Positions 1-64,000 of a stretch of 64,000 nt of DNA are shown in pieces. This DNA is from Henricia sp. BOLD:AAB3569 (Eukaryota; Echinodermata; Asteroidea; Spinulosida; Echinasteridae), in NCBI GenBank assembly GCA_037783545.1, contig JBBELK010000293.1, forward strand, positions 62,001 through 126,000, in the 5' to 3' direction. The notes under the pieces were generated by a model. That model was not told the DNA's origin, made no database searches, and saw nothing but the letters and a program-made list of their open reading frames with translations. Every line of letters begins with the position of its first letter. The first letter of the stretch is position 1. The position numbers and the translations under genes were made by a program.

Positions 1-79
1 AAATTGCGTTTAAGGCTATCGTAAGGTTACGCGTCATACATGTATAACATTTAGTTACATTTCTACTAATTTAATTTAA

Positions 80-200
80 AGGCATAAGGTATCAATTGCA
101 ATGGCCCTAAATTTTACTTCACGAGTTGACAAAAAAAACCACAAAAATGTAAAAAACACCACGATAGTTTATTTCTGTCCAAGATACTTTCTGTAAGAAA
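80..200 (+). repeat. CACGAGTTGACAAAAAAAATCC repeat, fragment
   Basis: TTGCAATGGCCCTAAATTTT, then ACTTCACGAGTTGACAAAAA and AAAAACACCACGATAGTTTA, as in the 39.1-kb copy. Confidence 0.55.
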
Positions 201-206
201 TTAACA

Positions 207-801
207 ACTATTAAAGATGTTTTGTTATTCAAATTTGGACAAATGTCCATATGAGTTTGGGAAATCTGGATACAGTGAAAAGCAACTTTTTGGGGTAAAA
301 CTTACTTATTTATATGTTATACGCTTATTCGAGGAATCCCTAAAAGTTAGCGATAAGCATCTACGTTTTACGGCAAAAAATGCAGGCACTGTGTCTGAAA
401 CCATGCATGGACTTTAGTCATTATACAAAATGCTTATTGCGTCTTAAATAAGCCGGCCTTTCAAGACGGAATTACCCCTTCAATGATGATTTGAGTGCGC
501 ACATTGCACCTGTATGTCCAACGTGAGTGTTGAACATAATCCTTAGAGAGAATCCACAATATTTATGGCGTCCGTAACACTGTCTCCTAGTGTCCGGAAC
601 CGAGAGGTTGAAGCTCAATGAAACGGGAAATGATATGTTCTTTACAAGTACCCGTGTGGAGTGCATGGATAGTAAAATACTCAAGGAACATTTGTCATTG
701 CTGGAGACAAGCAAAGAACATAAATTATCAGCTCGTATATTATTGGAATTAAAGCTTTCTCTCTCTATAGAGATTACATCGATAGCGTGCACGGTTGGCA
801 T
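207..801. other. No gene seen
   Basis: AT-rich sequence with unsupported short open frames on both strands (up to 109 codons at 472-801); no family or splice-bounded exon recognised. Confidence 0.5.
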
Positions 802-1941
802 TAAAGGGCCCCTTATTTAGGATTTTTATCAATGAAATGTATGGTTTAAAACCACTCTACTCAGTTAAAGTCATAAAAATCCTATTTGGAGCTTGATTTG
901 GGGGTTAAAACAAAGGTTTTTAGTTTTTATGCTAATGAAAATATGCATATTCATGACCAAGGTCACCATGTAACAAGAGGCAAACACAAGAAAATTTAAC
1001 TGTGCACAAAAGATTCCACTTTTTTCTCAATTTTCCTGAAACTTTTGTAATCCATGGCTGTTTGAGTTTGTTTTACATGTTGCCTGCTGTAAGCAATGAC
1101 AAAACTGGGGGTAGAAACTGCAGCAATTTGCCACAAGTCCAACTTGAAGTCTTGTTTTTTTTAAACTTTTCCCTTCTGTCTTCCTTATGTGATGCACTCA
1201 AAACAGCACCCTCTGTCTGTGATTTATTGCAATGAAATCTTCAAAGTTGAAAAAGGCCACCTTTCATTGATTTTACATCCAAACGAACAATAGTATGTCT
1301 TGCTGAACAATTAATCCGTCATTATGAAGCAAAGCTTAGGCACAAAGTTGTTAAGCATGTCACAGCCCTTTAAATGCTCAATAACTTTATGCACAGTTTA
1401 TGCTGCATATGAAGGATTACTTGTGTAGAAAGACAATACTACTGTTCATTTTGATACCCCATGAATAAAAAGTGGCATTTTTCAACTTTGAAAATTTCTT
1501 CACATAAACTCGCAGAAAGAGGGCGCTGTTTTGGGCATATCACTTTAGGAACACACAGCAGAAAAGCAAAGAAAAAACATAAGACTTCAAACTGAAATTG
1601 TGGAAAAATGCTGCAGTTTCCAGCCTTAGTTTGTTCATGGTTTGCAATAGGCAACATGTAAAACAAACCTAAACCCTTATAGGTTACAAAACTTGCAGCA
1701 AGTTGGAGAAAATTGTGGAAACTTTTGTGCACAGTTGAATGAGATTTTCGTATGTTTTCCTAATGTGACATCACCACTTTGTCATGCATATGTAAATTTT
1801 CATTAGCATACAAATAAAAAACCTTGATTTTAACCCCCTCCCCCAAACAACCTTCAAGTACGGTTTTTACGATTGTAAATTAACGGGCTAGTTTTTGAGC
1901 ACAGATTTAATTGATAAAAACACCATTTCAGGCCCTTTAAA
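802..1941. mobile_element. TTAA-flanked foldback element, arms about 500 bases
   Basis: The left arm (about 802-1302) and right arm (about 1431-1941) are diverged reverse complements. Both ends read TTAA then AGGGCCCC or AGGGCC-like. Related sequence occurs at 9217-9795 and 46061-46231. The short open frames here (for example 1002-1235) recur in the other copy and are repeat sequence, not genes. The flanking TTAA suggests piggyBac-type mobilisation. Confidence 0.75.
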
Positions 1942-2049
1942 CCGTCGCAAAATTGAAAACAAAACGTACATTTGCGGATTGTTCGTAACGATTGATATTT
2001 TTTTGTGAATTTTATAGAAGGATTCACAAAACAGCATTCCGAATTGGCC

Positions 2050-2212
2050 TTTTTGCGTGTTTCGCATCAATAGCGTCTGGTGTACTTCCTGTTTTGTTGC
2101 TACATGTATGTGGTGCACGCGACAGGTGAGAAGTACAGAATCAATAGTGTGTCCACCGTAGAATGGAATGCATATAAAGCAACCAGACTGTTGATTGCTA
2201 GGCAATAATATA
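2050..2212 (+). repeat. GCGTCTGGTGT-family repeat, left half
   Basis: Begins GCGTGTTTCGCATCAATAGC and carries GTGGTGCACGCGACAGG and CAGAATCAATAGTGTG. The right half resumes at 2773 (ATGCGACTTTCCAAACTGCA) to about 2860. The same family occurs at 12313-12537, 19455-19714, 23922-24020, 36860-37072 with 38030-38118, and 60536-60680. Confidence 0.7.
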
Positions 2213-2772
2213 CTGAAACGCAAAAGAAACTTACCACCTTTTAAACCTTCAGCAACAATAACACTGCGTGTAGTAACTAGTGAACTTATTTGTGGACAAT
2301 TGTAGTGTCCTCACTGTCAGACCAAACGGTGTCTGAAGGTCACTTGAACCTTCAATGGTCACTTCACGGCACAGCTGTTGAACAGCTGTTTTTACTGTCA
2401 GTGATTAGCCAAGGGGTATGGGATGATTGTAATGAGCTGCACGTGATGTCTTGATGTTGGCTTTAAAAAGGCCAGTGCAAAATAGGCATTTCAAGCAACA
2501 TGCCAAGACTGGTAGGCAGTATGCGCCGACGATGCACTGCCTGTATCAAAATCAATAGTGGCCACACACGCTTTTGAAAGGGGACTGACATTGCACCCTC
2601 TTCTGTTCTTTACTGTAGAACAAACTGATGAGATGGTGTATCTTGGTCAAAAACTTGACATGTCATCAATAAAATGCCAATGTTTCAATTAGCTATGGTT
2701 GGTTTGTTTTATTTTGAACTGATACAATTTCCTTACATTTTAAACAAGTGGTAAGTTTCTTTTGCGTTTCAG
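2213..2772. mobile_element. Small DNA transposon with perfect 25-bp terminal inverted repeats
   Basis: Bases 2213-2237 and 2748-2772 are exact reverse complements, starting CTGAAACGCAAAAGAAAC. The 560-base interior has no coding sequence. Both flanks (2050-2212 and 2773-2860) belong to one GCGTCTGGTGT-family repeat, as judged from the uninterrupted copies at 12313-12537 and 19455-19714, so the element is a clean later insertion. I could not define a target duplication, and the superfamily is unknown. Confidence 0.8.
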
Positions 2773-2860
2773 TTTAGCATAATATGCGACTTTCCAAACT
2801 GCACCTCCATTTGAAAGTGAATAAGTCAGGGCATCAATTGCGCCTGAGTTTATGGAAGGG
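2773..2860 (+). repeat. GCGTCTGGTGT-family repeat, right half
   Basis: Continuation of 2050-2212 after the inserted transposon, with the ATGCGACTTTCCAAACTGCA block that is contiguous with the left half in the 12.4-kb copy. Confidence 0.65.
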
Positions 2861-3112
2861 GATAATTTCGTCTACATTGCCCCTCCATTGACTTACATTT
2901 TACACGATTGGAGAACTGTTACAAATAGCGTGTGAATAAGGATGGGTGATAAAAACCAACGTGTTTGTAAGTCAGCTCAGTATCTCACCTAATTTGCGAG
3001 GAAATAGTGGGAAAACTGTTTCCATGCTTTCAAGAAATTGTGCGAAACCTTCGTCCTATTTGGCTGGTTCCGTTGTTACACAGATAACAGAGACATACCA
3101 CGACAGCTATAA

Positions 3113-4223
3113 CACTGTAAAAAATTGTGTTGAGTCACAGGTGTTTTTCTGTTGAAAAAGTCAAAATCGAACAGTAACTTTTACTGTTTTTGGAATTTGT
3201 TGTTATTGCACAAACGTTCTTCCGTCTGTGTACATTTTAAAAATATTGTTCTGTATGATTACAGACGGTTTGCCGTTAAATTATAGGTTTGTTCAGGAAC
3301 AAGAAACTTTTAATCTTCATCTGTTAAAATACAGCCATGTTACTGTTTAGTAACAGAGGACCTTCTGTTATCCCATCGATTTTCCCTGGTATGCAGCAGA
3401 AATTACGCGGCGTTGATAGCGAGTACCAGTACGTTGCATGCTGGGAAATCACTGCAGTAAATTCAAACTGCGCAGTGCGCTTTTTGTAGTTGTGCCGTTC
3501 GTATATGAAATGACAGATTTTGGCGGGCGTTATGTCGAAATATATACTGGAGACTGTTCAGTTTATAGTGCCGACTTGAACGAGAAGTAGCTGCTCTACA
3601 TGTCGTGAAAGGCAAGTCGGTGTTTTCGTACATTTTTTGGTTTTTATTTGCGTTTTATTTGCCGTGCAATACCGCCTGCAGTGGAGATACACGGGAGCAT
3701 GTAACCTGCCTCAAAGTGCGGGAATACAGTAGACTCAGGCAGAAATTCCCCCTGAATTTATCATATTCCTGTATTTCAGTGAGTCGGGTTACATTTTTGG
3801 TAAATTGTACACCCTGTTGAAACTCCACTGCACCCCGGCATGCAAATAAAAACTAGGAAATTGAGAGAAACATGCCGACTTATTTTACATGAAGTGTGGT
3901 GCATCTACAACACAAAAAGTGAACTGTAAAGGTCAACAAGAAACAGTCGTCAATAACCTGGACTGCTTCGTTCAGTTACATAGAATTGTTTCTGTACAGA
4001 AGGCTTTGTTAAAGAACAAAACCATGCACAAAACGAACACTTAGTCGTCTGTTGAAAAACAGAAGAATCTTCTGTAAATTTACAATTCCAAATAACAGTA
4101 GAGTCTACTGTATGCAAACAGATAAAACAAAAAAGTAGAATGTACTGTTTAAAAACAGTACGCTATGTAATGCCAATTGACATATGAATGTACTGTAAAT
4201 GAACAGAGATTTTTTTAACAGTG
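3113..4223. mobile_element. Element with CACTGT(T)AAAAAA ends and dense ACAG/CTGT motifs
   Basis: The left end reads CACTGTAAAAAA and the right end TTTTTTAACAGTG. About 200 bases inside each end are packed with short CTGTTT/AAACAG inverted motifs. The interior holds a GC-richer section (about 3400-3600) and a 71-residue open frame at 3605-3820 with a hydrophobic start, for which I see no family. No target duplication is clear. hAT-like ends are one possibility. Confidence 0.5.
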
Positions 4224-4282
4224 TAGGGGCCCAGTGTCTTTCACATAAGTGTGCCCCATGTGTGCACAGCACACATTATTTA

Positions 4283-4695
4283 TGGGTAATAGGGGTCCAA
4301 AACTTTGGTGTCCCAGTTATGTACGACACCCAGTGCTTCAAAAATCGCCACTCATGATCACAAATTCTCAGTAATAGACTGGCCTGTGATTACAGGGGAC
4401 AGCACCAATTTCTTGAATATTTTGTTCTGTAAATGCCTACAAATATTTGAAACAAAAGACCATAAAGGCTCATAATTTGTTCCATTATATTAAATAGGAA
4501 TTTGGTGTCCCGGGTTACCTACGCCAATTAAAATTAGCTGTAGAATGAGTTTGCATTAACCTTGGTGCCTTATCCACACACAAACGTTAAATTTAAGTGG
4601 CATTTATGAAAAAAACCCCACTTTCAATCACTAAACACACTTGACATTTTTAAAAAGCATGTCACACTTTTGGACCCCTAATTTTGGGAATTACC
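4283..4695. repeat. Dispersed repeat with GGGTAATAGGGGTCC inverted ends
   Basis: The left end (GGGTAATAGGGGTCCAAAAC) is complemented at the right end (TTTTGGACCCCTAATTTTGG, then AATTACCC). About 260 bases of the right part recur at 22636-22905. Confidence 0.65.
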
Positions 4696-4699
4696 CTTA

Positions 4700-5900
4700 T
4701 ACAAAGTCATCTTCAATTATTTTCTTATGAAAGATAAACTCGGAAGGAATAATTGCATTGGAAATTTGGAACCACTTCTGTTTTTCTATTTTAATCAAAT
4801 GGTTTAATACAATTTTTGGGACATTGCACGTCCTACAAATTAAGCCAAAGCCATGCAGTGAATTCGGACAGTGCCTATATGGTTCAACTGTTTAAGGCAG
4901 CACGTAAACATGGAGATGTGTAATATAAGACCAGCCAGTTGCTCCGATTTAATATCCAGTAGCCTCGCTCACTGCATTACAACTTCTAACCTATTAAAAA
5001 TAAACTATATACACAACATGACATTCGTTTACGTAATTATCAACAATTGCCCAACTCCCGATCTGTTCACTTGTTAATTGGTGACCCATCATTATATTTT
5101 AAACGTCGACCTTCCTTCCAGAATCCGTACTCCGAACGTCGGGTCTTTTAGATTTTGCGGATGGTCTTTTTTTCCAAAGGGGAAATGCGAATGTTTACTC
5201 CGAAATGGAGTAACGGGTTCGTGTGGAAGTTTATTCGTTATATCATTAACGAGGCAACCACGCGCGTGTGCATACCGCGGCCGGCCGGCCGGCTTTTCTA
5301 TATTACACGGACGTCAGAAAATCAGACGCCACTTACAGCGTAATTAGGCCGTATTTGTTTTGAGTTGATTTAACCAGTTTTGTATTTCATGCTGTTATTA
5401 TAGGCATACAACACTCAAGGCTGGTTTATACTTTTTATACAGATTCTTGTTAGAAATAGACGATAGATTTATGTCTGAGCAATTTGGTTTATATAAATAT
5501 ATCCGATTGGGAAAGTGGTACAAAACAATAGTAACACGATGACAAATTTAAAACCATGCAGTATACAAGATTTGTAAACAGGTGACATGCCACGGCAAAA
5601 TGAGGAATAGGCCCCAGATTCACGCGGTTGAACGGTTTAATCGTGTCCCCTGAATCACTTCGATTGAATGCAAACTGCCGATTGGACAGGTGCCAGACTA
5701 CTTATGCGTTCTGAGCCTCGTCTTCAGATCGAGGTTTGGAATGCACACGTCATTGGAGGGGTGGGGGAAACAATTGATAGGTGCATTACTACTCTTGTGT
5801 GTGCGTGTATGGGCTGATGAGGCCAATACAAGCTCGGAACCCCCTTCCGCGCCGCATGTGAACACACAGTCTGCTGCACATGTCCCCTGTGGGAGCACTG
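4700..5900. other. No gene seen
   Basis: Apparently single-copy. A CpG-rich patch at 5255-5340 includes CCGCGGCCGGCCGGCCGGC. Overlapping open frames of 62-89 codons there have no recognised product. 5755-5790 is the end of the repeat at 41637. Confidence 0.5.
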
Positions 5901-5921
5901 CTGCTACGGTTGAGGAGCCTG

Positions 5922-5925
5922 GTCC

Positions 5926-5958
<33 letters not shown>

Positions 5959-6174
5959 TAAACTTGACCACTTTTGGACACTAAAAACGATAGTTTTTCG
6001 ACTTTATTTACCTATTTTGTTTAAACCCTCACGTTTAGCGGTTACTAGAGACCCCCAATTTTGATTTGTGAACAGAAAATCTTGAATTTTCCTCAAATAA
6101 TTTAGTGTTTTTGGTGCGAAAACTAAGGACTGTCGAGAACCCCCCCCCCCCCCCCCCCCCCCCAAGGACCCGAA
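5922..6174. repeat. Inverted poly-G / poly-C pair
   Basis: GGTCCTT followed by 29 G (5928-5956) is mirrored by 24 C followed by AAGGACC (6140-6170), about 185 bases apart. The ends are therefore inverted repeats with homopolymer extensions. The open frames across this segment are artefacts of the runs. Confidence 0.6.
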
Positions 6175-6298
6175 CCCCCCAAGGACCAAATCCTCTAACT
6201 TCTTCATAGACTTGTGCACAACCCGTGGACCCCTATGCTGTTAGCTCGTGCTTTCCTTTCTGCTCGCTTATTCTCTGCTGCTTCAGTGCGGCGTTGCC

Positions 6299-6386
6299 CC
6301 TATAGACCGTATCAAATAGCCGCTATTTCGTGGGGGCAGTTTCTTTGTTCCCCGAGGACATGCATGGTTGCACATATTGTGCTAGC
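6299..6386 (+). repeat. Truncated TATAGACCGTATC foldback
   Basis: The left 88 bases of the 155-base foldback seen complete at 62654-62808 (ACCGTATCAAATAGCCGC, GAGGACATGCATGG). It stops at ATTGTGCT and is joined to half of another foldback. Confidence 0.65.
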
Positions 6387-6439
6387 GAATGTTTAGACCC
6401 AATTACCATGGCAACTGACGTCACACTTTAGTAGTCTAT
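6387..6439 (+). repeat. Half of the GACAGCCGAAG foldback
   Basis: The right half of the element at 23756-23921 (GTTTAGACCCAATTACCATG, GACGTCACACTTTAGTAG, TCTA). Confidence 0.6.
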
Positions 6440-6489
6440 TGCCTCTATATCGCAGCACACTCCCCTTTTGTTTACGCGCTCTCCCTTCA

Positions 6490-6595
6490 AAACCTGAAAG
6501 GAATTCCTTTAAAATTCTTTAAGAGGTTTGAGACACAGAGGGGGAACAATAGAAAGGGATTATCCTCTCTCACATATCGTGCAACATATGTCAAC
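6490..6595 (+). repeat. AATTCCTTTAAAATT dispersed repeat
   Basis: GGAATTCCTTTAAAATTCTT followed by GTTTGAGACACAGAGGGGG. Similar stretches lie at 43455-43555, 43628-43712 and, reversed, 47575-47685. Confidence 0.55.
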
Positions 6596-6599
6596 AAAG

Positions 6600-7100
6600 A
6601 CTATATATAATTTTCTTGCCCCCTAAATCCAATTTTTTTCAAAGTAATGGCAACATCCGATCATGAATTTTTGTATAAAGAGATTCTCTTCATTGATGCA
6701 GCTTTTCTGCCTCCCGAGGAGGAAATCCCACCCTCACGACGCCACTTGAACCCTGGCCTGTTCCTCGGCAGTTGCCACTTGTTTTCGCGCGGATCAGGAA
6801 GTCCAGAAGAGCTAAATACCAAGAACACTCTTGGTGTGGCTGCCGCGGCCACTGTCCATCGTGTGTAAGATGGCTTTGTAATACATGTACGAGTATAAGG
6901 CAGTGTGAAAACATTTTATACCCAAATGAAAATGCGAATTCTCCTTTTGTGTACACCATACTTCAAAAGGGGTAATGACTGATGTTTCTTGAGTGGTATT
7001 CTGAGAAAGGTCAGTCCTTAATTCTGGAAGTCAAGAGCTCTTTCAATCAAACCATCAAACTGGTTTTCAATTCATCGCATTCCCAAACCTAAACATACAG
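6600..7100. other. No gene seen
   Basis: Open frames on both strands (6647-6975) overlap a GC-balanced segment, but no frame has splice signals or a recognisable product. Confidence 0.45.
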
Positions 7101-7101
7101 T

Positions 7102-7623
7102 TAAAGGCCCACTGTATCATTTGCAATGACCCCAAAAGTTAATCAACGAGTTGACAGGCAAAACCTTCCTCAAAGTATAAATTAAATTGGTAGCAACTGT
7201 CCAATGAAATGTTTTCGCCCGAGATGATATAATTTTACCAAAACATAATCCATGAAGATGAGATTTAGATCGTTTTCAAACGATTTACTTCTCATCTGTG
7301 CGGTCCGAAATGGGCGCTGTGTACTGCGTGTATGCTGTTCCAATGCGATGCATTTGTTTTAATGCGCAGTATGCATGACGCGCGCCACATGTGCAGAGTG
7401 CATGACGCGAGCCACAGAGTACGCGACCGACTGAGAACGAATATTTAAAACACCCAGCCAAGACCAGTATAACGCATATGTGGATTTGCATGTTTAAAAG
7501 ACGTGGTACATTTGACAGAGCTGAAATTTCTTAGGATGAGTTTGTTGAAACAGTTTCTTTTGATTTAGAATGGTTTTATTCCCAAAATCGCTCAAAAACA
7601 GATCATATATATAGGGCCTTTAA
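7102..7623 (+). mobile_element. TTAA-flanked element with AGGCCC ends, copy 1
   Basis: TTAA|AGGCCCACTGTATC at the left, ATATAGGGCCT|TTAA at the right. About 520 bases, non-coding, with a CpG-rich middle holding degenerate inverted blocks. A second copy follows at 7709. Confidence 0.7.
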
Positions 7624-7708
7624 ATCTCCTCCTCGTGCAAAAAAAAAATGATGCAAGTCGCTAAATAAAATTTGTCGGGCCTTTTTTTACATGATCTGAA
7701 ATTTTTGT

Positions 7709-8238
7709 TTAAAGGCCCAGTGGATCATTTGCAATGACCCCAAAAAGTAATCAACGAGTTTACAGGGGAAAGTTCTGAAAGTAAAGATTGTATTAATAGC
7801 AACTATCCAATGAAAGGTTTTCGCTCAAAATGATATAATTTTACCAGAAAATAATCCGTAAAGATGAAATTATTTAGATCGTTTGCAAACGATTTACTTA
7901 TTTTTGGTTCGCATCTACGCGGTCCAAAATGCATGGGCGCTGTGTACTCCGTGTGCGTGTTCCAACGCGATGCATTTTTATGGATCGCGCGCACACGCAG
8001 TATGTGCGCCACAGAGTGCATGACGCAAGCCACATATAGCACCCGATCAACTGAGAACGAATATTTGAATTACCCCGCCAAGACCAGGAAAATGCATATG
8101 GATTTTCATGGTTTTTTTGAACGTGGTACATTTGACAAAGCTGAAATTTCTTCGGATGAGTTTGTTGACGTCTTTCTTTTGATTTATAATGGTTTTATTC
8201 GCAGAATCGCTCAAAAACAGATCTACAGGGCCTTTAAA
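7709..8238 (+). mobile_element. TTAA-flanked element with AGGCCC ends, copy 2
   Basis: TTAA|AGGCCCAGTGGATC at the left, CTACAGGGCCT|TTAA at the right. Clearly homologous to 7102-7623 along its length (CATTTGCAATGACCCC, AATCAACGAGTT, GATCGTTTGCAAACGATTTA). The open frames on both strands (7803-8253) are by-products of the repeat. Confidence 0.7.
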
Positions 8239-8415
8239 ATCATAGGCAAATGACAAATGTATAAATTAGGATTAAAAAATTGACATTTCTTGACACGTGG
8301 TACAAACACACGCACGAAAGCCTTGTGTGGCTATACACGATTAGGCCAAACTAAGCGATCATAATATTAATTTCCAACGAAATAAAAATTAATCAAATTT
8401 CTTTCTCCCCAACAG

Positions 8416-8637
8416 GAAGAGCAAACATTTGCCGAAGCCTTTCCACAGAGCCAACCTTTTGTGAATGTCCCGGGGCGAACTACACTCGGGAAGATAAAAT
8501 GCATTAATGGCCGCCCTCAGACCACTGACGAGGCAAACGATGATCGCTCGCCGTTTGCAGAACGAAAGTCTTTATTTGTCGACTATCCGCCAAAGAGAGA
8601 GCAAATATCGCTTCAAATGGATGGACAAATGAAATAG
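8416..8637 (+). CDS. Candidate orphan terminal exon, protein not recognised
   Basis: An open frame of 73 residues plus TAG begins directly after a strong acceptor (TTTCTTTCTCCCCAACAG, ending at 8415). It has no ATG at its start, so it would be an internal-to-terminal exon in phase 0. The peptide begins EEQTFAEAFPQ and ends LQMDGQMK. It is hydrophilic and rich in Pro, Asp, Glu and Gln, with no membrane segment or known motif. About 58% of codons begin with a purine, as in real coding sequence. I see no copy of this stretch elsewhere in the window, unlike most of its surroundings. No upstream exon could be assigned. It could be chance: a 73-codon open frame is not long. Confidence 0.35.
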   Translation, partial: EEQTFAEAFPQSQPFVNVPGRTTLGKIKCINGRPQTTDEANDDRSPFAERKSLFVDYPPKREQISLQMDGQMK

Positions 8638-9216
8638 TATAAAAGCTTTGAGTTATTGGGAATTACTTTTTTAGAAGCGTCGCCGCGTTGTCCGTTTGTG
8701 GGGCAACCCAGATTATGAGTAAAGTGGAAGAGAGTGTTTAATCCGCAATTGAAGCGCCGAAAAAGGTCATTTAATAATTTGATTAGGCCTATTTGGCAAA
8801 AAAATGCCCGGCGATACATTCTGCCTGAGAGTGGCCTATATTTTGGGCTACACAGAACGCTCCTTAAAGCGATGTAAAAAGACGATTCAAAAGAATTACA
8901 CGATAATTAATAAACAAGAATTCCTTCAAGTATTTCCCCGGAAAATAAATGTGCAAACAATGACGTTTTAATCGATTCTTTAGTATTCGATTCGTTAATA
9001 TACGTTTGTGTATTGGTGCACTCTCATGATACCTTCGCTTCGGGAATCGTACACGGGAATCGATTCCAATACAAGACAAAGAGTACAAAATCGATTAGAA
9101 CGCTCTTGTTGGCACAAAACTTGGCAAACCACACAAGTCTTGGAGGAAGACTACATGAAAGTTTGTTTGTGCGCGTTTGATTTTGCTGCTTGTTTTTTAG
9201 CCACTTAGGTATACAG
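8638..9216. other. No gene seen
   Basis: 3' side of the candidate exon at 8416-8637. AT-rich, with repeated ATCGATTC words near 8965-9095. The nearest AATAAA-type signal is at about 8945 (AAATAAAT). Confidence 0.4.
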
Positions 9217-9795
9217 TTTAAAGGGCCCCTTATTTAGGATTTTTATCAATGAAATATATGCTTTAAAACCACTCTACTCAGTTAAAGTCATAAAAATCCT
9301 ATTTGGAGCTTGCTTTGGGGGTTAAAACAAAGGTTTTTAGTTTTTATGCTAATGCGAATATGCATATTCATGACCAAGGTCACTATGTCACAAGAGGCAA
9401 ACACAGGAAAATCACATTACACTGTGCACAAAAGATTCCACTTTTTTTCTAAATTTTCCTGAAACTTTTGTAATCCATGGCTGTTTGAGTTTGTTTTACA
9501 TGTTGCCTGCTGTAAGCCATGACAAAACTGGGGGTAGAAACTGCAGCAATTTGCCACAAGTCCAACTTGAAGTCTTATGTTTTTTCTTAACTTTTCCCTT
9601 ATGTCTTCCTTATGTGATGCACTCAAAACAGCGCCCTCTGTCTGTGATTTATTGCAGTGAAACCTTCAAAGTTGAAAAATGCCACCTTTTATTGATTTTA
9701 CATCCAAACGAACAATAGTATGTCTTGCTGAACAAGTAATCCGTCATTATGAAGCAAAGCTTAGGCACAAAGTTGTTTAGCATGTCACAGGCCCA
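9217..9795 (+). mobile_element. Copy of the 802-1941 element, left arm
   Basis: Starts TTAAAGGGCCCCTTATTT, preceded by a TTAA-compatible flank. It follows the left arm of the 802-1941 element with few differences through the centre, then ends abruptly at CATGTCACAGGCCC without a full right arm. Confidence 0.75.
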
Positions 9796-10336
9796 GAAGT
9801 TTACATACATCACAGAGCAATCTGTTCCTTGCTCTATGCATACATATACACCACTAACATCATCACCCAAAATGGTAAACATGACTACGCAAGGTGTACA
9901 AGCTATGTTTATAAGTACTGCATGCACGTGAAGAATTCCATAAAATCATTACTTTAGTAAAGACTGTTACAAAAATGGTTTAGGCCTAAGCACACCATTT
10001 TTAACACTTAGTTGCATACAGTTGCATTTATACTTCTGATTTCAACTGTATGCCTAAGTCGAATTTGTAATTTTTGATATCTTGATATTTTGATTTGTCT
10101 GCATGCTTTTGACTTGGTCATTTTTTTTACTGACATTCGTATATTTTCGCTGCATCTACGATGTGCATTGTAGCGACACAGATTCGCCAGTCAAGTTGTC
10201 ACACGGACATAAAATATGTCAGTACACTTGTCACAGATGGCCCAACCCGGCCCATCCCGAAAGGTCATATGTACTTTTGTAATTACCAACAAACTCGACA
10301 TGCACGCACGATGCGATTACACTGTACAACAAATCA

Positions 10337-10374
10337 GCAGTAGGCCTATATATATATATATATATATATATAGG
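10337..10374. repeat. (TA)n microsatellite
   Basis: About 14 TA units flanked by inverted AGGCCTA and TAGGCTTA. Confidence 0.9.
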
Positions 10375-10400
10375 CTTAGTTTCGAAATCTTTAGTCAACT

Positions 10401-10455
10401 CAATTTTGTTTGATCACTGAAATTTTAATTTTGTTTGATCACTGAAATTTTAATA
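10401..10455 (+). repeat. Two tandem copies of a 26-bp unit
   Basis: TTTTGTTTGATCACTGAAAT occurs twice in direct succession. Confidence 0.8.
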
Positions 10456-10799
10456 GAAGGATAGACAGATAGAAAGATAGACATCATGTAAAACCGAAAC
10501 GAATAATACTACACTAAACAATTTTGCAGCACTGCAAATAAACTGCGAACCAAAACATTTGAACTGTTTTAAAAACGGAAATAAAACTATCGGGTTTTTA
10601 AAAAAACAATTCTCTACATTCATAAGATATAGGCCTGTTAGATTTGTGTAAATTTAAACACGAAAAACCACAGGGCAGGAAAAAATATGACGTCAGATTA
10701 CGGATTTGCATATCATTTGCATATATTAATTAATTTACTCGCCTTGGAGTTTTCTAATACCAAATTTCAAAAAGTATATATTCGAGATGGACCTCAAAA

Positions 10800-11094
10800 C
10801 TAAACTCCTCAAAAAAAGTCAAGTTTGACTGACGATTTCTCTTTTGTTGCAAAATAATTTTCCTTGAATTTTATATCATTGGAAAGCCCTGTTATTTCTC
10901 TTTACAAATGTGTTATGCACAGCTGAATACGGCTGGTGTAAAATGAAGTCACAAAATGCATTGCTATTGTCAAAAAGTGCATTGACACATTACCATCCTC
11001 CAAGCAAAAGGGGAATGCACTGCATTCTAGGGAAATGATTTAGTAACAAGAGATAAATCGTCAGTCAAACTTGACTTTTTTTGAGTAGTTTATA
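10800..11094. mobile_element. TATAAACTCCTC foldback, short copy
   Basis: AAACTCCTCAAAAAAAGTCA at the left is complemented by TGACTTTTTTTGAGTAGTTT at the right, with GTTTGACTGACGATTTCTC just inside. Same family as 44712-45196 and 51209-51703, but with a deleted centre. Confidence 0.8.
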
Positions 11095-11196
11095 TAAACG
11101 GTTTTGGTGAGTGAGAAACAATCGATTCACCGCAGCGGAGGCGAACTTCACAAAAAATGGTATAAATCCGGATGCCTTGTGGCATAGGCCTATGCA

Positions 11197-11356
11197 TGGG
11201 CGCCGCCATTTTGTCCGAAAATCTGTCGACGAATGACGTTTTGCATAGAACATTTTTCGTATATTGCCATGGGAAATTAGTAATGTATTAAGTACATGTG
11301 CGGTGCGGACAAAGTATAATTCTTCGCCAGTTTTCGGACAAAATGGCGGCGCCCAC
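11197..11356. mobile_element. GGGCGCCGCCATTTTG foldback
   Basis: ATGGGCGCCGCCATTTTGTC at the left and GACAAAATGGCGGCGCCCA at the right are reverse complements, with weaker pairing inward (AATGACG...). Partial copies lie at 45276-45330 and 61384-61430; an enlarged copy lies at 62355-62879. Confidence 0.8.
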
Positions 11357-11464
11357 ACTACAATTAAGGCATCACCTAAATTTCCATTCTTTGTGAAATT
11401 CGCATCTGCTTTTTAGTAGGTCATAATGTTCTTTGTATAACAATAATATACAAAGTGTTTTTTT

Positions 11465-11565
11465 GGGGGGTGGGGGGTCGGGGTGAGGGGGGTGGGGGTC
11501 GGGGTGAGGGGGGGGGGGGGGGGGGGGGGGAGGGGGGAGGGGGGGGGGGGAGGTGTGGAGGGGGA
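11465..11565 (+). repeat. G-rich low-complexity tract
   Basis: About 100 bases of nearly pure G broken by single T or A, strongly G-quadruplex prone. Reading frames through it are meaningless. Confidence 0.9.
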
Positions 11566-11800
11566 GACTTCCCTTTAAAAACCACAAAACAGTCAATTTC
11601 GCAACCGTCTACATCAAACAATCCCAACCGAATCGAAGCTTGAGTAAATGCCACATGTTTTCTCAGCCGAATACCGTGTCATGTTGACAGTTCGAGCTTA
11701 CACAAACATGCACACAGCAAGACAAACTTAAACTAAGGAATTCTCATAAACTCGTTTTTAGGTCAGTTTCGCCTGCTGGTTCTACGGGGGTTGTGGGGGC

Positions 11801-11829
<29 letters not shown>
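11801..11829 (+). repeat. Poly-G run
   Basis: Twenty-nine uninterrupted G, preceded by GGGGGTTGTGGGGGC. Confidence 0.9.
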
Positions 11830-11831
<2 letters not shown>

Positions 11832-12312
11832 ATTTTGTTTAATTGATTTGGTAAACCTGTTCACAGGATAGGAGTGACGGATACAATACCGCGTGAATTG
11901 ATCCAGTTTGACACATGTATGACTTGCCATAATAATTTATATATCATACATGGACAAATCTAACGCCGTGATGTAATACACGCCCAGGGCTAAATGTCCT
12001 ACATACGCATTGTTGAAACTCTAGTTTAATTGATCGGCAGAGGGCAATGAACATGACTATATAAATGGTAAAACAATTTAAGCGTGACATTTTTAATAGG
12101 TTGCGGGCAAAAGGGAAAAAGAAATTAATATAAAGTGAAATAGAAAAGGTAAAAATAAAAGAGAAATTGAAGGGTTTATCATTGAACGGTTTATCCATCT
12201 GTAGCCAGGTAATAGCCAATGCAACCAGTGAAGCATAGCAGTCCTTTGCGTGAATGACACGAATGGCGTCCGGTTTACTGACATACATGTACTTCGTTTT
12301 ACTTACACACTT
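11830..12312. other. No gene seen
   Basis: AT-rich. A GCG(T/C)GACATTTTTAATAGG stretch at about 12082 has a relative at 12551. The open frame at 11944-12288 (-) has hydrophobic runs but no supported start or splice context. Confidence 0.4.
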
Positions 12313-12537
12313 TAGGATCCAGTTGACCAGACTAAATTGTCGTTGCTATGTGGTGCACGCGGCAGGTTTGGGGTACAAAATCAATACTGTGTTCATCGTA
12401 TGAGAGATTGGCACAAAGCAACCAGGCAAGGCAACGGCGTGCACCACGTAGCAACAACAGCGTAGTATGCGACTTTCTAAACTGCACCTCCATTTGAATG
12501 TTAAGAGTTCGGGTCGCCAGTCATTACGCAAATGTTA
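12313..12537 (+). repeat. GCGTCTGGTGT-family repeat, nearly complete copy
   Basis: Uninterrupted reference copy in this window: GTTGCTATGTGGTGCACGCG, GGTACAAAATCAATACTGTG, GCGTGCACCACGTAGCAAC, then ATGCGACTTTCTAAACTGCA. The two GTGCACGC blocks are inverted to each other, so the centre can fold. Confidence 0.65.
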
Positions 12538-12799
12538 CACACACAATTAAGCGCGACATTTTTAGTGGGTTAGGGAAAGGAATTTTAAAAAGTCAAAAAC
12601 ATAAAAAAAACACCAAAACACAGAAAATAAATTTAAAAATATTAAAGTCAGTATAGGGCCTACATGATTGGCATCTCGAAAATCAGAAATGTTCAGATTT
12701 ACGCCCAACTTATATAATATATACATGATGACCGTAGAAAACTTTCTACTGAAGTGCTAGTCTTTGAATAAAACAATTTTTCTTCGTCTCAAGAGACAA

Positions 12800-12960
12800 A
12801 TTCAATTCACCCCAAAAGCATTTCGCCTAAGTGCCATTTCGCCCCAAACCACTTCGCCTGAGTGCCATTTCGCCCCAAATCACTTCGCCAGAGTGCCATT
12901 TCGCCCCAAATCACTTCGTTCAAACTCTACTTCGCCCAAATGCCACTTCGTGCACAGGCC
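12800..12960 (+). repeat. Imperfect tandem repeat, CATTTCGCCCCAAA units
   Basis: A roughly 32-base unit (CCATTTCGCCCCAAACCACT, then TCGCCTGAGTG) repeats about four to five times with decay. A shorter relative lies at 39570-39620, with shared upstream sequence (TCGTCTCATGAGACGAAAAA there, TCGTCTCAAGAGACAAATTC here). Confidence 0.8.
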
Positions 12961-13209
12961 AGGGATAAAACTATTTGTAACAGTTTACCAACCATGTTAC
13001 TTTAAAGCAATAAACCTGGAAAGGAAAAGCGTAGATATTCAAACGTTTTTAAACGATTACGAGACTCGCAGAACCTTGCGAAACATGTTAAAACGTCAAC
13101 TAAACGGAGCTGAATATAATTTATTTTATGTCTGCAAAAAGCCTTGAAAATATTAGTTTATAGTCGAGTAGGGTTTCGGAATTCAGATTAGTAATTGTGC
13201 GGGTATATA

Positions 13210-13657
13210 TTAGGGAGGTTTTGCACCGTCACGGATACCGATACGGATACGGAATAGTCATGACTTTATGCGCGTGTCGTGACGCGTAACCGTAGTACAC
13301 ATGTTTTCATACGCGTGAATAACGGTTATCGGCCTCCATACGCATAGCATTAAAACGGATACCGGTTATGCGGATTTTTCGCTTTTTCTGTGATGGATTA
13401 ATAAGTTTTATGCATTTTGTTTCTTTGTTAATTATCTTCCATGAATACCGATTAAATTTAATGAGTCATGCCCACATGAAAATGAGGAAAATCTGTTGTG
13501 CAAACAAAGCTAGCCAAGCGCAGAGCATATTTAGCAGATAATAAATGTATGCACGTAGTCACACAGTGCGAAACCCAGTTCAGTGGGCGCATCAACGTGA
13601 ACGGATACCGTTATCATATCCGTATCCGTATCCCATATCCTTGCGAAACCTCTCTAA
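13210..13657. mobile_element. Foldback with TTAGGGAGGTTTTGC ends
   Basis: TAGGGAGGTTTTGCACCGTC at the left and GCGAAACCTCTCTAA at the right. GATACCGATACGGATACG and CGTATCCGTATCCCATATCC are inverted subterminal blocks, and CATACGCGTGAATAACGG occurs inward. It sits directly against the LINE at 13658. Confidence 0.75.
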
Positions 13658-14840
13658 TGTTAAAACGTTTGATTGACAAAGAGATTCATCTGTGGTCTGT
13701 TAAAAATAAAATCAAAATTAATGCCAGTAAAACTAAATGTATGCTAATTGGCTCAAAGAAAAAGATAAGCGCGCACGAGCTCAGAGTACACATTAATAAT
13801 GATCAAGTGCATAACGTTAAATCGTTTAAATGCTTGGGTGTTATTATTGACGAAACTTTAAGTTGGAACCAACATGTCGAATATGTAAAGAAGACAGTTT
13901 TCTCGAAATTAGCTATGTTAAAAAGAATTCGCGACTGTGTAACTCAAAAGCACATGAACACCCTTATGTTAAGTTTAGTCATGCCTAGTCTAGATTATTG
14001 TTGCACAGTATGGGGTGACCGTTACGCATCTCATAACACTGTCTTGAACAAATGCCTCAAACGTGCAGCCAGAATAATACTGAAATGCGATTTCCTAACG
14101 CCATCAGCTGACATGTTTAAAAAGCTCGACTGGCTTGCCTATCCAGAGAGAGTTAAATACAAGAAAGCTATATTTGTCTTTAAAAGCATCAATTCCTTGG
14201 CCCCGCAGTATATGGCAAGTCTATTTACACCTTACGTACAAACTCGAGAAACTCGTCAATCTGCCGAAAAAACACTGAAAATTCCCTTTGCACGAAAGGG
14301 GTCTTACGCCTCGAGTTTTGCTGTAACTGGCGCCGCAATTTGGAACAGCCTTAGTGCACACCTTAGAACTATGTCTTCTTTGAGCTCATTCAAATCGGCA
14401 CTTCGCCAAACATACACATAATATTCACATGATCAACTTCAAGTGAGAAATGCTAATTTACGGAGTCGTATGACTTGGTTGCCATACAATCAAACTTTAA
14501 TTTTGGAGCCGGAGGGGAATTTTCCCATTTTTATTTGTTTTTCCTCTTAAAAAGAGTTTTTGCGGGTTTTTCGCCCTTCCCATAATTAGCGTAAATTTCA
14601 GTTTCGCATGCATGTATAATAATTACTTGTGATGTTGTTCTTCTGTAACCATTAGTTTCTTGATGTTGTAGTTGTTGTACAAATGTATTCCAGTTTGTTT
14701 GTGATTGTGAAGTTGTTCAATTTAGTATAGGCCCTATTTGTTCTATGTGTGTTTGCAGGGCCCCAATGGAAACCAGTTTTTGTAAACTGTTTGGGCACAC
14801 CCTGGGTAAATAAATGGAATAAATAAATAAATAAATTCAT
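13658..14840 (+). mobile_element. 5'-truncated non-LTR retrotransposon, 3' end of reverse transcriptase plus 3' UTR
   Basis: The frame from about 13660 to 14421 encodes about 250 residues of the region after the catalytic core of a LINE reverse transcriptase: SKTKCMLIG, then FKCLGVIIDETLSW, the SLVMPSLDYCCTVWGD stretch, CLKRAARIILKCD, and the C-terminal signature AAIWNSLS...FKSALRQTY. The catalytic YxDD segment is absent, so the copy is 5'-truncated. The 3' UTR ends in (AATA)n at 14818-14837. A foldback element lies immediately upstream and contributes the apparent N-terminus of the longer open frame. A second, inverted copy lies at 59690-60535. The family is of the jockey/CR1/L2 kind; I cannot assign the clade. 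Confidence 0.85.
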
Positions 14841-15199
14841 TCATTTAACCAGAGTTATTGGTCACGAACTAGAGTTTTTGCTAATATTGACAGTGTTGTA
14901 AAGACTCGGACTCGAGTCCCGATCTTCAATGACTTGACTTTGGACTTGAGCAGAGAGACTCTATTTTTGTTATTTTGAGGACAGAATTGTGTTTCAGTAC
15001 TATACAGAAACCTAAGACTAATCTTTGTATAAACATGAAGCATTTGCCAGAACAACAAAAAGATCATGCCCGACTTGACTTTGCATTGGTGTCAAAATGA
15101 CATTGACTTGGGACTCGAAGGCAGTTTGACTTGACTTGGGACTCGAGCAGAAGGAGGCTCGTTACAACCCTGTCTTAGTGGCTAGTTGACACTTTTGTA

Positions 15200-16165
15200 C
15201 TAACTCGCGAAACCCGTTTGACTCCTAAATAATTGCTTATATATCCCAAAGTTAATTTCGGAATTACACGAAACTTAGTGTGAATGATTAGTGCAATGCA
15301 TGGAACGTGCATTTGAAGTGGTGGGTCCATACCTAATGTTATGCATGAATGACCAGCATTTATAGGTGAAATTGACACTTTTCAAAAATTGCAAAATGGA
15401 GTCAACAAATTATTGTTTTCACACAGGACATGTAAGTATAGTTTTGGTCCTCGTTATCTTGTGTAACCACCGTGATTTTGTACCACCTGCATGATGACAC
15501 CGATCACGCATATTGTGTTGATGAGACGGGTGATCCTCCGCTGCGGAAGGGTATATACTCCTGCAGCATCTGGGGGAAATTGATCCGCTTCAGTTGATCT
15601 ATGGGCCGGGATTAAGATCTGGGGAGTTTGCTGGCCATATCATCCAGTAAATTTCTTGAATCTCGAAAAGCTCATTGACCACTCTTGCCCTGTGTGGACG
15701 TGCATTGTCATAAAGCGATCGTCTGCAGGGGTAGAACGGTAACGTTTGGTCGACTAGTTCTTGGCGAGTCTGCGACAGCTCCAATCAATTCGAATTTGGA
15801 ACGCAATTTTCTTATTGCATTTGGACTGACTTCCATCCTACGGGCTACTTGTTTTACAGGTGAAAGGGTCTCCGGGCAGGCCTATGGCAATAGCCATGTC
15901 TTGAATGGACATGCGTGACATTTTCTTAAATTAAACTGCTTACTGAGGACCCAAACTGTACTGTCATGTGTGAAAAGAATTAGGGAATTGTTGACTGCAT
16001 TCTGCAATTTTTGAAAAGTGTCATTTCCACCTTTAAATGCTGCTCATTCATATCCCCACTTAAAATGCACGTTCCATGCATTGCACTAATCATTCACACC
16101 AAGTTTCGTGTAATTCCGAAATTTACTTTGGGAGATATAATCAATTAATTAGAGAAACAGTTAAC
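15200..16165 (-). mobile_element. Tc1/mariner element with long inverted repeats and internally deleted transposase
   Basis: Inverted arms of roughly 200 bases (about 15220-15430 and 15950-16150) share TGCAATGCATGGAACGTGCA and CGGAATTACACGAAAC with their complements. Between them the minus strand encodes an N-terminal MSIQDMAIAIGLPGD and a helix-turn-helix remnant (VARRMEVSPNAIRKLRSKFE), then directly the C-terminal DDE region (LYDNARPHRARVVNELF ... ANSPDLNPGP). The middle of the transposase is missing and a frameshift separates the parts. The DNARPH and SPDLNP signatures are diagnostic of the Tc1/mariner superfamily. Confidence 0.8.
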
Positions 16166-16322
16166 TGGTCTTAGTGTAGACCAGTAACCTTGGCAACACA
16201 AAAATTTCATTGCGGGGCTAAAGTGCTATCGTGACAATTTGCGTCCGATAACCCCAGCAAACATTATCCACGTCTTCAAAGTTTCAAGTTGCAATATATT
16301 GCCTAGACTTACCCAAGTCCGG

Positions 16323-16467
16323 AATGCGCAGCGTACAGCGCGCCCTCTGTGCTAGTGGCCTGTTTAATATCTTTGTTCCCGTCTTGGAACATGTTCTGAG
16401 ACGAAACAGAAGAAAAGATATTAGTCAGGCCACCAGCCGAGAGGGCGCGCTGTACGCTGCGCATTAC
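16323..16467. mobile_element. Palindrome with AATGCGCAGCGTACAGCGCG arms
   Basis: A 26-base arm (AATGCGCAGCGTACAGCGCG, then CCCTCT) is perfectly complemented at the right. GCCTGTTTAATATCTTTG pairs with AAAGATATTAGTCAGGC inside. 145 bases, non-coding. Confidence 0.85.
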
Positions 16468-16758
16468 AGACCAAACACGGGAAATCAGACTCGGGAAAGT
16501 CCACGCCTTGCCGTGAGTTGATTCATTGGCGGTCCGCCAATATTTCGAAATATTGATCGATAACTAAACGTTAGTCGATTTTTTTCGTTGCCGTCTCATT
16601 TGAAAGCGAACAAATTTATGTTTTTATAAAAATATTAATTCAAAAAACGTTTTAATTTTTCGAGGTACCACACCCAAAACGCACGGACAATTGGCCTATA
16701 TCTTTAATATTAGGCATTCAGCGTTGTTTCATAAGGGGCTGATTTAGTGAGGTGCACC

Positions 16759-17178
16759 CACTCTCGGGTTGGTTAACATTTTAACCAAGTCGGTTAAAAT
16801 TTTAACCAACCATGTATTCATATTTTTACATACACACATCGACGACGACGCGACGCGTGAAAAAAAAATGCTGCACTGGCGAATGCTGCCATTCACCAAT
16901 GGCAGCTTTCGCTAGACACCACGTGATTTGGTTGGGCAAAATTTTTAACCAACATACTTTGCGGGGGTAAGAAATTATAACCAAGGTTGGTTAAATTACA
17001 GCTCTATAATCTTATATTTTACGCAACCTGCGGTTTACCTAACTTAAAAGCAGAATATTACTTAACCAACCACTGGTTAAAGAAAATTTTACCCAACTCT
17101 TAGAATTTAACCAACATTGGTTGATATTTTAACCAAGAGATTTTACCCAGCGGTTTTTTAACCATGGTTTCGAGAGTG
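16759..17178. mobile_element. Foldback rich in TTGGTTAA / TTAACCAA
   Basis: CACTCTCGGGTTGGTTAA at the left; TTAACCATGGTTTCGAGAG plus TG at the right. Both flanking regions contain many GGTTAA or TTAACC units, at least a dozen in total, around a less repetitive centre. Confidence 0.7.
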
Positions 17179-17975
17179 GCCCGTAGTACATATTTCACAT
17201 TGCATGTTGTAATCATATTTTTATCCTGGCGGCGCAGATAAAGGGTGTGTTTACGACTTTTGACCCCAAGCAAACAAGGAATGACAAATGTAGAGGTAAA
17301 TTAGTCAGTTGGCAAGAGCGCCTGCACCAGGCCAAACGTGTTATTGTTAACTCGACCTTTCGCGAGAATGTTCTTTGCCCATCCGAGAAAAGATTGATGA
17401 AGTTCTAATTAAATTACCTCGACGAGTTTATTGGACAGTATCTATCTTCAACAATATGAATTGGGGTATGTTTGTGATGGTAGATTACATTAAAGGGCAT
17501 TAAAGACTTTTGGCTTTTACATTTAATTTCATATTCCGGTGGGTTTTGCAATTATTGCTTTTTTTTCACTCAGAACTGCGACATTTTTAAAGCGTTAATG
17601 GATGCACTATACATGCATTAAATGGTTGGTATATTGCGTTGAGCTCATTAGCTTTCATTGCAAATTTCATAATATTAGGATATATAGCACTTAGAAGTCC
17701 AAAATCTAATTGTACATGACTTATGACTTTTTGTGTGTGGTATATTTGTGGTAATCAAAAAGGTTATGACACACAGCCTGAGGCCAATTCCACGGAGCTT
17801 CATTTAAGCACAAGAAACATTGTTGGTATAATAAAACGAGATTAGCAAGGTAAGCAAACAGTCCTCTTTACCAGTCACACAGTGTTTATATTACATGGGG
17901 ATTTCACTGGTAACCCGATAGAACTCGGCAAGATTTGTTTTGTGCTTAAAGGAGCGTGTTCAGATTTTTCCAGAA
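17179..17975. other. No gene seen
   Basis: AT-rich, apparently single-copy, no usable open frame above about 50 codons. Confidence 0.5.
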
Positions 17976-18066
17976 AATTATTATTATTATTATTATTTTT
18001 TTATTTAACCAGGGTTGCCCATTCACAGCAGTTGTGGTCTTCCATAGGGCCCTGCATAAAATTATA
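17976..18066 (-). mobile_element. LINE 3'-end stub
   Basis: On the minus strand the segment ends GGGCAACCCTGGTTAAATAA followed by (AAT)n, and it contains GGGCCCTATGGAAGACC. This parallels the 3' end at 14757-14840 (GGGCCCCAATGGAAACC ... CACCCTGGGTAAATAA). It is the tail of a related LINE or of a SINE sharing that tail. Confidence 0.5.
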
Positions 18067-18631
18067 AAATTACAATAATACAGTATTTTAATGTACAAGT
18101 AAAACGAGCAAAATTGAATAAATATTTAAAATATATGAAAGCCCAAATGGATGAAAGGAAATTTTATAAAAATTCAAATTAGAAATGATAAAAAATGTTG
18201 TAGGCCTATGTGATGCTCAAAATACGTAATACGTATAAAACACATACACATACGGCTCTGTCCTGCTTATAGACCGGACGCAGTTAAGTTTCGGCCTAGA
18301 ACCGTTCCAAAAATCAAGAGAGATGTTCGGTTACGCGCATATCGATTTTTCGGTAAGCTGGGCTTATCGTCCTCTGTTTCTACCGTCCTGACATCGAAAG
18401 CTTGCTATTAAAAGCGTCGGCGACTGAAGTTGGCATTGTGTTAACATACAGAAAAAGGGCCCAAAATCGATCCCTGTGGCACTTATTAAAACAAACTCCG
18501 CCTAGACAAGTAGCTGGTGAACAAATTAAGTACTTTCAGAAGATCCAAGTGACTCCAAGTATACCTTTGGTGTATTACCAAGGTTAGGGGCCTACTGGGT
18601 CCACACTAAATCCTAACTGAGTCTTTCCACG

Positions 18632-18848
18632 GTAAAGGGGGCATTTTGGCAACACAGACCATATTTTCCAGAAAATACCTTTGTCTGGTGTCAAAATAAA
18701 AGAAATAAGTTTCAGGCCCAAAAAAGGGTTACAAATAGTGTGACCACGTGCCTTTCTAAAAACCCTGTGTACAAATTTCCAATATACGCTCGTAACCAGG
18801 ACGGCAATGTAATATTAAGTGTCCGTCCCGGTTACGAGCGTATATTAA
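18632..18848. mobile_element. Half copy of the AAAGGGGGCATTTTGGCAACA foldback
   Basis: Left arm (AAAGGGGGCATTTTGGCAAC, CCTTTGTCTGGTGTC, GGGTTACAAATAGTG) plus a central palindrome ATACGCTCGTAACC...GGTTACGAGCGTAT. The right arm beyond 18848 is missing. The full copy is 54812-55219. Confidence 0.75.
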
Positions 18849-18871
18849 AGTGCTTATTTCAGGGACAGTCT

Positions 18872-18975
18872 TAGGTACGATTATCGGAGACTGCATAGGC
18901 CTATAGAATCTACACACAATCGTACCCAATCGTAGCTAATTCGTGGCAAAAATCGCACAGTGGGAGGCCCGCTTT
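18872..18975. mobile_element. GCGGGCCTCCCACTG foldback, right half
   Basis: Ends ATCGCACAGTGGGAGGCCCG, then CTTTAA. Only the right arm and centre are present, joined to the GCCCGCCGCACACC foldback through a shared TTAA. Confidence 0.75.
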
Positions 18976-19171
18976 AAGCCCGCCGCACACCTTTGCGATT
19001 TACGGGCCCATCAGACACCGGACCATCGGATCCGGAAAAATCAAACAAGTTTGATTTGCCCCGGTCTATAGCGTACGGTACGGTCAGACCGGCCCGAATT
19101 GTTTTCAGCGCACACCTTTCCGGTAAGTGGTCCGATGATCCGATAAATCGCAAAGGTGTGCGGCGGGCTTA
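18976..19171. mobile_element. TTAA-flanked GCCCGCCGCACACC foldback
   Basis: TTAA|GCCCGCCGCACACCTTTG at the left, AAAGGTGTGCGGCGGGC|TTAA at the right, a 27-base near-perfect arm. GGACCATCGGATCCGG and CCGATGATCCG form inner partial inversions. Confidence 0.85.
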
Positions 19172-19454
19172 ACTGAAGTTCCGGCTATTTTATCAAACGT
19201 TTGCTAGCTTCAGAGGCAAAATTGCTAAACACTCGTGACGCAACAATACCCGTTTCCAAGCACGCGCATGCTTAAGCACGCCGCGGCCGTGAAATAGCCT
19301 TAAAGTTAGCACACGTTTTCAGCTAGCGCTTAAGCAGCGCCATGAAATTGGCCCCTGTTCGTACCCGACACGTACTATAGGGAACAATACAAAAATGGAC
19401 GCACCGTGATAAAGGTCTATCAGTCTTTTGTGTGCAACATTTGCGTAATGGCTT

Positions 19455-19714
19455 GCTTCCAGAAATCTTCACTTTCAAATGGTTTACAAAGTCACATATA
19501 CTACGCTGTTATAGTTACTACGTGGTGCACGCCATTGCTTAGCAACCAACAGTCTGGTTGCTTCATGTCATTCTATTATACGGTGAACACAGTATTGATT
19601 CTGTACTTCACACCTGCCGCGTGCACCCTATAGCATCATAAATTTAGTCTGGTCCAATGTGCGTGCGAAAGTACGTCGGGACACCAGACGCTATTCATGC
19701 AAAACATGCAAAAG
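19455..19714 (-). repeat. GCGTCTGGTGT-family repeat, reverse copy
   Basis: Right end reads ACACCAGACGCTATTCATGC. It contains GTGGTGCACGCC and CTTCACACCTGCCGCGTGCA in reverse order to the 12.4-kb copy. It directly abuts the TA-flanked foldback at 19714. Confidence 0.65.
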
Positions 19715-19858
19715 GCTATAGACCGTATCGAATAGCCGCCATTTCGTGGGTCAGTTTCTTTGTTCCTTGAGGACATGCATGGTTGCACATATGGTGCTTC
19801 CATTGTTGAACGGTTTAAGTAACAAAAGGTGCCCCACGAAATGGCGGCTATTAATATT
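19714..19858. mobile_element. TATAGACCGTATC foldback
   Basis: Left end TATAGACCGTATCGAATAGC is intact. The right arm (GCCCCACGAAATGGCGGCTA) is complete except for the last dozen bases, where LINE 3' sequence begins. Confidence 0.8.
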
Positions 19859-20045
19859 TACTAATTTCAGACAATGTCTAGGGTCGTGAAAAGACTGAAA
19901 TAGTCCATACAAATTCACTCCCCGGGTAGGTATAAATAACACATACGAAACAAATATACATATACAGACATATGATACAAAAAAGTAAAAGTACAACGCA
20001 CGGCCTAAGAATGGCAAGAACAATTATAAAACTATGACCAAAACA

Positions 20046-20600
20046 TCAACACAAAGACAACAAATAATCATGTAAGGCACTTTTAAAACTCCCTAGAGAA
20101 GGACTCTGGACTATGTCTGCCGGTAGGTTATTCCAGTCTACAGCCGTGCGAGGGTAAAATGAATACTTAAAATAATCAGTTCTGGCAAAAGGGATGTTGA
20201 GTTTTAAACTGTGATAATTTCGACCGACTCTCGTAGCTGGAGCAAATTGACTTAATGAAGGAATGTTGATATACTGATTACATATTTTGAAGCACATTAG
20301 GAGACGGAAGTACATTCGTCTATCACCCAGTGTTGTCCAGCTCAAACGGGTTAAAAGTGTATTATAGCTAGAGTCCCAGTCCTTGCACATAAATCGAACA
20401 TTTCGCTTTTGAATCCGTTCTAGAGTGGATGACTGGTTAATTATATAGGGATCCCATACACTACAACATGAAACAGTAATCTAAGCGGGATCGAATTAGC
20501 GATACGTAAAGTGTTTTTAAGACGTCGGTAGGGCAAACCGAAAAGTTACGTTTAATTAAACCGGTCATTTTGTTACATTTCCCATAAACTGTTATTATTG
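20046..20600 (-). mobile_element. LINE reverse-transcriptase fragment, degenerate
   Basis: The minus strand encodes a reverse-transcriptase C-terminal region: ERIQKRNVRFMCKDW followed by LTRLSWTTLGDRRMYFRLLMCFK, then SFYPRTAVDWNNLPADIV and SFKSALHDYL at the end. The upstream part (TLYVSLIRSRLDYC) is readable only with a frameshift near 20470. Its residues differ from the 13.7-kb LINE, so it is another lineage. Its 3' side runs into a TA-flanked foldback at 19714-19858. Confidence 0.75.
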
Positions 20601-21182
20601 TTTATGACAACTCATTAGTATCTTTCGGAAGAGGTAACATTCAAAGTAGATTCGGCAATATTGTACTCTGGGTCGACCTGAGGACTCATTGTGATGGACT
20701 CGACTACAGCTTCAATCACATGTAGACCAACTTTCAATTCTGTAAATGTAATATTTCTATCCGAAATACAACCGTTATCTATTGGGTGGAGTGGGGGTGG
20801 CGGTAGGCGGAGGAGTAGGTGGGGGAGGGGGGAGGGGGTGTGGTGGGGTTGGCGGTTGTAGGTGGAGTCGTTTCCTAATTTTTATGTGCCTGGAGACTCC
20901 CACCCCCTCCCTTCGATAATTGGTGTGGTGATGTACTCATTTTTTCGTGACTCAGATAATGGGTTGGGACCAAGCGTTACTCGAAACCCTTACTGGTTCG
21001 TTTTTGTTTCACAGCACAAACTATAAGAATACCGCTTGAAGTTTTGAGCAGTCGGCCTAAATGGAACATGTATTGTGTTCATCTAGAGACATACGTATAT
21101 AGGCTGGTGTCATAACGGCAGTTATCTGTGACTGAGGAGAGGTGGATGACCACGCAAGCTTTGATGGGGCATTTACATTCAC
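20601..21182. other. No gene seen
   Basis: Contains a purine-rich tract GGGTGGAGTGGGGGTGG near 20785-20855; otherwise unremarkable. Confidence 0.5.
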
Positions 21183-21196
21183 ATGTACATGCACTT

Positions 21197-21422
21197 TTCT
21201 TATGACCTATTTCCAGTTAACTCTCTCGTCCGTGTCTTCCTGCATATTCCCGATTGTAATGAACACGCGCCCATAGGATGGGATGGAGGGGCGTTTGAAT
21301 TGAAAGAACCGTGGAGCCCGGAGTCTGCGAAAAAGGCCGTGTCCGAATTCACTGCATGGCTGCATCTTGATATTACACACGAGTTTATGATCAATCCGTC
21401 TAGCTCTCCACAAACCCGTTAG
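21197..21422 (+). CDS. Candidate exon, strand uncertain
   Basis: A GC-richer island open in one + frame and two - frames. On + an acceptor-like CTATTTCCAG ends at 21196. The frame then reads through PDCNEHAPIGWDGGAFELKEPWSPESAKK to TAG at 21420-21422, with mostly G- or A-initial codons. On - a CACCTTCAG acceptor near 21457 opens a frame ending in RVNWK and a stop. I prefer the + reading from codon usage. No family is recognised. It may equally be a remnant of a repeat. Confidence 0.22.
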
Positions 21423-21645
21423 GCCGAAGGCCGATATCTTGTTCAAGTGCTCATGCCTGAAGGTGAATAACTTTTAAAACCATAATTATATGAAAGATTC
21501 ACAGTTAAAGATATTAAATCATCAATGTTCATGTGAAGTACTGGTCCATTTTGTAGAAATTTTGTAATTTTAAAATTATAATTTGTTGAAGCTTTAACCT
21601 TGATCACTATTCTGTGCTGAGAAATTATACAGTATGTAAACTTAC

Positions 21646-21808
21646 CCTGGTAATAGTCACCGGGTGCAGTTTCAACCTTGTTCTCATGAACAATTATACA
21701 GTGTGCACCGACCCTGGGAATGATTACTTGAACAATTATGAACAGCAGAAATATAGAAAATATGTAACAATTGTTCACACGGTATAATGAGTCGCGAAAT
21801 TTCCGCAT
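21646..21808 (-). CDS. Candidate first exon encoding a signal peptide
   Basis: Reading leftward from an ATG at 21808, 54 codons plus one base run into a perfect donor (G|GTAAGT, GT at 21645-21644). The product starts with a basic stretch (MRKFRDSLYRVNN). A 17-residue hydrophobic core (YIFSIFLLFIIVQVIIP) and a small-residue site (VGA) follow, then a polar segment ending ETAPGDYYQ. That is the shape of a signal-peptide exon, and phase 1 is usual for exons joining secreted modules. Against it, the region is AT-rich, contains a short internal direct repeat (ATTATACAGT occurs twice on the + strand), and no partner exon is identified. The open frame continues through the donor to 21443. Confidence 0.33.
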
Positions 21809-21829
21809 CGCGTTAATCGTTGATGGGAA

Positions 21830-22635
21830 AACTGTCGGTACACTCGTTCGATTGCACAGTTGCTTCAGAATTTAACCTAACCCCATTGTTTTCTTTGAAT
21901 TTTACCAAAAATAACTTCGTCAAAACGCGCAAATTCCAATTTAAAAAACGGAATCTAGCATACAATAAAAATATGGAATATTTGGGAGTATTATGGGATA
22001 ATATAGCCAAGTGACTGACACGGAGAAACGGGTAGAACCACTTTTTATCATTTTATGCAAACATTGTCGCATTTTATTGTTTATTTTTAATGCAGTACAC
22101 ATTTCCAATCCCACATTTTTATGCATAGGCTTATTTTCACAGCTGTTTTTATGGAACAGTTTTTCCCATAACATTAATAATAATAATTTATTTATTTTTA
22201 TTTAATATAATGCGAGGTACATTAAGTCCATATTGGAATATTATGGCGACCGTCTTGATTTGGTATCTTCTGTCTTGGATTTCAGCTACATGAACCAGTA
22301 TTTTCACATGAACATTATTTTTTTCTAAATAAGGGCATCAAACCCTACATTTGTGTACAGTTCATGCCTTCACCCATTTGACAGGAGCATTCTCCCATTT
22401 CTAGAGCACTTTTTCGTCTTCGGCCCACGGCGTACGTGTGTAACCTCATGCCAAAGCCTATTTTATTCGGACGCGCACGCAGCCACTGTTTTGGGTGTAC
22501 TTGATGACGTCATTGGTCCTTGCAACGAGAAATATTGTCCACTTTTTTGCCAAAAACCCCTATCGGACAAGGAGCCGTCCATAAAGTACGTACACACAGA
22601 GGGGGAAGGGGGTTGGGGGGATTCCTTAAAAATAT
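21830..22635. other. No gene seen
   Basis: AT-rich left part. A CpG-containing right part (22400-22540) carries a TGATGACGTCATTGG CRE-like site near 22503; the open frame 22353-22652 has no recognised product. Confidence 0.45.
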
Positions 22636-22905
22636 TAAAAACAAGACCATAAAGGCTTATAATTTGTTCCATGGTATTGAATAGGAGTTTGGTGTCCCGG
22701 GTTACCTACGCCAATGAAAATTGGCTGTATAGAATGAGTTTGCATTAACCTTGGTGCCATATCTACACACAAACATTAAATTTAAGTGGCATTTGTTGAA
22801 ATAACAATTATTTTTGTACCGAGAAACCACTTTCAATCACTAAAAACACTTGAAAATCTTAAAAAGCATGTCACACTTTTGGACTCCTAATTTTGGGAAT
22901 TACCC
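22636..22905 (+). repeat. Second copy of the 4.4-kb repeat, right part
   Basis: Follows 4440-4695 closely (ATAATTTGTTCCATGGTATT, TTGGTGTCCCGGGTTACC, AAAAAGCATGTCACACTTTT) with one extra AT-rich insertion. The left terminal part is missing. Confidence 0.7.
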
Positions 22906-23089
22906 ATAGGCCTACATTTTGTATTTTCCCCCAGACTTGAGGCGACATGCGAATCGTACTATACCGGTAGTATATTGTATATACTGGGTAGCACTATACA
23001 TGTACATGTGTAGTACTGAACCATTTACCACTGATAAATTCTCTGTTCTGAAATGAACCACACTGAAAATGAACAGTGCTCAGAAGGTT

Positions 23090-23300
23090 TCCCAAGCCCG
23101 CCACAAGACCAGAGCTGCCAACGCTTCCTGATTTTGGAGAAGACGCCCGGAAAATAGGTCGAGCTCCCAACTTTAGATGCATCTCAAAATATCCGAGGTT
23201 GCTAACCGACAACCCAGGAGGGTTTTTAATTTGTCAGCTATTTTTCTCAGGAAATGTGTTCCGATATCAGGAAGGGTTGGCGGCTCTGCAAGAACCTCCA
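23090..23300. mobile_element. Degenerate foldback with AGAGCTGCCAACGCTTCCTG arms
   Basis: CAGAGCTGCCAACGCTTCCTG-type sequence near 23110 is complemented by CAGGAAGGGTTGGCGGCTCT near 23270; ATCTCAAAATATCCGAGG lies near the centre. Confidence 0.6.
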
Positions 23301-23325
23301 AGTCAATTTCCTGGATCTCCATTAA

Positions 23326-23455
23326 AGGCACAGGCTCGTCAGCAATGCTCGCGCGCCAACTTCGTGCCACGAAATACACAGCTCCATAGCAAAAGGCACG
23401 GAGCTGCCTATTCCGTGGCACGAATTTGGCGCGCATTGGTGACGAGCCGCAGCCC
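23326..23455. mobile_element. TTAA-flanked AGGCACAGGCTCGTC foldback
   Basis: TTAA|AGGCACAGGCTCGTCAGCAA at the left; GACGAGCCGCAGCCCT|TTAA-type end at the right. GCGCGCCAACTTCGTGCCAC pairs with GTGGCACGAATTTGGCGCGC. Confidence 0.85.
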
Positions 23456-23755
23456 TTAAACTCCTATAGCTTAGATTTACTGTAACAACTGAATTTGTAA
23501 GCTTGTTCGTTCTTTGTGAATTGCGACTAGAATCGTGGTTTTATCGGTTTTGGCATTGCAGGGTTGTAGCCGAAAACATCACAAAACCGCCACAAGTTCT
23601 CACAAGCTTTCACAGGTACATGTACACCACCGTCCACAATTAACTCTAACGTATACATGTACTACAAAATCCTCCAATAATTTCGTATACGATTTTCCCA
23701 TAGGACCAAGGGGTAAGGGTTAATTATAGCCTTTTGTGCATTTCACATTAATTAG

Positions 23756-23921
23756 TAGACAGCCGAAGTAGACAGCCTTTTGTTAGTTGCCTGAGCAAAT
23801 TGGCTCTAAACTAAAAGTCACTGAACCGTGTCCCTGTGCTTTTGCAACGGTACTTTTGCCGACGGCCATGATGTTTAGAGCCAATTACCATGGTAACGCA
23901 CGTCACGCTTCGGCTGTCTAT
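23756..23921. mobile_element. TA-flanked GACAGCCGAAG foldback
   Basis: TAGACAGCCGAAGTAGACAG at the left; CACGCTTCGGCTGTCTA at the right. Inner inversions include TTTAGAGCCAATTACCATGG. Relatives are 43945-44115 and the half copy 6387-6439. Confidence 0.8.
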
Positions 23922-24020
23922 AGCGTCTGGTGTACCTCATGTATGACGTATACATGTACTTTGCTACACATGCAGAATTACTGTCCAGATGACGAGACTA
24001 AATTTTTCTTGCTATACAAG
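23922..24020 (+). repeat. GCGTCTGGTGT-family fragment
   Basis: Starts AGCGTCTGGTGTACCTCATG directly after a GACAGCCGAAG foldback and stops near TTCTTGCTATAC. Confidence 0.55.
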
Positions 24021-24499
24021 GGATCGATTTCACAAAAGTTCAGTCGAGTTCAAAGCGTCCTAATTCCCACAACGTCCCAAGATAAGAGTGACTGCCTTCG
24101 GGCGTGTACTCGTGTTAACACGAGTATACTCCTGCGCGCGCGAACGGCAAGATTAACGACACTTGGGTCAGTGAGAGTATGCTCTCTACTCCCCAACAAA
24201 TGGGGAGTGCGCTCTTACTCCTGACGAGTGTCATGTGATTTGTACGAAGATGGCGGAATATGGGTGGGATTTTTGGTGAATTTGCTCAACGTGTCAACTC
24301 GATAACTGAAACAACAACAAAGCATCAAAGGTTCTCACGACTTACGGTCTGTATTTTCTTCAGTTTCTTGTGAGCAGCGAAACAACGTTTTTTTGTTCAG
24401 TCATGGCATGAAACGGCCATCTTGACTGATGGCCATTCGCGTATGCGGACTGCGGAAATGCCGCACGCATTACTCCGGAGTAGCGAGAACTGTACGCCC
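24021..24499. other. No gene seen
   Basis: Contains GTGTTAACACGAGTATACTC and GAGAGTATGCTCTCTACTCC-type short palindromes (24110-24225), possibly another decayed foldback. Confidence 0.4.
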
Positions 24500-24861
24500 G
24501 AACGCAGCCAAAAAGACGTGGTTAAAAAGTAACTATACGATGTGGTCGTTACCGACTACGTCGTAGTCGTCAAATGTCAAATTTAACCCTTTAAGCATGG
24601 TCATTTTAAATAACACCCCAATGTGGTTAAATTTCAACCACGTTCTGTGGTTAAATTACGTGGTTATTTTTTAACGACTCCAACGCCATGGCAAGACATT
24701 TTCACCACTGTATGTGGTCAATTTGACAATAAGTTTACCCACTATTAATGGAGTCACGTTTTGACCTCATTCAGGAGTGGAAAACGTAAACCAGTTCCCG
24801 TGGTCGTTGTAAAAGACCAACAGTGCACGCAGATTTTGCATGACATGCCATCAACTATACG
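24500..24861. repeat. GTGGTTAA-rich repeat, left part
   Basis: Repeated GTGGTTAAA and TTAACCAC-type units (ACGTGGTTAAAAAG, CCCAATGTGGTTAAATTTC, ACGTTCTGTGGTTAAATTAC). The related right part lies at 25395-25525 beyond the SINE and some AT-rich sequence. Confidence 0.5.
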
Positions 24862-25082
24862 GTTTTATCTTTAACTATACTTTATTATCAACTTTAGATG
24901 ACGAAAAAGGAGTTGCAGTTTTAGAAGTGGGAGGGAAAACCCTCCGAGAGATCCCCAGGGGAAACCCACGCGGTCAAGTATAGGGACTGCAAGCCCAATC
25001 CACATGCACGCCCCGGATTCGAACCCGGGACGCCAGAGGTGAAAGGCGAATAAAGAACCACTACGCCAACCCGACCGCACTA
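24862..25082 (-). mobile_element. tRNA-derived SINE
   Basis: The minus strand starts GTGCGGTCGGGTTGGCGTAG with an A-box (TGGCGTAGTGGTT) and, about 45 bases on, a B-box (GGGTTCGAATCC). A unique body (GTGGGTTTCCCCTGGGGATC, GGAGGGTTTTCCCTCCCAC) follows, ending in an AT-rich tail. It interrupts a TGGTTAA-rich region. Confidence 0.75.
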
Positions 25083-25394
25083 TCATTTACTTTCTCCATG
25101 GTTTTATCTTTACTCACAAACTGTACGCATTGTACATCATAATACACATTTTCCACCACGCGTACTGCAAAAATTAAAACGGATTACAAACATGCATGTA
25201 TATGCAAGTAGGCTATGCACAAAATGATGAGAAATACTAAAACTGGTACAACACGAAAATTGGATTTGATAATTCGAATTGACCGCAAAAGCTCCATTAG
25301 TTGCTATAAAAATGTTTGTTAATGCCTCTAAATACGCTTATACTAATTACAACATCACGCGACATTTGACTACCTCAAACGTTGTTTAAATAAC

Positions 25395-25525
25395 CCAGTA
25401 AACGCGGTTGTTTTAACCGCGTGGTATACAGGATGGGGTCAAATAGTTGTTCACTTGACCACGAAAGTTGTCAAATTCAGTTGACCAACATGGGAAAAAA
25501 CAACCACGCAGATTTAATAGTGTAA
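25395..25525. repeat. GTGGTTAA-rich repeat, right part
   Basis: CGCGGTTGTTTTAACCGCG is a short palindrome, followed by GTTGTTCACTTGACCACG and AACAACCACGCAGATTTAAT; the motif style matches 24500-24861. Confidence 0.45.
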
Positions 25526-25599
25526 AGGCCCTCTCACACACGGACAAATCTCGGGCGTGAGCTTCAAGAGTTGGCGATTTCGGGAAACTCTTGGTAAAA

Positions 25600-25935
25600 C
25601 CCTTGGTGTCTGCGAGTAGACTGCGAGCTTACTACGGGTTAGTTACGAGTCAGTTACGAATTTGATACGATCCTGGTACGAGTTGTCCCGAGTGTACTAC
25701 GAGTTTTACGAATTAACTACGAGTTATTACGAATTACGCAGGATTTTTTCAAGTAAGTCACGAGTTCACTATACGAGCTTACTGCGACTCTGCGATTCAG
25801 TTACGAGTATGGAGCGAGTTTGGTACAAGTTACCCGACTTCGCCATTTTACGTGGGATTTGGCGCCAAACCACGAGGAATTTCACCGACTCTTGCAACTT
25901 GTGCTTGACGTCTTATAACTCGTAGACCAAGTCGT
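25600..25935 (+). repeat. Imperfect TACGAGTT tandem repeat
   Basis: Short units TACGAGTT, TACGAATT and ACTCGTA-like recur about twenty times, giving a Tyr/Glu/Leu-rich translation that is an artefact. Confidence 0.7.
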
Positions 25936-25953
25936 ACAACTCGTATCAAACTT

Positions 25954-26104
25954 AAGCGGGCCTCCCACTGTGCGATTTTTGCCACGAAATTCTTACGAAT
26001 TGGTACGATTTGGTACGATTACCAGAGACTGTCCATGGACTACACACAATCGTACTTAATCGTAGGAGATTCGTGGCAAATATCGCACAGTGGGAGGCCC
26101 GCTT
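25954..26104. mobile_element. TTAA-flanked GCGGGCCTCCCACTG foldback, copy 1 of a head-to-tail pair
   Basis: AAGCGGGCCTCCCACTGTGC with its complement at the right end; GCCACGAAATTCTTACGA and CGTAGGAGATTCGTGGC are inverted inside. It shares its right TTAA with the next copy. Confidence 0.88.
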
Positions 26105-26260
26105 AAAGCGGGCCTCCCACTGTGCGATTTTTGCCACGAATATCCTACGAATTGGTACGATTATCGGAGACTGCCTATAGACTCTACACACAATCGTACC
26201 CGATCGTACCCAATCGTAGCTAATTCTTGGCAAAAATCGCACAGTGGGAAGCCCGCTTTA
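26105..26260. mobile_element. TTAA-flanked GCGGGCCTCCCACTG foldback, copy 2
   Basis: Same arms as copy 1, with a different centre (GATTATCGGAGACTGCC, GACTCTACACACAATCG). It ends about 270 bases from the K2P donor site. Confidence 0.88.
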
Positions 26261-26261
26261 A

Positions 26262-26345
26262 GCGTGCTCGGGTGAGACTATAACCACGACCTCCTGCATA
26301 CTAGGCAGATGTTTTACCCTTAACCACCGAGCTGGCCGGTGTTGA
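26262..26345 (-). repeat. tRNA-like sequence
   Basis: The minus strand reads GGCCAGCTCGGTGGTTAAGG then CATCTGCCTAGTATGCAGGA, with a plausible D-arm and a TCTGC/GCAGG anticodon stem. The T-loop (GTGGTTATAGTCTCACC) is degenerate. A tRNA pseudogene or SINE head, lying between a MITE and the K2P exon. Confidence 0.5.
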
Positions 26346-26530
26346 ATGGCGGGTTCAAATCACCATTCTTTTGTGCGTGTTCTTTAATCTGTCGATTGTA
26401 AAGTCTAAAATTGTTACAGACTTGTGATTTTTATTATTACCGTACTTGTGATGGACATGACTAGAACCCCGAGGCCTTGTGAATGTGAAGTAGAAGGATA
26501 AGCATCCATGATTACAGCAGTGTGGCTTAC

Positions 26531-27008
26531 CGATAGTTGAGACAACGGTCATGCAGAAGAGAGCCGAGTTCATAAACCCCCAACTGGTGACATTCTGCGA
26601 AGCTTTCTCCGAAATGATCTTCAAGTTGATAGCCAACTCCCTAACAACCGCCTCTTGTTTGGTGGCATTCATGGTACCGTTCATGTTGTTCAAGAGCTCG
26701 TAGAAGAGCGCCACGATAGTCCGGTTAGTCACATCAGTTACCTTGTCTATCTCTTCCTGTCGCAGATCGGCCGCGGGTTCCTCCACGGCTTGGAAGATAG
26801 CAGCTCCAGCGATGAGGTACGAGGTCCACAGGATTACGGGGAGGGAGCCTCGAAGCCAACGGAGCAGACGCGGCCGGGTGCAGCAGCAGCAGCAGCACCA
26901 ACCGGCCGACACGGTGTCCTTACACCCCGAGGCCCGGCTCGACATCCTCCCTGTACGACGCACCAGATATCTATGGACACTCCGTAACATCAGAACACGA
27001 TGCACCAT
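26531..27008 (-). CDS. K2P potassium channel, N-terminal exon (M1, cap, start of pore 1)
   Basis: First coding exon of a two-pore-domain K+ channel, a plasma-membrane leak channel. It reads 159 complete codons plus one base. Residues about 54-76 form the first membrane helix. A 65-residue extracellular cap follows with four N-glycosylation sequons (NRT, NGT, NAT, NVT) and no cysteine, so the cap disulfide of TWIK-type channels is missing. The pore helix starts at WGFMNSALF and the exon stops inside the selectivity filter at TVVSTI plus G. A donor reading GTAAG follows directly; GT sits at 26530-26529. Splitting K2P genes at the first-pore GYG codon is a known, widely conserved intron position. 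The start at 27008 is ATG with an in-frame TAA nine bases upstream; an alternative ATG at residue 22 has a better context (A at -3). Residues 38-43 are six consecutive cysteines. The matching downstream exon is not found to the left in the window. Confidence 0.9.
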
Positions 27009-27549
27009 CCGTAATTATCACATTTACGCCACAGCACACATGTCACATTGAATTAGAACATTGTCGCCTGATGTTCATTTCAATCTGTTGTAAGAGCTAT
27101 GTTGTAGCACCGATATACACGTGGTGTAAATGATTTCAGTTAACTGTGATTGGCTGTACAAGAGACAATGATTTACATAAACCGTGAATTAAACACGAAG
27201 CTAGAATGTTCGACTAACTAGCACGCGCATTTTACCAAGCCAAGGCTAAGCTTTAATGAAAGACGAACGGTGATTTTCGCTCACTAGGTTCTAGATGGAT
27301 ACTGGCCGACATGCTCACTGAGCTCGTCAGATAATTGATGTGATGAACACGCAGACTCAGATGTGCACTGTCACATGCACAACAAGCGACACATACGTCA
27401 ACCACGCTGGCGCATGTGACACAATATAAATAGAGCAATGCATCACAAAGGTACACGACGTGACGGATGGAGCACTCCGATAACAAGCAGGTTCATGTGC
27501 CAAGCCTGTTAATTAGTGTACACCTTCAAACAATCTGACGAAGCGTTTT
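27009..27549 (-). other. 5' flank of the K2P N-terminal exon
   Basis: Upstream side of the minus-strand exon. No convincing minus-strand TATA box. A TATAAATAG string near 27423 points to the + strand. An upstream untranslated exon cannot be excluded. Confidence 0.35.
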
Positions 27550-27583
27550 GGGGGGGGGGGGGGGTGGGGGGGGGGGGGGGGGG
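27550..27583 (+). repeat. Poly-G run with one T
   Basis: Thirty-four bases of G interrupted once by T. It lies about 540 bases upstream of the K2P N-terminal exon as transcribed. Confidence 0.9.
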
Positions 27584-27734
27584 TACTCGAGAGGATAGTG
27601 AATGCCGATGGTTTGATTTATAGTCACCGAGTGGCCCGATAGGCAGCCGAAGCTATGTACTCCCATGTTAGTCCATATTTCATTTCCATTACGATGGGAA
27701 TGAAATAACTAAATACATGTAAAGAGAGGGGCAG

Positions 27735-27790
27735 GATTGAGCACACTAAGCAGATGCTCTGCCAGATGAGTTATGAGGCCCAGTGGTATT
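27735..27790 (-). repeat. Degenerate tRNA-like fragment
   Basis: The minus strand reads CATAACTCATCTGGCAGAGC then ATCTGCTTAGTGTGCTCAAT, resembling the D-arm and anticodon arm of a tRNA-derived repeat without a B-box. Confidence 0.35.
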
Positions 27791-28489
27791 CCTCCCGTTT
27801 CGCGCAAGCAGTTTCTATAATAGCCCAATGATTGTGTACATGAACGATATGTTGCGTTTGCCACCACAAAGGCTGTTAAGAGCACATGTTGGTTGTCAAG
27901 ACTACGGTTACCATAGCAACTGAAAATGGATGCATTATTCGCGTTTTCTCTCATCCATGCAGGTACCGATTCCCGCAGCACCTGTTCCTGATGCGGGTTA
28001 GTGCTATTCCTCTCAAACTACATATATTAATGTACATGTACTTCCTTCTCGTTTTCCACTAGACACCGTGAACTTACGTATACCCCGCCCCCTCCCCCCA
28101 AATACATAAATAAATAAAGGGGAAAAAATACAAAAAAGGAAGAGAAATGTGTTGAATTATAGAAAACCTGGGATAACAAAGCACTTTCAAGACTGTTACG
28201 GTTCAGATATTTTGTCCAGGTCCAAGTACAATGTAGGCCTAGTCGTATTTTAACGAAGTGATTCCCACAGCAATGAAATGTGAACTCTATATAGACATAC
28301 GTAATGTTTACCACTTTTTTTTATTGGTCCAAATTGTATAGGTCAAACTCAAACAATATAGGAATTGAAAGGGGCATAGCACAGAAACGAATTTGAATTT
28401 AAACACGCAAGGATAATTTTTACCATCAGCTAGACAAAACCATCAAGTCTGTAACAAAAGTAACAAAAAAACAAAAAAAAAACCCCAAG
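27791..28489. other. No gene seen
   Basis: Mixed AT-rich sequence; a C-rich CCCCGCCCCCTCCCCCC patch at 28083-28100; no supported coding frame. Confidence 0.45.
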
Positions 28490-29203
28490 CTTCAAGATCG
28501 TAATTGGCAGCGAAATGAATGCCATTATTGGTAATGACTCTTTCGGGAAATTGAAGAGCCTTGGCCCAAAACAATGACGACCTTGCCACTAATGGAAATG
28601 GCAGACGGCTGCTAGCATTATGTGATAATAACAATTTGTTCATCATGAACTAAATGTTTTCAGCGGGAAAAAAATACACACTGCCACCTTGTACATGGGG
28701 ACTGGCTTTAAGAAGAGAACTGACTATATCTTGACAGAAGAATACGTCAAGAAACGATCAAGACAGTGTATAGGGTGTATCGCCAAGCTAGCATTCCGTT
28801 TGTGTCAGACCATCAAATGGTTGTTCCGTTTTGTAAATTACAAACCAAATCTGACGGAGGAGAACAGTGTCGTAAATGCGTACGGATGACAAGGGGAAAA
28901 TCTCTAAACTGGAAGACATTGGTTCAGGATAAACAAGTTGTGACCCAATTTGGTAATGCATCCGAAGATATCCTGAGAGAATCTGGAGAAACTACTTATT
29001 TGTCAAATGTAGATGAAGTTGAAAGAAATATTGCGGAATCCCTCTAATTAGGCAGCAGAAGAAACAGTCGCTAAAAATTGAGTTGTTAAACAGGAGTGGG
29101 AAAATGAAAAAAAATCTTCTCTCTTATTAAAGAACGAAGTACGTGACCCGTAAAGATCCTGCCAGACAGAGAGTTGAAGAATGATACCAGAAAGTTGTCT
29201 AGA

Positions 29204-29270
29204 AAATTAATTAATAATAATTATTAATAATATTAATTTATAATATTAATTATTCATAATAATTATTTCT
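29204..29270. repeat. AT-only palindrome
   Basis: Sixty-six bases of alternating AATTAAT and TAATAATT blocks, able to form a cruciform; it lies within the LINE remnant. Confidence 0.8.
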
Positions 29271-29419
29271 ATGGTAAAAAGGCTAATTTAGCCAAGGATG
29301 CCGAGCAAGAGTTTCGGTTGTTGAAGGACTATAGTGCCACCAAGAAAACACAACTTCTAACTCCATCTAAGAAACTTGAGCAACATTTTAGCGAGTAATT
29401 TGGTCATCATGTTATTGAC

Positions 29420-29455
29420 CCACCCATCGGCGTAGCGAGTGGGGGGTGGGTATTG

Positions 29456-29493
<38 letters not shown>

Positions 29494-29755
29494 AGTGACA
29501 CCCACGCAATATTTATTTTATTCGGTAAATTCATGGCACAGTCGGAAAATCCATGGTGCTGTCGGCCCAACAAGTAATATTTATATTATGTCGGCACCAG
29601 TTGTCCCGCGAGGGCGCTCACCCGTTCACCAGCCCGCCCGCCCCAGCGAGCGACTCCGCGAAGGCCCGGCAGCAGTCGGCAAAATTTGGTCACACCCCCA
29701 ATCAAAATGGTCTAGCTACGCCCCTGCAGCCAAATTCAACACCTAAAGTTCATAG
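29420..29755 (+). repeat. Poly-G-bearing repeat inside a LINE remnant
   Basis: Starts near ATCGGCGTAGCGAGTGGGG with a 34-base G run at 29459-29492 and ends near GGTCTAGCTACGCCCCTGC, so GGCGTAGC and GCTACGCC form inverted ends. The GC-rich middle (about 29600-29680) holds chance open frames. Confidence 0.55.
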
Positions 29756-30299
29756 CACATATTAGCAGACTTCCAAATTCAGCTCTTCAGATACGAGTTC
29801 TTTTCTGCAGACGACCTTATTCCCCAGATCCCTGGAAAAACTACTGAAGGATAAAGGAGGATTCATGGTAGAAACGATCCTGAGCACCCAACCTACTGTA
29901 ACAGTTGATGGGGAATGAAGATGATGATATTGACGATAATTTATGACTTTCAAGCGATTTGAATTCTCCACCAACCCCTGAAGTTGCCTTTACAATTTTA
30001 TTATAAAATACATGATGATTAATTTAATGTTCAACTAAACTAATGAAATATAATGACTCTTTTTGGGATTATGAAAATAAACGGGTCGTGTTAAAACTCA
30101 ATCTCCTCCCGAAATTATAAACAAGATCAAAACAACGTTTATAAACAAAGTTTTGCAGAAGTGTCAAGATGAAGTGACACCGCCTTCCAATTCCTCGGTA
30201 GCTTTATTAGACAGTTATTAGATTATGTCGCCAAAATCAAAACAAATCGACTATACACTGCAGAGAGTCCCGGACACTGTTGAGAGAATTAAGATTTAT

Positions 30300-30437
30300 T
30301 AGGTGATCGGGCCAACAGCCCGATCACCTATTACTCTCGTACGATTTTTAGGTGATCGGAACTCATTCCGATCACCTATTACTATTGTACGATTTCTTTT
30401 TTTTTTTAGGTGATCGGGCCAACAGCCCGATCACCTA
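30300..30437. repeat. Three tandem hairpin modules (AGGTGATCGGG)
   Basis: Hairpins at 30300-30330, 30349-30378 and 30407-30437: AGGTGATCGGGC, a 5-base loop, then the complement. The first two are each followed by ATTACT(C/A)T(C/T)GTACGATTT. They form the left end of the array that follows. Confidence 0.85.
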
Positions 30438-32155
30438 TTACTCTCGTACGATTTCTTTGTTTTTTTTCTTTTTCTTCTTCCACTCAAACGTTTCCAGAGC
30501 TTTTCTTCAAAACGGTTCAAGCTATCAACTTAAAACTTGGTAGGAACATCAACCCCAATGTGAAGATGTGCATACAAGTGTGACGTCATTGTGACGTCAT
30601 TAGGTATCAAATTACAAACCAAAAATGACCAAAATATGCATGTTTTAAAATGCTTCCGTCTGGAAAACCACGTGACCCATGATCTTCGTATTTGACAGGC
30701 TTATATATCAGATCATGGCCTACAATTTTCTTCGTGTGGGCATTTTCATCTGACCCTTCCTTCTGGGGTCAATCTGAGGTCAAAGTTCAACGAAAACGAA
30801 AATCTCAATTTTTGCACTTATTGAGCAACAATGCCCATCAAACCAAGCTGAATCTTTAAGAAACTAAGTACAGGCATAGGTCCTATGGCAGACTTTCACC
30901 AACGTGTTTAATATTATGATGGCATCAAGCGTGACGTCATCGTGACGTCATCAAGTATCAAATTACACCTCCCAAAAAACCAAAATATGCATATTTTAAA
31001 ATGCTTCCGTCTCGAAAACCACGTGACCCAGGATCTTCGTATTTGGCAGGTTTATAGATGACATTCTGTTCTACAACTTTCTTTGTGTGGGCATTGTCAT
31101 CTGACCCTTCCTTCTGGGGTCAATTGGAGGTCAAAGTTCAACGAAAACGGAAATCTCAGTTTTTACACTTACCAGTAACAATGCCCATCAAACCAAACTG
31201 AATCGTTAGTAAATTAGATACAGACATAGGCCCTATGACAGACTTTCACCAGCATGTATAGTATCATGATGGCATCAAGTGTGACGTAATTATGACGTCA
31301 TCAGGTGTCAAATTACAAAAATTCAAAGGTTATTATTTTCAAAATTCATATCTCAAGAACCGTAATAGATACTTGAACAATTCTTTCACAACATGATAAG
31401 TCTAAATGAACTGAACAAATCATACGATGTCATGACCCCTGTGTGACGCCTACTTCCGGTCCAAACCGGAAGTTGTTCGAAAATGTGCAATTTTTTAGCA
31501 ATTTGAATGAAAATAGATTCAAAGTGGTAGTGAATTTGACCATATTTCTACGGAACGAAATGTTTCCACACATGTGGACCTTTTGACTATACCATTGGTG
31601 ACGTCATTACATGGACGGTGGTTACGTAATGTGGTGTCAAATCACGCAAATTTGGAGCTGAGATGTTTTAAAATGCTGTATCTTGAAAACTACAACAGAT
31701 ATTGGTATGATTCCTTCGCCACATTTAAGAACTTGATGTTCAACATATTGTTCAACAATTTGTGCACAAAATTGTGACGTCATGATGTCGTCACAGGTGT
31801 CACATTACAAGATTTCAAAGGTTATTATTTCAACAATTCATATCTCAAAACGGTGCAAGCTATCAACCCCCAGCTATGGCGGATATGCAGGGAGGAGATA
31901 TTAGTTACCAGATTAGTGTATACAGCAGCCGATTTCACGAAACTTTACGCAATTGCGCAAGTCCACTTACGCCATAAGTTATTGCGCAAGTAATGGCGTA
32001 AATGGACTTGCGCAATTGCGTAAAGTTTCGTGAAATCGGCTGCTGAACTTCCATTTTTGCCATTCCACAGGTGATAACAACGTCTGAAATTCATCACAAA
32101 ATTTTCATTTAACCCGATCACCTGGCGTTTGTAACAACAAACGTCATACCTCTAG
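30438..32155 (+). mobile_element. Helitron/Helentron-like non-autonomous unit 1
   Basis: After a T-rich leader, the body runs from CACTCAAACGTTTCCAGAGC (30480) to CTAG (32152-32155). The 3' end has CCCGATCACCT (complement of the AGGTGATCGGG at the left), then a hairpin GGCGTTTGT...ACAAACGTC (32124-32145), then ten bases ending CTAG followed by T. The body has two about 350-base direct subrepeats (near 30670 and 31020). A 120-base palindrome lies at 31924-32043. No helicase or Rep sequence is present. The 67-residue frame at 31574 is not a gene. Confidence 0.65.
31924..32043. repeat. Palindrome inside unit 1
   Basis: AGCAGCCGATTTCACGAAAC and its complement flank GCAATTGCGCAAGTCCACTT and its complement: arms of about 50 bases, nearly perfect. 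Confidence 0.85.
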
Positions 32156-34728
32156 TTTTTTTTTTTTTTTCTTCTTTTTCCACTCAAACGTTTCCAGAGC
32201 TTTTCTTCAAAACGGTTCAAGCTATCAACTTGAAACTTGGTAGGAACATCAATCCCAATGTGAAGGTGTGCACTGAAGTGTGACGTCATTGTGACGTCAT
32301 CGGGTATCAAATTACAACCCAAATATGACTAAAATATGCATGTTTTAAAATGCTTCCGTCTAGAAAACCACGTGACCCATGATCTTCGTATTTGACAGGC
32401 TTATATATCAGATCATGACCTACAATTTTCTTCGTGTGGGCATTTTCATCTGACCCTTCCTTCTGGGGTCAATCTGAGGTCAAAGTTCAACGAAAACGAA
32501 AATCTCAATTTTTGCACTTATTGAGCAACAATGCCCATCAAACCAAGCTGAATCTTTAAGTAACTAGGTACAGGCATAGGTCCTATGGCAGACTTTCACC
32601 AGCGTGTATAATATTATGATGGCATCAAGCGTGACGTCATCGTGACGTCATCAAGTATCAAATTACACCCCCCAAAAAACCAAAATATGCATATTTTAAA
32701 ATTCTTCCGTCTTGAAAACCACGTGACCCATGATCTTCGTATTTGGCAGGTTTATAGATGACATTCTGTTCTACAATTTTCTTTGTGTGGGCATTGTCAT
32801 CTGACCCTTCCTTCTGGGGTCAATTGGAGGTCAAAGTTCAACGAAACTGAGAATCTCAGTTTTTACACTTACCAGCAACAATGCCCATCAAACCAAGCTG
32901 AATCGTTAGTAAATTAGATACAGACATAGGCCCTACGGCAGACTTTCACCAGAATGTATAGTATCATGATGGCATCAAGTGTGACGTAATCATGACGTCA
33001 TCAGGTGTCAAAATACAAAAATTCAAAGGTTATTATTTCCAAAATTCATATCTCAAGAACCGTATAAGATACTTGAACAATTCTTTCACAACATGATAAG
33101 TCTAAATGAACTGAACAAATCATACGATGTCATGACCCCTGTGTGACGCCTACTTCCGGTCCAAACCGGAAGTTGTTCGAAAATGTGCATTTTTTAAGCG
33201 TTTTGAATGCAATAGATTCAAAGTGGTAGTGAATTTGACCATATTTCTACGGAACGAAATGTTTCCACACATGTGGACTTCTTGACTATACCATTGGTGA
33301 CGTCATCACATGGACGGTAGTTACGTAATGTGGTGTCAAAATACGCAAATTTGGAGCTGACTTGTTTAAAAATGCTGTATCTTGAGAACTACAGCAGATA
33401 TTTGCATGATTCTTTCGCCACATTTAAGAACATGATGTTTATCAAATTGTTGAACAATTTGTACACATTGTGACGTCATGATATCGTCACAGGTGTCAAA
33501 TTACAAAAATTAAATGGTTATTATTTCAAAAATTCATATCTCAAGAATCGTAATAGATACTTGAACAATTCTTTCATAGCATGATAGGTCGCAATGAACT
33601 GAACAAATCATACAATGGCATGACCCCTGTGTGATCCAAACCTCCGGTCCAAACCGGAAGACGTTCAAAAATGTACACTTTTTTAGCACTTTGAATGCAA
33701 ATAGAGCCAAAGTGGTAGGGAATTTGACCATAGTTCTACGGAACGAAATGTTCCCTCACATGTGGACTTTATGACTACATATATACCACTGATGACGTCA
33801 TCACGTGCACGGTGGTTACGTAATGTGGAGAAATTATTTGTTAGGTCCCTTGATAATTAAGCTAACTCAGTCGTTTGAGGGCGCTATGCCAAGCCTCCAC
33901 TAATCTGACGATTTGCGCCCATATATAGTGCTCGACTTATAACAATAGAACTTGTATCTAGGCGGCCTGTCTCGGGTCAGAGGTCATAATGTATCTTTTT
34001 AAGGAGGATGTACGTGCGCGTGTAGTGAATAAGTCAGACAGACAAGACATAATAAGCAGGGCTTGATTTACAACCGAGAAAATTGGACTTTTGAAGATGT
34101 AAAACTGCTAGTTTCCGTGGCATCATCGCCAGGAAAGTTGAATGAACACTTGATAGCACAAGGACATTTCCATTTGGTGACTTAGCTGTTGTATCTTGGG
34201 TGTAATTATGTACGGCTCGCCTTACTCGCGGACCAGAGTAAATATGTCTTCTCCCCGAAAACTGTGAATGTGACATGCTGAAAATCATTGCTGTGTTGGA
34301 AATAAATGGACATGGTGGACCGCAACTCAAGTTGACCGGAGCGTCAGTTTAGTCTAGATGCAATTGAACCCCAACTCCCCACACGGCGACAGTAATATGA
34401 TCTCAAATGACAACATCTTTAGAACTGTAATAGATATTGAAAAGATTATTTCACCACATATACATGTCAAAACTTGTTCTTCAGTAGATACTTGAACAAT
34501 CTGTGCACACAATAGTAACGTTATGATGAGATTGACAATTATGACGTCATCAGATACACAATTTTAGCGTTGAATAGTCAGAGTCATGTCTTGAGAATTC
34601 AAATACTTTTTCAACATCAAACAACTCAAGCTTTCAAACAATCTCAAAACTCTGTCGTCATCATCATTTCAATGTTTATGTCACCCGATCACCTTGCGTT
34701 TGTAAAAAACACAAACGCGAAGCTCTAG
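32156..34728 (+). mobile_element. Helitron/Helentron-like non-autonomous unit 2
   Basis: Starts with poly-T and CACTCAAACGTTTCCAGAGC at 32180. It follows unit 1 with moderate divergence, then has an extra subrepeat (about 33485-33830), then about 560 bases not found in units 1 and 3 (33830-34390). It ends CCCGATCACCT, the perfect hairpin GCGTTTGT...ACAAACGC, and GAAGCTCTAG. It lacks the internal palindrome of units 1 and 3. The 98-residue minus frame at 34034-34330 falls in the unit-specific segment and is not recognised. Confidence 0.65.
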
Positions 34729-36394
34729 TTTTTTTTTTTTTTTTTTTTTCTTTTTCTTTTTCCACTCAAACGTTTCCAGAGGTTTTCTTCAAAACGGTTC
34801 AAGCTATCAACTTAAAACTTGGTAGGAACATCAACCCCAATGTGAAGATGTGCATACAAGTGTGACGTCATTGTGACGTCATTAGGTATCAAATTACAAA
34901 CCAAAAATGACCAAAATATGCATGTTTTAAAATGCTTCCGTTTGGAAAACCACGTGACCCATGATCTTCGTATTTGACAGGCTTATATATCAGATCATGG
35001 CCTACAATTTTCTTCGTGTGGGCATATTCATCTGACCCTTCTTTCTGGGGTCAATCTGAGGTCAAAGTTCAACGAAAACGAAAATCTCAATTTTTGCACT
35101 TATTGAGCAACAATGCCCATCAAACCAAGCTGAATCTTTAAGAAACTAAGTACAGGCATAGGTCCTATAGCAGACTTTCACCAGCGTGTTTAATATTATG
35201 ATGGCATCAAGCGTGACGTCATCGTGACGTCATCAAGTATCAAATTACACCTCCCAAAAAACCAAAATATGCATATTTTAAAATGCTTCCGTCTCGAAAA
35301 CCACGTGACCCAGGATCTTCGTATTTGGCAGGTTTATAGATGACATTCTGTGCTACAACTTTCTTTGTGTGGGCATTTTCATCTGACCCTTCCTTCTGGG
35401 GTCAATTGGAGGTCAAAGTTCAACGAAAACGGAAATCTCAGTTTTTACACTTACCAGTAACAATGCCCATCAAACCAAGCTGAATCGTTAGTAAATTAGA
35501 TACAGACATAGGCCCTACAGCAGACTTTCACCAGCATGTATAGTATCATGATGGCATCAAGTGTGACGTAATAATGACGTCATCAGGTGTCAAATTACAA
35601 AAATTCAAAGGTTATTATTTTCAAAATTCATATCTCAAGAACCGTAATAGATACTTGAACAATTCTTTCACAACATGATAAGTCTAAATGAACTGAACAA
35701 ATCATACGATGTCATGACCCCTGTGTGACGCCTACTTCCGGTCCAAACCGGAAGTTGTTCGAAAATGTGCAATTTTTTTGCATTTTGAATGCAAATAGAT
35801 TCAAAGTGGTAGTGAATTTGACCATATTTCTACGGAACGAAATGTTTCCACACATGTGGACCTTTTGACTATACCATTGGTGACGTCATTACATGGACGG
35901 TGGTTACGTAATGTGGTGTCAAATCACGCAAATTTGGAGCTGAGATGTTTTAAAATGCTGTATCTTGAAAACTACAACAGATATTGGTATGATTCCTTCG
36001 CCACATTTAAGAACTTGATGTTCAACATATTGTTCAACAATTTGTGCACAAAATTGTGACGTCATGATGTCGTCACAGGTGTCACATTACAAGATTTCAA
36101 AGGTTATTATTTCAACAATTCATATCTCAAAACGGTGCAAGCTATCAACCCCCAGCTATTGCGGATATGCAGGGAGGAGATATTAGTTACCGGATTAGTG
36201 TATACAGCAGCCGATTTCACGAAACTTTACGCAATTGCGCAAGTCCACTTAGTAATGGCGTAAGTTTCGTGAAATCGGCTGCTGAACTTCCATTTTTGCC
36301 ATTCCACAGGTGATAACAACGTCTGAAATTCATCACAAAATGTTCACTTAACCCGATCACCTGGCGTTTGTAACAACAAACGTCATACCTCTAG
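34729..36394 (+). mobile_element. Helitron/Helentron-like non-autonomous unit 3, near-copy of unit 1
   Basis: Almost identical to unit 1 at a constant offset of 4282 bases over most of its length; the 67-codon frame at 35856 is identical in translation to that at 31574. It ends with the same GGCGTTTGT hairpin and CTAG (36391-36394), followed by TTGCC. The internal palindrome is shortened (36206-36282). Unit 1 plus unit 2 therefore behaves as a larger tandem period with unit 3 as the start of the second round. Confidence 0.65.
36206..36282. repeat. Shortened palindrome inside unit 3
   Basis: The left arm is intact through CAAGTCCACTTA. The central stretch and much of the inner right arm are deleted, and the outer right arm GTTTCGTGAAATCGGCTGCT is retained. 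Confidence 0.8.
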
Positions 36395-36463
36395 TTGCCT
36401 TTTGATATTGTCTTGTAGTTTAATTGTGGTAATGAATACAGTACACTCATTGAGCCCTCCTAT

Positions 36464-36555
36464 CACTATGAGCAACTAACAATAGAAATTGGGCACACAC
36501 CATTGTTAATAACAATGGTTTGTGCCAAATTTCCATTGTTAGTTGCTCATAGTGT
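36464..36555. repeat. CACTATGAGCAACTAACAAT palindrome
   Basis: A near-perfect 92-base palindrome centred on CCATTGTTAATAACAATGG. Other copies: 58831-58917 and a split copy 57959-58010 with 58452-58492. Confidence 0.9.
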
Positions 36556-36859
36556 ACCTTGTGCTATTTTAAAGGAGCATGACCAGAGTTTCTGGAAAAT
36601 AGTTTTCGATGTAACTTACCAATATTATCAAGTAACTCCCATACACACCTCCCATGTCCCAAAAACCCTATTTCTATACCGTTGTATCCACCAGGCTAAC
36701 TGTATATTATTATTGATTGTGTATTTTTGATAGATTTGATACAGAACTGTGGAAAAAAAAATGAACCTTGAACCTTGAACAGAATTGGACAAACTTTTGA
36801 CAGTACCGCTTCTATCCATTTGAAATATTTAAATTGATCAATTTAAATATTGAAGCAAT

Positions 36860-37072
36860 TAGTTTTCTGCGTGTTTCGCACGGATAGCTTGACTGCGTGT
36901 GGTGTACTAACACCCTCTTTCACATGCATACTTGGTACAGTGTATCCACTTGACCGGACTAATTTTTTTTGCTATGTGGAGCACGCGGCAGGTGTGAAGT
37001 ACAAAATCAATATTTTGTTCACCGTATGAGGGAATGGCACAAAGCAACCACAGTGTTGGTTGCTAGGCATTG
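36860..37072 (+). repeat. GCGTCTGGTGT-family repeat, left half before LINE insertion
   Basis: Carries GCGTGTTTCGCACGG, GCACGCGGCAGGTGTGAAG and CAAAATCAATATTTTG as in the other copies. It is broken at TTGCTAGGCATTGG by the LINE at 37073. Confidence 0.65.
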
Positions 37073-38029
37073 GCAGAAACCTAAAGAAGAAACCCATCAG
37101 TATAACTTACACTCTTGGTGACAATGTACTTAAGAGGGTAACAGTCCAAGAGGATCTCGGAATTTTTATTGATAGCAAGCTAACCTTTATTCCCCATGTT
37201 GACTCCGTAATTAAAAAGGCTAATCGTATGTGTGGTTTAATTTGGCGTAACTTCCGCTCACTGAAAAACGAACATGTCCTCCGTACTTTATATTGCTCAC
37301 TAATTAGACCCCATCTAGAGTATTGTACAGTAGTGTTTAATTCTATCTCTGCTTACCAGGCTCACAGGATTGAGAGAGTTCAGTGTCGCTTTCTCAACTT
37401 CATGCATATAGGAACTTATCTACCGGTAATGCTAATTATGTCAACATTGAATACCTTGATCTTTGTGACTTGTACAGACTCCCAACACTAAAACACAAAA
37501 GAGATGTCAATGATTGTTTGTTTTTGTATAAACATTTCCACAACTTTTTCTCTACCACAGATTCCAACCCATTTAGCTTGCATACTCAAGCAATACGGAC
37601 AAGGCATGCACACAAACACATCCTCCACGTCCCATGGAGTCGCATTGAGGTGACAAAGCGTGGCTTTATCTCAAGGATTTCGTCCACTTATAATGGGCTC
37701 CATGGGAAATGTGATGTGTTTGGTGCACCTTCTCTTAACTCCTTTCGCAAACAGGTTAACCATGCTCTTTTTAGTTAAATCTACATGTACGTACAATTTG
37801 TGTAAAACATTTATTCTATTTATTTTAATTTTATTTTTTATATAAAAATTGTTTTTAATTTATTTTCTTAATTTTTATTTTGTTCAGAATGTTTAGTTGT
37901 TGGTCATTCTTTTTGTTTAATTTGTGTATTTTTTTTTTTAATGCTTGAAATGCTTTATTTATGTATACAGAACTTTTACTTGGCGGTCCTTCCGCTGTTG
38001 GATGTGGTGAATAAATAAATAAATAAATA
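37073..38029 (+). mobile_element. 5'-truncated LINE inserted in an older repeat
   Basis: Encodes reverse-transcriptase C-terminal sequence in two frames. The first reads VQEDLGIFIDSKLTFIPHVDSV through SLIRPHLEYCTVVFN and IERVQCRFLNFM. The second, shifted near 37400-37470, reads IEYLDLCDLYRLPTLKHKRDVNDCLFLYK and ends APSLNSFRKQVNHALF. The layout is jockey-like. The 3' UTR ends GGCGGTCC...GTTGGATGTGGTG followed by (AATA)n at 38010-38028. The element splits a GCGTCTGGTGT-family repeat whose halves lie at 36860-37072 and 38030-38118. The frameshift makes the copy inactive. Confidence 0.8.
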
Positions 38030-38118
38030 GACCACGTAGCGACAACAGCGCAGTATGCGACTTTATAAACTGCATCTTTGACGAAGTCAGGGCGCCAGAC
38101 ATTATGCACATGTTAAAA
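38030..38118 (+). repeat. GCGTCTGGTGT-family repeat, right half after LINE insertion
   Basis: Resumes at ACCACGTAGCGACAACAGCG and ends GGGCGCCAGACATTATGC. A few bases of the central GCGTGC block are missing at the insertion site. Confidence 0.65.
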
Positions 38119-39089
38119 AATTTAAGCAATTGTGGTTGTCATTATAATTTTTTGGTGCTGAAGTATTCAAACTACGAGGTGGAATTTGTAAACATAGAAA
38201 CTGGTGAGACAATTTAATTTAACAAAAATTGTGCTATAAGCCCTATAAAAATTATTTCAAGAGATTTCTTTGAACTATGAGAATTTCTAATACCCTAGTC
38301 ACACAAGAGGCGGAATGAGCCGGAATGCCGTCGTTCGTATTCCAGGATATTCGAAGTGCATTATAAAAATTATGACTGCATTCCAAACATTTGGGCCCAT
38401 TCTTGGGACTGGACCGAATGTTTTGCTCATGCAAAGGGAGGTATCTCCTCCCCCAGCCCCCCAGTCGCCCTACCACTTGAAATTTGGCAAACGGAGAAAA
38501 ATACGGTGGCATGGCTTTTCACATAGAACTTTCATTGTTTATTGTTTATTTTATTTTATTTTTGTTAATTTGTAATTTTCCCCCAAGAAAACTGTATAAA
38601 GTGCCGTTTCTCTGGTGTAAAGTACGCCGCTGGGAAGATGTGTATTATATACAGCGTCAAGACTTGCTTTTGGCGTCAAAACAATTAAGTGCCTTTAATA
38701 TATTTTACACCTTTCAAGTTACAGCATCACTTCACAACCGCGAAATGGCAGGAAATCCATTAGACAAAATCCAGACGCCTCTCTGCAAATCCCGGTGTCT
38801 TGGGGCTTAACACCTTAGAATCTTGCAAGTATTTTATAAACCACCGGGCACGCATGAAATAGCAAAACAAGACAACTCTAAAGCACTGTATACCTTTGTG
38901 AAATCGGTCGTGAAATTCATCGGCCGTCTTTCTCTTAATCCATGGCCGTTGAACACGCTCTATTTCCTTCCTTCTAAAGTGGGTTAAAACCATGTACAAC
39001 GAAATATTGCATTAAAGCATTCAACTCGACTATTAATATCAAGTTTCTGATTTTCATGTACATTTTTCTAAGTTTTAAATCCCTAAACA
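38119..39089. other. No gene seen
   Basis: Open frames at 38252-38810 overlap on both strands without splice support or a family match. Confidence 0.4.
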
Positions 39090-39380
39090 TTTGCAGTTAT
39101 CTAAAATTTTACTACACGAGTTGACAAAAAAAATCCAACTAAAAGTGTTGGTAGCAATGGTAACAAACGCCACAAGAAATTGTCCCTTGTAAAATGGTAC
39201 CTTTGTGGGAGGAATAGCCAACTGAAGGTGCTTTTAGAAACAAATGTCTGCAGACAATTTTTTACTATTCATTCAACACAAAAAGTATTACTGCATCTAA
39301 TGGCTGAAATTCTATACAATGCAGTTTATCAACATTATTCTCTAGTTATGTAAGGCTGTTCCTGTTTTAAAAGTTTTCTA
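39090..39380 (+). repeat. CACGAGTTGACAAAAAAAATCC dispersed repeat
   Basis: TTTTACTACACGAGTTGAC and TAAAAGTGTTGGTAGCAATG, continuing to a second block (ATTACTGCATCTAATGGCTG, CTAGTTATGTAAGGCTG). Related stretches: 80-200, 49975-50290 (reversed), 57015-57110 and 59215-59689. Confidence 0.65.
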
Positions 39381-39569
39381 TAATCATGTAGGCCTAATCA
39401 TGTAATCATTGGTAATCTCGAAAATAAGAAATGTTCACAGATTTACGCCAAACTTACACAATATAAACATGATGACCGTAGAAAACCTCCCCTGAAATGG
39501 TTTTGTCTGAAGTGCTATAGTCTTTGAGAAATGAGTAAAACAATTAGTTTTCGTCTCATGAGACGAAAA

Positions 39570-39620
39570 ATCAATTCGCCCCAAAACCATTTCGCCCCAA
39601 ACCACTTCGCCCGAGTGCAA
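39570..39620 (+). repeat. CATTTCGCCCCAAA tandem repeat, short array
   Basis: TTCGCCCCAAAACCATTTCG, then CCCCAAACCACTTCGCCCG; the same unit as 12800-12960 with about two copies. Confidence 0.7.
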
Positions 39621-39639
39621 ACCATTTTTTGACTGTTTT

Positions 39640-40391
39640 CTCAAAAGTTAGACGAAGTATACGGAGCTGGTTTTTGCTCAGGTTGGTTTTAATCATGCAT
39701 ATCTTCAATCATACAGGGTGATAAAACTATTTGTAACATGTATACTATCATGTATACTATCTTTAAATTTACGTCCAGTATTGCACTATATGTTGCGGAT
39801 AAATTTGATTTTGAAAAATAAATACGACAACACGATAATTATTTTGCCCATACATGTAGGAGCTCTCTACTGGAAATATCCAGCGACTATCGGCACCCAC
39901 TCGGAATCATGCTCGAAGTAGGCCTAATGTGCTGCAATTGCAGACGGTCCATGTAGTTAATTAGCTATGGTGCAACATCCCATAACGCAGACGTGACAGT
40001 AACGCGAAAAACAAGTAAATAAATTGAACCGTCTTCTGATCGAGAGTCGAACTATTCCATCAGTTGAACCGAAAAACCAGCAGCGCAATTTCCCCTGTGG
40101 TTGCGCCGTTAGTTAACGCGTTCCGACAGGCACCGTGGCGAGCTCGGGGTGTCATCGCATACGAGACAAATTTAAATTTAAACGGGAACTTACAAATTGA
40201 AACAGTGCTCTGGCTTCCGGATCCCTGGTCATTAGGCAAATTGGATGTTTTGCTTCATAGTAATTAATTCTCAAAACATGATACATAAATTCCACTTTTC
40301 TTAGAAATGACAGCACACCACGCTTCGTGATTTCACACGATAAATACTATCCATTACAGTCACTTTACAATAATTGATGACAGAAATTATA
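39640..40391. other. No gene seen
   Basis: A 67-codon frame at 40064-40267 (ends LGKLDVLLHSN) lies in an otherwise unremarkable stretch. GTTTTGCTTCATAGTAATTA at its end resembles the sequence at 40827-40856. Confidence 0.35.
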
Positions 40392-40467
40392 CTGGACCTA
40401 TCAGGATTCGAACCCGAGGCCTCTGATTCAGGGCAGTTGCTCAGTGCCAGCTGAGCTATAAGGCACC
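40392..40467 (-). repeat. tRNA-like sequence (pseudogene or SINE head)
   Basis: The minus strand reads GGTGCCTTATAGCTCAGCTG, a D-arm GCTC/GAGC, and a T-arm with B-box CGGGTTCGAATCC. The acceptor ends pair only partly, and the anticodon stem is at most three pairs, so a working tRNA is unlikely. Confidence 0.6.
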
Positions 40468-40536
40468 ATGGTATACTCCCTCAGGTTTTCCCTACGAATC
40501 AATTTTTTGATGTTACATGGGAGCACAACCTGTACC

Positions 40537-40608
40537 TTTTAGCTCAGATGGTAGAGCATCTGCCCGATGAGTCAAAGGTCTCGGGTTCGAATCCCGATAA
40601 GACTTAAG
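40537..40608 (+). repeat. tRNA-like sequence, divergent partner
   Basis: TTTTAGCTCAGATGGTAGAG gives a sound D-arm, and TCGGGTTCGAATCCCGA a perfect T-arm. The anticodon arm (TCTGCCCGATGAGTCAAAGG) does not close and the acceptor stem does not pair. It points away from 40392-40467. Confidence 0.6.
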
Positions 40609-41478
40609 TTCTTTCATTCCACGTCCGTTTCATTTCAATGGTGGTACCAAATATTGCGATATTTTCGTTATAACAATTTGGTACATGTATGTCATTTTGA
40701 TTTTTATATCATGGAAATTAAGTATACTTAGGCCTACACTCAGTACTTGATTCTATTATTTCAAGGTATACCAAAACTAATATCCACGAAATGCGTATAT
40801 AAAGTCAGTTTGTCACTCGAAAAGTGTTTTGCTTTACAGTAATTAATGAAGCAAAACAGTATGACCAGTCTAGGCAAGGCTTTGTATTTGGTGGGGTACA
40901 ATTGCGGACGGTGGCTTCAATTTTAGACGTCGTTGCTTCATCCAGTGTATATATATCGATGAAAAGGACCGGTTTGTTTGCTGCCACCAAGAGTCTCAAA
41001 AGTCCCCGAAAATGCTGACTGGTACCCGGACCAATTTATTTTGACTAGACATAGGCTGGATCCGAATTAGTGGCTTTGCCCTTTACCCTTTTCAAATTGT
41101 TACACACCCTTTTGAAAATTAACGGTTATGCGCTCCTAACAATAAATGCATGACGTAATGCCTAGTGCTACTTTAACCACGGTAGTCCACAGTAGCCGGT
41201 CCTCATATTCAGTCGTTGTATGTGGAATATGTGGAGCGGGAACCAGTCTAGTTTCGTCATTGTTCGCTTCACCGCCGAAAGAGGGCGCTATACCGCTTGT
41301 ACACGGGGATGACGCGAGCGTTAAGTTTGCACGCTTGTAAATGAACGATTTTTTAGTGGAGTGGCATATAAAATGGTTCCTTATTTAGTACCTGAAGCGT
41401 CTTTTCGGAAAGAATCGGTTAGTTGATCATAGCTTCAGACCTTGTGTGCAAAACATATGAGACAGGCTGAACATTTTA
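40609..41478. other. No gene seen
   Basis: A 28-base inverted word at 40827-40857 (GTTTTGCTTT ... AATGAAGCAAAAC). Opposing 64-codon frames at 40805-41018 have no recognised product. 41270-41335 is CpG-richer with AGAGGGCGCTATACC. Confidence 0.35.
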
Positions 41479-41563
41479 CGGTCGAGTTGACCCGCAAACG
41501 GTCGAGTTGACCCGCAAACGGTCGAGTTGACCCGCAAACGGTCGAGTTGACCCGCAAACGGTG
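41479..41563 (+). repeat. 20-bp minisatellite, four units
   Basis: GGTCGAGTTGACCCGCAAAC repeats four times with no visible difference, then decays to GGTGAGGTTGA. Each unit holds a GTCGAGTTGAC near-palindrome. Confidence 0.92.
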
Positions 41564-41636
41564 AGGTTGATTTACATAATAAATTCCTGATCCGATCGGC
41601 ATGTAATGTTTGGGTCACACGTCCTCGCACGTTTTT

Positions 41637-41945
41637 AGGTCAATTGTTCTCCACCCTCCCCCTTCCCCTCCCCCCGTGCGCGTGCTGCCCCACCCGAGAG
41701 GTGGATTTGTCACTTTTCGGGTGACAGAATCCCCACTCCTGGGGAATACTTTAGGAGACGAAAATCCCCACCCTCGGGTGCAAAACATGGGGTAACCCAA
41801 AGCATGCACACCTTGCTATAATGCACAGAAATTTGTATATAAATGAGTCAAAGTCCCTACCCTGGGGCACGAAAAGGTGACCAAACCCCCACCTACGGGG
41901 TGGGGCTGCACGAGGGGAGGGGGACATTTGATAGGTGCATTACAG
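41637..41945. repeat. C/G-rich repeat with CACCCTCGGGTG motifs
   Basis: GTCAATTGTTCTCCACCCTC at the left and GAGGGGGACATTTGATAGG at the right are inverted. The middle repeats CCCCAC-CC-TGGGG hairpins (ACTCCTGGGGA, CCTACGGGGTGGGG). Relatives are the fragment at 5755-5790 and 57300-57375. Confidence 0.6.
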
Positions 41946-41954
41946 TATTTCGCC

Positions 41955-42440
41955 ATATTTTATCGAAAAGTTGGCATTCATTACTTTTAGGACACCCCCT
42001 TTTTTAAAATTAATTTGACAGCCGTAAAACTAACTTTTTTGCACTAAAGACACTTTTGTGGAAACAACCAACTCTTCTTCATTCCTGTAACAGTTTTCCA
42101 ACTTTTGGACGAGAATTCTTTAAAAAAAATACAATACAATCAGAGACCGGGTATTAAACTTGAAACTTTCTTAGCCAATAAAAAACGGCCTTTCATGCTA
42201 TACCGAGCATAAAACGCCATCTTGAATTTGTTCAACCTTTTATTTGGCCAGTTATTCCCGTTTTTACAGCACAATTTCCCTCAAATCAAAACCCTGCCCC
42301 GTTTTCACAAAGATAATCTTGTCAATGCAATCTGAAGAAAAGGGTCAAGAGTGGTTTTATAAAAAAATGGCACTTTTAATCTCTTATATGGAACGGTGTC
42401 CTAAAAGTTACGAATGCCAAATAGTTTTTGAATACCAACC
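41955..42440. mobile_element. Degenerate foldback
   Basis: AGTTGGCATTCATTACTTTT, then AGGACACC (near 41970) is complemented by GGTGTCCTAAAAGTTACGAA (near 42398). The 97-residue frame at 42244-42537 overlaps the right arm and is doubtful as a gene. Confidence 0.55.
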
Positions 42441-42774
42441 CTTTTTACCCTATATAGCTCATTGCCTTACCTTTCCTTTTCTTCTCCGTTTCGTGTCCAA
42501 GAAACGCACCAAATCCTTTTGTGTCTTACCGGAATAAATAATCCAAAAACGAACACAACTTCGTGCATTGTAGCGCTATCAAACGTGACTCCACAAGGCT
42601 CTTTCATTTTTCCGTTTGATGTGTCCAAATTCCGGGCCCGTTTCGGATGATTTTCCAACTGCCTGAGGAACATTGTACATGTTTATGTTCAGTTAACACA
42701 TGGGTATTTTTTCATATACATTGAACACGGATTTGGGTAAATTTATATATTGGAATCGATAGCTTATTCAATTC

Positions 42775-43033
42775 TAAGATATACTTCCCACTGACACTTC
42801 CGTCGCAAATGTTGCATTTCTGAGATAAATAAATGATAAAATTACTGCATAAAGTAATGCACAAAATGACGCGGCGAGCGGTCTGTGCGTAAGCGTGACA
42901 ACAGAGGGCGCTGCGCGCGCGCGTGAATGGTTATCTTGTGCACTAACTGAAGGCAATTTTTGAAGAAGAAAACGTGATTTTTCTACAGAAAAGCAACATT
43001 TGCGACAAAAGTGCAAGTGGGAAGTATATCTTA
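42775..43033. mobile_element. Foldback with TAAGATATACTTCCCACT ends
   Basis: TAAGATATACTTCCCACTG at the left, AGTGGGAAGTATATCTTA at the right (imperfect by two bases); GTCGCAAATGTTGC pairs with GCAACATTTGCGAC. The centre has an AGAGGGCGCTGCGCGCGCGC island. Confidence 0.85.
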
Positions 43034-43454
43034 AAATTACATTATGTGTTGATTCCAGGAGGTAATTTCCTTAAAATCTTTGTTCAATGTATACGAAAAA
43101 AATACCAAAACGGGTACTCCACGCTCAGAAAATAACGTACCCCGAACTGCTGCAAAACACGGCATATCTCCACTTCTGTTTCACCAAATGACACATGAAG
43201 CAAAATGGTTGCATTTACTGTTACACACGCATGATAAGCATGCATCAGTAAACCCGATAAATTTAGGAATCTACGATTAGTTAAAAAAAGCATCCTGGTA
43301 AATGCTTGCTCAAATCTTTTGTTAATCCCATAGAAAAGGAATGTACATGTACATATTCTTTGCACGATATTTCTCAGGAGTACGCGCTACATTCCTTTAT
43401 ACCTCAACACACTCTTCCGTTGTTGGCGCACAAACACCGCCCCAAACACCAAAA

Positions 43455-43555
43455 AAGAATTCCTTTAAAATTCCTTGGATGTTTGAGACACAATGGGGAA
43501 ACAATGGAAGGGGAGGTACCCTCTGTCACGTCAGATCGTGATTTTTTTATCAAAT
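43455..43555 (+). repeat. AATTCCTTTAAAATT dispersed repeat
   Basis: AAAGAATTCCTTTAAAATTC, then GTTTGAGACACAATGGGG and TACCCTCTGTCACGTCAGAT; first of two neighbouring copies. Confidence 0.6.
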
Positions 43556-43627
43556 GTTTAAAAAAAAAAAGGATAATGGTCCGTCGCAGTCAACACATTA
43601 TTGCCTTTTAACGCACCAACCCTAAAA

Positions 43628-43712
43628 ACTGAAAAGAATTCCTTTAAAATTTCTTAGATGTTTCAGACACAAAGAAGGGGTGTGCTGCCCTCTGTCAAAT
43701 ATCGTGCTCCAT
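43628..43712 (+). repeat. AATTCCTTTAAAATT dispersed repeat, second neighbour
   Basis: GAAAAGAATTCCTTTAAAAT, GTTTCAGACACAAAGAAGGG and CCTCTGTCAAATATCGTGC. Confidence 0.6.
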
Positions 43713-43944
43713 AAAGAACAATAATATTGCTTTTTGCGTACGTACAAGTACAGTCGTGATGCGACCCTGGGACCCCAGTGTCTTTGCTCGTACTCACCGC
43801 CCTCACACAGGGCGCTAGGCCAAGGACAAGCTGATGTGCCTCCACAAGGGGCGTTCGAGATTGTTTACATCGTGTAACACGGGGGTTTTCACCGGGGAAA
43901 GCCCCCAGAAGATGCAAAACGAACAAAACGGGCTTTCGCTTTGA

Positions 43945-44115
43945 ATAGACAGCCGAAGTGTGACGTGCGTTGCCATGGCAATTGGATCTAAACTATCATG
44001 GCCGTCGGGAAAAGTACCATTGGAAAAGCACTGGGACACGGTTGAGTGATTTTTTGTTTAGATCCAATTGCCTAGGCAACCAACAAAAGGTGACGTATTC
44101 ACTTCGGCAGTCTAT
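43945..44115. mobile_element. TA-flanked GACAGCCGAAG foldback
   Basis: ATAGACAGCCGAAGTGTGAC at the left, CACTTCGGCAGTCTAT at the right; GTTGCCATGGCAATTGGATC pairs with GATCCAATTGCCTAGGCAAC. Confidence 0.85.
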
Positions 44116-44208
44116 TCTGGTAACACAGGTCAAAGGTTGTTGCCAGGCGGGGCTTTTATAAACACCGTCATAGTTTGACTTACGAGGAAAAATTAACCCG
44201 GCGCCATT

Positions 44209-44465
44209 CGAAGTTCGTCGGAAAATTCCGTGGCTTCCAAATTTGCCGACAAATCAGGAGTACACCAGAGCAGGGTGTCCCAACAGCCACGGTTATAGGA
44301 GCAGGCAGGAAGCCCGAGCACCGTTTTCCCTACATCCTTAAATTTCTCGGCCATTTTCCGGCGAAAGTCTGGCAATTTTGCAGGACAAGTGCGGAATATA
44401 GACAGTTTGGAGCATGCAAAATTTGAAGTTCGTCGGAAAATTCCTTGACTTCCAAATTTGCCGAC
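44209..44465 (+). repeat. Two direct copies of a 44-bp sequence
   Basis: GAAGTTCGTCGGAAAATTCC followed by TTCCAAATTTGCCGACA occurs at 44209-44252 and 44424-44465. The 170 bases between (CATCCTTAAATTTCTCGGCC) contain shorter echoes. Confidence 0.75.
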
Positions 44466-44711
44466 ATTTGGACCACACTTTGGTCAACGGCCGTCCTAAA
44501 GTCTGATCATGCCCACAAGTCAGCTGTGTTTCCCACTTTGCACTCATGGCGCCGCCCGCATCGGCACGGTCCACATTTGTGGCTTGAATAGCCAGTGCAC
44601 TCTCTATAGTTTACTATATATAACTATATATTTACTACATACAGTTGTATGAAAAAGAAGACACTATACACAACCGGACGAAAATGGCTTCCGTTCTGTT
44701 TGAAAAATATA

Positions 44712-45196
44712 AAATAAACTCCTCAAAAAAAGTTCGGAAACACAAGTTTGACTGACAATGTATCTCTTGTTACCTAGTCAATTTCCTTGATTTTTGTTAT
44801 CATTGGAAAGCCCTGTTATTCCTCTTTACAATGATGTGTCGTTTGCGGGATGTGCAGCACAGCTGAATACGGGGTTGGCAGCTTGGGGTGGGTGTAAAGT
44901 GAAATGTCACAAAATTCATTGCTATTTGCAAAAGGTGTATTGACACATTCCCATCCCCCAAGCAAAAGGGGGACTGCACTGTATGACAACAGCGGTGAAT
45001 TTTGTGACATTTCACTTTACACCCACCCCCATATTGAGCACATCCCGCAATTGCTTAATCATAACAAATGACACATCATTGTAAAAAGGAATAGCAGGGC
45101 TTTCCAATGATACCAAATTCAAAGAAAACGACTTGGTAACAAGAGAGAAATTGTCAGTCAAACTAGAGTTTCCGAACCTTTTTTGAGGAATTTATA
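44712..45196. mobile_element. TATAAACTCCTC foldback
   Basis: Long inverted arms meeting near 44950. Ends are ATAAACTCCTCAAAAAAAGT and its complement. Internal landmarks are ATCATTGGAAAGCCCTGTTA and GTGAAATGTCACAAAATTCA, each present in both orientations. Non-coding. Confidence 0.85.
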
Positions 45197-45275
45197 CAAA
45201 GAACAGGAATTATAACCCAATGAAAAGTGGATACGAACTTCATAAAGAATGGCAATTGCAATATATCTTTTTGTA

Positions 45276-45330
45276 TAAGCGCCGCCATTTTGTCCGAGTG
45301 ACCTATTTTGCATATAACTGCTTGAATAAT
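45276..45330 (+). repeat. End fragment of the GGGCGCCGCCATTTTG foldback
   Basis: TAAGCGCCGCCATTTTGTCC followed by diverged sequence; no right arm. Confidence 0.5.
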
Positions 45331-46060
45331 GCACTATGGTAGCACACGTATTTGGAAAAAAGTCATACGCAAAACAATGTCACTCTTTACATACCTTGCA
45401 ACACAGTTTATACAATGTAAAAATATGTGAACCCACAAAGAAAATACATCTAAATATATCATTTATAAATAAGCCACTGAATTCACGATCACGTTTACTG
45501 ACTGAATGACAACATTGGCAAACGAGTTTTAAAATTTGGTTTCTACGTCTAAAAAACAATGAAGACAAGTCCGATGTTTGAATTCCAGACCAATGTATCG
45601 TTTCTATGTGGCCAAGAAAATTAAGACCCGTGCACCTTTGAGAAAGATACTTGTTTGTTCTGAATGCAGCGGTTACATTATTATCATCATCATTTATAAT
45701 TTTTAGCGTCAGATTGCGTCATAGACGTTTTGTAGTCGCTTTTTAATTGACCACCATGCACCGCAGTGAACACTCTATTATGACGCATTTTGCTCGTTTT
45801 ACCCATTTGAGAGCCCCACAACAATGGGCAAAAAACCGTTACTCGCTCAAGGACGTTCAGAGGGCTCAAATTTTGAGTTTAGAGCAGAATATGATAAATT
45901 TGGTCTAGAAAAAGCTTATTATACATTTTATATACAACATGTTATGAATTTAAAAAATAATTAAAAAGCTTTTTCATTAAACTGTAATACGAAAATTATT
46001 TAGGTATTTTTATTTTAAGAGTTCCTAATATACAAATTAAATATATTGCCCTCGTTGTTC
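45331..46060. other. No gene seen
   Basis: AT-rich, apparently single-copy, 3' of the K2P C-terminal exon as transcribed; a minus-strand 62-codon frame at 45380-45568 is unsupported. Confidence 0.45.
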
Positions 46061-46231
46061 GTGACCTTGGTCATGAATATGCACATTCGCATTATATAGC
46101 ATACAAACTAAAAACCTTTGTTTTAACTCCCCAAACAAGCTCCAAATGGGATTTTTATGAATGTAACTGAGTATATTGGATTTATAGCATAGATTTCATT
46201 AATAAAAATCCCAAATAAGGGGCCTTTTAAG
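46061..46231 (-). mobile_element. Short copy of the 802-1941 element
   Basis: Reverse-oriented terminal 170 bases (AATAAGGGGCC at the right end, TGACCTTGGTCATGAATATG at the left end), matching the first 170 bases of the 802 and 9217 copies. It lies about 200 bases downstream of the K2P stop codon. Confidence 0.65.
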
Positions 46232-46438
46232 CCGAAACTGCGTGGTAATGTCAAATAATCTGACTTTGCTACACCAAAAATGACCTAACTTTTGATTCGC
46301 TTGACGGATTTTGATGCAATAAAGCCTATTTTTCATGTAAGAATATTCCCTATCAGGATCCGGGTGAACATAGATTCTGATTTGATTTGATTTGCCTAAT
46401 TTGATCTGGCCATTTGTTTCGGGGGAAACCCTACTACT

Positions 46439-47337
46439 TTAAAAGCCGACTTTACCAGCCACCCTGGACACAAGGCAAATCACTTTAGCTTGGACGAGAG
46501 CTATGCACATGGACATGACAGAAAGACCCACGATCGTGTAGACCAGACATCCGACAAAGGACGGGAGGTCCATGTAATGTTTGATCGGTACAAAATCACC
46601 GAATCCGATGGTGGTTAGTGTGATAAAGGTAAAGTATAGTGCATCGCCGTAATACCATTCCTCTACGTGTGCAATCATCAAGGCACCAAGGAATGTGTAC
46701 ACGAATAGGATTGCAGCGACTAGGAGTACGGGTACGTGTCTCTGCATAGTATCTTGGTCACCCATTGGTTGAACCTCGTCGGGTAAGATGCTTGAAGACA
46801 TTGCGAGTACCTGGGAACATTTCCCATCGTCCCGAGCGTAACCCAGGTTGGTCTGGCCCGGTAATCTCTCGTTTACCACTGTAGACACTGCGGTGCCGGC
46901 CCGGTGCCTGTCCTCGGCTGTCTGCGTCTGCCACTCGCCGTCAACCGAAGCTCTTCTGGAGTTAGGCTGGCTTCCCCGTACGCTCTCTGCGGTGTTCGTG
47001 AAGACACCGAGACTCAGCCGCATGTCCACGAGGCTCTCCCCGGTCCCTGGCGGTTCCAGTCCCGCCACCATCCCATGGCCCGGTCGGTAGGACAGACCGT
47101 TCTGGTGGTTATAGTCTCCGACGTTCCCGTTGTTCCGTGCCCGAGATTCCCTTCGTTTTTGATCCGACCGTCTTGTCCTTGATAAACAGCAATATCTCTG
47201 CGATATGTAGACCACGCACCGAGCTAGGAGAGCACCGATATCAGCGAGGAACGTGAGCGTGAGTGGGATACCAATTAATGAGTAGATGACGATGACAATC
47301 CGACCCCACGCCGTCAGAGGTACCACATCACCGTAAC
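46439..47337 (-). CDS. K2P potassium channel, C-terminal exon (pore 1 to stop)
   Basis: Last coding exon of a two-pore-domain K+ channel: 298 residues after a split glycine codon, ending in TAA. The acceptor is TCTTCCTACAG just above 47337. In order: YGD completes the first filter (TIGYG when joined to a TIG exon), M2 (about residues 12-38), a cytosolic loop of about 150 residues rich in Arg, Ser and Gly, M3 (about 202-223), pore helix 2 with filter TTIGFGD (about 226-247), M4 (about 258-283) and a tail of only 15 residues. A long M2-M3 loop with a short tail is the TRESK/KCNK18 layout. The M4 sequence with VGLSVMSMC resembles invertebrate TWiK channels, so I call it TWiK/KCNK18-like without a symbol. 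NSRRASVD in the loop is a good basophilic-kinase site. No upstream exon 1 is visible between 47338 and 64000. Confidence 0.94.
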
Positions 47338-47574
47338 CTGTAGGAAGATCGAAAAACGACACAATTACACCATATCGCGTGTTACTAGAGTTAAAGTAGT
47401 GTCCCATTGTTGAGATTTTGATACCATATATCATGTGCCATATTTGTATAATACCCTTTTGAATGTTCGCAACATTGGCGCAGCCTGGTTCTAACGTTTT
47501 GTGTCTTCTCAAGGTCGACATCGGATTTTATATATAATTATGCCCAAAATTGATAATCAATTCCTCTCCCCTTA

Positions 47575-47685
47575 ACCTGAAATAAGTCCTTTGAAATAAA
47601 TTACGCGCATGTTTTGAGACACAATAAGAACACAATGGATGGGCTGTCTGCCCCATCTGCAACATATTAAGCACCAAATGGTTGG
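47575..47685 (+). repeat. AATTCCTTTAAAATT-like repeat, diverged copy
   Basis: GTCCTTTGAAATAAATTACG, ATGTTTTGAGACACAATAAG, CAATGGATGGGCTGTCTGCC. It lies upstream of the K2P C-terminal exon, in the presumed intron. Confidence 0.45.
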
Positions 47686-47689
47686 CATG

Positions 47690-48399
47690 ACAATAATGTC
47701 CGGCAGCAAAATTAAATATAAGACACATTAAAAGAACACGGTCAAATTTTTATCCATCCAAATCCTCCTGTTTGTTACAATTTTCTCCAGGCCCCTCGGA
47801 CTGAGAAATTTTACTGTGATGCCGATCGAGGTCTCTTAAAACCCACGCAGCTATGTCTTTTAAATAAATACGATGTGCATTTGTGATCACATACTCATAC
47901 CCTGGATACGATATGTTAATGTTGGGAATATATTAACTTCCTTTTAACAAGATGGTAAAACGAATATTATGCGCTGACCGAAATATCGAGGAGGCTGAGA
48001 TATTTAACATTTTATCGGTCATGACCACCTCTTGTGGTATAAGCCTGACGGCACCACCATCCGTAAAAGCCGCTGAGGCAGGGTGCGCCACTCTGCCTAA
48101 AGTGCATCCCTGAGCTCATGCTCTTTTAGAGCTATTTTGGAGACGTGCGGATGCGGTTGTCGCCAGATTTCAGGCAGGTTGAGTCAGGCTAATAACCAAA
48201 CAAAATTGTTTCCCGAGAGCCCTTAAATACAGGATTTTCCAAGAAAAACAAAAATTACATGTCATTGCTGTTGGAATTACTTTGTTCAAACAGGTCCATC
48301 AAAGGAGGAAATCACCGAAGAGGAACAATCTTAAAAAGCGATTCCAAAGGGATTGATCGATCAGTGACTTGTTATCCGTTTCACGAGCCTACTTTCTCA
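47690..48399. other. No gene seen
   Basis: Presumed intron of the C-terminal K2P exon if its first exon lies to the right. No coding frame of note. Confidence 0.4.
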
Positions 48400-49373
48400 T
48401 ACAGTCAGTACATCCCCGGTTTCCTTGGCATGAAGTGACTGGGAGCATTGATACTCTCCTGGATAGGATGCCAGTCTACTGCAGTTTACCCCAGCAGTTA
48501 GTTGGGTTCCCCCAACAGGTCGTAAGTTTCCATGGTATGAAGTAGCTATAGGAGCATTGCAACTCCCCTATAGATGGGATGCCAGTCCATCGCACGTTGA
48601 CCACCCAGCAGTTTAATAGTTGGGTTTAAATGGCATGGAGTGACTAGGAGCACTGTTACTATCCCTGGATGGGATGCCAGTCCATCACAAGTTTACTCCA
48701 TGGGTTTCCTAACCAGTACTTGCCGGTACCCATTTTGTACACCTGAGTGGAGAGACACACAAAGTGTCTTGTTTAGGGACACAACAAGTTAGCAGTGACC
48801 AGGTTTCATGGCGCTGCTAAGCACAAACATTTGCTTAGCACAGGATTTGTTTGCTTTATTTTGAAAAAATGGATTGCCAGCCAAAATTGTAAGTGATGTG
48901 TATTGAAAGGTATTCTCCTACTCTTGCAAAGAACACAAGTTGGCGTATAATTTTGGCTGGTAATCCATTTTATAAAGCTAATAAACTCTGTGCTAAGGAA
49001 AGTCCGACGCGCTATCCACTAGACCACCACGCCTCATGTTATCCACAAGTTTAATCCACAAGTTATCCCCACATTCATATTTTAGGAAAATCGGTATAGG
49101 GCCTACATGTAATTTATATTTCGGTGTAATTTATTGTCTGCCGGGAGATGTCCTTGGGCACCACCTCACAGCATAAAGACATGGGGAGCACCTTACCTAA
49201 TTGCACCATCTCTCGAGCTGCACGTACAGAAAGCTCACAGTAGTTTGCAAAGACAAATTGCATTGCGAAGAATAGCAGGGAACCCATTACCGTATAATGG
49301 GGGGAGGGGTACGTGGGGGATCCAAGAATGGCTGAAGTGCAGTCAGAGCATGTATTAAAGATAGATTACATGA
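48400..49373 (-). repeat. SINE-bearing tandem duplication, unit 1
   Basis: Reading leftward: a block ending CAGCATAAAGACATGG (49126-49373), a tRNA-Arg-like head (GGTCTAGTGGATAGCGCGTC), then a body with GGACTGGCATCCCATCCAGG-type sequence repeated three times between 48440 and 48690. A foldback at 48802-48997 has inserted between head and body. Unit 2 is 49374-49975. Confidence 0.7.
48802..48997. mobile_element. TTGCTTAGCACAGG foldback inserted in a SINE
   Basis: TTGCTTAGCACAGGATTTGT and GGATTGCCAGCCAAAATTGT at the left, with AATTTTGGCTGGTAATCC and CTGTGCTAAG at the right. The full copy is 53885-54124. Confidence 0.8.
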
Positions 49374-49975
49374 GATGTGATGCCAGTCCACTGCAGTTTA
49401 CCCTAGCAGTTAGTTGGGTTCCCCCAACAGGTCGTAAGTTTCCATGGTATGAAGTGGCTGGGAGCATTGCTACTCCCCCTGGATGGGATGGGATGCCAGT
49501 CCATCACAAGTTTACTCCATGGGTTTCCTAACCAGTACTTGTCGGTACCCATTTTGTACACCTGGGTGAAAAGAGACAATGTGGACCAGGCCTCGAACCT
49601 ATCACCCGAAAGTCCGACGCGCTATCCACTAGACCATTACGCCTCATGTTATCCACAAGTTTAATCCAGAAGTTATCCACAAATTCCTATTTTATGAGAA
49701 TCAGTAATTTCTATTTCGGTTTAATTGTCTGCTGGGAGCTGGGAGATGTCCTTGGGCACCACCTCACAGCATAAGGACATGGGGAGATAACCACTTTACC
49801 TAATTGCACCATCTCTCGAGATGCACGTACAAATGGCTCACAGTAGTTTGCAAAGACCAATTGCACTGCGAAGAATAGCAGGGAACCCATTACCGTGTAA
49901 TGGGGGAGGGGGTGGGGAGCCAAGAATGGCTGAAGTGCAGTCAGAGCATGTATTAAAGATAGATTATATGATTGG
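49374..49975 (-). repeat. SINE-bearing tandem duplication, unit 2
   Basis: Same order as unit 1 without the inserted foldback: right block TGTCCTTGGGCACCACCTCA to AGTCAGAGCATGTATTAAAG, head at about 49595-49645 (GGTCTAGTGGATAGCGCGTC), body GGTACCGACAAGTACTGG to CAGTGGACTGGCATCACAT. The T-arm reads AGGTTCGAGGCC, so the B-box is slightly off consensus. Confidence 0.7.
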
Positions 49976-50290
49976 ACAACTTTTAAAAACATGAACAACA
50001 GCATTACATAACTAAAGAATTATGTTGATAAACATGTAGAAATTCCAGCCACATAGATGCAGTAGGCCTAATACTTCAGAATTCTTTGCTAAAAATCTAT
50101 ATGTTAAATGGATTGTAAAAAATTGTCTGCAGACAATTACAAAAAAGCACCTTCACCTGACAATTTCTCAAACGACCATTTTACACAAGAAAAAAAAACA
50201 TGTAGTGTTTGTTACCATTGTTATCAACACTTTTAGTCAGGTATTTCTTGTTAACACATGAAATAAAATTTCTGGTGACTGCAAATGACG
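49975..50290 (-). repeat. CACGAGTTGACAAAAAAAATCC repeat, reverse copy
   Basis: Reading leftward: GTCACCAGAAATTTTATTTC, ATAACAATGGTAACAAACAC, then AAGAATTATG/CATAATTC and CTTTAGTTATGTAATGCTG, in the same order as the 59.2-kb copy. Confidence 0.6.
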
Positions 50291-50392
50291 ATGGGCTTTA
50301 AGCAGAAAGATGCCATACGGTGGCTCGAGCCATCAACCATTCCTGAGCCAATCACCCCGTCTTAATAAGCCCTCAACGACAATTAGATTCGC

Positions 50393-50393
<1 letters not shown>

Positions 50394-50426
<33 letters not shown>
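50394..50426 (-). repeat. Poly-C run
   Basis: Thirty-three C followed by eight A. Confidence 0.9.
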
Positions 50427-50428
<2 letters not shown>

Positions 50429-50739
50429 AAAAAACAAATACACAAGTCCATGCGGGGGAGCTGTCGCTGCCTGGAAAATGGTTCAGAAATTAATGAAAGA
50501 TCCAATTCATTTCGAAGATTAATTGGTCTTTTCCACTTATATTGTTGTGTTTTTTTGCGAGGTCTGCGGCTAAATTATCCACAAAACGCCCTTTGTCGCG
50601 CGATTTATTCACTGGCCACTCTTTCGTGGAAAATTGCGCCCTTTTTCGTGCATAAGCACGGTTGCAATGTCTCATAGCCAAATCAGATTGCATATAGCAA
50701 TACTGCGGTCAAATTCAGGGTTTCAGTAATTCAGAGATC

Positions 50740-51010
50740 TTTTAATGCGCCAAAAGCCCTTTTCAACACGAAATCCGACAATATTATTAAATCCATTCAA
50801 AAAAGAGCTTGTAAGATTATGTTGGGTCATAATTTCAATGCGTACGAGGACAGTCTTTATATTTTGTAAACTGGAAACCCTGGCCGATAAGAGATTAACA
50901 CGTTGTATAACATTTGCTCAAACCCTTGGTAAAAACATTCGTAGTACTTCTTCCTTGTTGCCTCCAACTAGATTTGAGAACCATGGTATAGACGTCTTAT
51001 AGAAACGGTC
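50740..51010 (+). mobile_element. Short LINE reverse-transcriptase remnant
   Basis: Two overlapping frames give NIIKSIQKRACKIMLGHNFNAYEDSLYI and then KLETLADKRLTRCITFAQTL, the order seen in the C-terminus of many LINE reverse transcriptases (IQKRA, YEDAL, L-LADRR, C--FA). A stop or frameshift separates them near 50868. No 5' or 3' end of an element is visible. Confidence 0.6.
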
Positions 51011-51208
51011 ACACAATTTCTCAGCTTTCTGTCAGAACCTCACGGTTTAAGAAAAGTCCCATTCCCTTTTGTATCGATATTTTGAATAAGTAAATTTCAC
51101 CACTTTTAAATCTTAATTAGGGCTTACCATTGTCAGGCTATTTTTATGATGTTAGGACGTGATGTGGTTTATGTGGTTATGTTTTGCGATGTCCTATCTT
51201 TTGATAAC

Positions 51209-51703
51209 ATAAACTCCTAAAAAAAAAAGTTCGGAAAGTCAAGTTTGACTGACGATTTCTCTCTTGTTACTAAATTTCCCTTGAATTTGGTATAATTGGA
51301 AAGCCCTGTTAATCCTCTTTACAGTGATGTGTCATTTGTTATGATTAATCAATTGGGGGATGTGCAGTATAGCGGAATACAGGAGTGGGTGGAAAGTGAA
51401 ATGTCACAAAATTCACTGCTATTGTCATGCAGTGCATTCCCCTTTTGCTTGGAGGATGGGAATGTGTCAATGCACCTTTTGACAATAGCAATGTATTTTG
51501 TGACATTTCACTTTACACCCGCCCCCGTATTCAGCTGTGCTGCATGCACATCCCCCAATTGCCCAATCATAACAAATGACACATCACCGTAAAGAGGAAT
51601 AACAGGGCTTTCCAATGATATAAAATTCAAGGAAAATTATTTTGCAACAAGAGAGAAATCGTCAGTCAAACTTGACTTTCCGAACTTTTTTTGAGGAGTT
51701 TAT
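51209..51703. mobile_element. TATAAACTCCTC foldback, full copy
   Basis: Arms as in 44712-45196 with cleaner GTCAAGTTTGACTGACGATT and its complement. The 98-residue open frame at 51296-51592 crosses the centre and is not a gene. Confidence 0.85.
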
Positions 51704-52282
51704 ATATATAAACAGAACTTTAGTAGAATTTCGATAAGTGTTGATTTGTGGTGTATGAATATTGTAGGAAAATGAGCAGATTGGACGTCGTTTAAGCCAT
51801 TGTTGTGGGCAGTTTTTTGACAAACCGATGAAAACAGCCACTTTATCATGTAGGTATATGGTATTATCTTAATGTGATAAAAAAGTTGTTTTTTTTAGCA
51901 CATGTATTATGCCTGTCCCTACATATCCTGCAAATTCCGAAGAAAACACCGGGAGAATACTCCGTTTCAGGGCTGTCTATAATCGTTCAGAATAACAAAA
52001 CAAAAATCAAATTCTACCAGAAAAATCAATGTGTTTCTCCAAAATTTAATATGTAATGTTTCGTTTGAAACCTTTAATTTTTCCAGGAAAACTCCGAATG
52101 TGCTCATAACATGAATTTAAAAGCACTTAATCTCGATCAAAATTCCTTTTTCCCAGAACATCATAGCAACCACTTCGAAGGCTTATTTTACAAAATGTGA
52201 ATTTGTTTGTGCCAACAATCTACAATTTCGTGAAATTAAATACCGATCAAAGCTAGATTTAAAAAAAACATAAATTACAGCT
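51704..52282. other. No gene seen
   Basis: AT-rich, no supported frame or repeat. Confidence 0.5.
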
Positions 52283-52500
52283 TTGAATTTTATTTATATG
52301 CCACATTTTATTTATATACCACATCCAACAGCGGAGGGACCGCCAATTACAGGAATGGGAGCAAGTGTGGTTGAGTGCCTTGCTCAAGGGCACAGGTGCC
52401 ACAACTCGTCACGGCCAGGAATCGAACCTACATTCTAGTACTAGCACAGGAACTTAGCAAAACATGCATCATTTTCTGGAACGGCGTCTACGTAGCTAAG
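52283..52500 (-). mobile_element. tRNA-derived SINE with a LINE-type tail
   Basis: Reading leftward: B-box AGGTTCGATTCCTGG, a conserved central GTGCCCTTGAGCAAGGCACT, CTTGCTCCCATTCCTG, then a tail GGCGGTCCCTCCGCTGTTGG, ATGTGGTAT, (AAATA)n. The tail equals the 3' end of the LINE at 37073-38029 (GGCGGTCCTTCCGCTGTTGG, ATGTGGTG, (AATA)n). The 5' A-box region is degenerate. Confidence 0.75.
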
Positions 52501-52836
52501 GACATAAGATTGTGATCCGTTCGGCAGAAGGTCAAGTTCTCGCCCCACCAGTATTATTACTAAATGTACAGGTCGTATATAAGTCTGTTTTCAATACTGG
52601 AGACTTTTTCACCAGGATCATAACTCTGTGCAATGCCAGTTATCTTCTCTCAAAACAAAAGAAATATCTTAAGACAGATCTAAGAAGATAACTTAATATA
52701 AGCACTTTCCTTCCTCCATGATATAAGCAACAAATAGTGCAACAACATACCTTTCTGAAAACCCTGTGTACAAATTTCCTATTTAACGTATGTAACATAG
52801 GACACATGCTTTGTGACCTTTTTTTGGTGTCCTTGT

Positions 52837-53005
52837 TAAGTGGGCCTCCCACTGTGCGATTTTTTTCACGAATTTCCAACGATTAGCTACGATTTGGTAC
52901 GATTACCAGAGACTGTCTATAGACTCTACACACAATCGTACTTAATCGTAGCTAATCGTATAAGAAATTCGTGGCAAAAATTGTCCAGTGCAGGAGGCCC
53001 GCTTT
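52837..53005. mobile_element. GCGGGCCTCCCACTG foldback
   Basis: TTAAGTGGGCCTCCCACTG at the left, CAGGAGGCCCGCTTT at the right; the inner arms carry CGAATTTCCAACGATTAGC and GCTAATCGTATAAGAAATTC. Confidence 0.85.
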
Positions 53006-53079
53006 ACGTACGGTATATTGGAAATTTGCACACAGGGCTTTCAGGAAGGTATGTTGTGGTACTATTCGTTGCAGTTCTT

Positions 53080-53224
53080 TAAGCGGGCCTCCCACTGTGC
53101 GATTTTTGCCACGAATTTCCTACGATTGGGTACAATTGTGTGTAGAGTCTATAGACAGTCTCTGATAATCGTACCAATTCGTAGGAAATTCGTGGCAAAA
53201 ATCGCACAGTGGGAGGCCCGCTTT
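53080..53224. mobile_element. GCGGGCCTCCCACTG foldback
   Basis: TTTAAGCGGGCCTCCCACTG at the left, CAGTGGGAGGCCCGCTTT at the right. The arms are nearly perfect over about 45 bases. Confidence 0.88.
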
Positions 53225-53360
53225 AGCTGAAGTTATCTACTTCGATCCATCTTAAGATATTTATTTTGTTTTGAGATAAGATGAATGACATTGTATACAG
53301 ATATATAATCCTGGAGGAAAAGGTCTCTCCAGTATTGAAAACAGACACATATATGAACGA

Positions 53361-53884
53361 AACGAACTTGCGTCCGCCATAAACGCTTATTAATTCATAA
53401 TACTCATATTATGCCTATTATAACAAAGGTAACTATAGCTACCACTGCACAGTGGTCGATTTAGAGCATAAAAACATGCACCTGTGCATGTAAAATTTGA
53501 TCTGTGCATGTACTTTTTTTGTCCAAATCGACCCCTACCACTGCAATGTTTTTCCACACATGCGTGACGCTAATTATACGTGATTTGAGCTTTTCGTTTC
53601 GGAATGAAATTTTAACGTAAAATATGTAAAGGTTACTTGCGTAATTTCAAGCCATACTCAGGTAATTTAACAGTTTTAAGGATCACATTTTGTTCTCGTC
53701 GACGCAGAGTTTCAGTACAGATTACATGATTGGGAAACTGGACCTCGTCTATTTCAAGAAATTGTGCGAAGCCGCCATCCTATCTAGACTGGTTCTGCGG
53801 CTTAATTGCATGGGCAACGAAGCTATACTATTCCGTTACTGTAATGAACCTATAGGCCTACACAAATCCTAGAGCCGAGGACCT
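53361..53884. other. No gene seen, one shared block
   Basis: TTTCAAGAAATTGTGCGAAG at 53754 with the following 30 bases resembles 3025-3075 (CTTTCAAGAAATTGTGCGAA), an old shared repeat; nothing else stands out. Confidence 0.4.
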
Positions 53885-54124
53885 GGGGCCAATTTCATGG
53901 CGTTGCTTAGCACAAAAATTTGCTTAGCACAGGATTTGTTTGCTTTATTTTGCAAAAATGGATTGCCAGCCAAAATCGTAAGTGATGTGTTTTGAAAGGT
54001 ATTCTCCTACTCTTTCGAAGAACACAAGTTGGTGTATAATTTTGGCTTGTAGTCCATTTTATAAAGCAAATAAATCCTGTGCTAAGCAAATTTTTGTGCT
54101 AAGCAACGCCATGAAATTGGCCCC
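53885..54124. mobile_element. GGGGCCAATTTCATGGCGTT foldback, full copy
   Basis: GGGGCCAATTTCATGGCGTT and AACGCCATGAAATTGGCCCC are perfect inverted ends. TTGCTTAGCACAGGATTTGT and ACAAGTTGGTGTATAATTTT are internal landmarks. A stub of the right end is at 19335-19353. Confidence 0.9.
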
Positions 54125-54136
54125 TGTTCTCTGTAC

Positions 54137-54325
54137 GTCCGCCATAACTGGGGGCCATCCAGTGCCATTAACTGTACGTTACATTATGTTGTCACTTCGA
54201 ACAATTTGCGCATTCCTTGTTAAAGTCTGCGTGCACTCAAAGGGGCGCGTTGTGCACTATTAAATTTTAACAAAACAGAACGCACACTTCATGGCACTGG
54301 ATGGCCCCAGTTAATTATGGTGGAC
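54137..54325. mobile_element. GTCCGCCATAACTGGGGGCC foldback
   Basis: The left arm GTCCGCCATAACTGGGGGCC, then ATCCAGTGCCAT, is complemented at the right by ATGGCACTGGATGGCCCCAG and TTATGGTGGAC. It directly follows the previous foldback. Confidence 0.85.
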
Positions 54326-54811
54326 GCATAGGGAAGGAGTCCTCAGTTACCGGATTGAACCTGCTTTTTCTTGATATTGAGTAGCTTCCGATCTTGTAGA
54401 GCAACTTTTGTTTAAAATGTCAACAATGTAAACACAAAATGATTTGCTCAAGGAAAACAGAAACTGCCCTTAGGTATGGCAGCTATTCGATAAGGTCTAT
54501 TCCACCATGGAGGTAGGCCATGATTCCACCAAGTAATCAACACTTCCATTGGGCATGTGGTACCAGCAACAGTATTATATAATTATCATGACGATGCTAA
54601 GTAAACTTGTTGTTTCAAATGCCCAAAATAATTATAACATTTTATAAAAATTTGCCCAGATAACAGAGCAAAGTGTGCGGGTACACTGACTGCATCGTAC
54701 GTGTACAGTTAGCCTTAGAAGTAGGCCTATAGCGCAACTAAAGGAAAGGGCCCGATTATATTTAGGTATGACTTCTTTTTTTAAATTTTGTATTATTTTC
54801 CCAAATCCCGA

Positions 54812-55219
54812 CAGTAAAGGGGGCAATTTGGCAACACAGACCACATTTTCGAGGAAGTACCTTTGTCTGGTCTCAAAATAAAGTTTAAGTTGTTCTGAAG
54901 AGATAACTTAGGCCCAATTAAAGGGTTACAAATAGCCCACTATTTCTGTACAAATGTCCAATATACGCTCGTAACCGGGACAGACACTTGTGTTACATTT
55001 TAGGCCGTCCCGGTTACGAGCGAGTATATTGGAAATTTGTACACTGCAGGGTTTTTAGAAAGGAATGTTGTCACACTATTTGTAACCCTTTTTGGGGCCT
55101 AAGTTATCTCTTCAGAACGACTGAACCTTATTTATTTTATTTTGAGACCAGACAAAGGTGTTTTCTTGAAAATATGGTCTGTGTTGCCAAAATGCCCCCT
55201 TTACCGTGGAAAGACTCAT
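54812..55219. mobile_element. Foldback, full copy, with CGCTCGTAACCGGGACG centre
   Basis: AAAGGGGGCAATTTGGCAAC at the left, GCCAAAATGCCCCCTTTACC at the right; ACCTTTGTCTGGTCTC pairs with GAGACCAGACAAAGGT. The centre (54955-55035) is an almost perfect hairpin. The open frame at 54988-55257 is the right arm. Confidence 0.85.
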
Positions 55220-55257
55220 TTACATGTTGTAATTATAATACAGAGACAGAATTATAA

Positions 55258-55737
55258 ATAAAATAAAATAAATAAGTGCAAAGTAAAAATGCAATTTTTT
55301 TGCATTTATTTTGAATTTATTCCAAAATTAAAGTGCGCCCTCCTATTGTGTCCGCCATACTTCAAAAAGGCTAATAAATTGCGGCATGTGAAACACAGAA
55401 CAAAAAAAACACATAACATGGTCAAATTTTGAACAGTCTTGTATAATTTTTATTTGGAAGAAGAAAAAAACAAAACAAACACGCTGTACATTCTATATAT
55501 GACAATGTATACGCGTGCACTAAATGCAGTTCGTGTCTTTTCCTCCTTTTCAGCAAGTTTCGTGTTTTATTTGCTCATAGTCTGCTGCGTATAGGCCGCC
55601 AATGGGTTATTTAATGAAACGACGGCTTGACGCATGGTTGCGGAAATTCCCGTCAACACAGTGCACAGCTTAAACATAAAGTGCCTATGAGACGACACGG
55701 TTTAAAGGTACTATGCACATACTGCCAATTTCAGACA
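55258..55737. other. No gene seen
   Basis: AT-rich; starts with an AAATAAAATAAATAAG tract at 55257-55275; no supported coding frame. Confidence 0.45.
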
Positions 55738-56004
55738 TATTTTATTATTATTTCTTTCTGGTATTCATACTAAGGATTCCTCAAAAGTGCCCATTGCACT
55801 GTCACTCGCAAGCGTGAGCTAGAAAACCCATGAAAAATTAGAAATGGCCAGAGACACCGGGGAATCCCCTTGCTTTTCACGAAAGAATGCTCTGGGATCT
55901 TTAAAGTGCGTTACCGTTACCTAACACACTGGACCAACGGCTTTACATCCCTTCTGAAAGATGGAGCAAGTGTGGTTGAGTAGGTAGGCCTACAGGTACC
56001 GCAG

Positions 56005-56053
<49 letters not shown>

Positions 56054-56126
56054 GTTCGAACCCGCAACCCCAAGTTTTCACCTATGATTGCGAGTCCATG
56101 ACCCAAACCACTTTGCCACGGTACCT
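55738..56126 (-). mobile_element. tRNA-derived SINE copy with poly-G expansion
   Basis: Reading leftward: AGGTACCGTGGCAAAGTGGT head, GGTTGCGGGTTCGAAC B-box, then a 46-base G run (as read on +, 56007-56052) where the other copy has one short segment. Next come CGGCTGCGGTACC, the body, GCTTGCGAGTGACAGTGCAA, and a (AAT)n tail after CCAGAAAGAAATAATAATA. Confidence 0.8.
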
Positions 56127-56261
56127 CTAATTTGAACCAAGTTATAGGCACATTGTCATGATTGCACAAATTTTGTATAAATGTCAAAGCTAAAAATCGG
56201 ATATCATCTCAATCTCATTCATACCAGTGCACAAAATGCAATACGAAATGCTAAATGCAAT

Positions 56262-56342
56262 ACGAAACCGCACAGGCACCATTCTAGCAGGAATACATAG
56301 TATTCGTTGAGCTGATCAATAATCAGTAACTTAAGAATGACA
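56262..56342 (+). repeat. GGCACCATTCTAGCAGGAAT repeat
   Basis: GGCACCATTCTAGCAGGAAT, then TTCGTTGAGCTGATCAATAA and TAACTTAAGAATGAC; a second copy lies at 57211-57290. Confidence 0.7.
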
Positions 56343-56391
56343 TATCCCGTACATTCCGTGCTTAAGAACGACTCGAATGGCGGTGTTACGG

Positions 56392-56407
56392 TTTGCGCAT
56401 GCGCAAA
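56392..56407. promoter_or_regulatory. Palindromic NRF1-type motif
   Basis: TTTGCGCATGCGCAAA is a perfect 16-base palindrome containing GCGCATGCGC, the consensus of the NRF1 / EWG family. No gene start is recognised nearby, so function is speculative. Confidence 0.3.
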
Positions 56408-56864
56408 ATCTCTCAGAATATACATGTAACATGTGTGTACGCACTGTGTGAGTATACCGTGCGCACCATGCATAAATTGTGATTAGCGTTATTCTATATA
56501 TAGCGTTATACATGTATCAACGTGAGAATTTTTTATTTCGTTTTTTAAATTATTTGTGCCGTTTCAATGACTTTGAATAATATTTTGTCTTATTAAGAGT
56601 TGCCCAGGCAACGCTATATCATAATATGTCTCACCAAGATAAAGTGAGGCGTCCCGGCATTGTGTTGTTCGGCTATATTCACCGTGTCCAATTGAGTGTA
56701 ACGAAGACTACGAAGGAAACACACACTTCACAGGTGGCGGTACGCAGCGATAATTGTCTATATGCACTGAATTATTTAATAATCTGGGGACACTCACAAT
56801 GAAAATTACTTTTCATTATCAACACCACAATCAGCTTTCAGAAATTATTTGTTTTATTTATTAA

Positions 56865-56998
56865 AGGCACAGGCTCGTCAGCAATGCGCGCCCGCCAAAT
56901 GTGTGCCACGCAATACGCAGCTCCATAGCAAAGGCATGGAACTGCGCGTGTTTCGAGCACGAATTTGGCGGGCGCGCATTGCTGACGAGCCTGTGCCT
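56865..56998. mobile_element. TTAA-flanked AGGCACAGGCTCGTC foldback, second copy
   Basis: TTAA|AGGCACAGGCTCGTCAGCAA and TTGCTGACGAGCCTGTGCCT|TTAA are perfect inverted ends. Inner GCGCGCCCGCCAAAT pairs with ATTTGGCGGGCGCGC apart from small differences. Confidence 0.9.
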
Positions 56999-57014
56999 TT
57001 AAAGCCCCAATACA

Positions 57015-57110
57015 ACAGTTGCAGTTACCCAAAATTTTATTTCACGAGTTGACAAGTAAAATCCGACTAAAAGTGTTGATAGCAATGGTATAATAAACCC
57101 CATATACCTA
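57015..57110 (+). repeat. CACGAGTTGAC repeat, fragment
   Basis: CAGTTGCAGTTACCCAAAAT, CACGAGTTGACAAGTAAAAT, and AAGTGTTGATAGCAATGGTA, then a C-rich tract. Confidence 0.6.
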
Positions 57111-57210
57111 CCTCCCCCTCCCCCCCCGACCCCAATTATCAAGTGTCGCATCTCGTGCGTTTGGGAGGGGGGACCGCTCAAAGTACCCCCAAATGTGACT
57201 TTTAATTAGA

Positions 57211-57290
57211 GTTTCGCGCACAGGCACCATTCTAGCAGGAATACATAGTGTTCGTTGAGCTGACCAATAATCAATAACTTAAGAACGACT
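57211..57290 (+). repeat. GGCACCATTCTAGCAGGAAT repeat, second copy
   Basis: Matches 56262-56342 with a handful of differences. Confidence 0.7.
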
Positions 57291-57584
57291 CGAAGTATAC
57301 ACACCTGCACCCCACGCCCTCATGCTACCACACCCTCGGGTGGGGATCTTGTTATACGTGTTTTATGCCCCAGGGTGGTTTTTTTTTCCTCATCAAAATC
57401 AGATTATTAGGGGAAAATCGTTAATGTTTTTTGCACACCTGGTGGGCGCTATGCATGTGTAGCGTTGTTCTGTTGGACATCATGCACCTATATTGTTTCC
57501 TACTACCTGTACCCCACTCCCCTCATGCTGAAAATTACAGCGAGATTGTCCACGATGGTTCAAACTTGAATTCACTTATAAAAT

Positions 57585-57822
57585 ATTATGTGACCCGCTC
57601 TGGGAAAAGAAGAAATATGTGGCATTTCTACGCTACTTAAAATTATATACAAAAACACAAAGGAAATTCCAGGCGGTATCTGGGCACCGCCGGCAATTTC
57701 TATTGTGTTTTGGTATTTTAATGAGCGTGGATTTGCCGCGGATTTCTTCTTATGGTCGCAAAAAAGAATACTATAGCCAACGCGACTTATGCTATACCTT
57801 TTCCCAGAGCGGGTCATTATAT
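57585..57822. mobile_element. Foldback with TGACCCGCTCTGGGAAAAG ends
   Basis: TATGTGACCCGCTCTGGGAA at the left, TTCCCAGAGCGGGTCATTAT at the right. The arms decay inward, with a GGCGGTATCTGGGCACCGCC hairpin near 57675. Confidence 0.85.
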
Positions 57823-57958
57823 ACAGTATGAAATGTATTTAATAATACCGTTGGTGTTTGCAAAGTCACACATGGCTTATTCGCTGACATCACGAAGTGA
57901 CATGCACCCTATTAGAAGGCCAAGTGCACTCTGTTGCAGTTCGTGAAAACCGCACAGT

Positions 57959-58010
57959 CACTATAAGCAACTAACAATGGAAATTGGGCACAAACCATAA
58001 TTGTTATTAA
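57959..58010 (+). repeat. CACTATGAGCAAC palindrome, left half, interrupted
   Basis: CACTATAAGCAACTAACAAT, then GGGCACAAACCATAATTGTTA and TTAA, where a MITE interrupts it. The right half is 58452-58492 (TTAACAATGGTGTGTGCCC). Confidence 0.85.
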
Positions 58011-58451
58011 AGTTGCACTGCCCGTGTTTGGGCCGATTTGGGCGTACAATTTTTTTTTTAAAGTTGAATAGGTATTTTTCTAGAATAGAAAAAGTTACCA
58101 GCTTTCATTTGGTACCAAGAACGTAAAAATCCGTCAAGGATTAATGCCATTCGATTGAAAACAAGAAATGATTAAATGGCTGGCTGGTCATTTAATCGAC
58201 AGGGTTATGACGTAATGTACATGTGCGCGTACATGTTTACATTGTACACATACTATGTACATATGAGCGTACGCGCACATGTACAACATGTGAAGCACGT
58301 TTCAAGAAAAAGGCTTGTATCTCCAATTCCCGACGTCGGAAATTTATGTTTTTGATATTTTTCGTTACAGAGACACATAAGCTTTCTAAATTCGTTCGCT
58401 TGTGTAAATTAATTTGTTTAATCCTTTCACCGAAACACGGGCAATGCAACT
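58011..58451. mobile_element. piggyBac-like MITE with TTAA target duplication
   Basis: AGTTGCACTGCCCGTGTTTG at the left and the almost exact complement AACACGGGCAATGCAACT at the right, each flanked by TTAA (58007-58010 and 58452-58455). Length 441 bases. The interior includes a GTACATGTGCGCGTACATG-type palindromic stretch and part of a chance open frame (58223-58645). Confidence 0.85.
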
Positions 58452-58492
58452 TTAACAATGGTGTGTGCCCAATGTCCATTGTTCATAGGAGT
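58452..58492 (+). repeat. CACTATGAGCAAC palindrome, right half, interrupted
   Basis: TTAACAATGGTGTGTGCCC through CATTGTTCATAGGAGTG completes the palindrome begun at 57959. Confidence 0.8.
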
Positions 58493-58830
58493 GGGGGACA
58501 CACATTTTCACGAATTGACAACACAGTAAACGTTATATTTATTCGAACAAAAAAAAACAGTTTTGAAAATGCTTTGCACGAAATATATCATCCATACTTG
58601 TGGAATATAGTAAAAAACTTGACCGAATCAATTCCTAAGTTGTAAATTTACGATAGGTGTCAGTTCGTGAAAACAAAAATGTTGGGTGTCAGTTCGTGGA
58701 AACGCAATTTACGTGCTGACGTCATTTTGTAGCCGAGACGAGCACTGACTGAAGTGCCACTACGTGTCATGTGTCACCGACGAATTTTAAAGCGATGCAG
58801 AATTGAAACTGATAGGCCTACATATCCTCT

Positions 58831-58917
58831 CACTATGAACAACTAACAATGGAAATTTGGCACCATTGTTAATAACCGTGGTTTGTGCCCAATTTCCATT
58901 GTTAGTTGCTCATAGTG
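58831..58917. repeat. CACTATGAACAACTAACAAT palindrome, second copy
   Basis: Same arms and centre as 36464-36555, with the left inner arm shortened by a few bases. Confidence 0.88.
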
Positions 58918-59214
58918 TCTCTGAACAGATATCTTTGACGGACACTGATTTTATTATACAGCGGACAATGTAACTGCTGACCCATTCATTTGCCGGTAGT
59001 TCAAATCGATGTTTGTTTGTCCTTGAAAACGCCCATTACATAGAAAAAGCCAGTAAATAAAACACGATGAATGAGAGGAATTTTAAAAATATATTACTGA
59101 AATGCCAACTTTTAACAGTACATTTTGATTATATTTGGATAATGAGGTTGTGAAGAATTTATTTTATACACATCAATCATCAGATATGATTTATAATTTA
59201 CTTTAGTGTAAAAT

Positions 59215-59689
59215 AGTACCTTAAATTTTTGGGGTTTTTTTACTCAAAGTGTTGATAGCAATGTTAACAAACACCACATGAATTTATTTCCGTCAAAAAT
59301 GGTATTTCATGTTGGAAATTGACAACCATTCACTTGTACACAACATCCACATAGATTGTAAAGGTGTACTGAAGCACTGATGCATCTATGTAGCTCAAAT
59401 TTCTTCAGGCTAGTTTACCAACATTCTTCCTTAGATATTTTACACTCTTATTCCACGAATCTGCAAAAAGTTGTATCTTGCGAATGATACATAGGGCATT
59501 TAAGAGAGAAATTGCCAACTGAAGCATTTTTTAACCATTCATTCAGCACAACAAAACCAAGCATGGATTATTATTATTATTTTTTTAAATATTACTGCAT
59601 CTATGTTGCTGAAATTTATACGAGGCATGCACTTTATCAACAGTTTAGTTATGTAATGCTGTTGTTCCTGTTTTTAAAAGTTACCCAAA
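59215..59689 (+). repeat. CACGAGTTGAC repeat, long copy
   Basis: AGTGTTGATAGCAATGTTAA and CAAACACCACATGAATTTAT, then ATTACTGCATCTATGTTGC and TAGTTATGTAATGCTGTTG. It continues directly into the 3' end of the inverted LINE copy, so the two may be parts of one element. Confidence 0.6.
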
Positions 59690-60535
59690 AGTTACAACAA
59701 CTACAACATCAAAAATTCACAAAACATCAACACTCGCACAATTGGACAAAACTAATGTTTACAGAAGAACAACATCACAAGAAATATTATACACGCACGT
59801 GACACTGAAATTTATGCTAATTACGGGAAGGGCGAAAAACCCACAAAAACCTTTTTAAGAAAAAAAAATGCATGGGAAAATTCCCTTCCGGCCCTAAAAT
59901 TAAAGTTTAATTTCATGGCAACCAAGTCATAAGACTCCGTAAATTAGCATTTCTCCCTTGAAGTTGATCACGTGAATATTATGTGCTCAAAGAAGACATA
60001 GTTCTAAGGTGTGCACTAAGGCTGTTCCAAATTGCGGCGCCAGTTACAGCAAAACTCGAGGCGTAAGACTCCTTTCGTGCAAAGGGAATTTTCAATGTCT
60101 TTTCGGCAGATTGACGGGTTTCTCGAGTTTGTACGTATGGTGGAAATAGACTTGCCATATACTGCGGGGCCAAGGAATTGATGCTTTTAAAGACAAATAT
60201 AGCTTTCTTGTATTTAACTCTCTCTGGACAGGCAAGCCAGTCGAGCTTTTTAAACATGTCAGCCGATGGAGTTAGAAAATCGCATTTCAGTATTAATCTG
60301 GCTGCACGTTTGAGGCATTTGCTCAAGACAGTGTTATGAGATGCGTAACGGTCACCCCATACTGTGCAACAATAATCTAGACTAGGCATGACTAAACTGA
60401 ACATAAGGGTGTTCATGTGCTTTTGAGTTACACAGTCCCGAATTTTTTTTAACATAGCTAATTTCGAAAAAAACTGTCTTCTTTACATATTCGACATATG
60501 TTGGTTACAACTTAAGGTTTCGTCAATAATAATAT
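59690..60535 (-). mobile_element. Second copy of the 13.7-kb LINE, 3' end
   Basis: Encodes on the minus strand the same reverse-transcriptase C-terminus as 13658-14421, nearly residue for residue over 158 residues (RDCVTQKHMNTLM, LDYCCTVWGDRYASHN, PSADMFKKLDWLA). The frame is broken upstream near 60460 by extra A/T bases, but the LGVIIDETLS region is still readable to about 60530. The shared 3' UTR (GATGTTGTTCTTCTGT) extends down to about 59690. It abuts a fragment of the GCGTCTGGTGT repeat at 60536. Confidence 0.83.
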
Positions 60536-60680
60536 TAATTCTGTACTTCACACCTTCTGCGTGCACCGCATAGCAACAAATATTTAGACAGTCTGGTCAA
60601 GTGGTACTAAGTGTGCATGTAAAAGGAAGCACGTCAGAACACCAGACGCAATTCATGCGAAACACGTACACGAAAAATAC
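60536..60680 (-). repeat. GCGTCTGGTGT-family fragment
   Basis: Contains CTGTACTTCACACCTTCTGC, then ACACCAGACGCAATTCATGC and GCGAAACACG at its outer end, adjacent to the truncated LINE at 60535. Confidence 0.6.
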
Positions 60681-61136
60681 TCATTTACTCTATTTCCTTG
60701 GATGGCCCTTGCAAATCTCCCAGCACATTTACCCTCATTTTGGGGGGCCTGGCTGGGGAGATTTGTCAGTAAGCTCGGTTTGTATTTTTGGGTTAATATG
60801 TCATTTATTCTATATTATGGGTCAACAATGAAAGATTCCCCGGCATTTTGTCATGGTTACAAATAATGGTTTTCAAGTGATGACCTAAAAAGTTGGGCAC
60901 ACCGCTATCACCTACAGTACACATCGGCATATAATGTTTTGTAAGGTATATTTGTTTTGTTTCACATTGGTATGCGGAAACTGAGAGCTATCAGCACCCT
61001 GTAACAGGAAAACCTCAATAACTATCGCAAGTATCGATATAATGTTTGTTTTCGACATTATTACTTTATAAAACATTTTAAAGTGACATTTCTATTTTTT
61101 AAGACCAACCGTTTCCAACAATGCGAAACAAGGGGT
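60681..61136. other. No gene seen
   Basis: Contains GCAAATCTCCCAGC and GCTGGGGAGATTTGTC in opposite orientation (60710-60770), a small inverted pair; otherwise featureless. Confidence 0.4.
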
Positions 61137-61281
61137 CTGTTTTCGCGACCACAAGCAGAAACATGTTTCTGACAAAGCCAACTTTGGTCGTCCGCAACCA
61201 CAGCCGTTCCTTGGTCGCACCAGTGATAATACTATACATGTATACGTCAAAACATGTTTCTGATTATGGTCGCGAAAACAG
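61137..61281. mobile_element. Foldback with CTGTTTTCGCGACCA ends
   Basis: CTGTTTTCGCGACCACAAGC and TATGGTCGCGAAAACAG are inverted, with AGAAACATGTTTCTGA and AAACATGTTTCTGATTA just inside. Confidence 0.8.
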
Positions 61282-61383
61282 TTTTCGGTCACTTATAACA
61301 GGTGGGGAATTCACTCGGAAGCTAAAACCATGATCATGTCCCCAAAAAACTGCAAAATGTAACATCCATGCACTCATGTGGCA

Positions 61384-61430
61384 ATAACGTCATTCTTTGC
61401 CCAACTTTCGGACAACATGGCGGCGCCGAT
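61384..61430 (-). repeat. End fragment of the GGGCGCCGCCATTTTG foldback
   Basis: TTTGCCCAACTTTCGGACAA followed by CATGGCGGCGCC, matching the right end of the family. Confidence 0.5.
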
Positions 61431-61865
61431 AGGCATTGCTACAACTGCAATTAAAGGGGAATTAAACCCAACAAACAAGACATTGTTTTGAACAAGTGTA
61501 ACTTGTAAAATATTTGTATACAAAGAACATGGAATTTGACCCTCTAAAAATCCGATACGGCCTTCACAAAGAACGGCTCATGGGTGCACCCGGCAAGTAA
61601 ATAGCAGAGATCCGTGCGCTGAGCTCATACAATTATTAGAGAGAGTTGCGAGCTGAACTACGAGTGTGGTCTTGTGTAGATTATGGCAATCGCAGTGACG
61701 TGAGGTATTTTTCTTCCAACTATAAACATTTTGGACAATGTAGCTCCTAAAAGTGGCCCTATTTTGCCCAGTAGCGTATGTGCCTTTGTTCCAAAGTGGA
61801 AATTAGGGAATAAAAGTAACGGATTACCTCCATAAAATTGAACAGAATTTAGAAAAAGATTATTA
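61431..61865. other. No gene seen
   Basis: An 85-codon minus frame at 61658-61915 runs into the SINE tail and is not supported. Confidence 0.4.
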
Positions 61866-62220
61866 TTTATTATTATTATTATTTCTTTCTGGTATTCATA
61901 CCAAGGATTCCTCAATAGTGCTCATTGCACTGTCACTCGCAAGCGTGAGGAAACCCATGAAGAATTAGAATTAGAAATGGCCAGAGACACCGGGGAATCC
62001 CCTTGCTCTTTACGAAAGAATGCTCTGGGATCTTTAGAGTGCGTTACCATTACCTAACACACTGGACCAACGGCTTTACATCCCTTCCGAAGGATGGAGC
62101 AAGTGTGGTTGAGTGCCTTGCCCAAGGGCACAGGTACCGCAGCCGGATTCGAACCCGCAACCCCAAGTTTTCACCCATGATTGCGAGTCAATGGTCCTAA
62201 CCACTCGGCCACGGTACCCC
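61866..62220 (-). mobile_element. tRNA-derived SINE, full-length copy
   Basis: Reading leftward: GGGTACCGTGGCCGAGTGGT head whose GGTACCG pairs exactly with CGGTACC after the T-arm, A-box GTGGCCGAGTGGTTAGG, B-box GGGTTCGAATCC. Then GTGCCCTTGGGCAAGGCACT, GTAAAGCCGTTGGTCCAGTG, GGGGATTCCCCGGTGTCTC and a tail ATACCAGAAAGAAATAATAA. A tRNA-Leu/Ser-like ancestor with a long variable arm is likely. Confidence 0.85.
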
Positions 62221-62471
62221 ACGATAATTCAATGAGTAATTTGGTTGTTGTCCTGAGCAGCTGAGAGAGTTGTGAGTATTTTTAAATGATGTTTGAAAAT
62301 TTGGCATTCAGCATTGGTTCCTATGGGAGCCCTATTTACTTGTGTGCAACTTTATGGGCGCCGCCATTTTGTCCGGAAACTGGGCAAAGAACGACGTTTT
62401 GTGGACAACTACTTTGTGTACTCCTACAGCAATATATACGTAACGGAGCTCTGGAAAAAAGTGTCATCTGA

Positions 62472-62632
62472 TATTTTGAGACCCCGTGATAATTCATCAG
62501 AGGATGACAACATAAATTATTCAGTGCAAAATGCCGTCATCCTATATACATTCTGGATATCGTATTCCCGAGATAATTAGTACATTTTGCACTGCATATC
62601 ATCCTACGATAAATTATCACGGGATCTCAGAA
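62472..62632. mobile_element. Foldback with GAGACCCCGTGATAATT ends
   Basis: GAGACCCCGTGATAATTCAT at the left, AATTATCACGGGATCTC at the right, with CAGTGCAAAATG also inverted toward the centre. Confidence 0.7.
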
Positions 62633-62653
62633 AGTCGGTGAAACTTCCACTAT

Positions 62654-62808
62654 TGTATAGACCGTATCGAATAGCCGCCATTTCGTGGGGCAGTTTCTTT
62701 GTTCCTTGAGGACATGCATGGCTGCACATATTGTGCTTCCATTGTTGAACGGTTTAAGTAACAAAAGGTGCCCCACGAAATGGCGGCTATTCCATACGGT
62801 CTATAGTA
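62654..62808. mobile_element. TATAGACCGTATC foldback, complete
   Basis: TATAGACCGTATCGAATAGC at the left, and GGCTATTCCATACGGTCTAT at the right followed by A. CCGCCATTTCGTGGGGC is also inverted. TA flanks suggest a Tc1/mariner-like mobiliser. Other copies are 19714-19858 and (truncated) 6299-6386. Confidence 0.85.
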
Positions 62809-63062
62809 GGAGTACACGAAGGAGTTTTCCACGAAAACGTCATACTTTGCCCAGTTTCTGGACAAAATGGCGGCACCCCTAAGCTACTCAAAGGTCGTAT
62901 CCGATTTTTAGCGGGGTCAAATTCCTTCCGCCTTGTTCTTTTTATCAAAAATAATGTACGAGTTACACTTAGTCAGATCGATGTCTTTTGCTTCTTGGGT
63001 TGAATTCCCCTTTAATTTCGTATCCAGTTTTCCACGGGTAATATTTCTTGTTCTTTGTATAT

Positions 63063-63965
63063 ATCTGTATGGGTTTTTTGTATGTGGCAACAGAATTGTG
63101 ATATGGAGAGATGTAGTAAATATCTGCGGTAATGTCAAATCTCGACCGTGCACAATCTACTTACGAAATTGCATTGTGGTAAATACAGGGTGTCTATAAA
63201 AAAAGGAAACCCATCTTGAAATGCCAATTATCAGAAATCCGTGCAATATTTCAAAAAGGTGTGTATGTAGGGAAAGTCCAGACTCTCCTCTGTCCAATGG
63301 TACCAAGGTCATTATGTAACTGTCATGCATAATGAGCGAACATGGCTATTATGAAAGGTGGTGAAATCATCACTGTGACAAGTTAGCACTTCACTTGAAA
63401 GTGGGATTAGAAGGGCAATGAAGTGATATAAGAACACAACTTATATTTTCAAACCTTAATTTACAGATACATTCAGGGGTGTGTGCCCTCCCATGCCTGC
63501 ACCATTTATCTCAACACACAGCTCACATCGTCTCCTCATGTCTGTGACTGCTTGTCTTACCATTCCATGGTAAGGTTTAAAAAGAAATGTGTTCTTTCAT
63601 CACTTCATTTCCCTTATCCCACTTTCAAGTAAAGTGCTAACTTGTCACAGTGATGATTTCACCACCTTTCATAATGGCCATGTTTGCTCAGTCATGCATG
63701 ACAGTTACATAGTGACCTTGGTACCATTGGACAGAGGACAGTCTCGACTTTCCCTACATACACATCTCTTTTTGAAACATTGCACATATTTCTGATAATT
63801 TGCATTTCAAGATGGGTTTCCTTTTTTATAGACACCCTGTATTTATCACCATGCAATTTCGTAAGTAGATTGTGCACGGTCGAGATTTGACATTATCGCA
63901 GATAATTACTACATCACTCCGTATCACAATTCTGTTGCCACATACAAAAAAAACACATACAACAG
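63063..63965. mobile_element. Large inverted repeat containing a mariner-type element
   Basis: Two arms of about 350 bases (63063-63425 and 63590-63965) are near-perfect reverse complements around a 165-base spacer. Inside each arm is CAGGGTGTCTATAAAAAA, typical of a mariner terminal repeat. The spacer reads on the minus strand VRQAVTDMRRRCELCVEINGAG, resembling the C-terminal end of mariner transposases. About 120 further bases outside the CAGGGTG boundary are also inverted-repeated. Confidence 0.7.
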
Positions 63966-64000
63966 AGATGATACATCATCATACATAAATTAACTTTAGA

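Follow-up and report, generated by a model that had tools for sequence, protein, structure and literature searches.

The window, by which we mean the whole stretch of 64,000 bases that was analysed (C293:62001-126000, in an assembly of 740.7 Mb), carries two minus-strand exons that both encode K2P channel sequence; in the numbering used below they are gene 4 exon 1 and gene 3 exon 2. Gene 4 exon 1 lies at 26531..27008 of the window (C293:89008-88531), has its first in-frame ATG at 27008 and encodes 159 residues covering the TM1 region and the first pore helix as far as the first base of the filter glycine. Read on the minus strand from 27008 to 26531, it runs M...SALFCMTVVSTI, the peptide ending in ...ALFCMTVVSTI, followed by one G and then by a GTAAGC donor (GTAAGCCA). 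Gene 3 exon 2 lies at 46439..47337 (C293:109337-108439) and comprises 899 bases including the stop codon. Its acceptor at 47337 reads ATCTTCCTACAG before the cut and GTTACGGTGATG after it, so that the exon opens GT-TAC-GGT-GAT, of which the first two bases complete a glycine that is followed by YGDVVP; the frame then stays open through the remainder of the first filter, a long loop and the second pore (TTIGFGD) to the stop at 46439-46441.

A sequence-only reading of the window had described one exon that breaks off at a GTAAG donor part-way through the first-filter glycine codon, a second that starts within that codon with the two bases that complete the glycine before YGD, and a minus-strand arrangement in which the C-terminal exon is upstream of the N-terminal one. 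Both exon boundaries are read directly from the sequence, and the geometry and frames are as it claimed. The rest of the window consists of the in-window parts of two minus-strand introns, that of gene 4 (1..26530, part of 27,339 bases) and that of gene 3 (47338..64000, part of 19,421 bases), and of the interval, assigned to no strand, between the gene 3 stop and gene 4's first in-frame ATG (27009..46438), in which no K2P filter exon was found.

Partner exons on both sides of the window and on a second contig

Among 50 listed matches to the Ion_trans_2 pore family in the 740.7 Mb assembly, seven fall on C293, all on the minus strand (two in the window, one to its left and four to its right), and a parallel set of seven falls on a second contig, C69. 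Read along its minus strand, C293 carries exon 2 of gene 1 and then exons 1 and 2 of gene 2, of gene 3 and of gene 4 in turn. Gene 3 exon 1, with a donor motif, was located outside the window at C293:129239-128759 (window 67239-66759), ending 2,759 bases past its edge, and gene 4 exon 2, with an acceptor motif, was located at C293:61191-60404 (window about -809 to -1596), beginning 810 bases before the window. The suggestion that the two exons come from tandem paralogues whose partners lie beyond the window, which the sequence-only reading had taken as the simplest biological one, was thus borne out on each side, an exon 1 turning up to the right and an exon 2 to the left, both just past the edges, as that reading had itself asked for as proof of ordinary tandem paralogues; the introns that such paralogues were calculated to require, above about 17 kb and 26 kb, agree with the rebuilt lengths of 19,421 bases for gene 3 and 27,339 bases for gene 4 (21,359 and 29,210 bases, respectively, on C69).

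When the exons were joined, the open frames encoded 459 residues for gene 3 and 421 for gene 4 on C293, and 459 and 420 on C69. Two stretches of each protein matched PF07885 (Ion_trans_2), with 108.6 bits for gene 3 and 90.3 bits for gene 4 against a cut-off of 22.5, and the filter signature is present in both pores of each, the first reading TIGYGD in gene 3 and TIGYGF in gene 4 and the second TTIGFGD in both genes. The best matches among solved structures were K2P channels (KCNK proteins), with E-values of 9.2e-21 for gene 3 and 8.3e-23 for gene 4; the top structures for the two genes were TASK-1/KCNK3, TASK-3/KCNK9, THIK-1/KCNK13, TRAAK/KCNK4 and TREK-1/KCNK2, all of them distant by sequence from genes 3 and 4. 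Judged from these motifs and matches, genes 3 and 4 are most simply taken as predicted background potassium channels.

Upstream of gene 3 on the same strand are a complete gene 2 (exon 1, C293:146622-146106; exon 2, C293:144903-144401; both minus, separated by an intron of 1,202 bases) and exon 2 of gene 1, likewise on the minus strand, at C293:153148-152325 and C69:466282-465576. Neighbouring, related genes thus lie on one strand, the minus strand of both C293 and C69, which carries both exons of each of genes 2, 3 and 4 as well as exon 2 of gene 1. A donor-pattern search and tblastn, the latter with exon 1 peptides of the cluster and also with residues 1-146 of P0008 (the Acanthaster planci protein that best matches exon 2 of gene 1), revealed no exon 1 of gene 1 in either C293:32001-176000 or C69:360001-480000; the P0008 query returned gene 4 exon 1 as its sole match in these intervals. 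Past ...LGNRFWQC, the frame of gene 1 exon 2 has one ending on C293 and another on C69, which points either to a further intron near there or to allelic divergence of the C-terminus.

C69 agrees with C293 in the strand and order of gene 1 exon 2 and of the whole of genes 2, 3 and 4. When C293 was aligned with C69, the best colinear chain had 74 pieces with 80,637 aligned bases at a mean identity of 94.9%, took in all seven exon points tested and covered 48,186 bases of the 64,000-base window, with kilobase-scale gaps on one contig or the other. From its likeness to C293, C69 is apparently the other haplotype; if it were a recent segmental duplication, the argument from order would be served nearly as well. 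An assembly error as the cause of the exon order was rejected, since these exons follow one another on C69 just as they do on C293, and with the same orientation. The alignment also contains one-sided gaps in the interval from gene 3 to gene 4, 6.5 kb present on C293 (C293:92300-98779) and 9.0 kb present on C69 (near C293:90916), which are probably insertions or deletions between haplotypes.

Separate orthologues of genes 3 and 4 in other starfish

The rebuilt gene 3 protein, in a search that scored the 7,997 candidates sharing most words, matched A. planci P0002 with 61% identity and Patiria miniata P0003 with 59% identity, each over 90% of the query. The rebuilt gene 4 protein matched A. planci P0055 (54% identity, 94% of the query covered) and P. 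miniata P0056 (50% identity, 99% covered). In their source database, P0002 and P0055 are both named "TWiK family of potassium channels protein 7-like", P0003 is named "TWiK family of potassium channels protein 18-like, partial" and P0056 "potassium channel subfamily K member 18-like". Judged by these nearest proteins, the host is probably a sea star or a close relative. The starfish K2P proteins differ from genes 3 and 4 in the lengths of the N-terminus and of the M2-M3 loop. After the first filter of gene 4, GYGD is replaced by GYGF on both contigs (C293:61191; C69:366343), and at this position the A. planci orthologue has GYGY and the P. miniata orthologue YGF.

When the exons were compared individually, each followed its own gene. 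The two best matches of gene 3 exon 1 were P0002 and P0003 (145 and 159 bits, compared with 38.5 and 33.1 bits for P0055 and P0056), as were those of gene 3 exon 2 (327 and 319 bits, compared with 48.5 and 38.9). Conversely, P0055 and P0056 were the two best matches of gene 4 exon 1 (153 and 144 bits, compared with 24.6 and 25.8 bits for P0002 and P0003) and of gene 4 exon 2 (228 and 221 bits, compared with 51.2 and 51.6). The two exons in the window therefore match different orthologue pairs, and a single gene with reversed exons was rejected on this ground. A chimeric composition, with the exon at 26531-27008 combined with that at 46439-47337, is seen in none of the four best orthologues from starfish. 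The alignments are unbroken across the junction glycine in P0002, P0003 and P0055; P0056 is without 18 residues across the junction, at about residue 130 and immediately ahead of YGF, among them the end of the pore helix and the first-filter TIG, and this gap in its sequence may be a gene-model error at the donor.

P0002 and P0055 are each listed with an A. planci contig size of 1,594,712, and P0003 and P0056 each with a P. miniata contig size of 21,754,841. Because the listed contig size is the same for both proteins in each species, the orthologues of genes 3 and 4 are probably linked in A. planci and in P. miniata. The listed contig size for P0008 differs (3,110,692), so the evidence for linkage in A. 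planci covers less than the whole cluster.

Conservation of this degree also bears on whether one or both genes might be decaying duplicates with very long introns. The intron lengths themselves, and the kilobase-scale differences in length between C293 and C69, would fit such decay, which we nonetheless regard as extremely improbable given that the joined frames are open on both contigs with both filter motifs present, and that identity with two other starfish species is 50-61% over 90-99% of the query.

A shared intron position and the apparent exon order

An intron in the filter glycine is old and widely shared among animal K2P genes. To the 21 loci fetched (8 + 13), which are part of the 50 listed matches, we added L011 and the window, and for the phase count we took the loci with a first-filter start, omitting those with the second filter only, with another channel type or with no hit. 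An AG acceptor lies inside the first-filter glycine codon at 12 of 12 sites (four in the cluster and eight elsewhere), or at 13 of 13 when the C69 copy of gene 1 is added, a set in which L001 and L002 look like alleles and L004 and L005 are the gene 1 copies of the two contigs. T-I precedes the first-filter glycine in the genomic frame at none of these 13 sites, compared with uninterrupted T-I-G at all ten second-filter sites; one of the latter, L035, also has an AG there, by chance, inside continuous coding sequence. The acceptor scan is blind to an intron placed one base later in the glycine codon. At L001, L002, L031 and L032, the Pfam match starts 8-10 profile positions before the 39-40 seen at the other sites; these four also have no T-I ahead of the glycine, and at L031 a stop lies 11 codons upstream.

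The junction is thus common to the K2P genes seen in this genome, and a "phase match" would appear between any pair of them. Since all first-filter sites examined share the glycine-codon acceptor, the phase match says nothing about which exons belong together, and phase matching at the K2P filter glycine is unusable for pairing exons.

We therefore interpret the locus, with a probability of about 97%, as a tandem cluster of co-oriented K2P genes with long introns that is clipped at both ends by the window, the two exons in the window belonging to two neighbouring genes. Points that count against this reading are the missing exon 1 of gene 1, the 18 residues absent from P0056 and the different contig size listed for P0008. 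Of the cluster's exons the window holds just two, exon 2 of gene 3 and exon 1 of gene 4, and this clipped view looks reversed. In each gene the intron would interrupt the first-filter glycine codon, and an intron at one shared position puts any exon 1 in phase with any exon 2. Positions, splice-site motifs, the order on both contigs and orthology are observed here; we infer in addition that each gene would be expressed and that ordinary linear splicing would yield a K2P subunit, a pair of which would make up a potassium leak channel.

The arrangement can be accounted for without a back-splice, a rearrangement or a misassembly, the options that the sequence-only reading had put forward beside tandem paralogues under its heading of a "wrong order". 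A single K2P gene whose exons were mis-ordered by an assembly error or by a real rearrangement would explain why the two exons are in phase and complementary. We consider that explanation extremely unlikely: the phase match is common to all first-filter sites examined, each exon has its own partner on its other side, the orthologue matches place the two exons in different genes, and C69 has the same order, so that "wrong order", rearrangement and mis-ordered assembly all lack support. The same two observations, of different genes and of an identical order on C69, leave the back-splice unsupported as well. More broadly, if the exon order were used as it stands, back-splicing or trans-splicing would produce an RNA, circular or chimeric, with a junction between 26531 and 47337; the sole point in favour is that this junction would be in frame, a fit expected for any pair of cluster genes, and we consider such joining most unlikely because linear partners exist for both exons and the chimeric composition is absent from the four best starfish orthologues.

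A different kind of chimera would be compatible with the tandem cluster. As the genes are co-oriented and their filter-glycine phase is interchangeable, read-through transcripts in which exon 1 of one gene is spliced to exon 2 of the next would be in frame and could give channels with mixed half-pores; we see only a slight chance that this occurs. The apparent anomaly in exon order is explained as an effect of the window's edges and has little import beyond annotation, for which gene models of three echinoderm-type K2P genes of one cluster have been gained.

In a Pfam scan of six open frames from the non-coding stretches, none had a match at E 0.01. Two of the frames without a match at that threshold, at 13486-14421 (plus strand, in the gene 4 intron) and at 59979-60482 (minus strand, in the gene 3 intron), share a near-identical peptide, SKLAMLK-IRDCVTQKHMNTLM-SLVMPSLDYCCTVWGDRYASHNTVL..., and look like copies of one dispersed element, perhaps the end of a retrotransposon.
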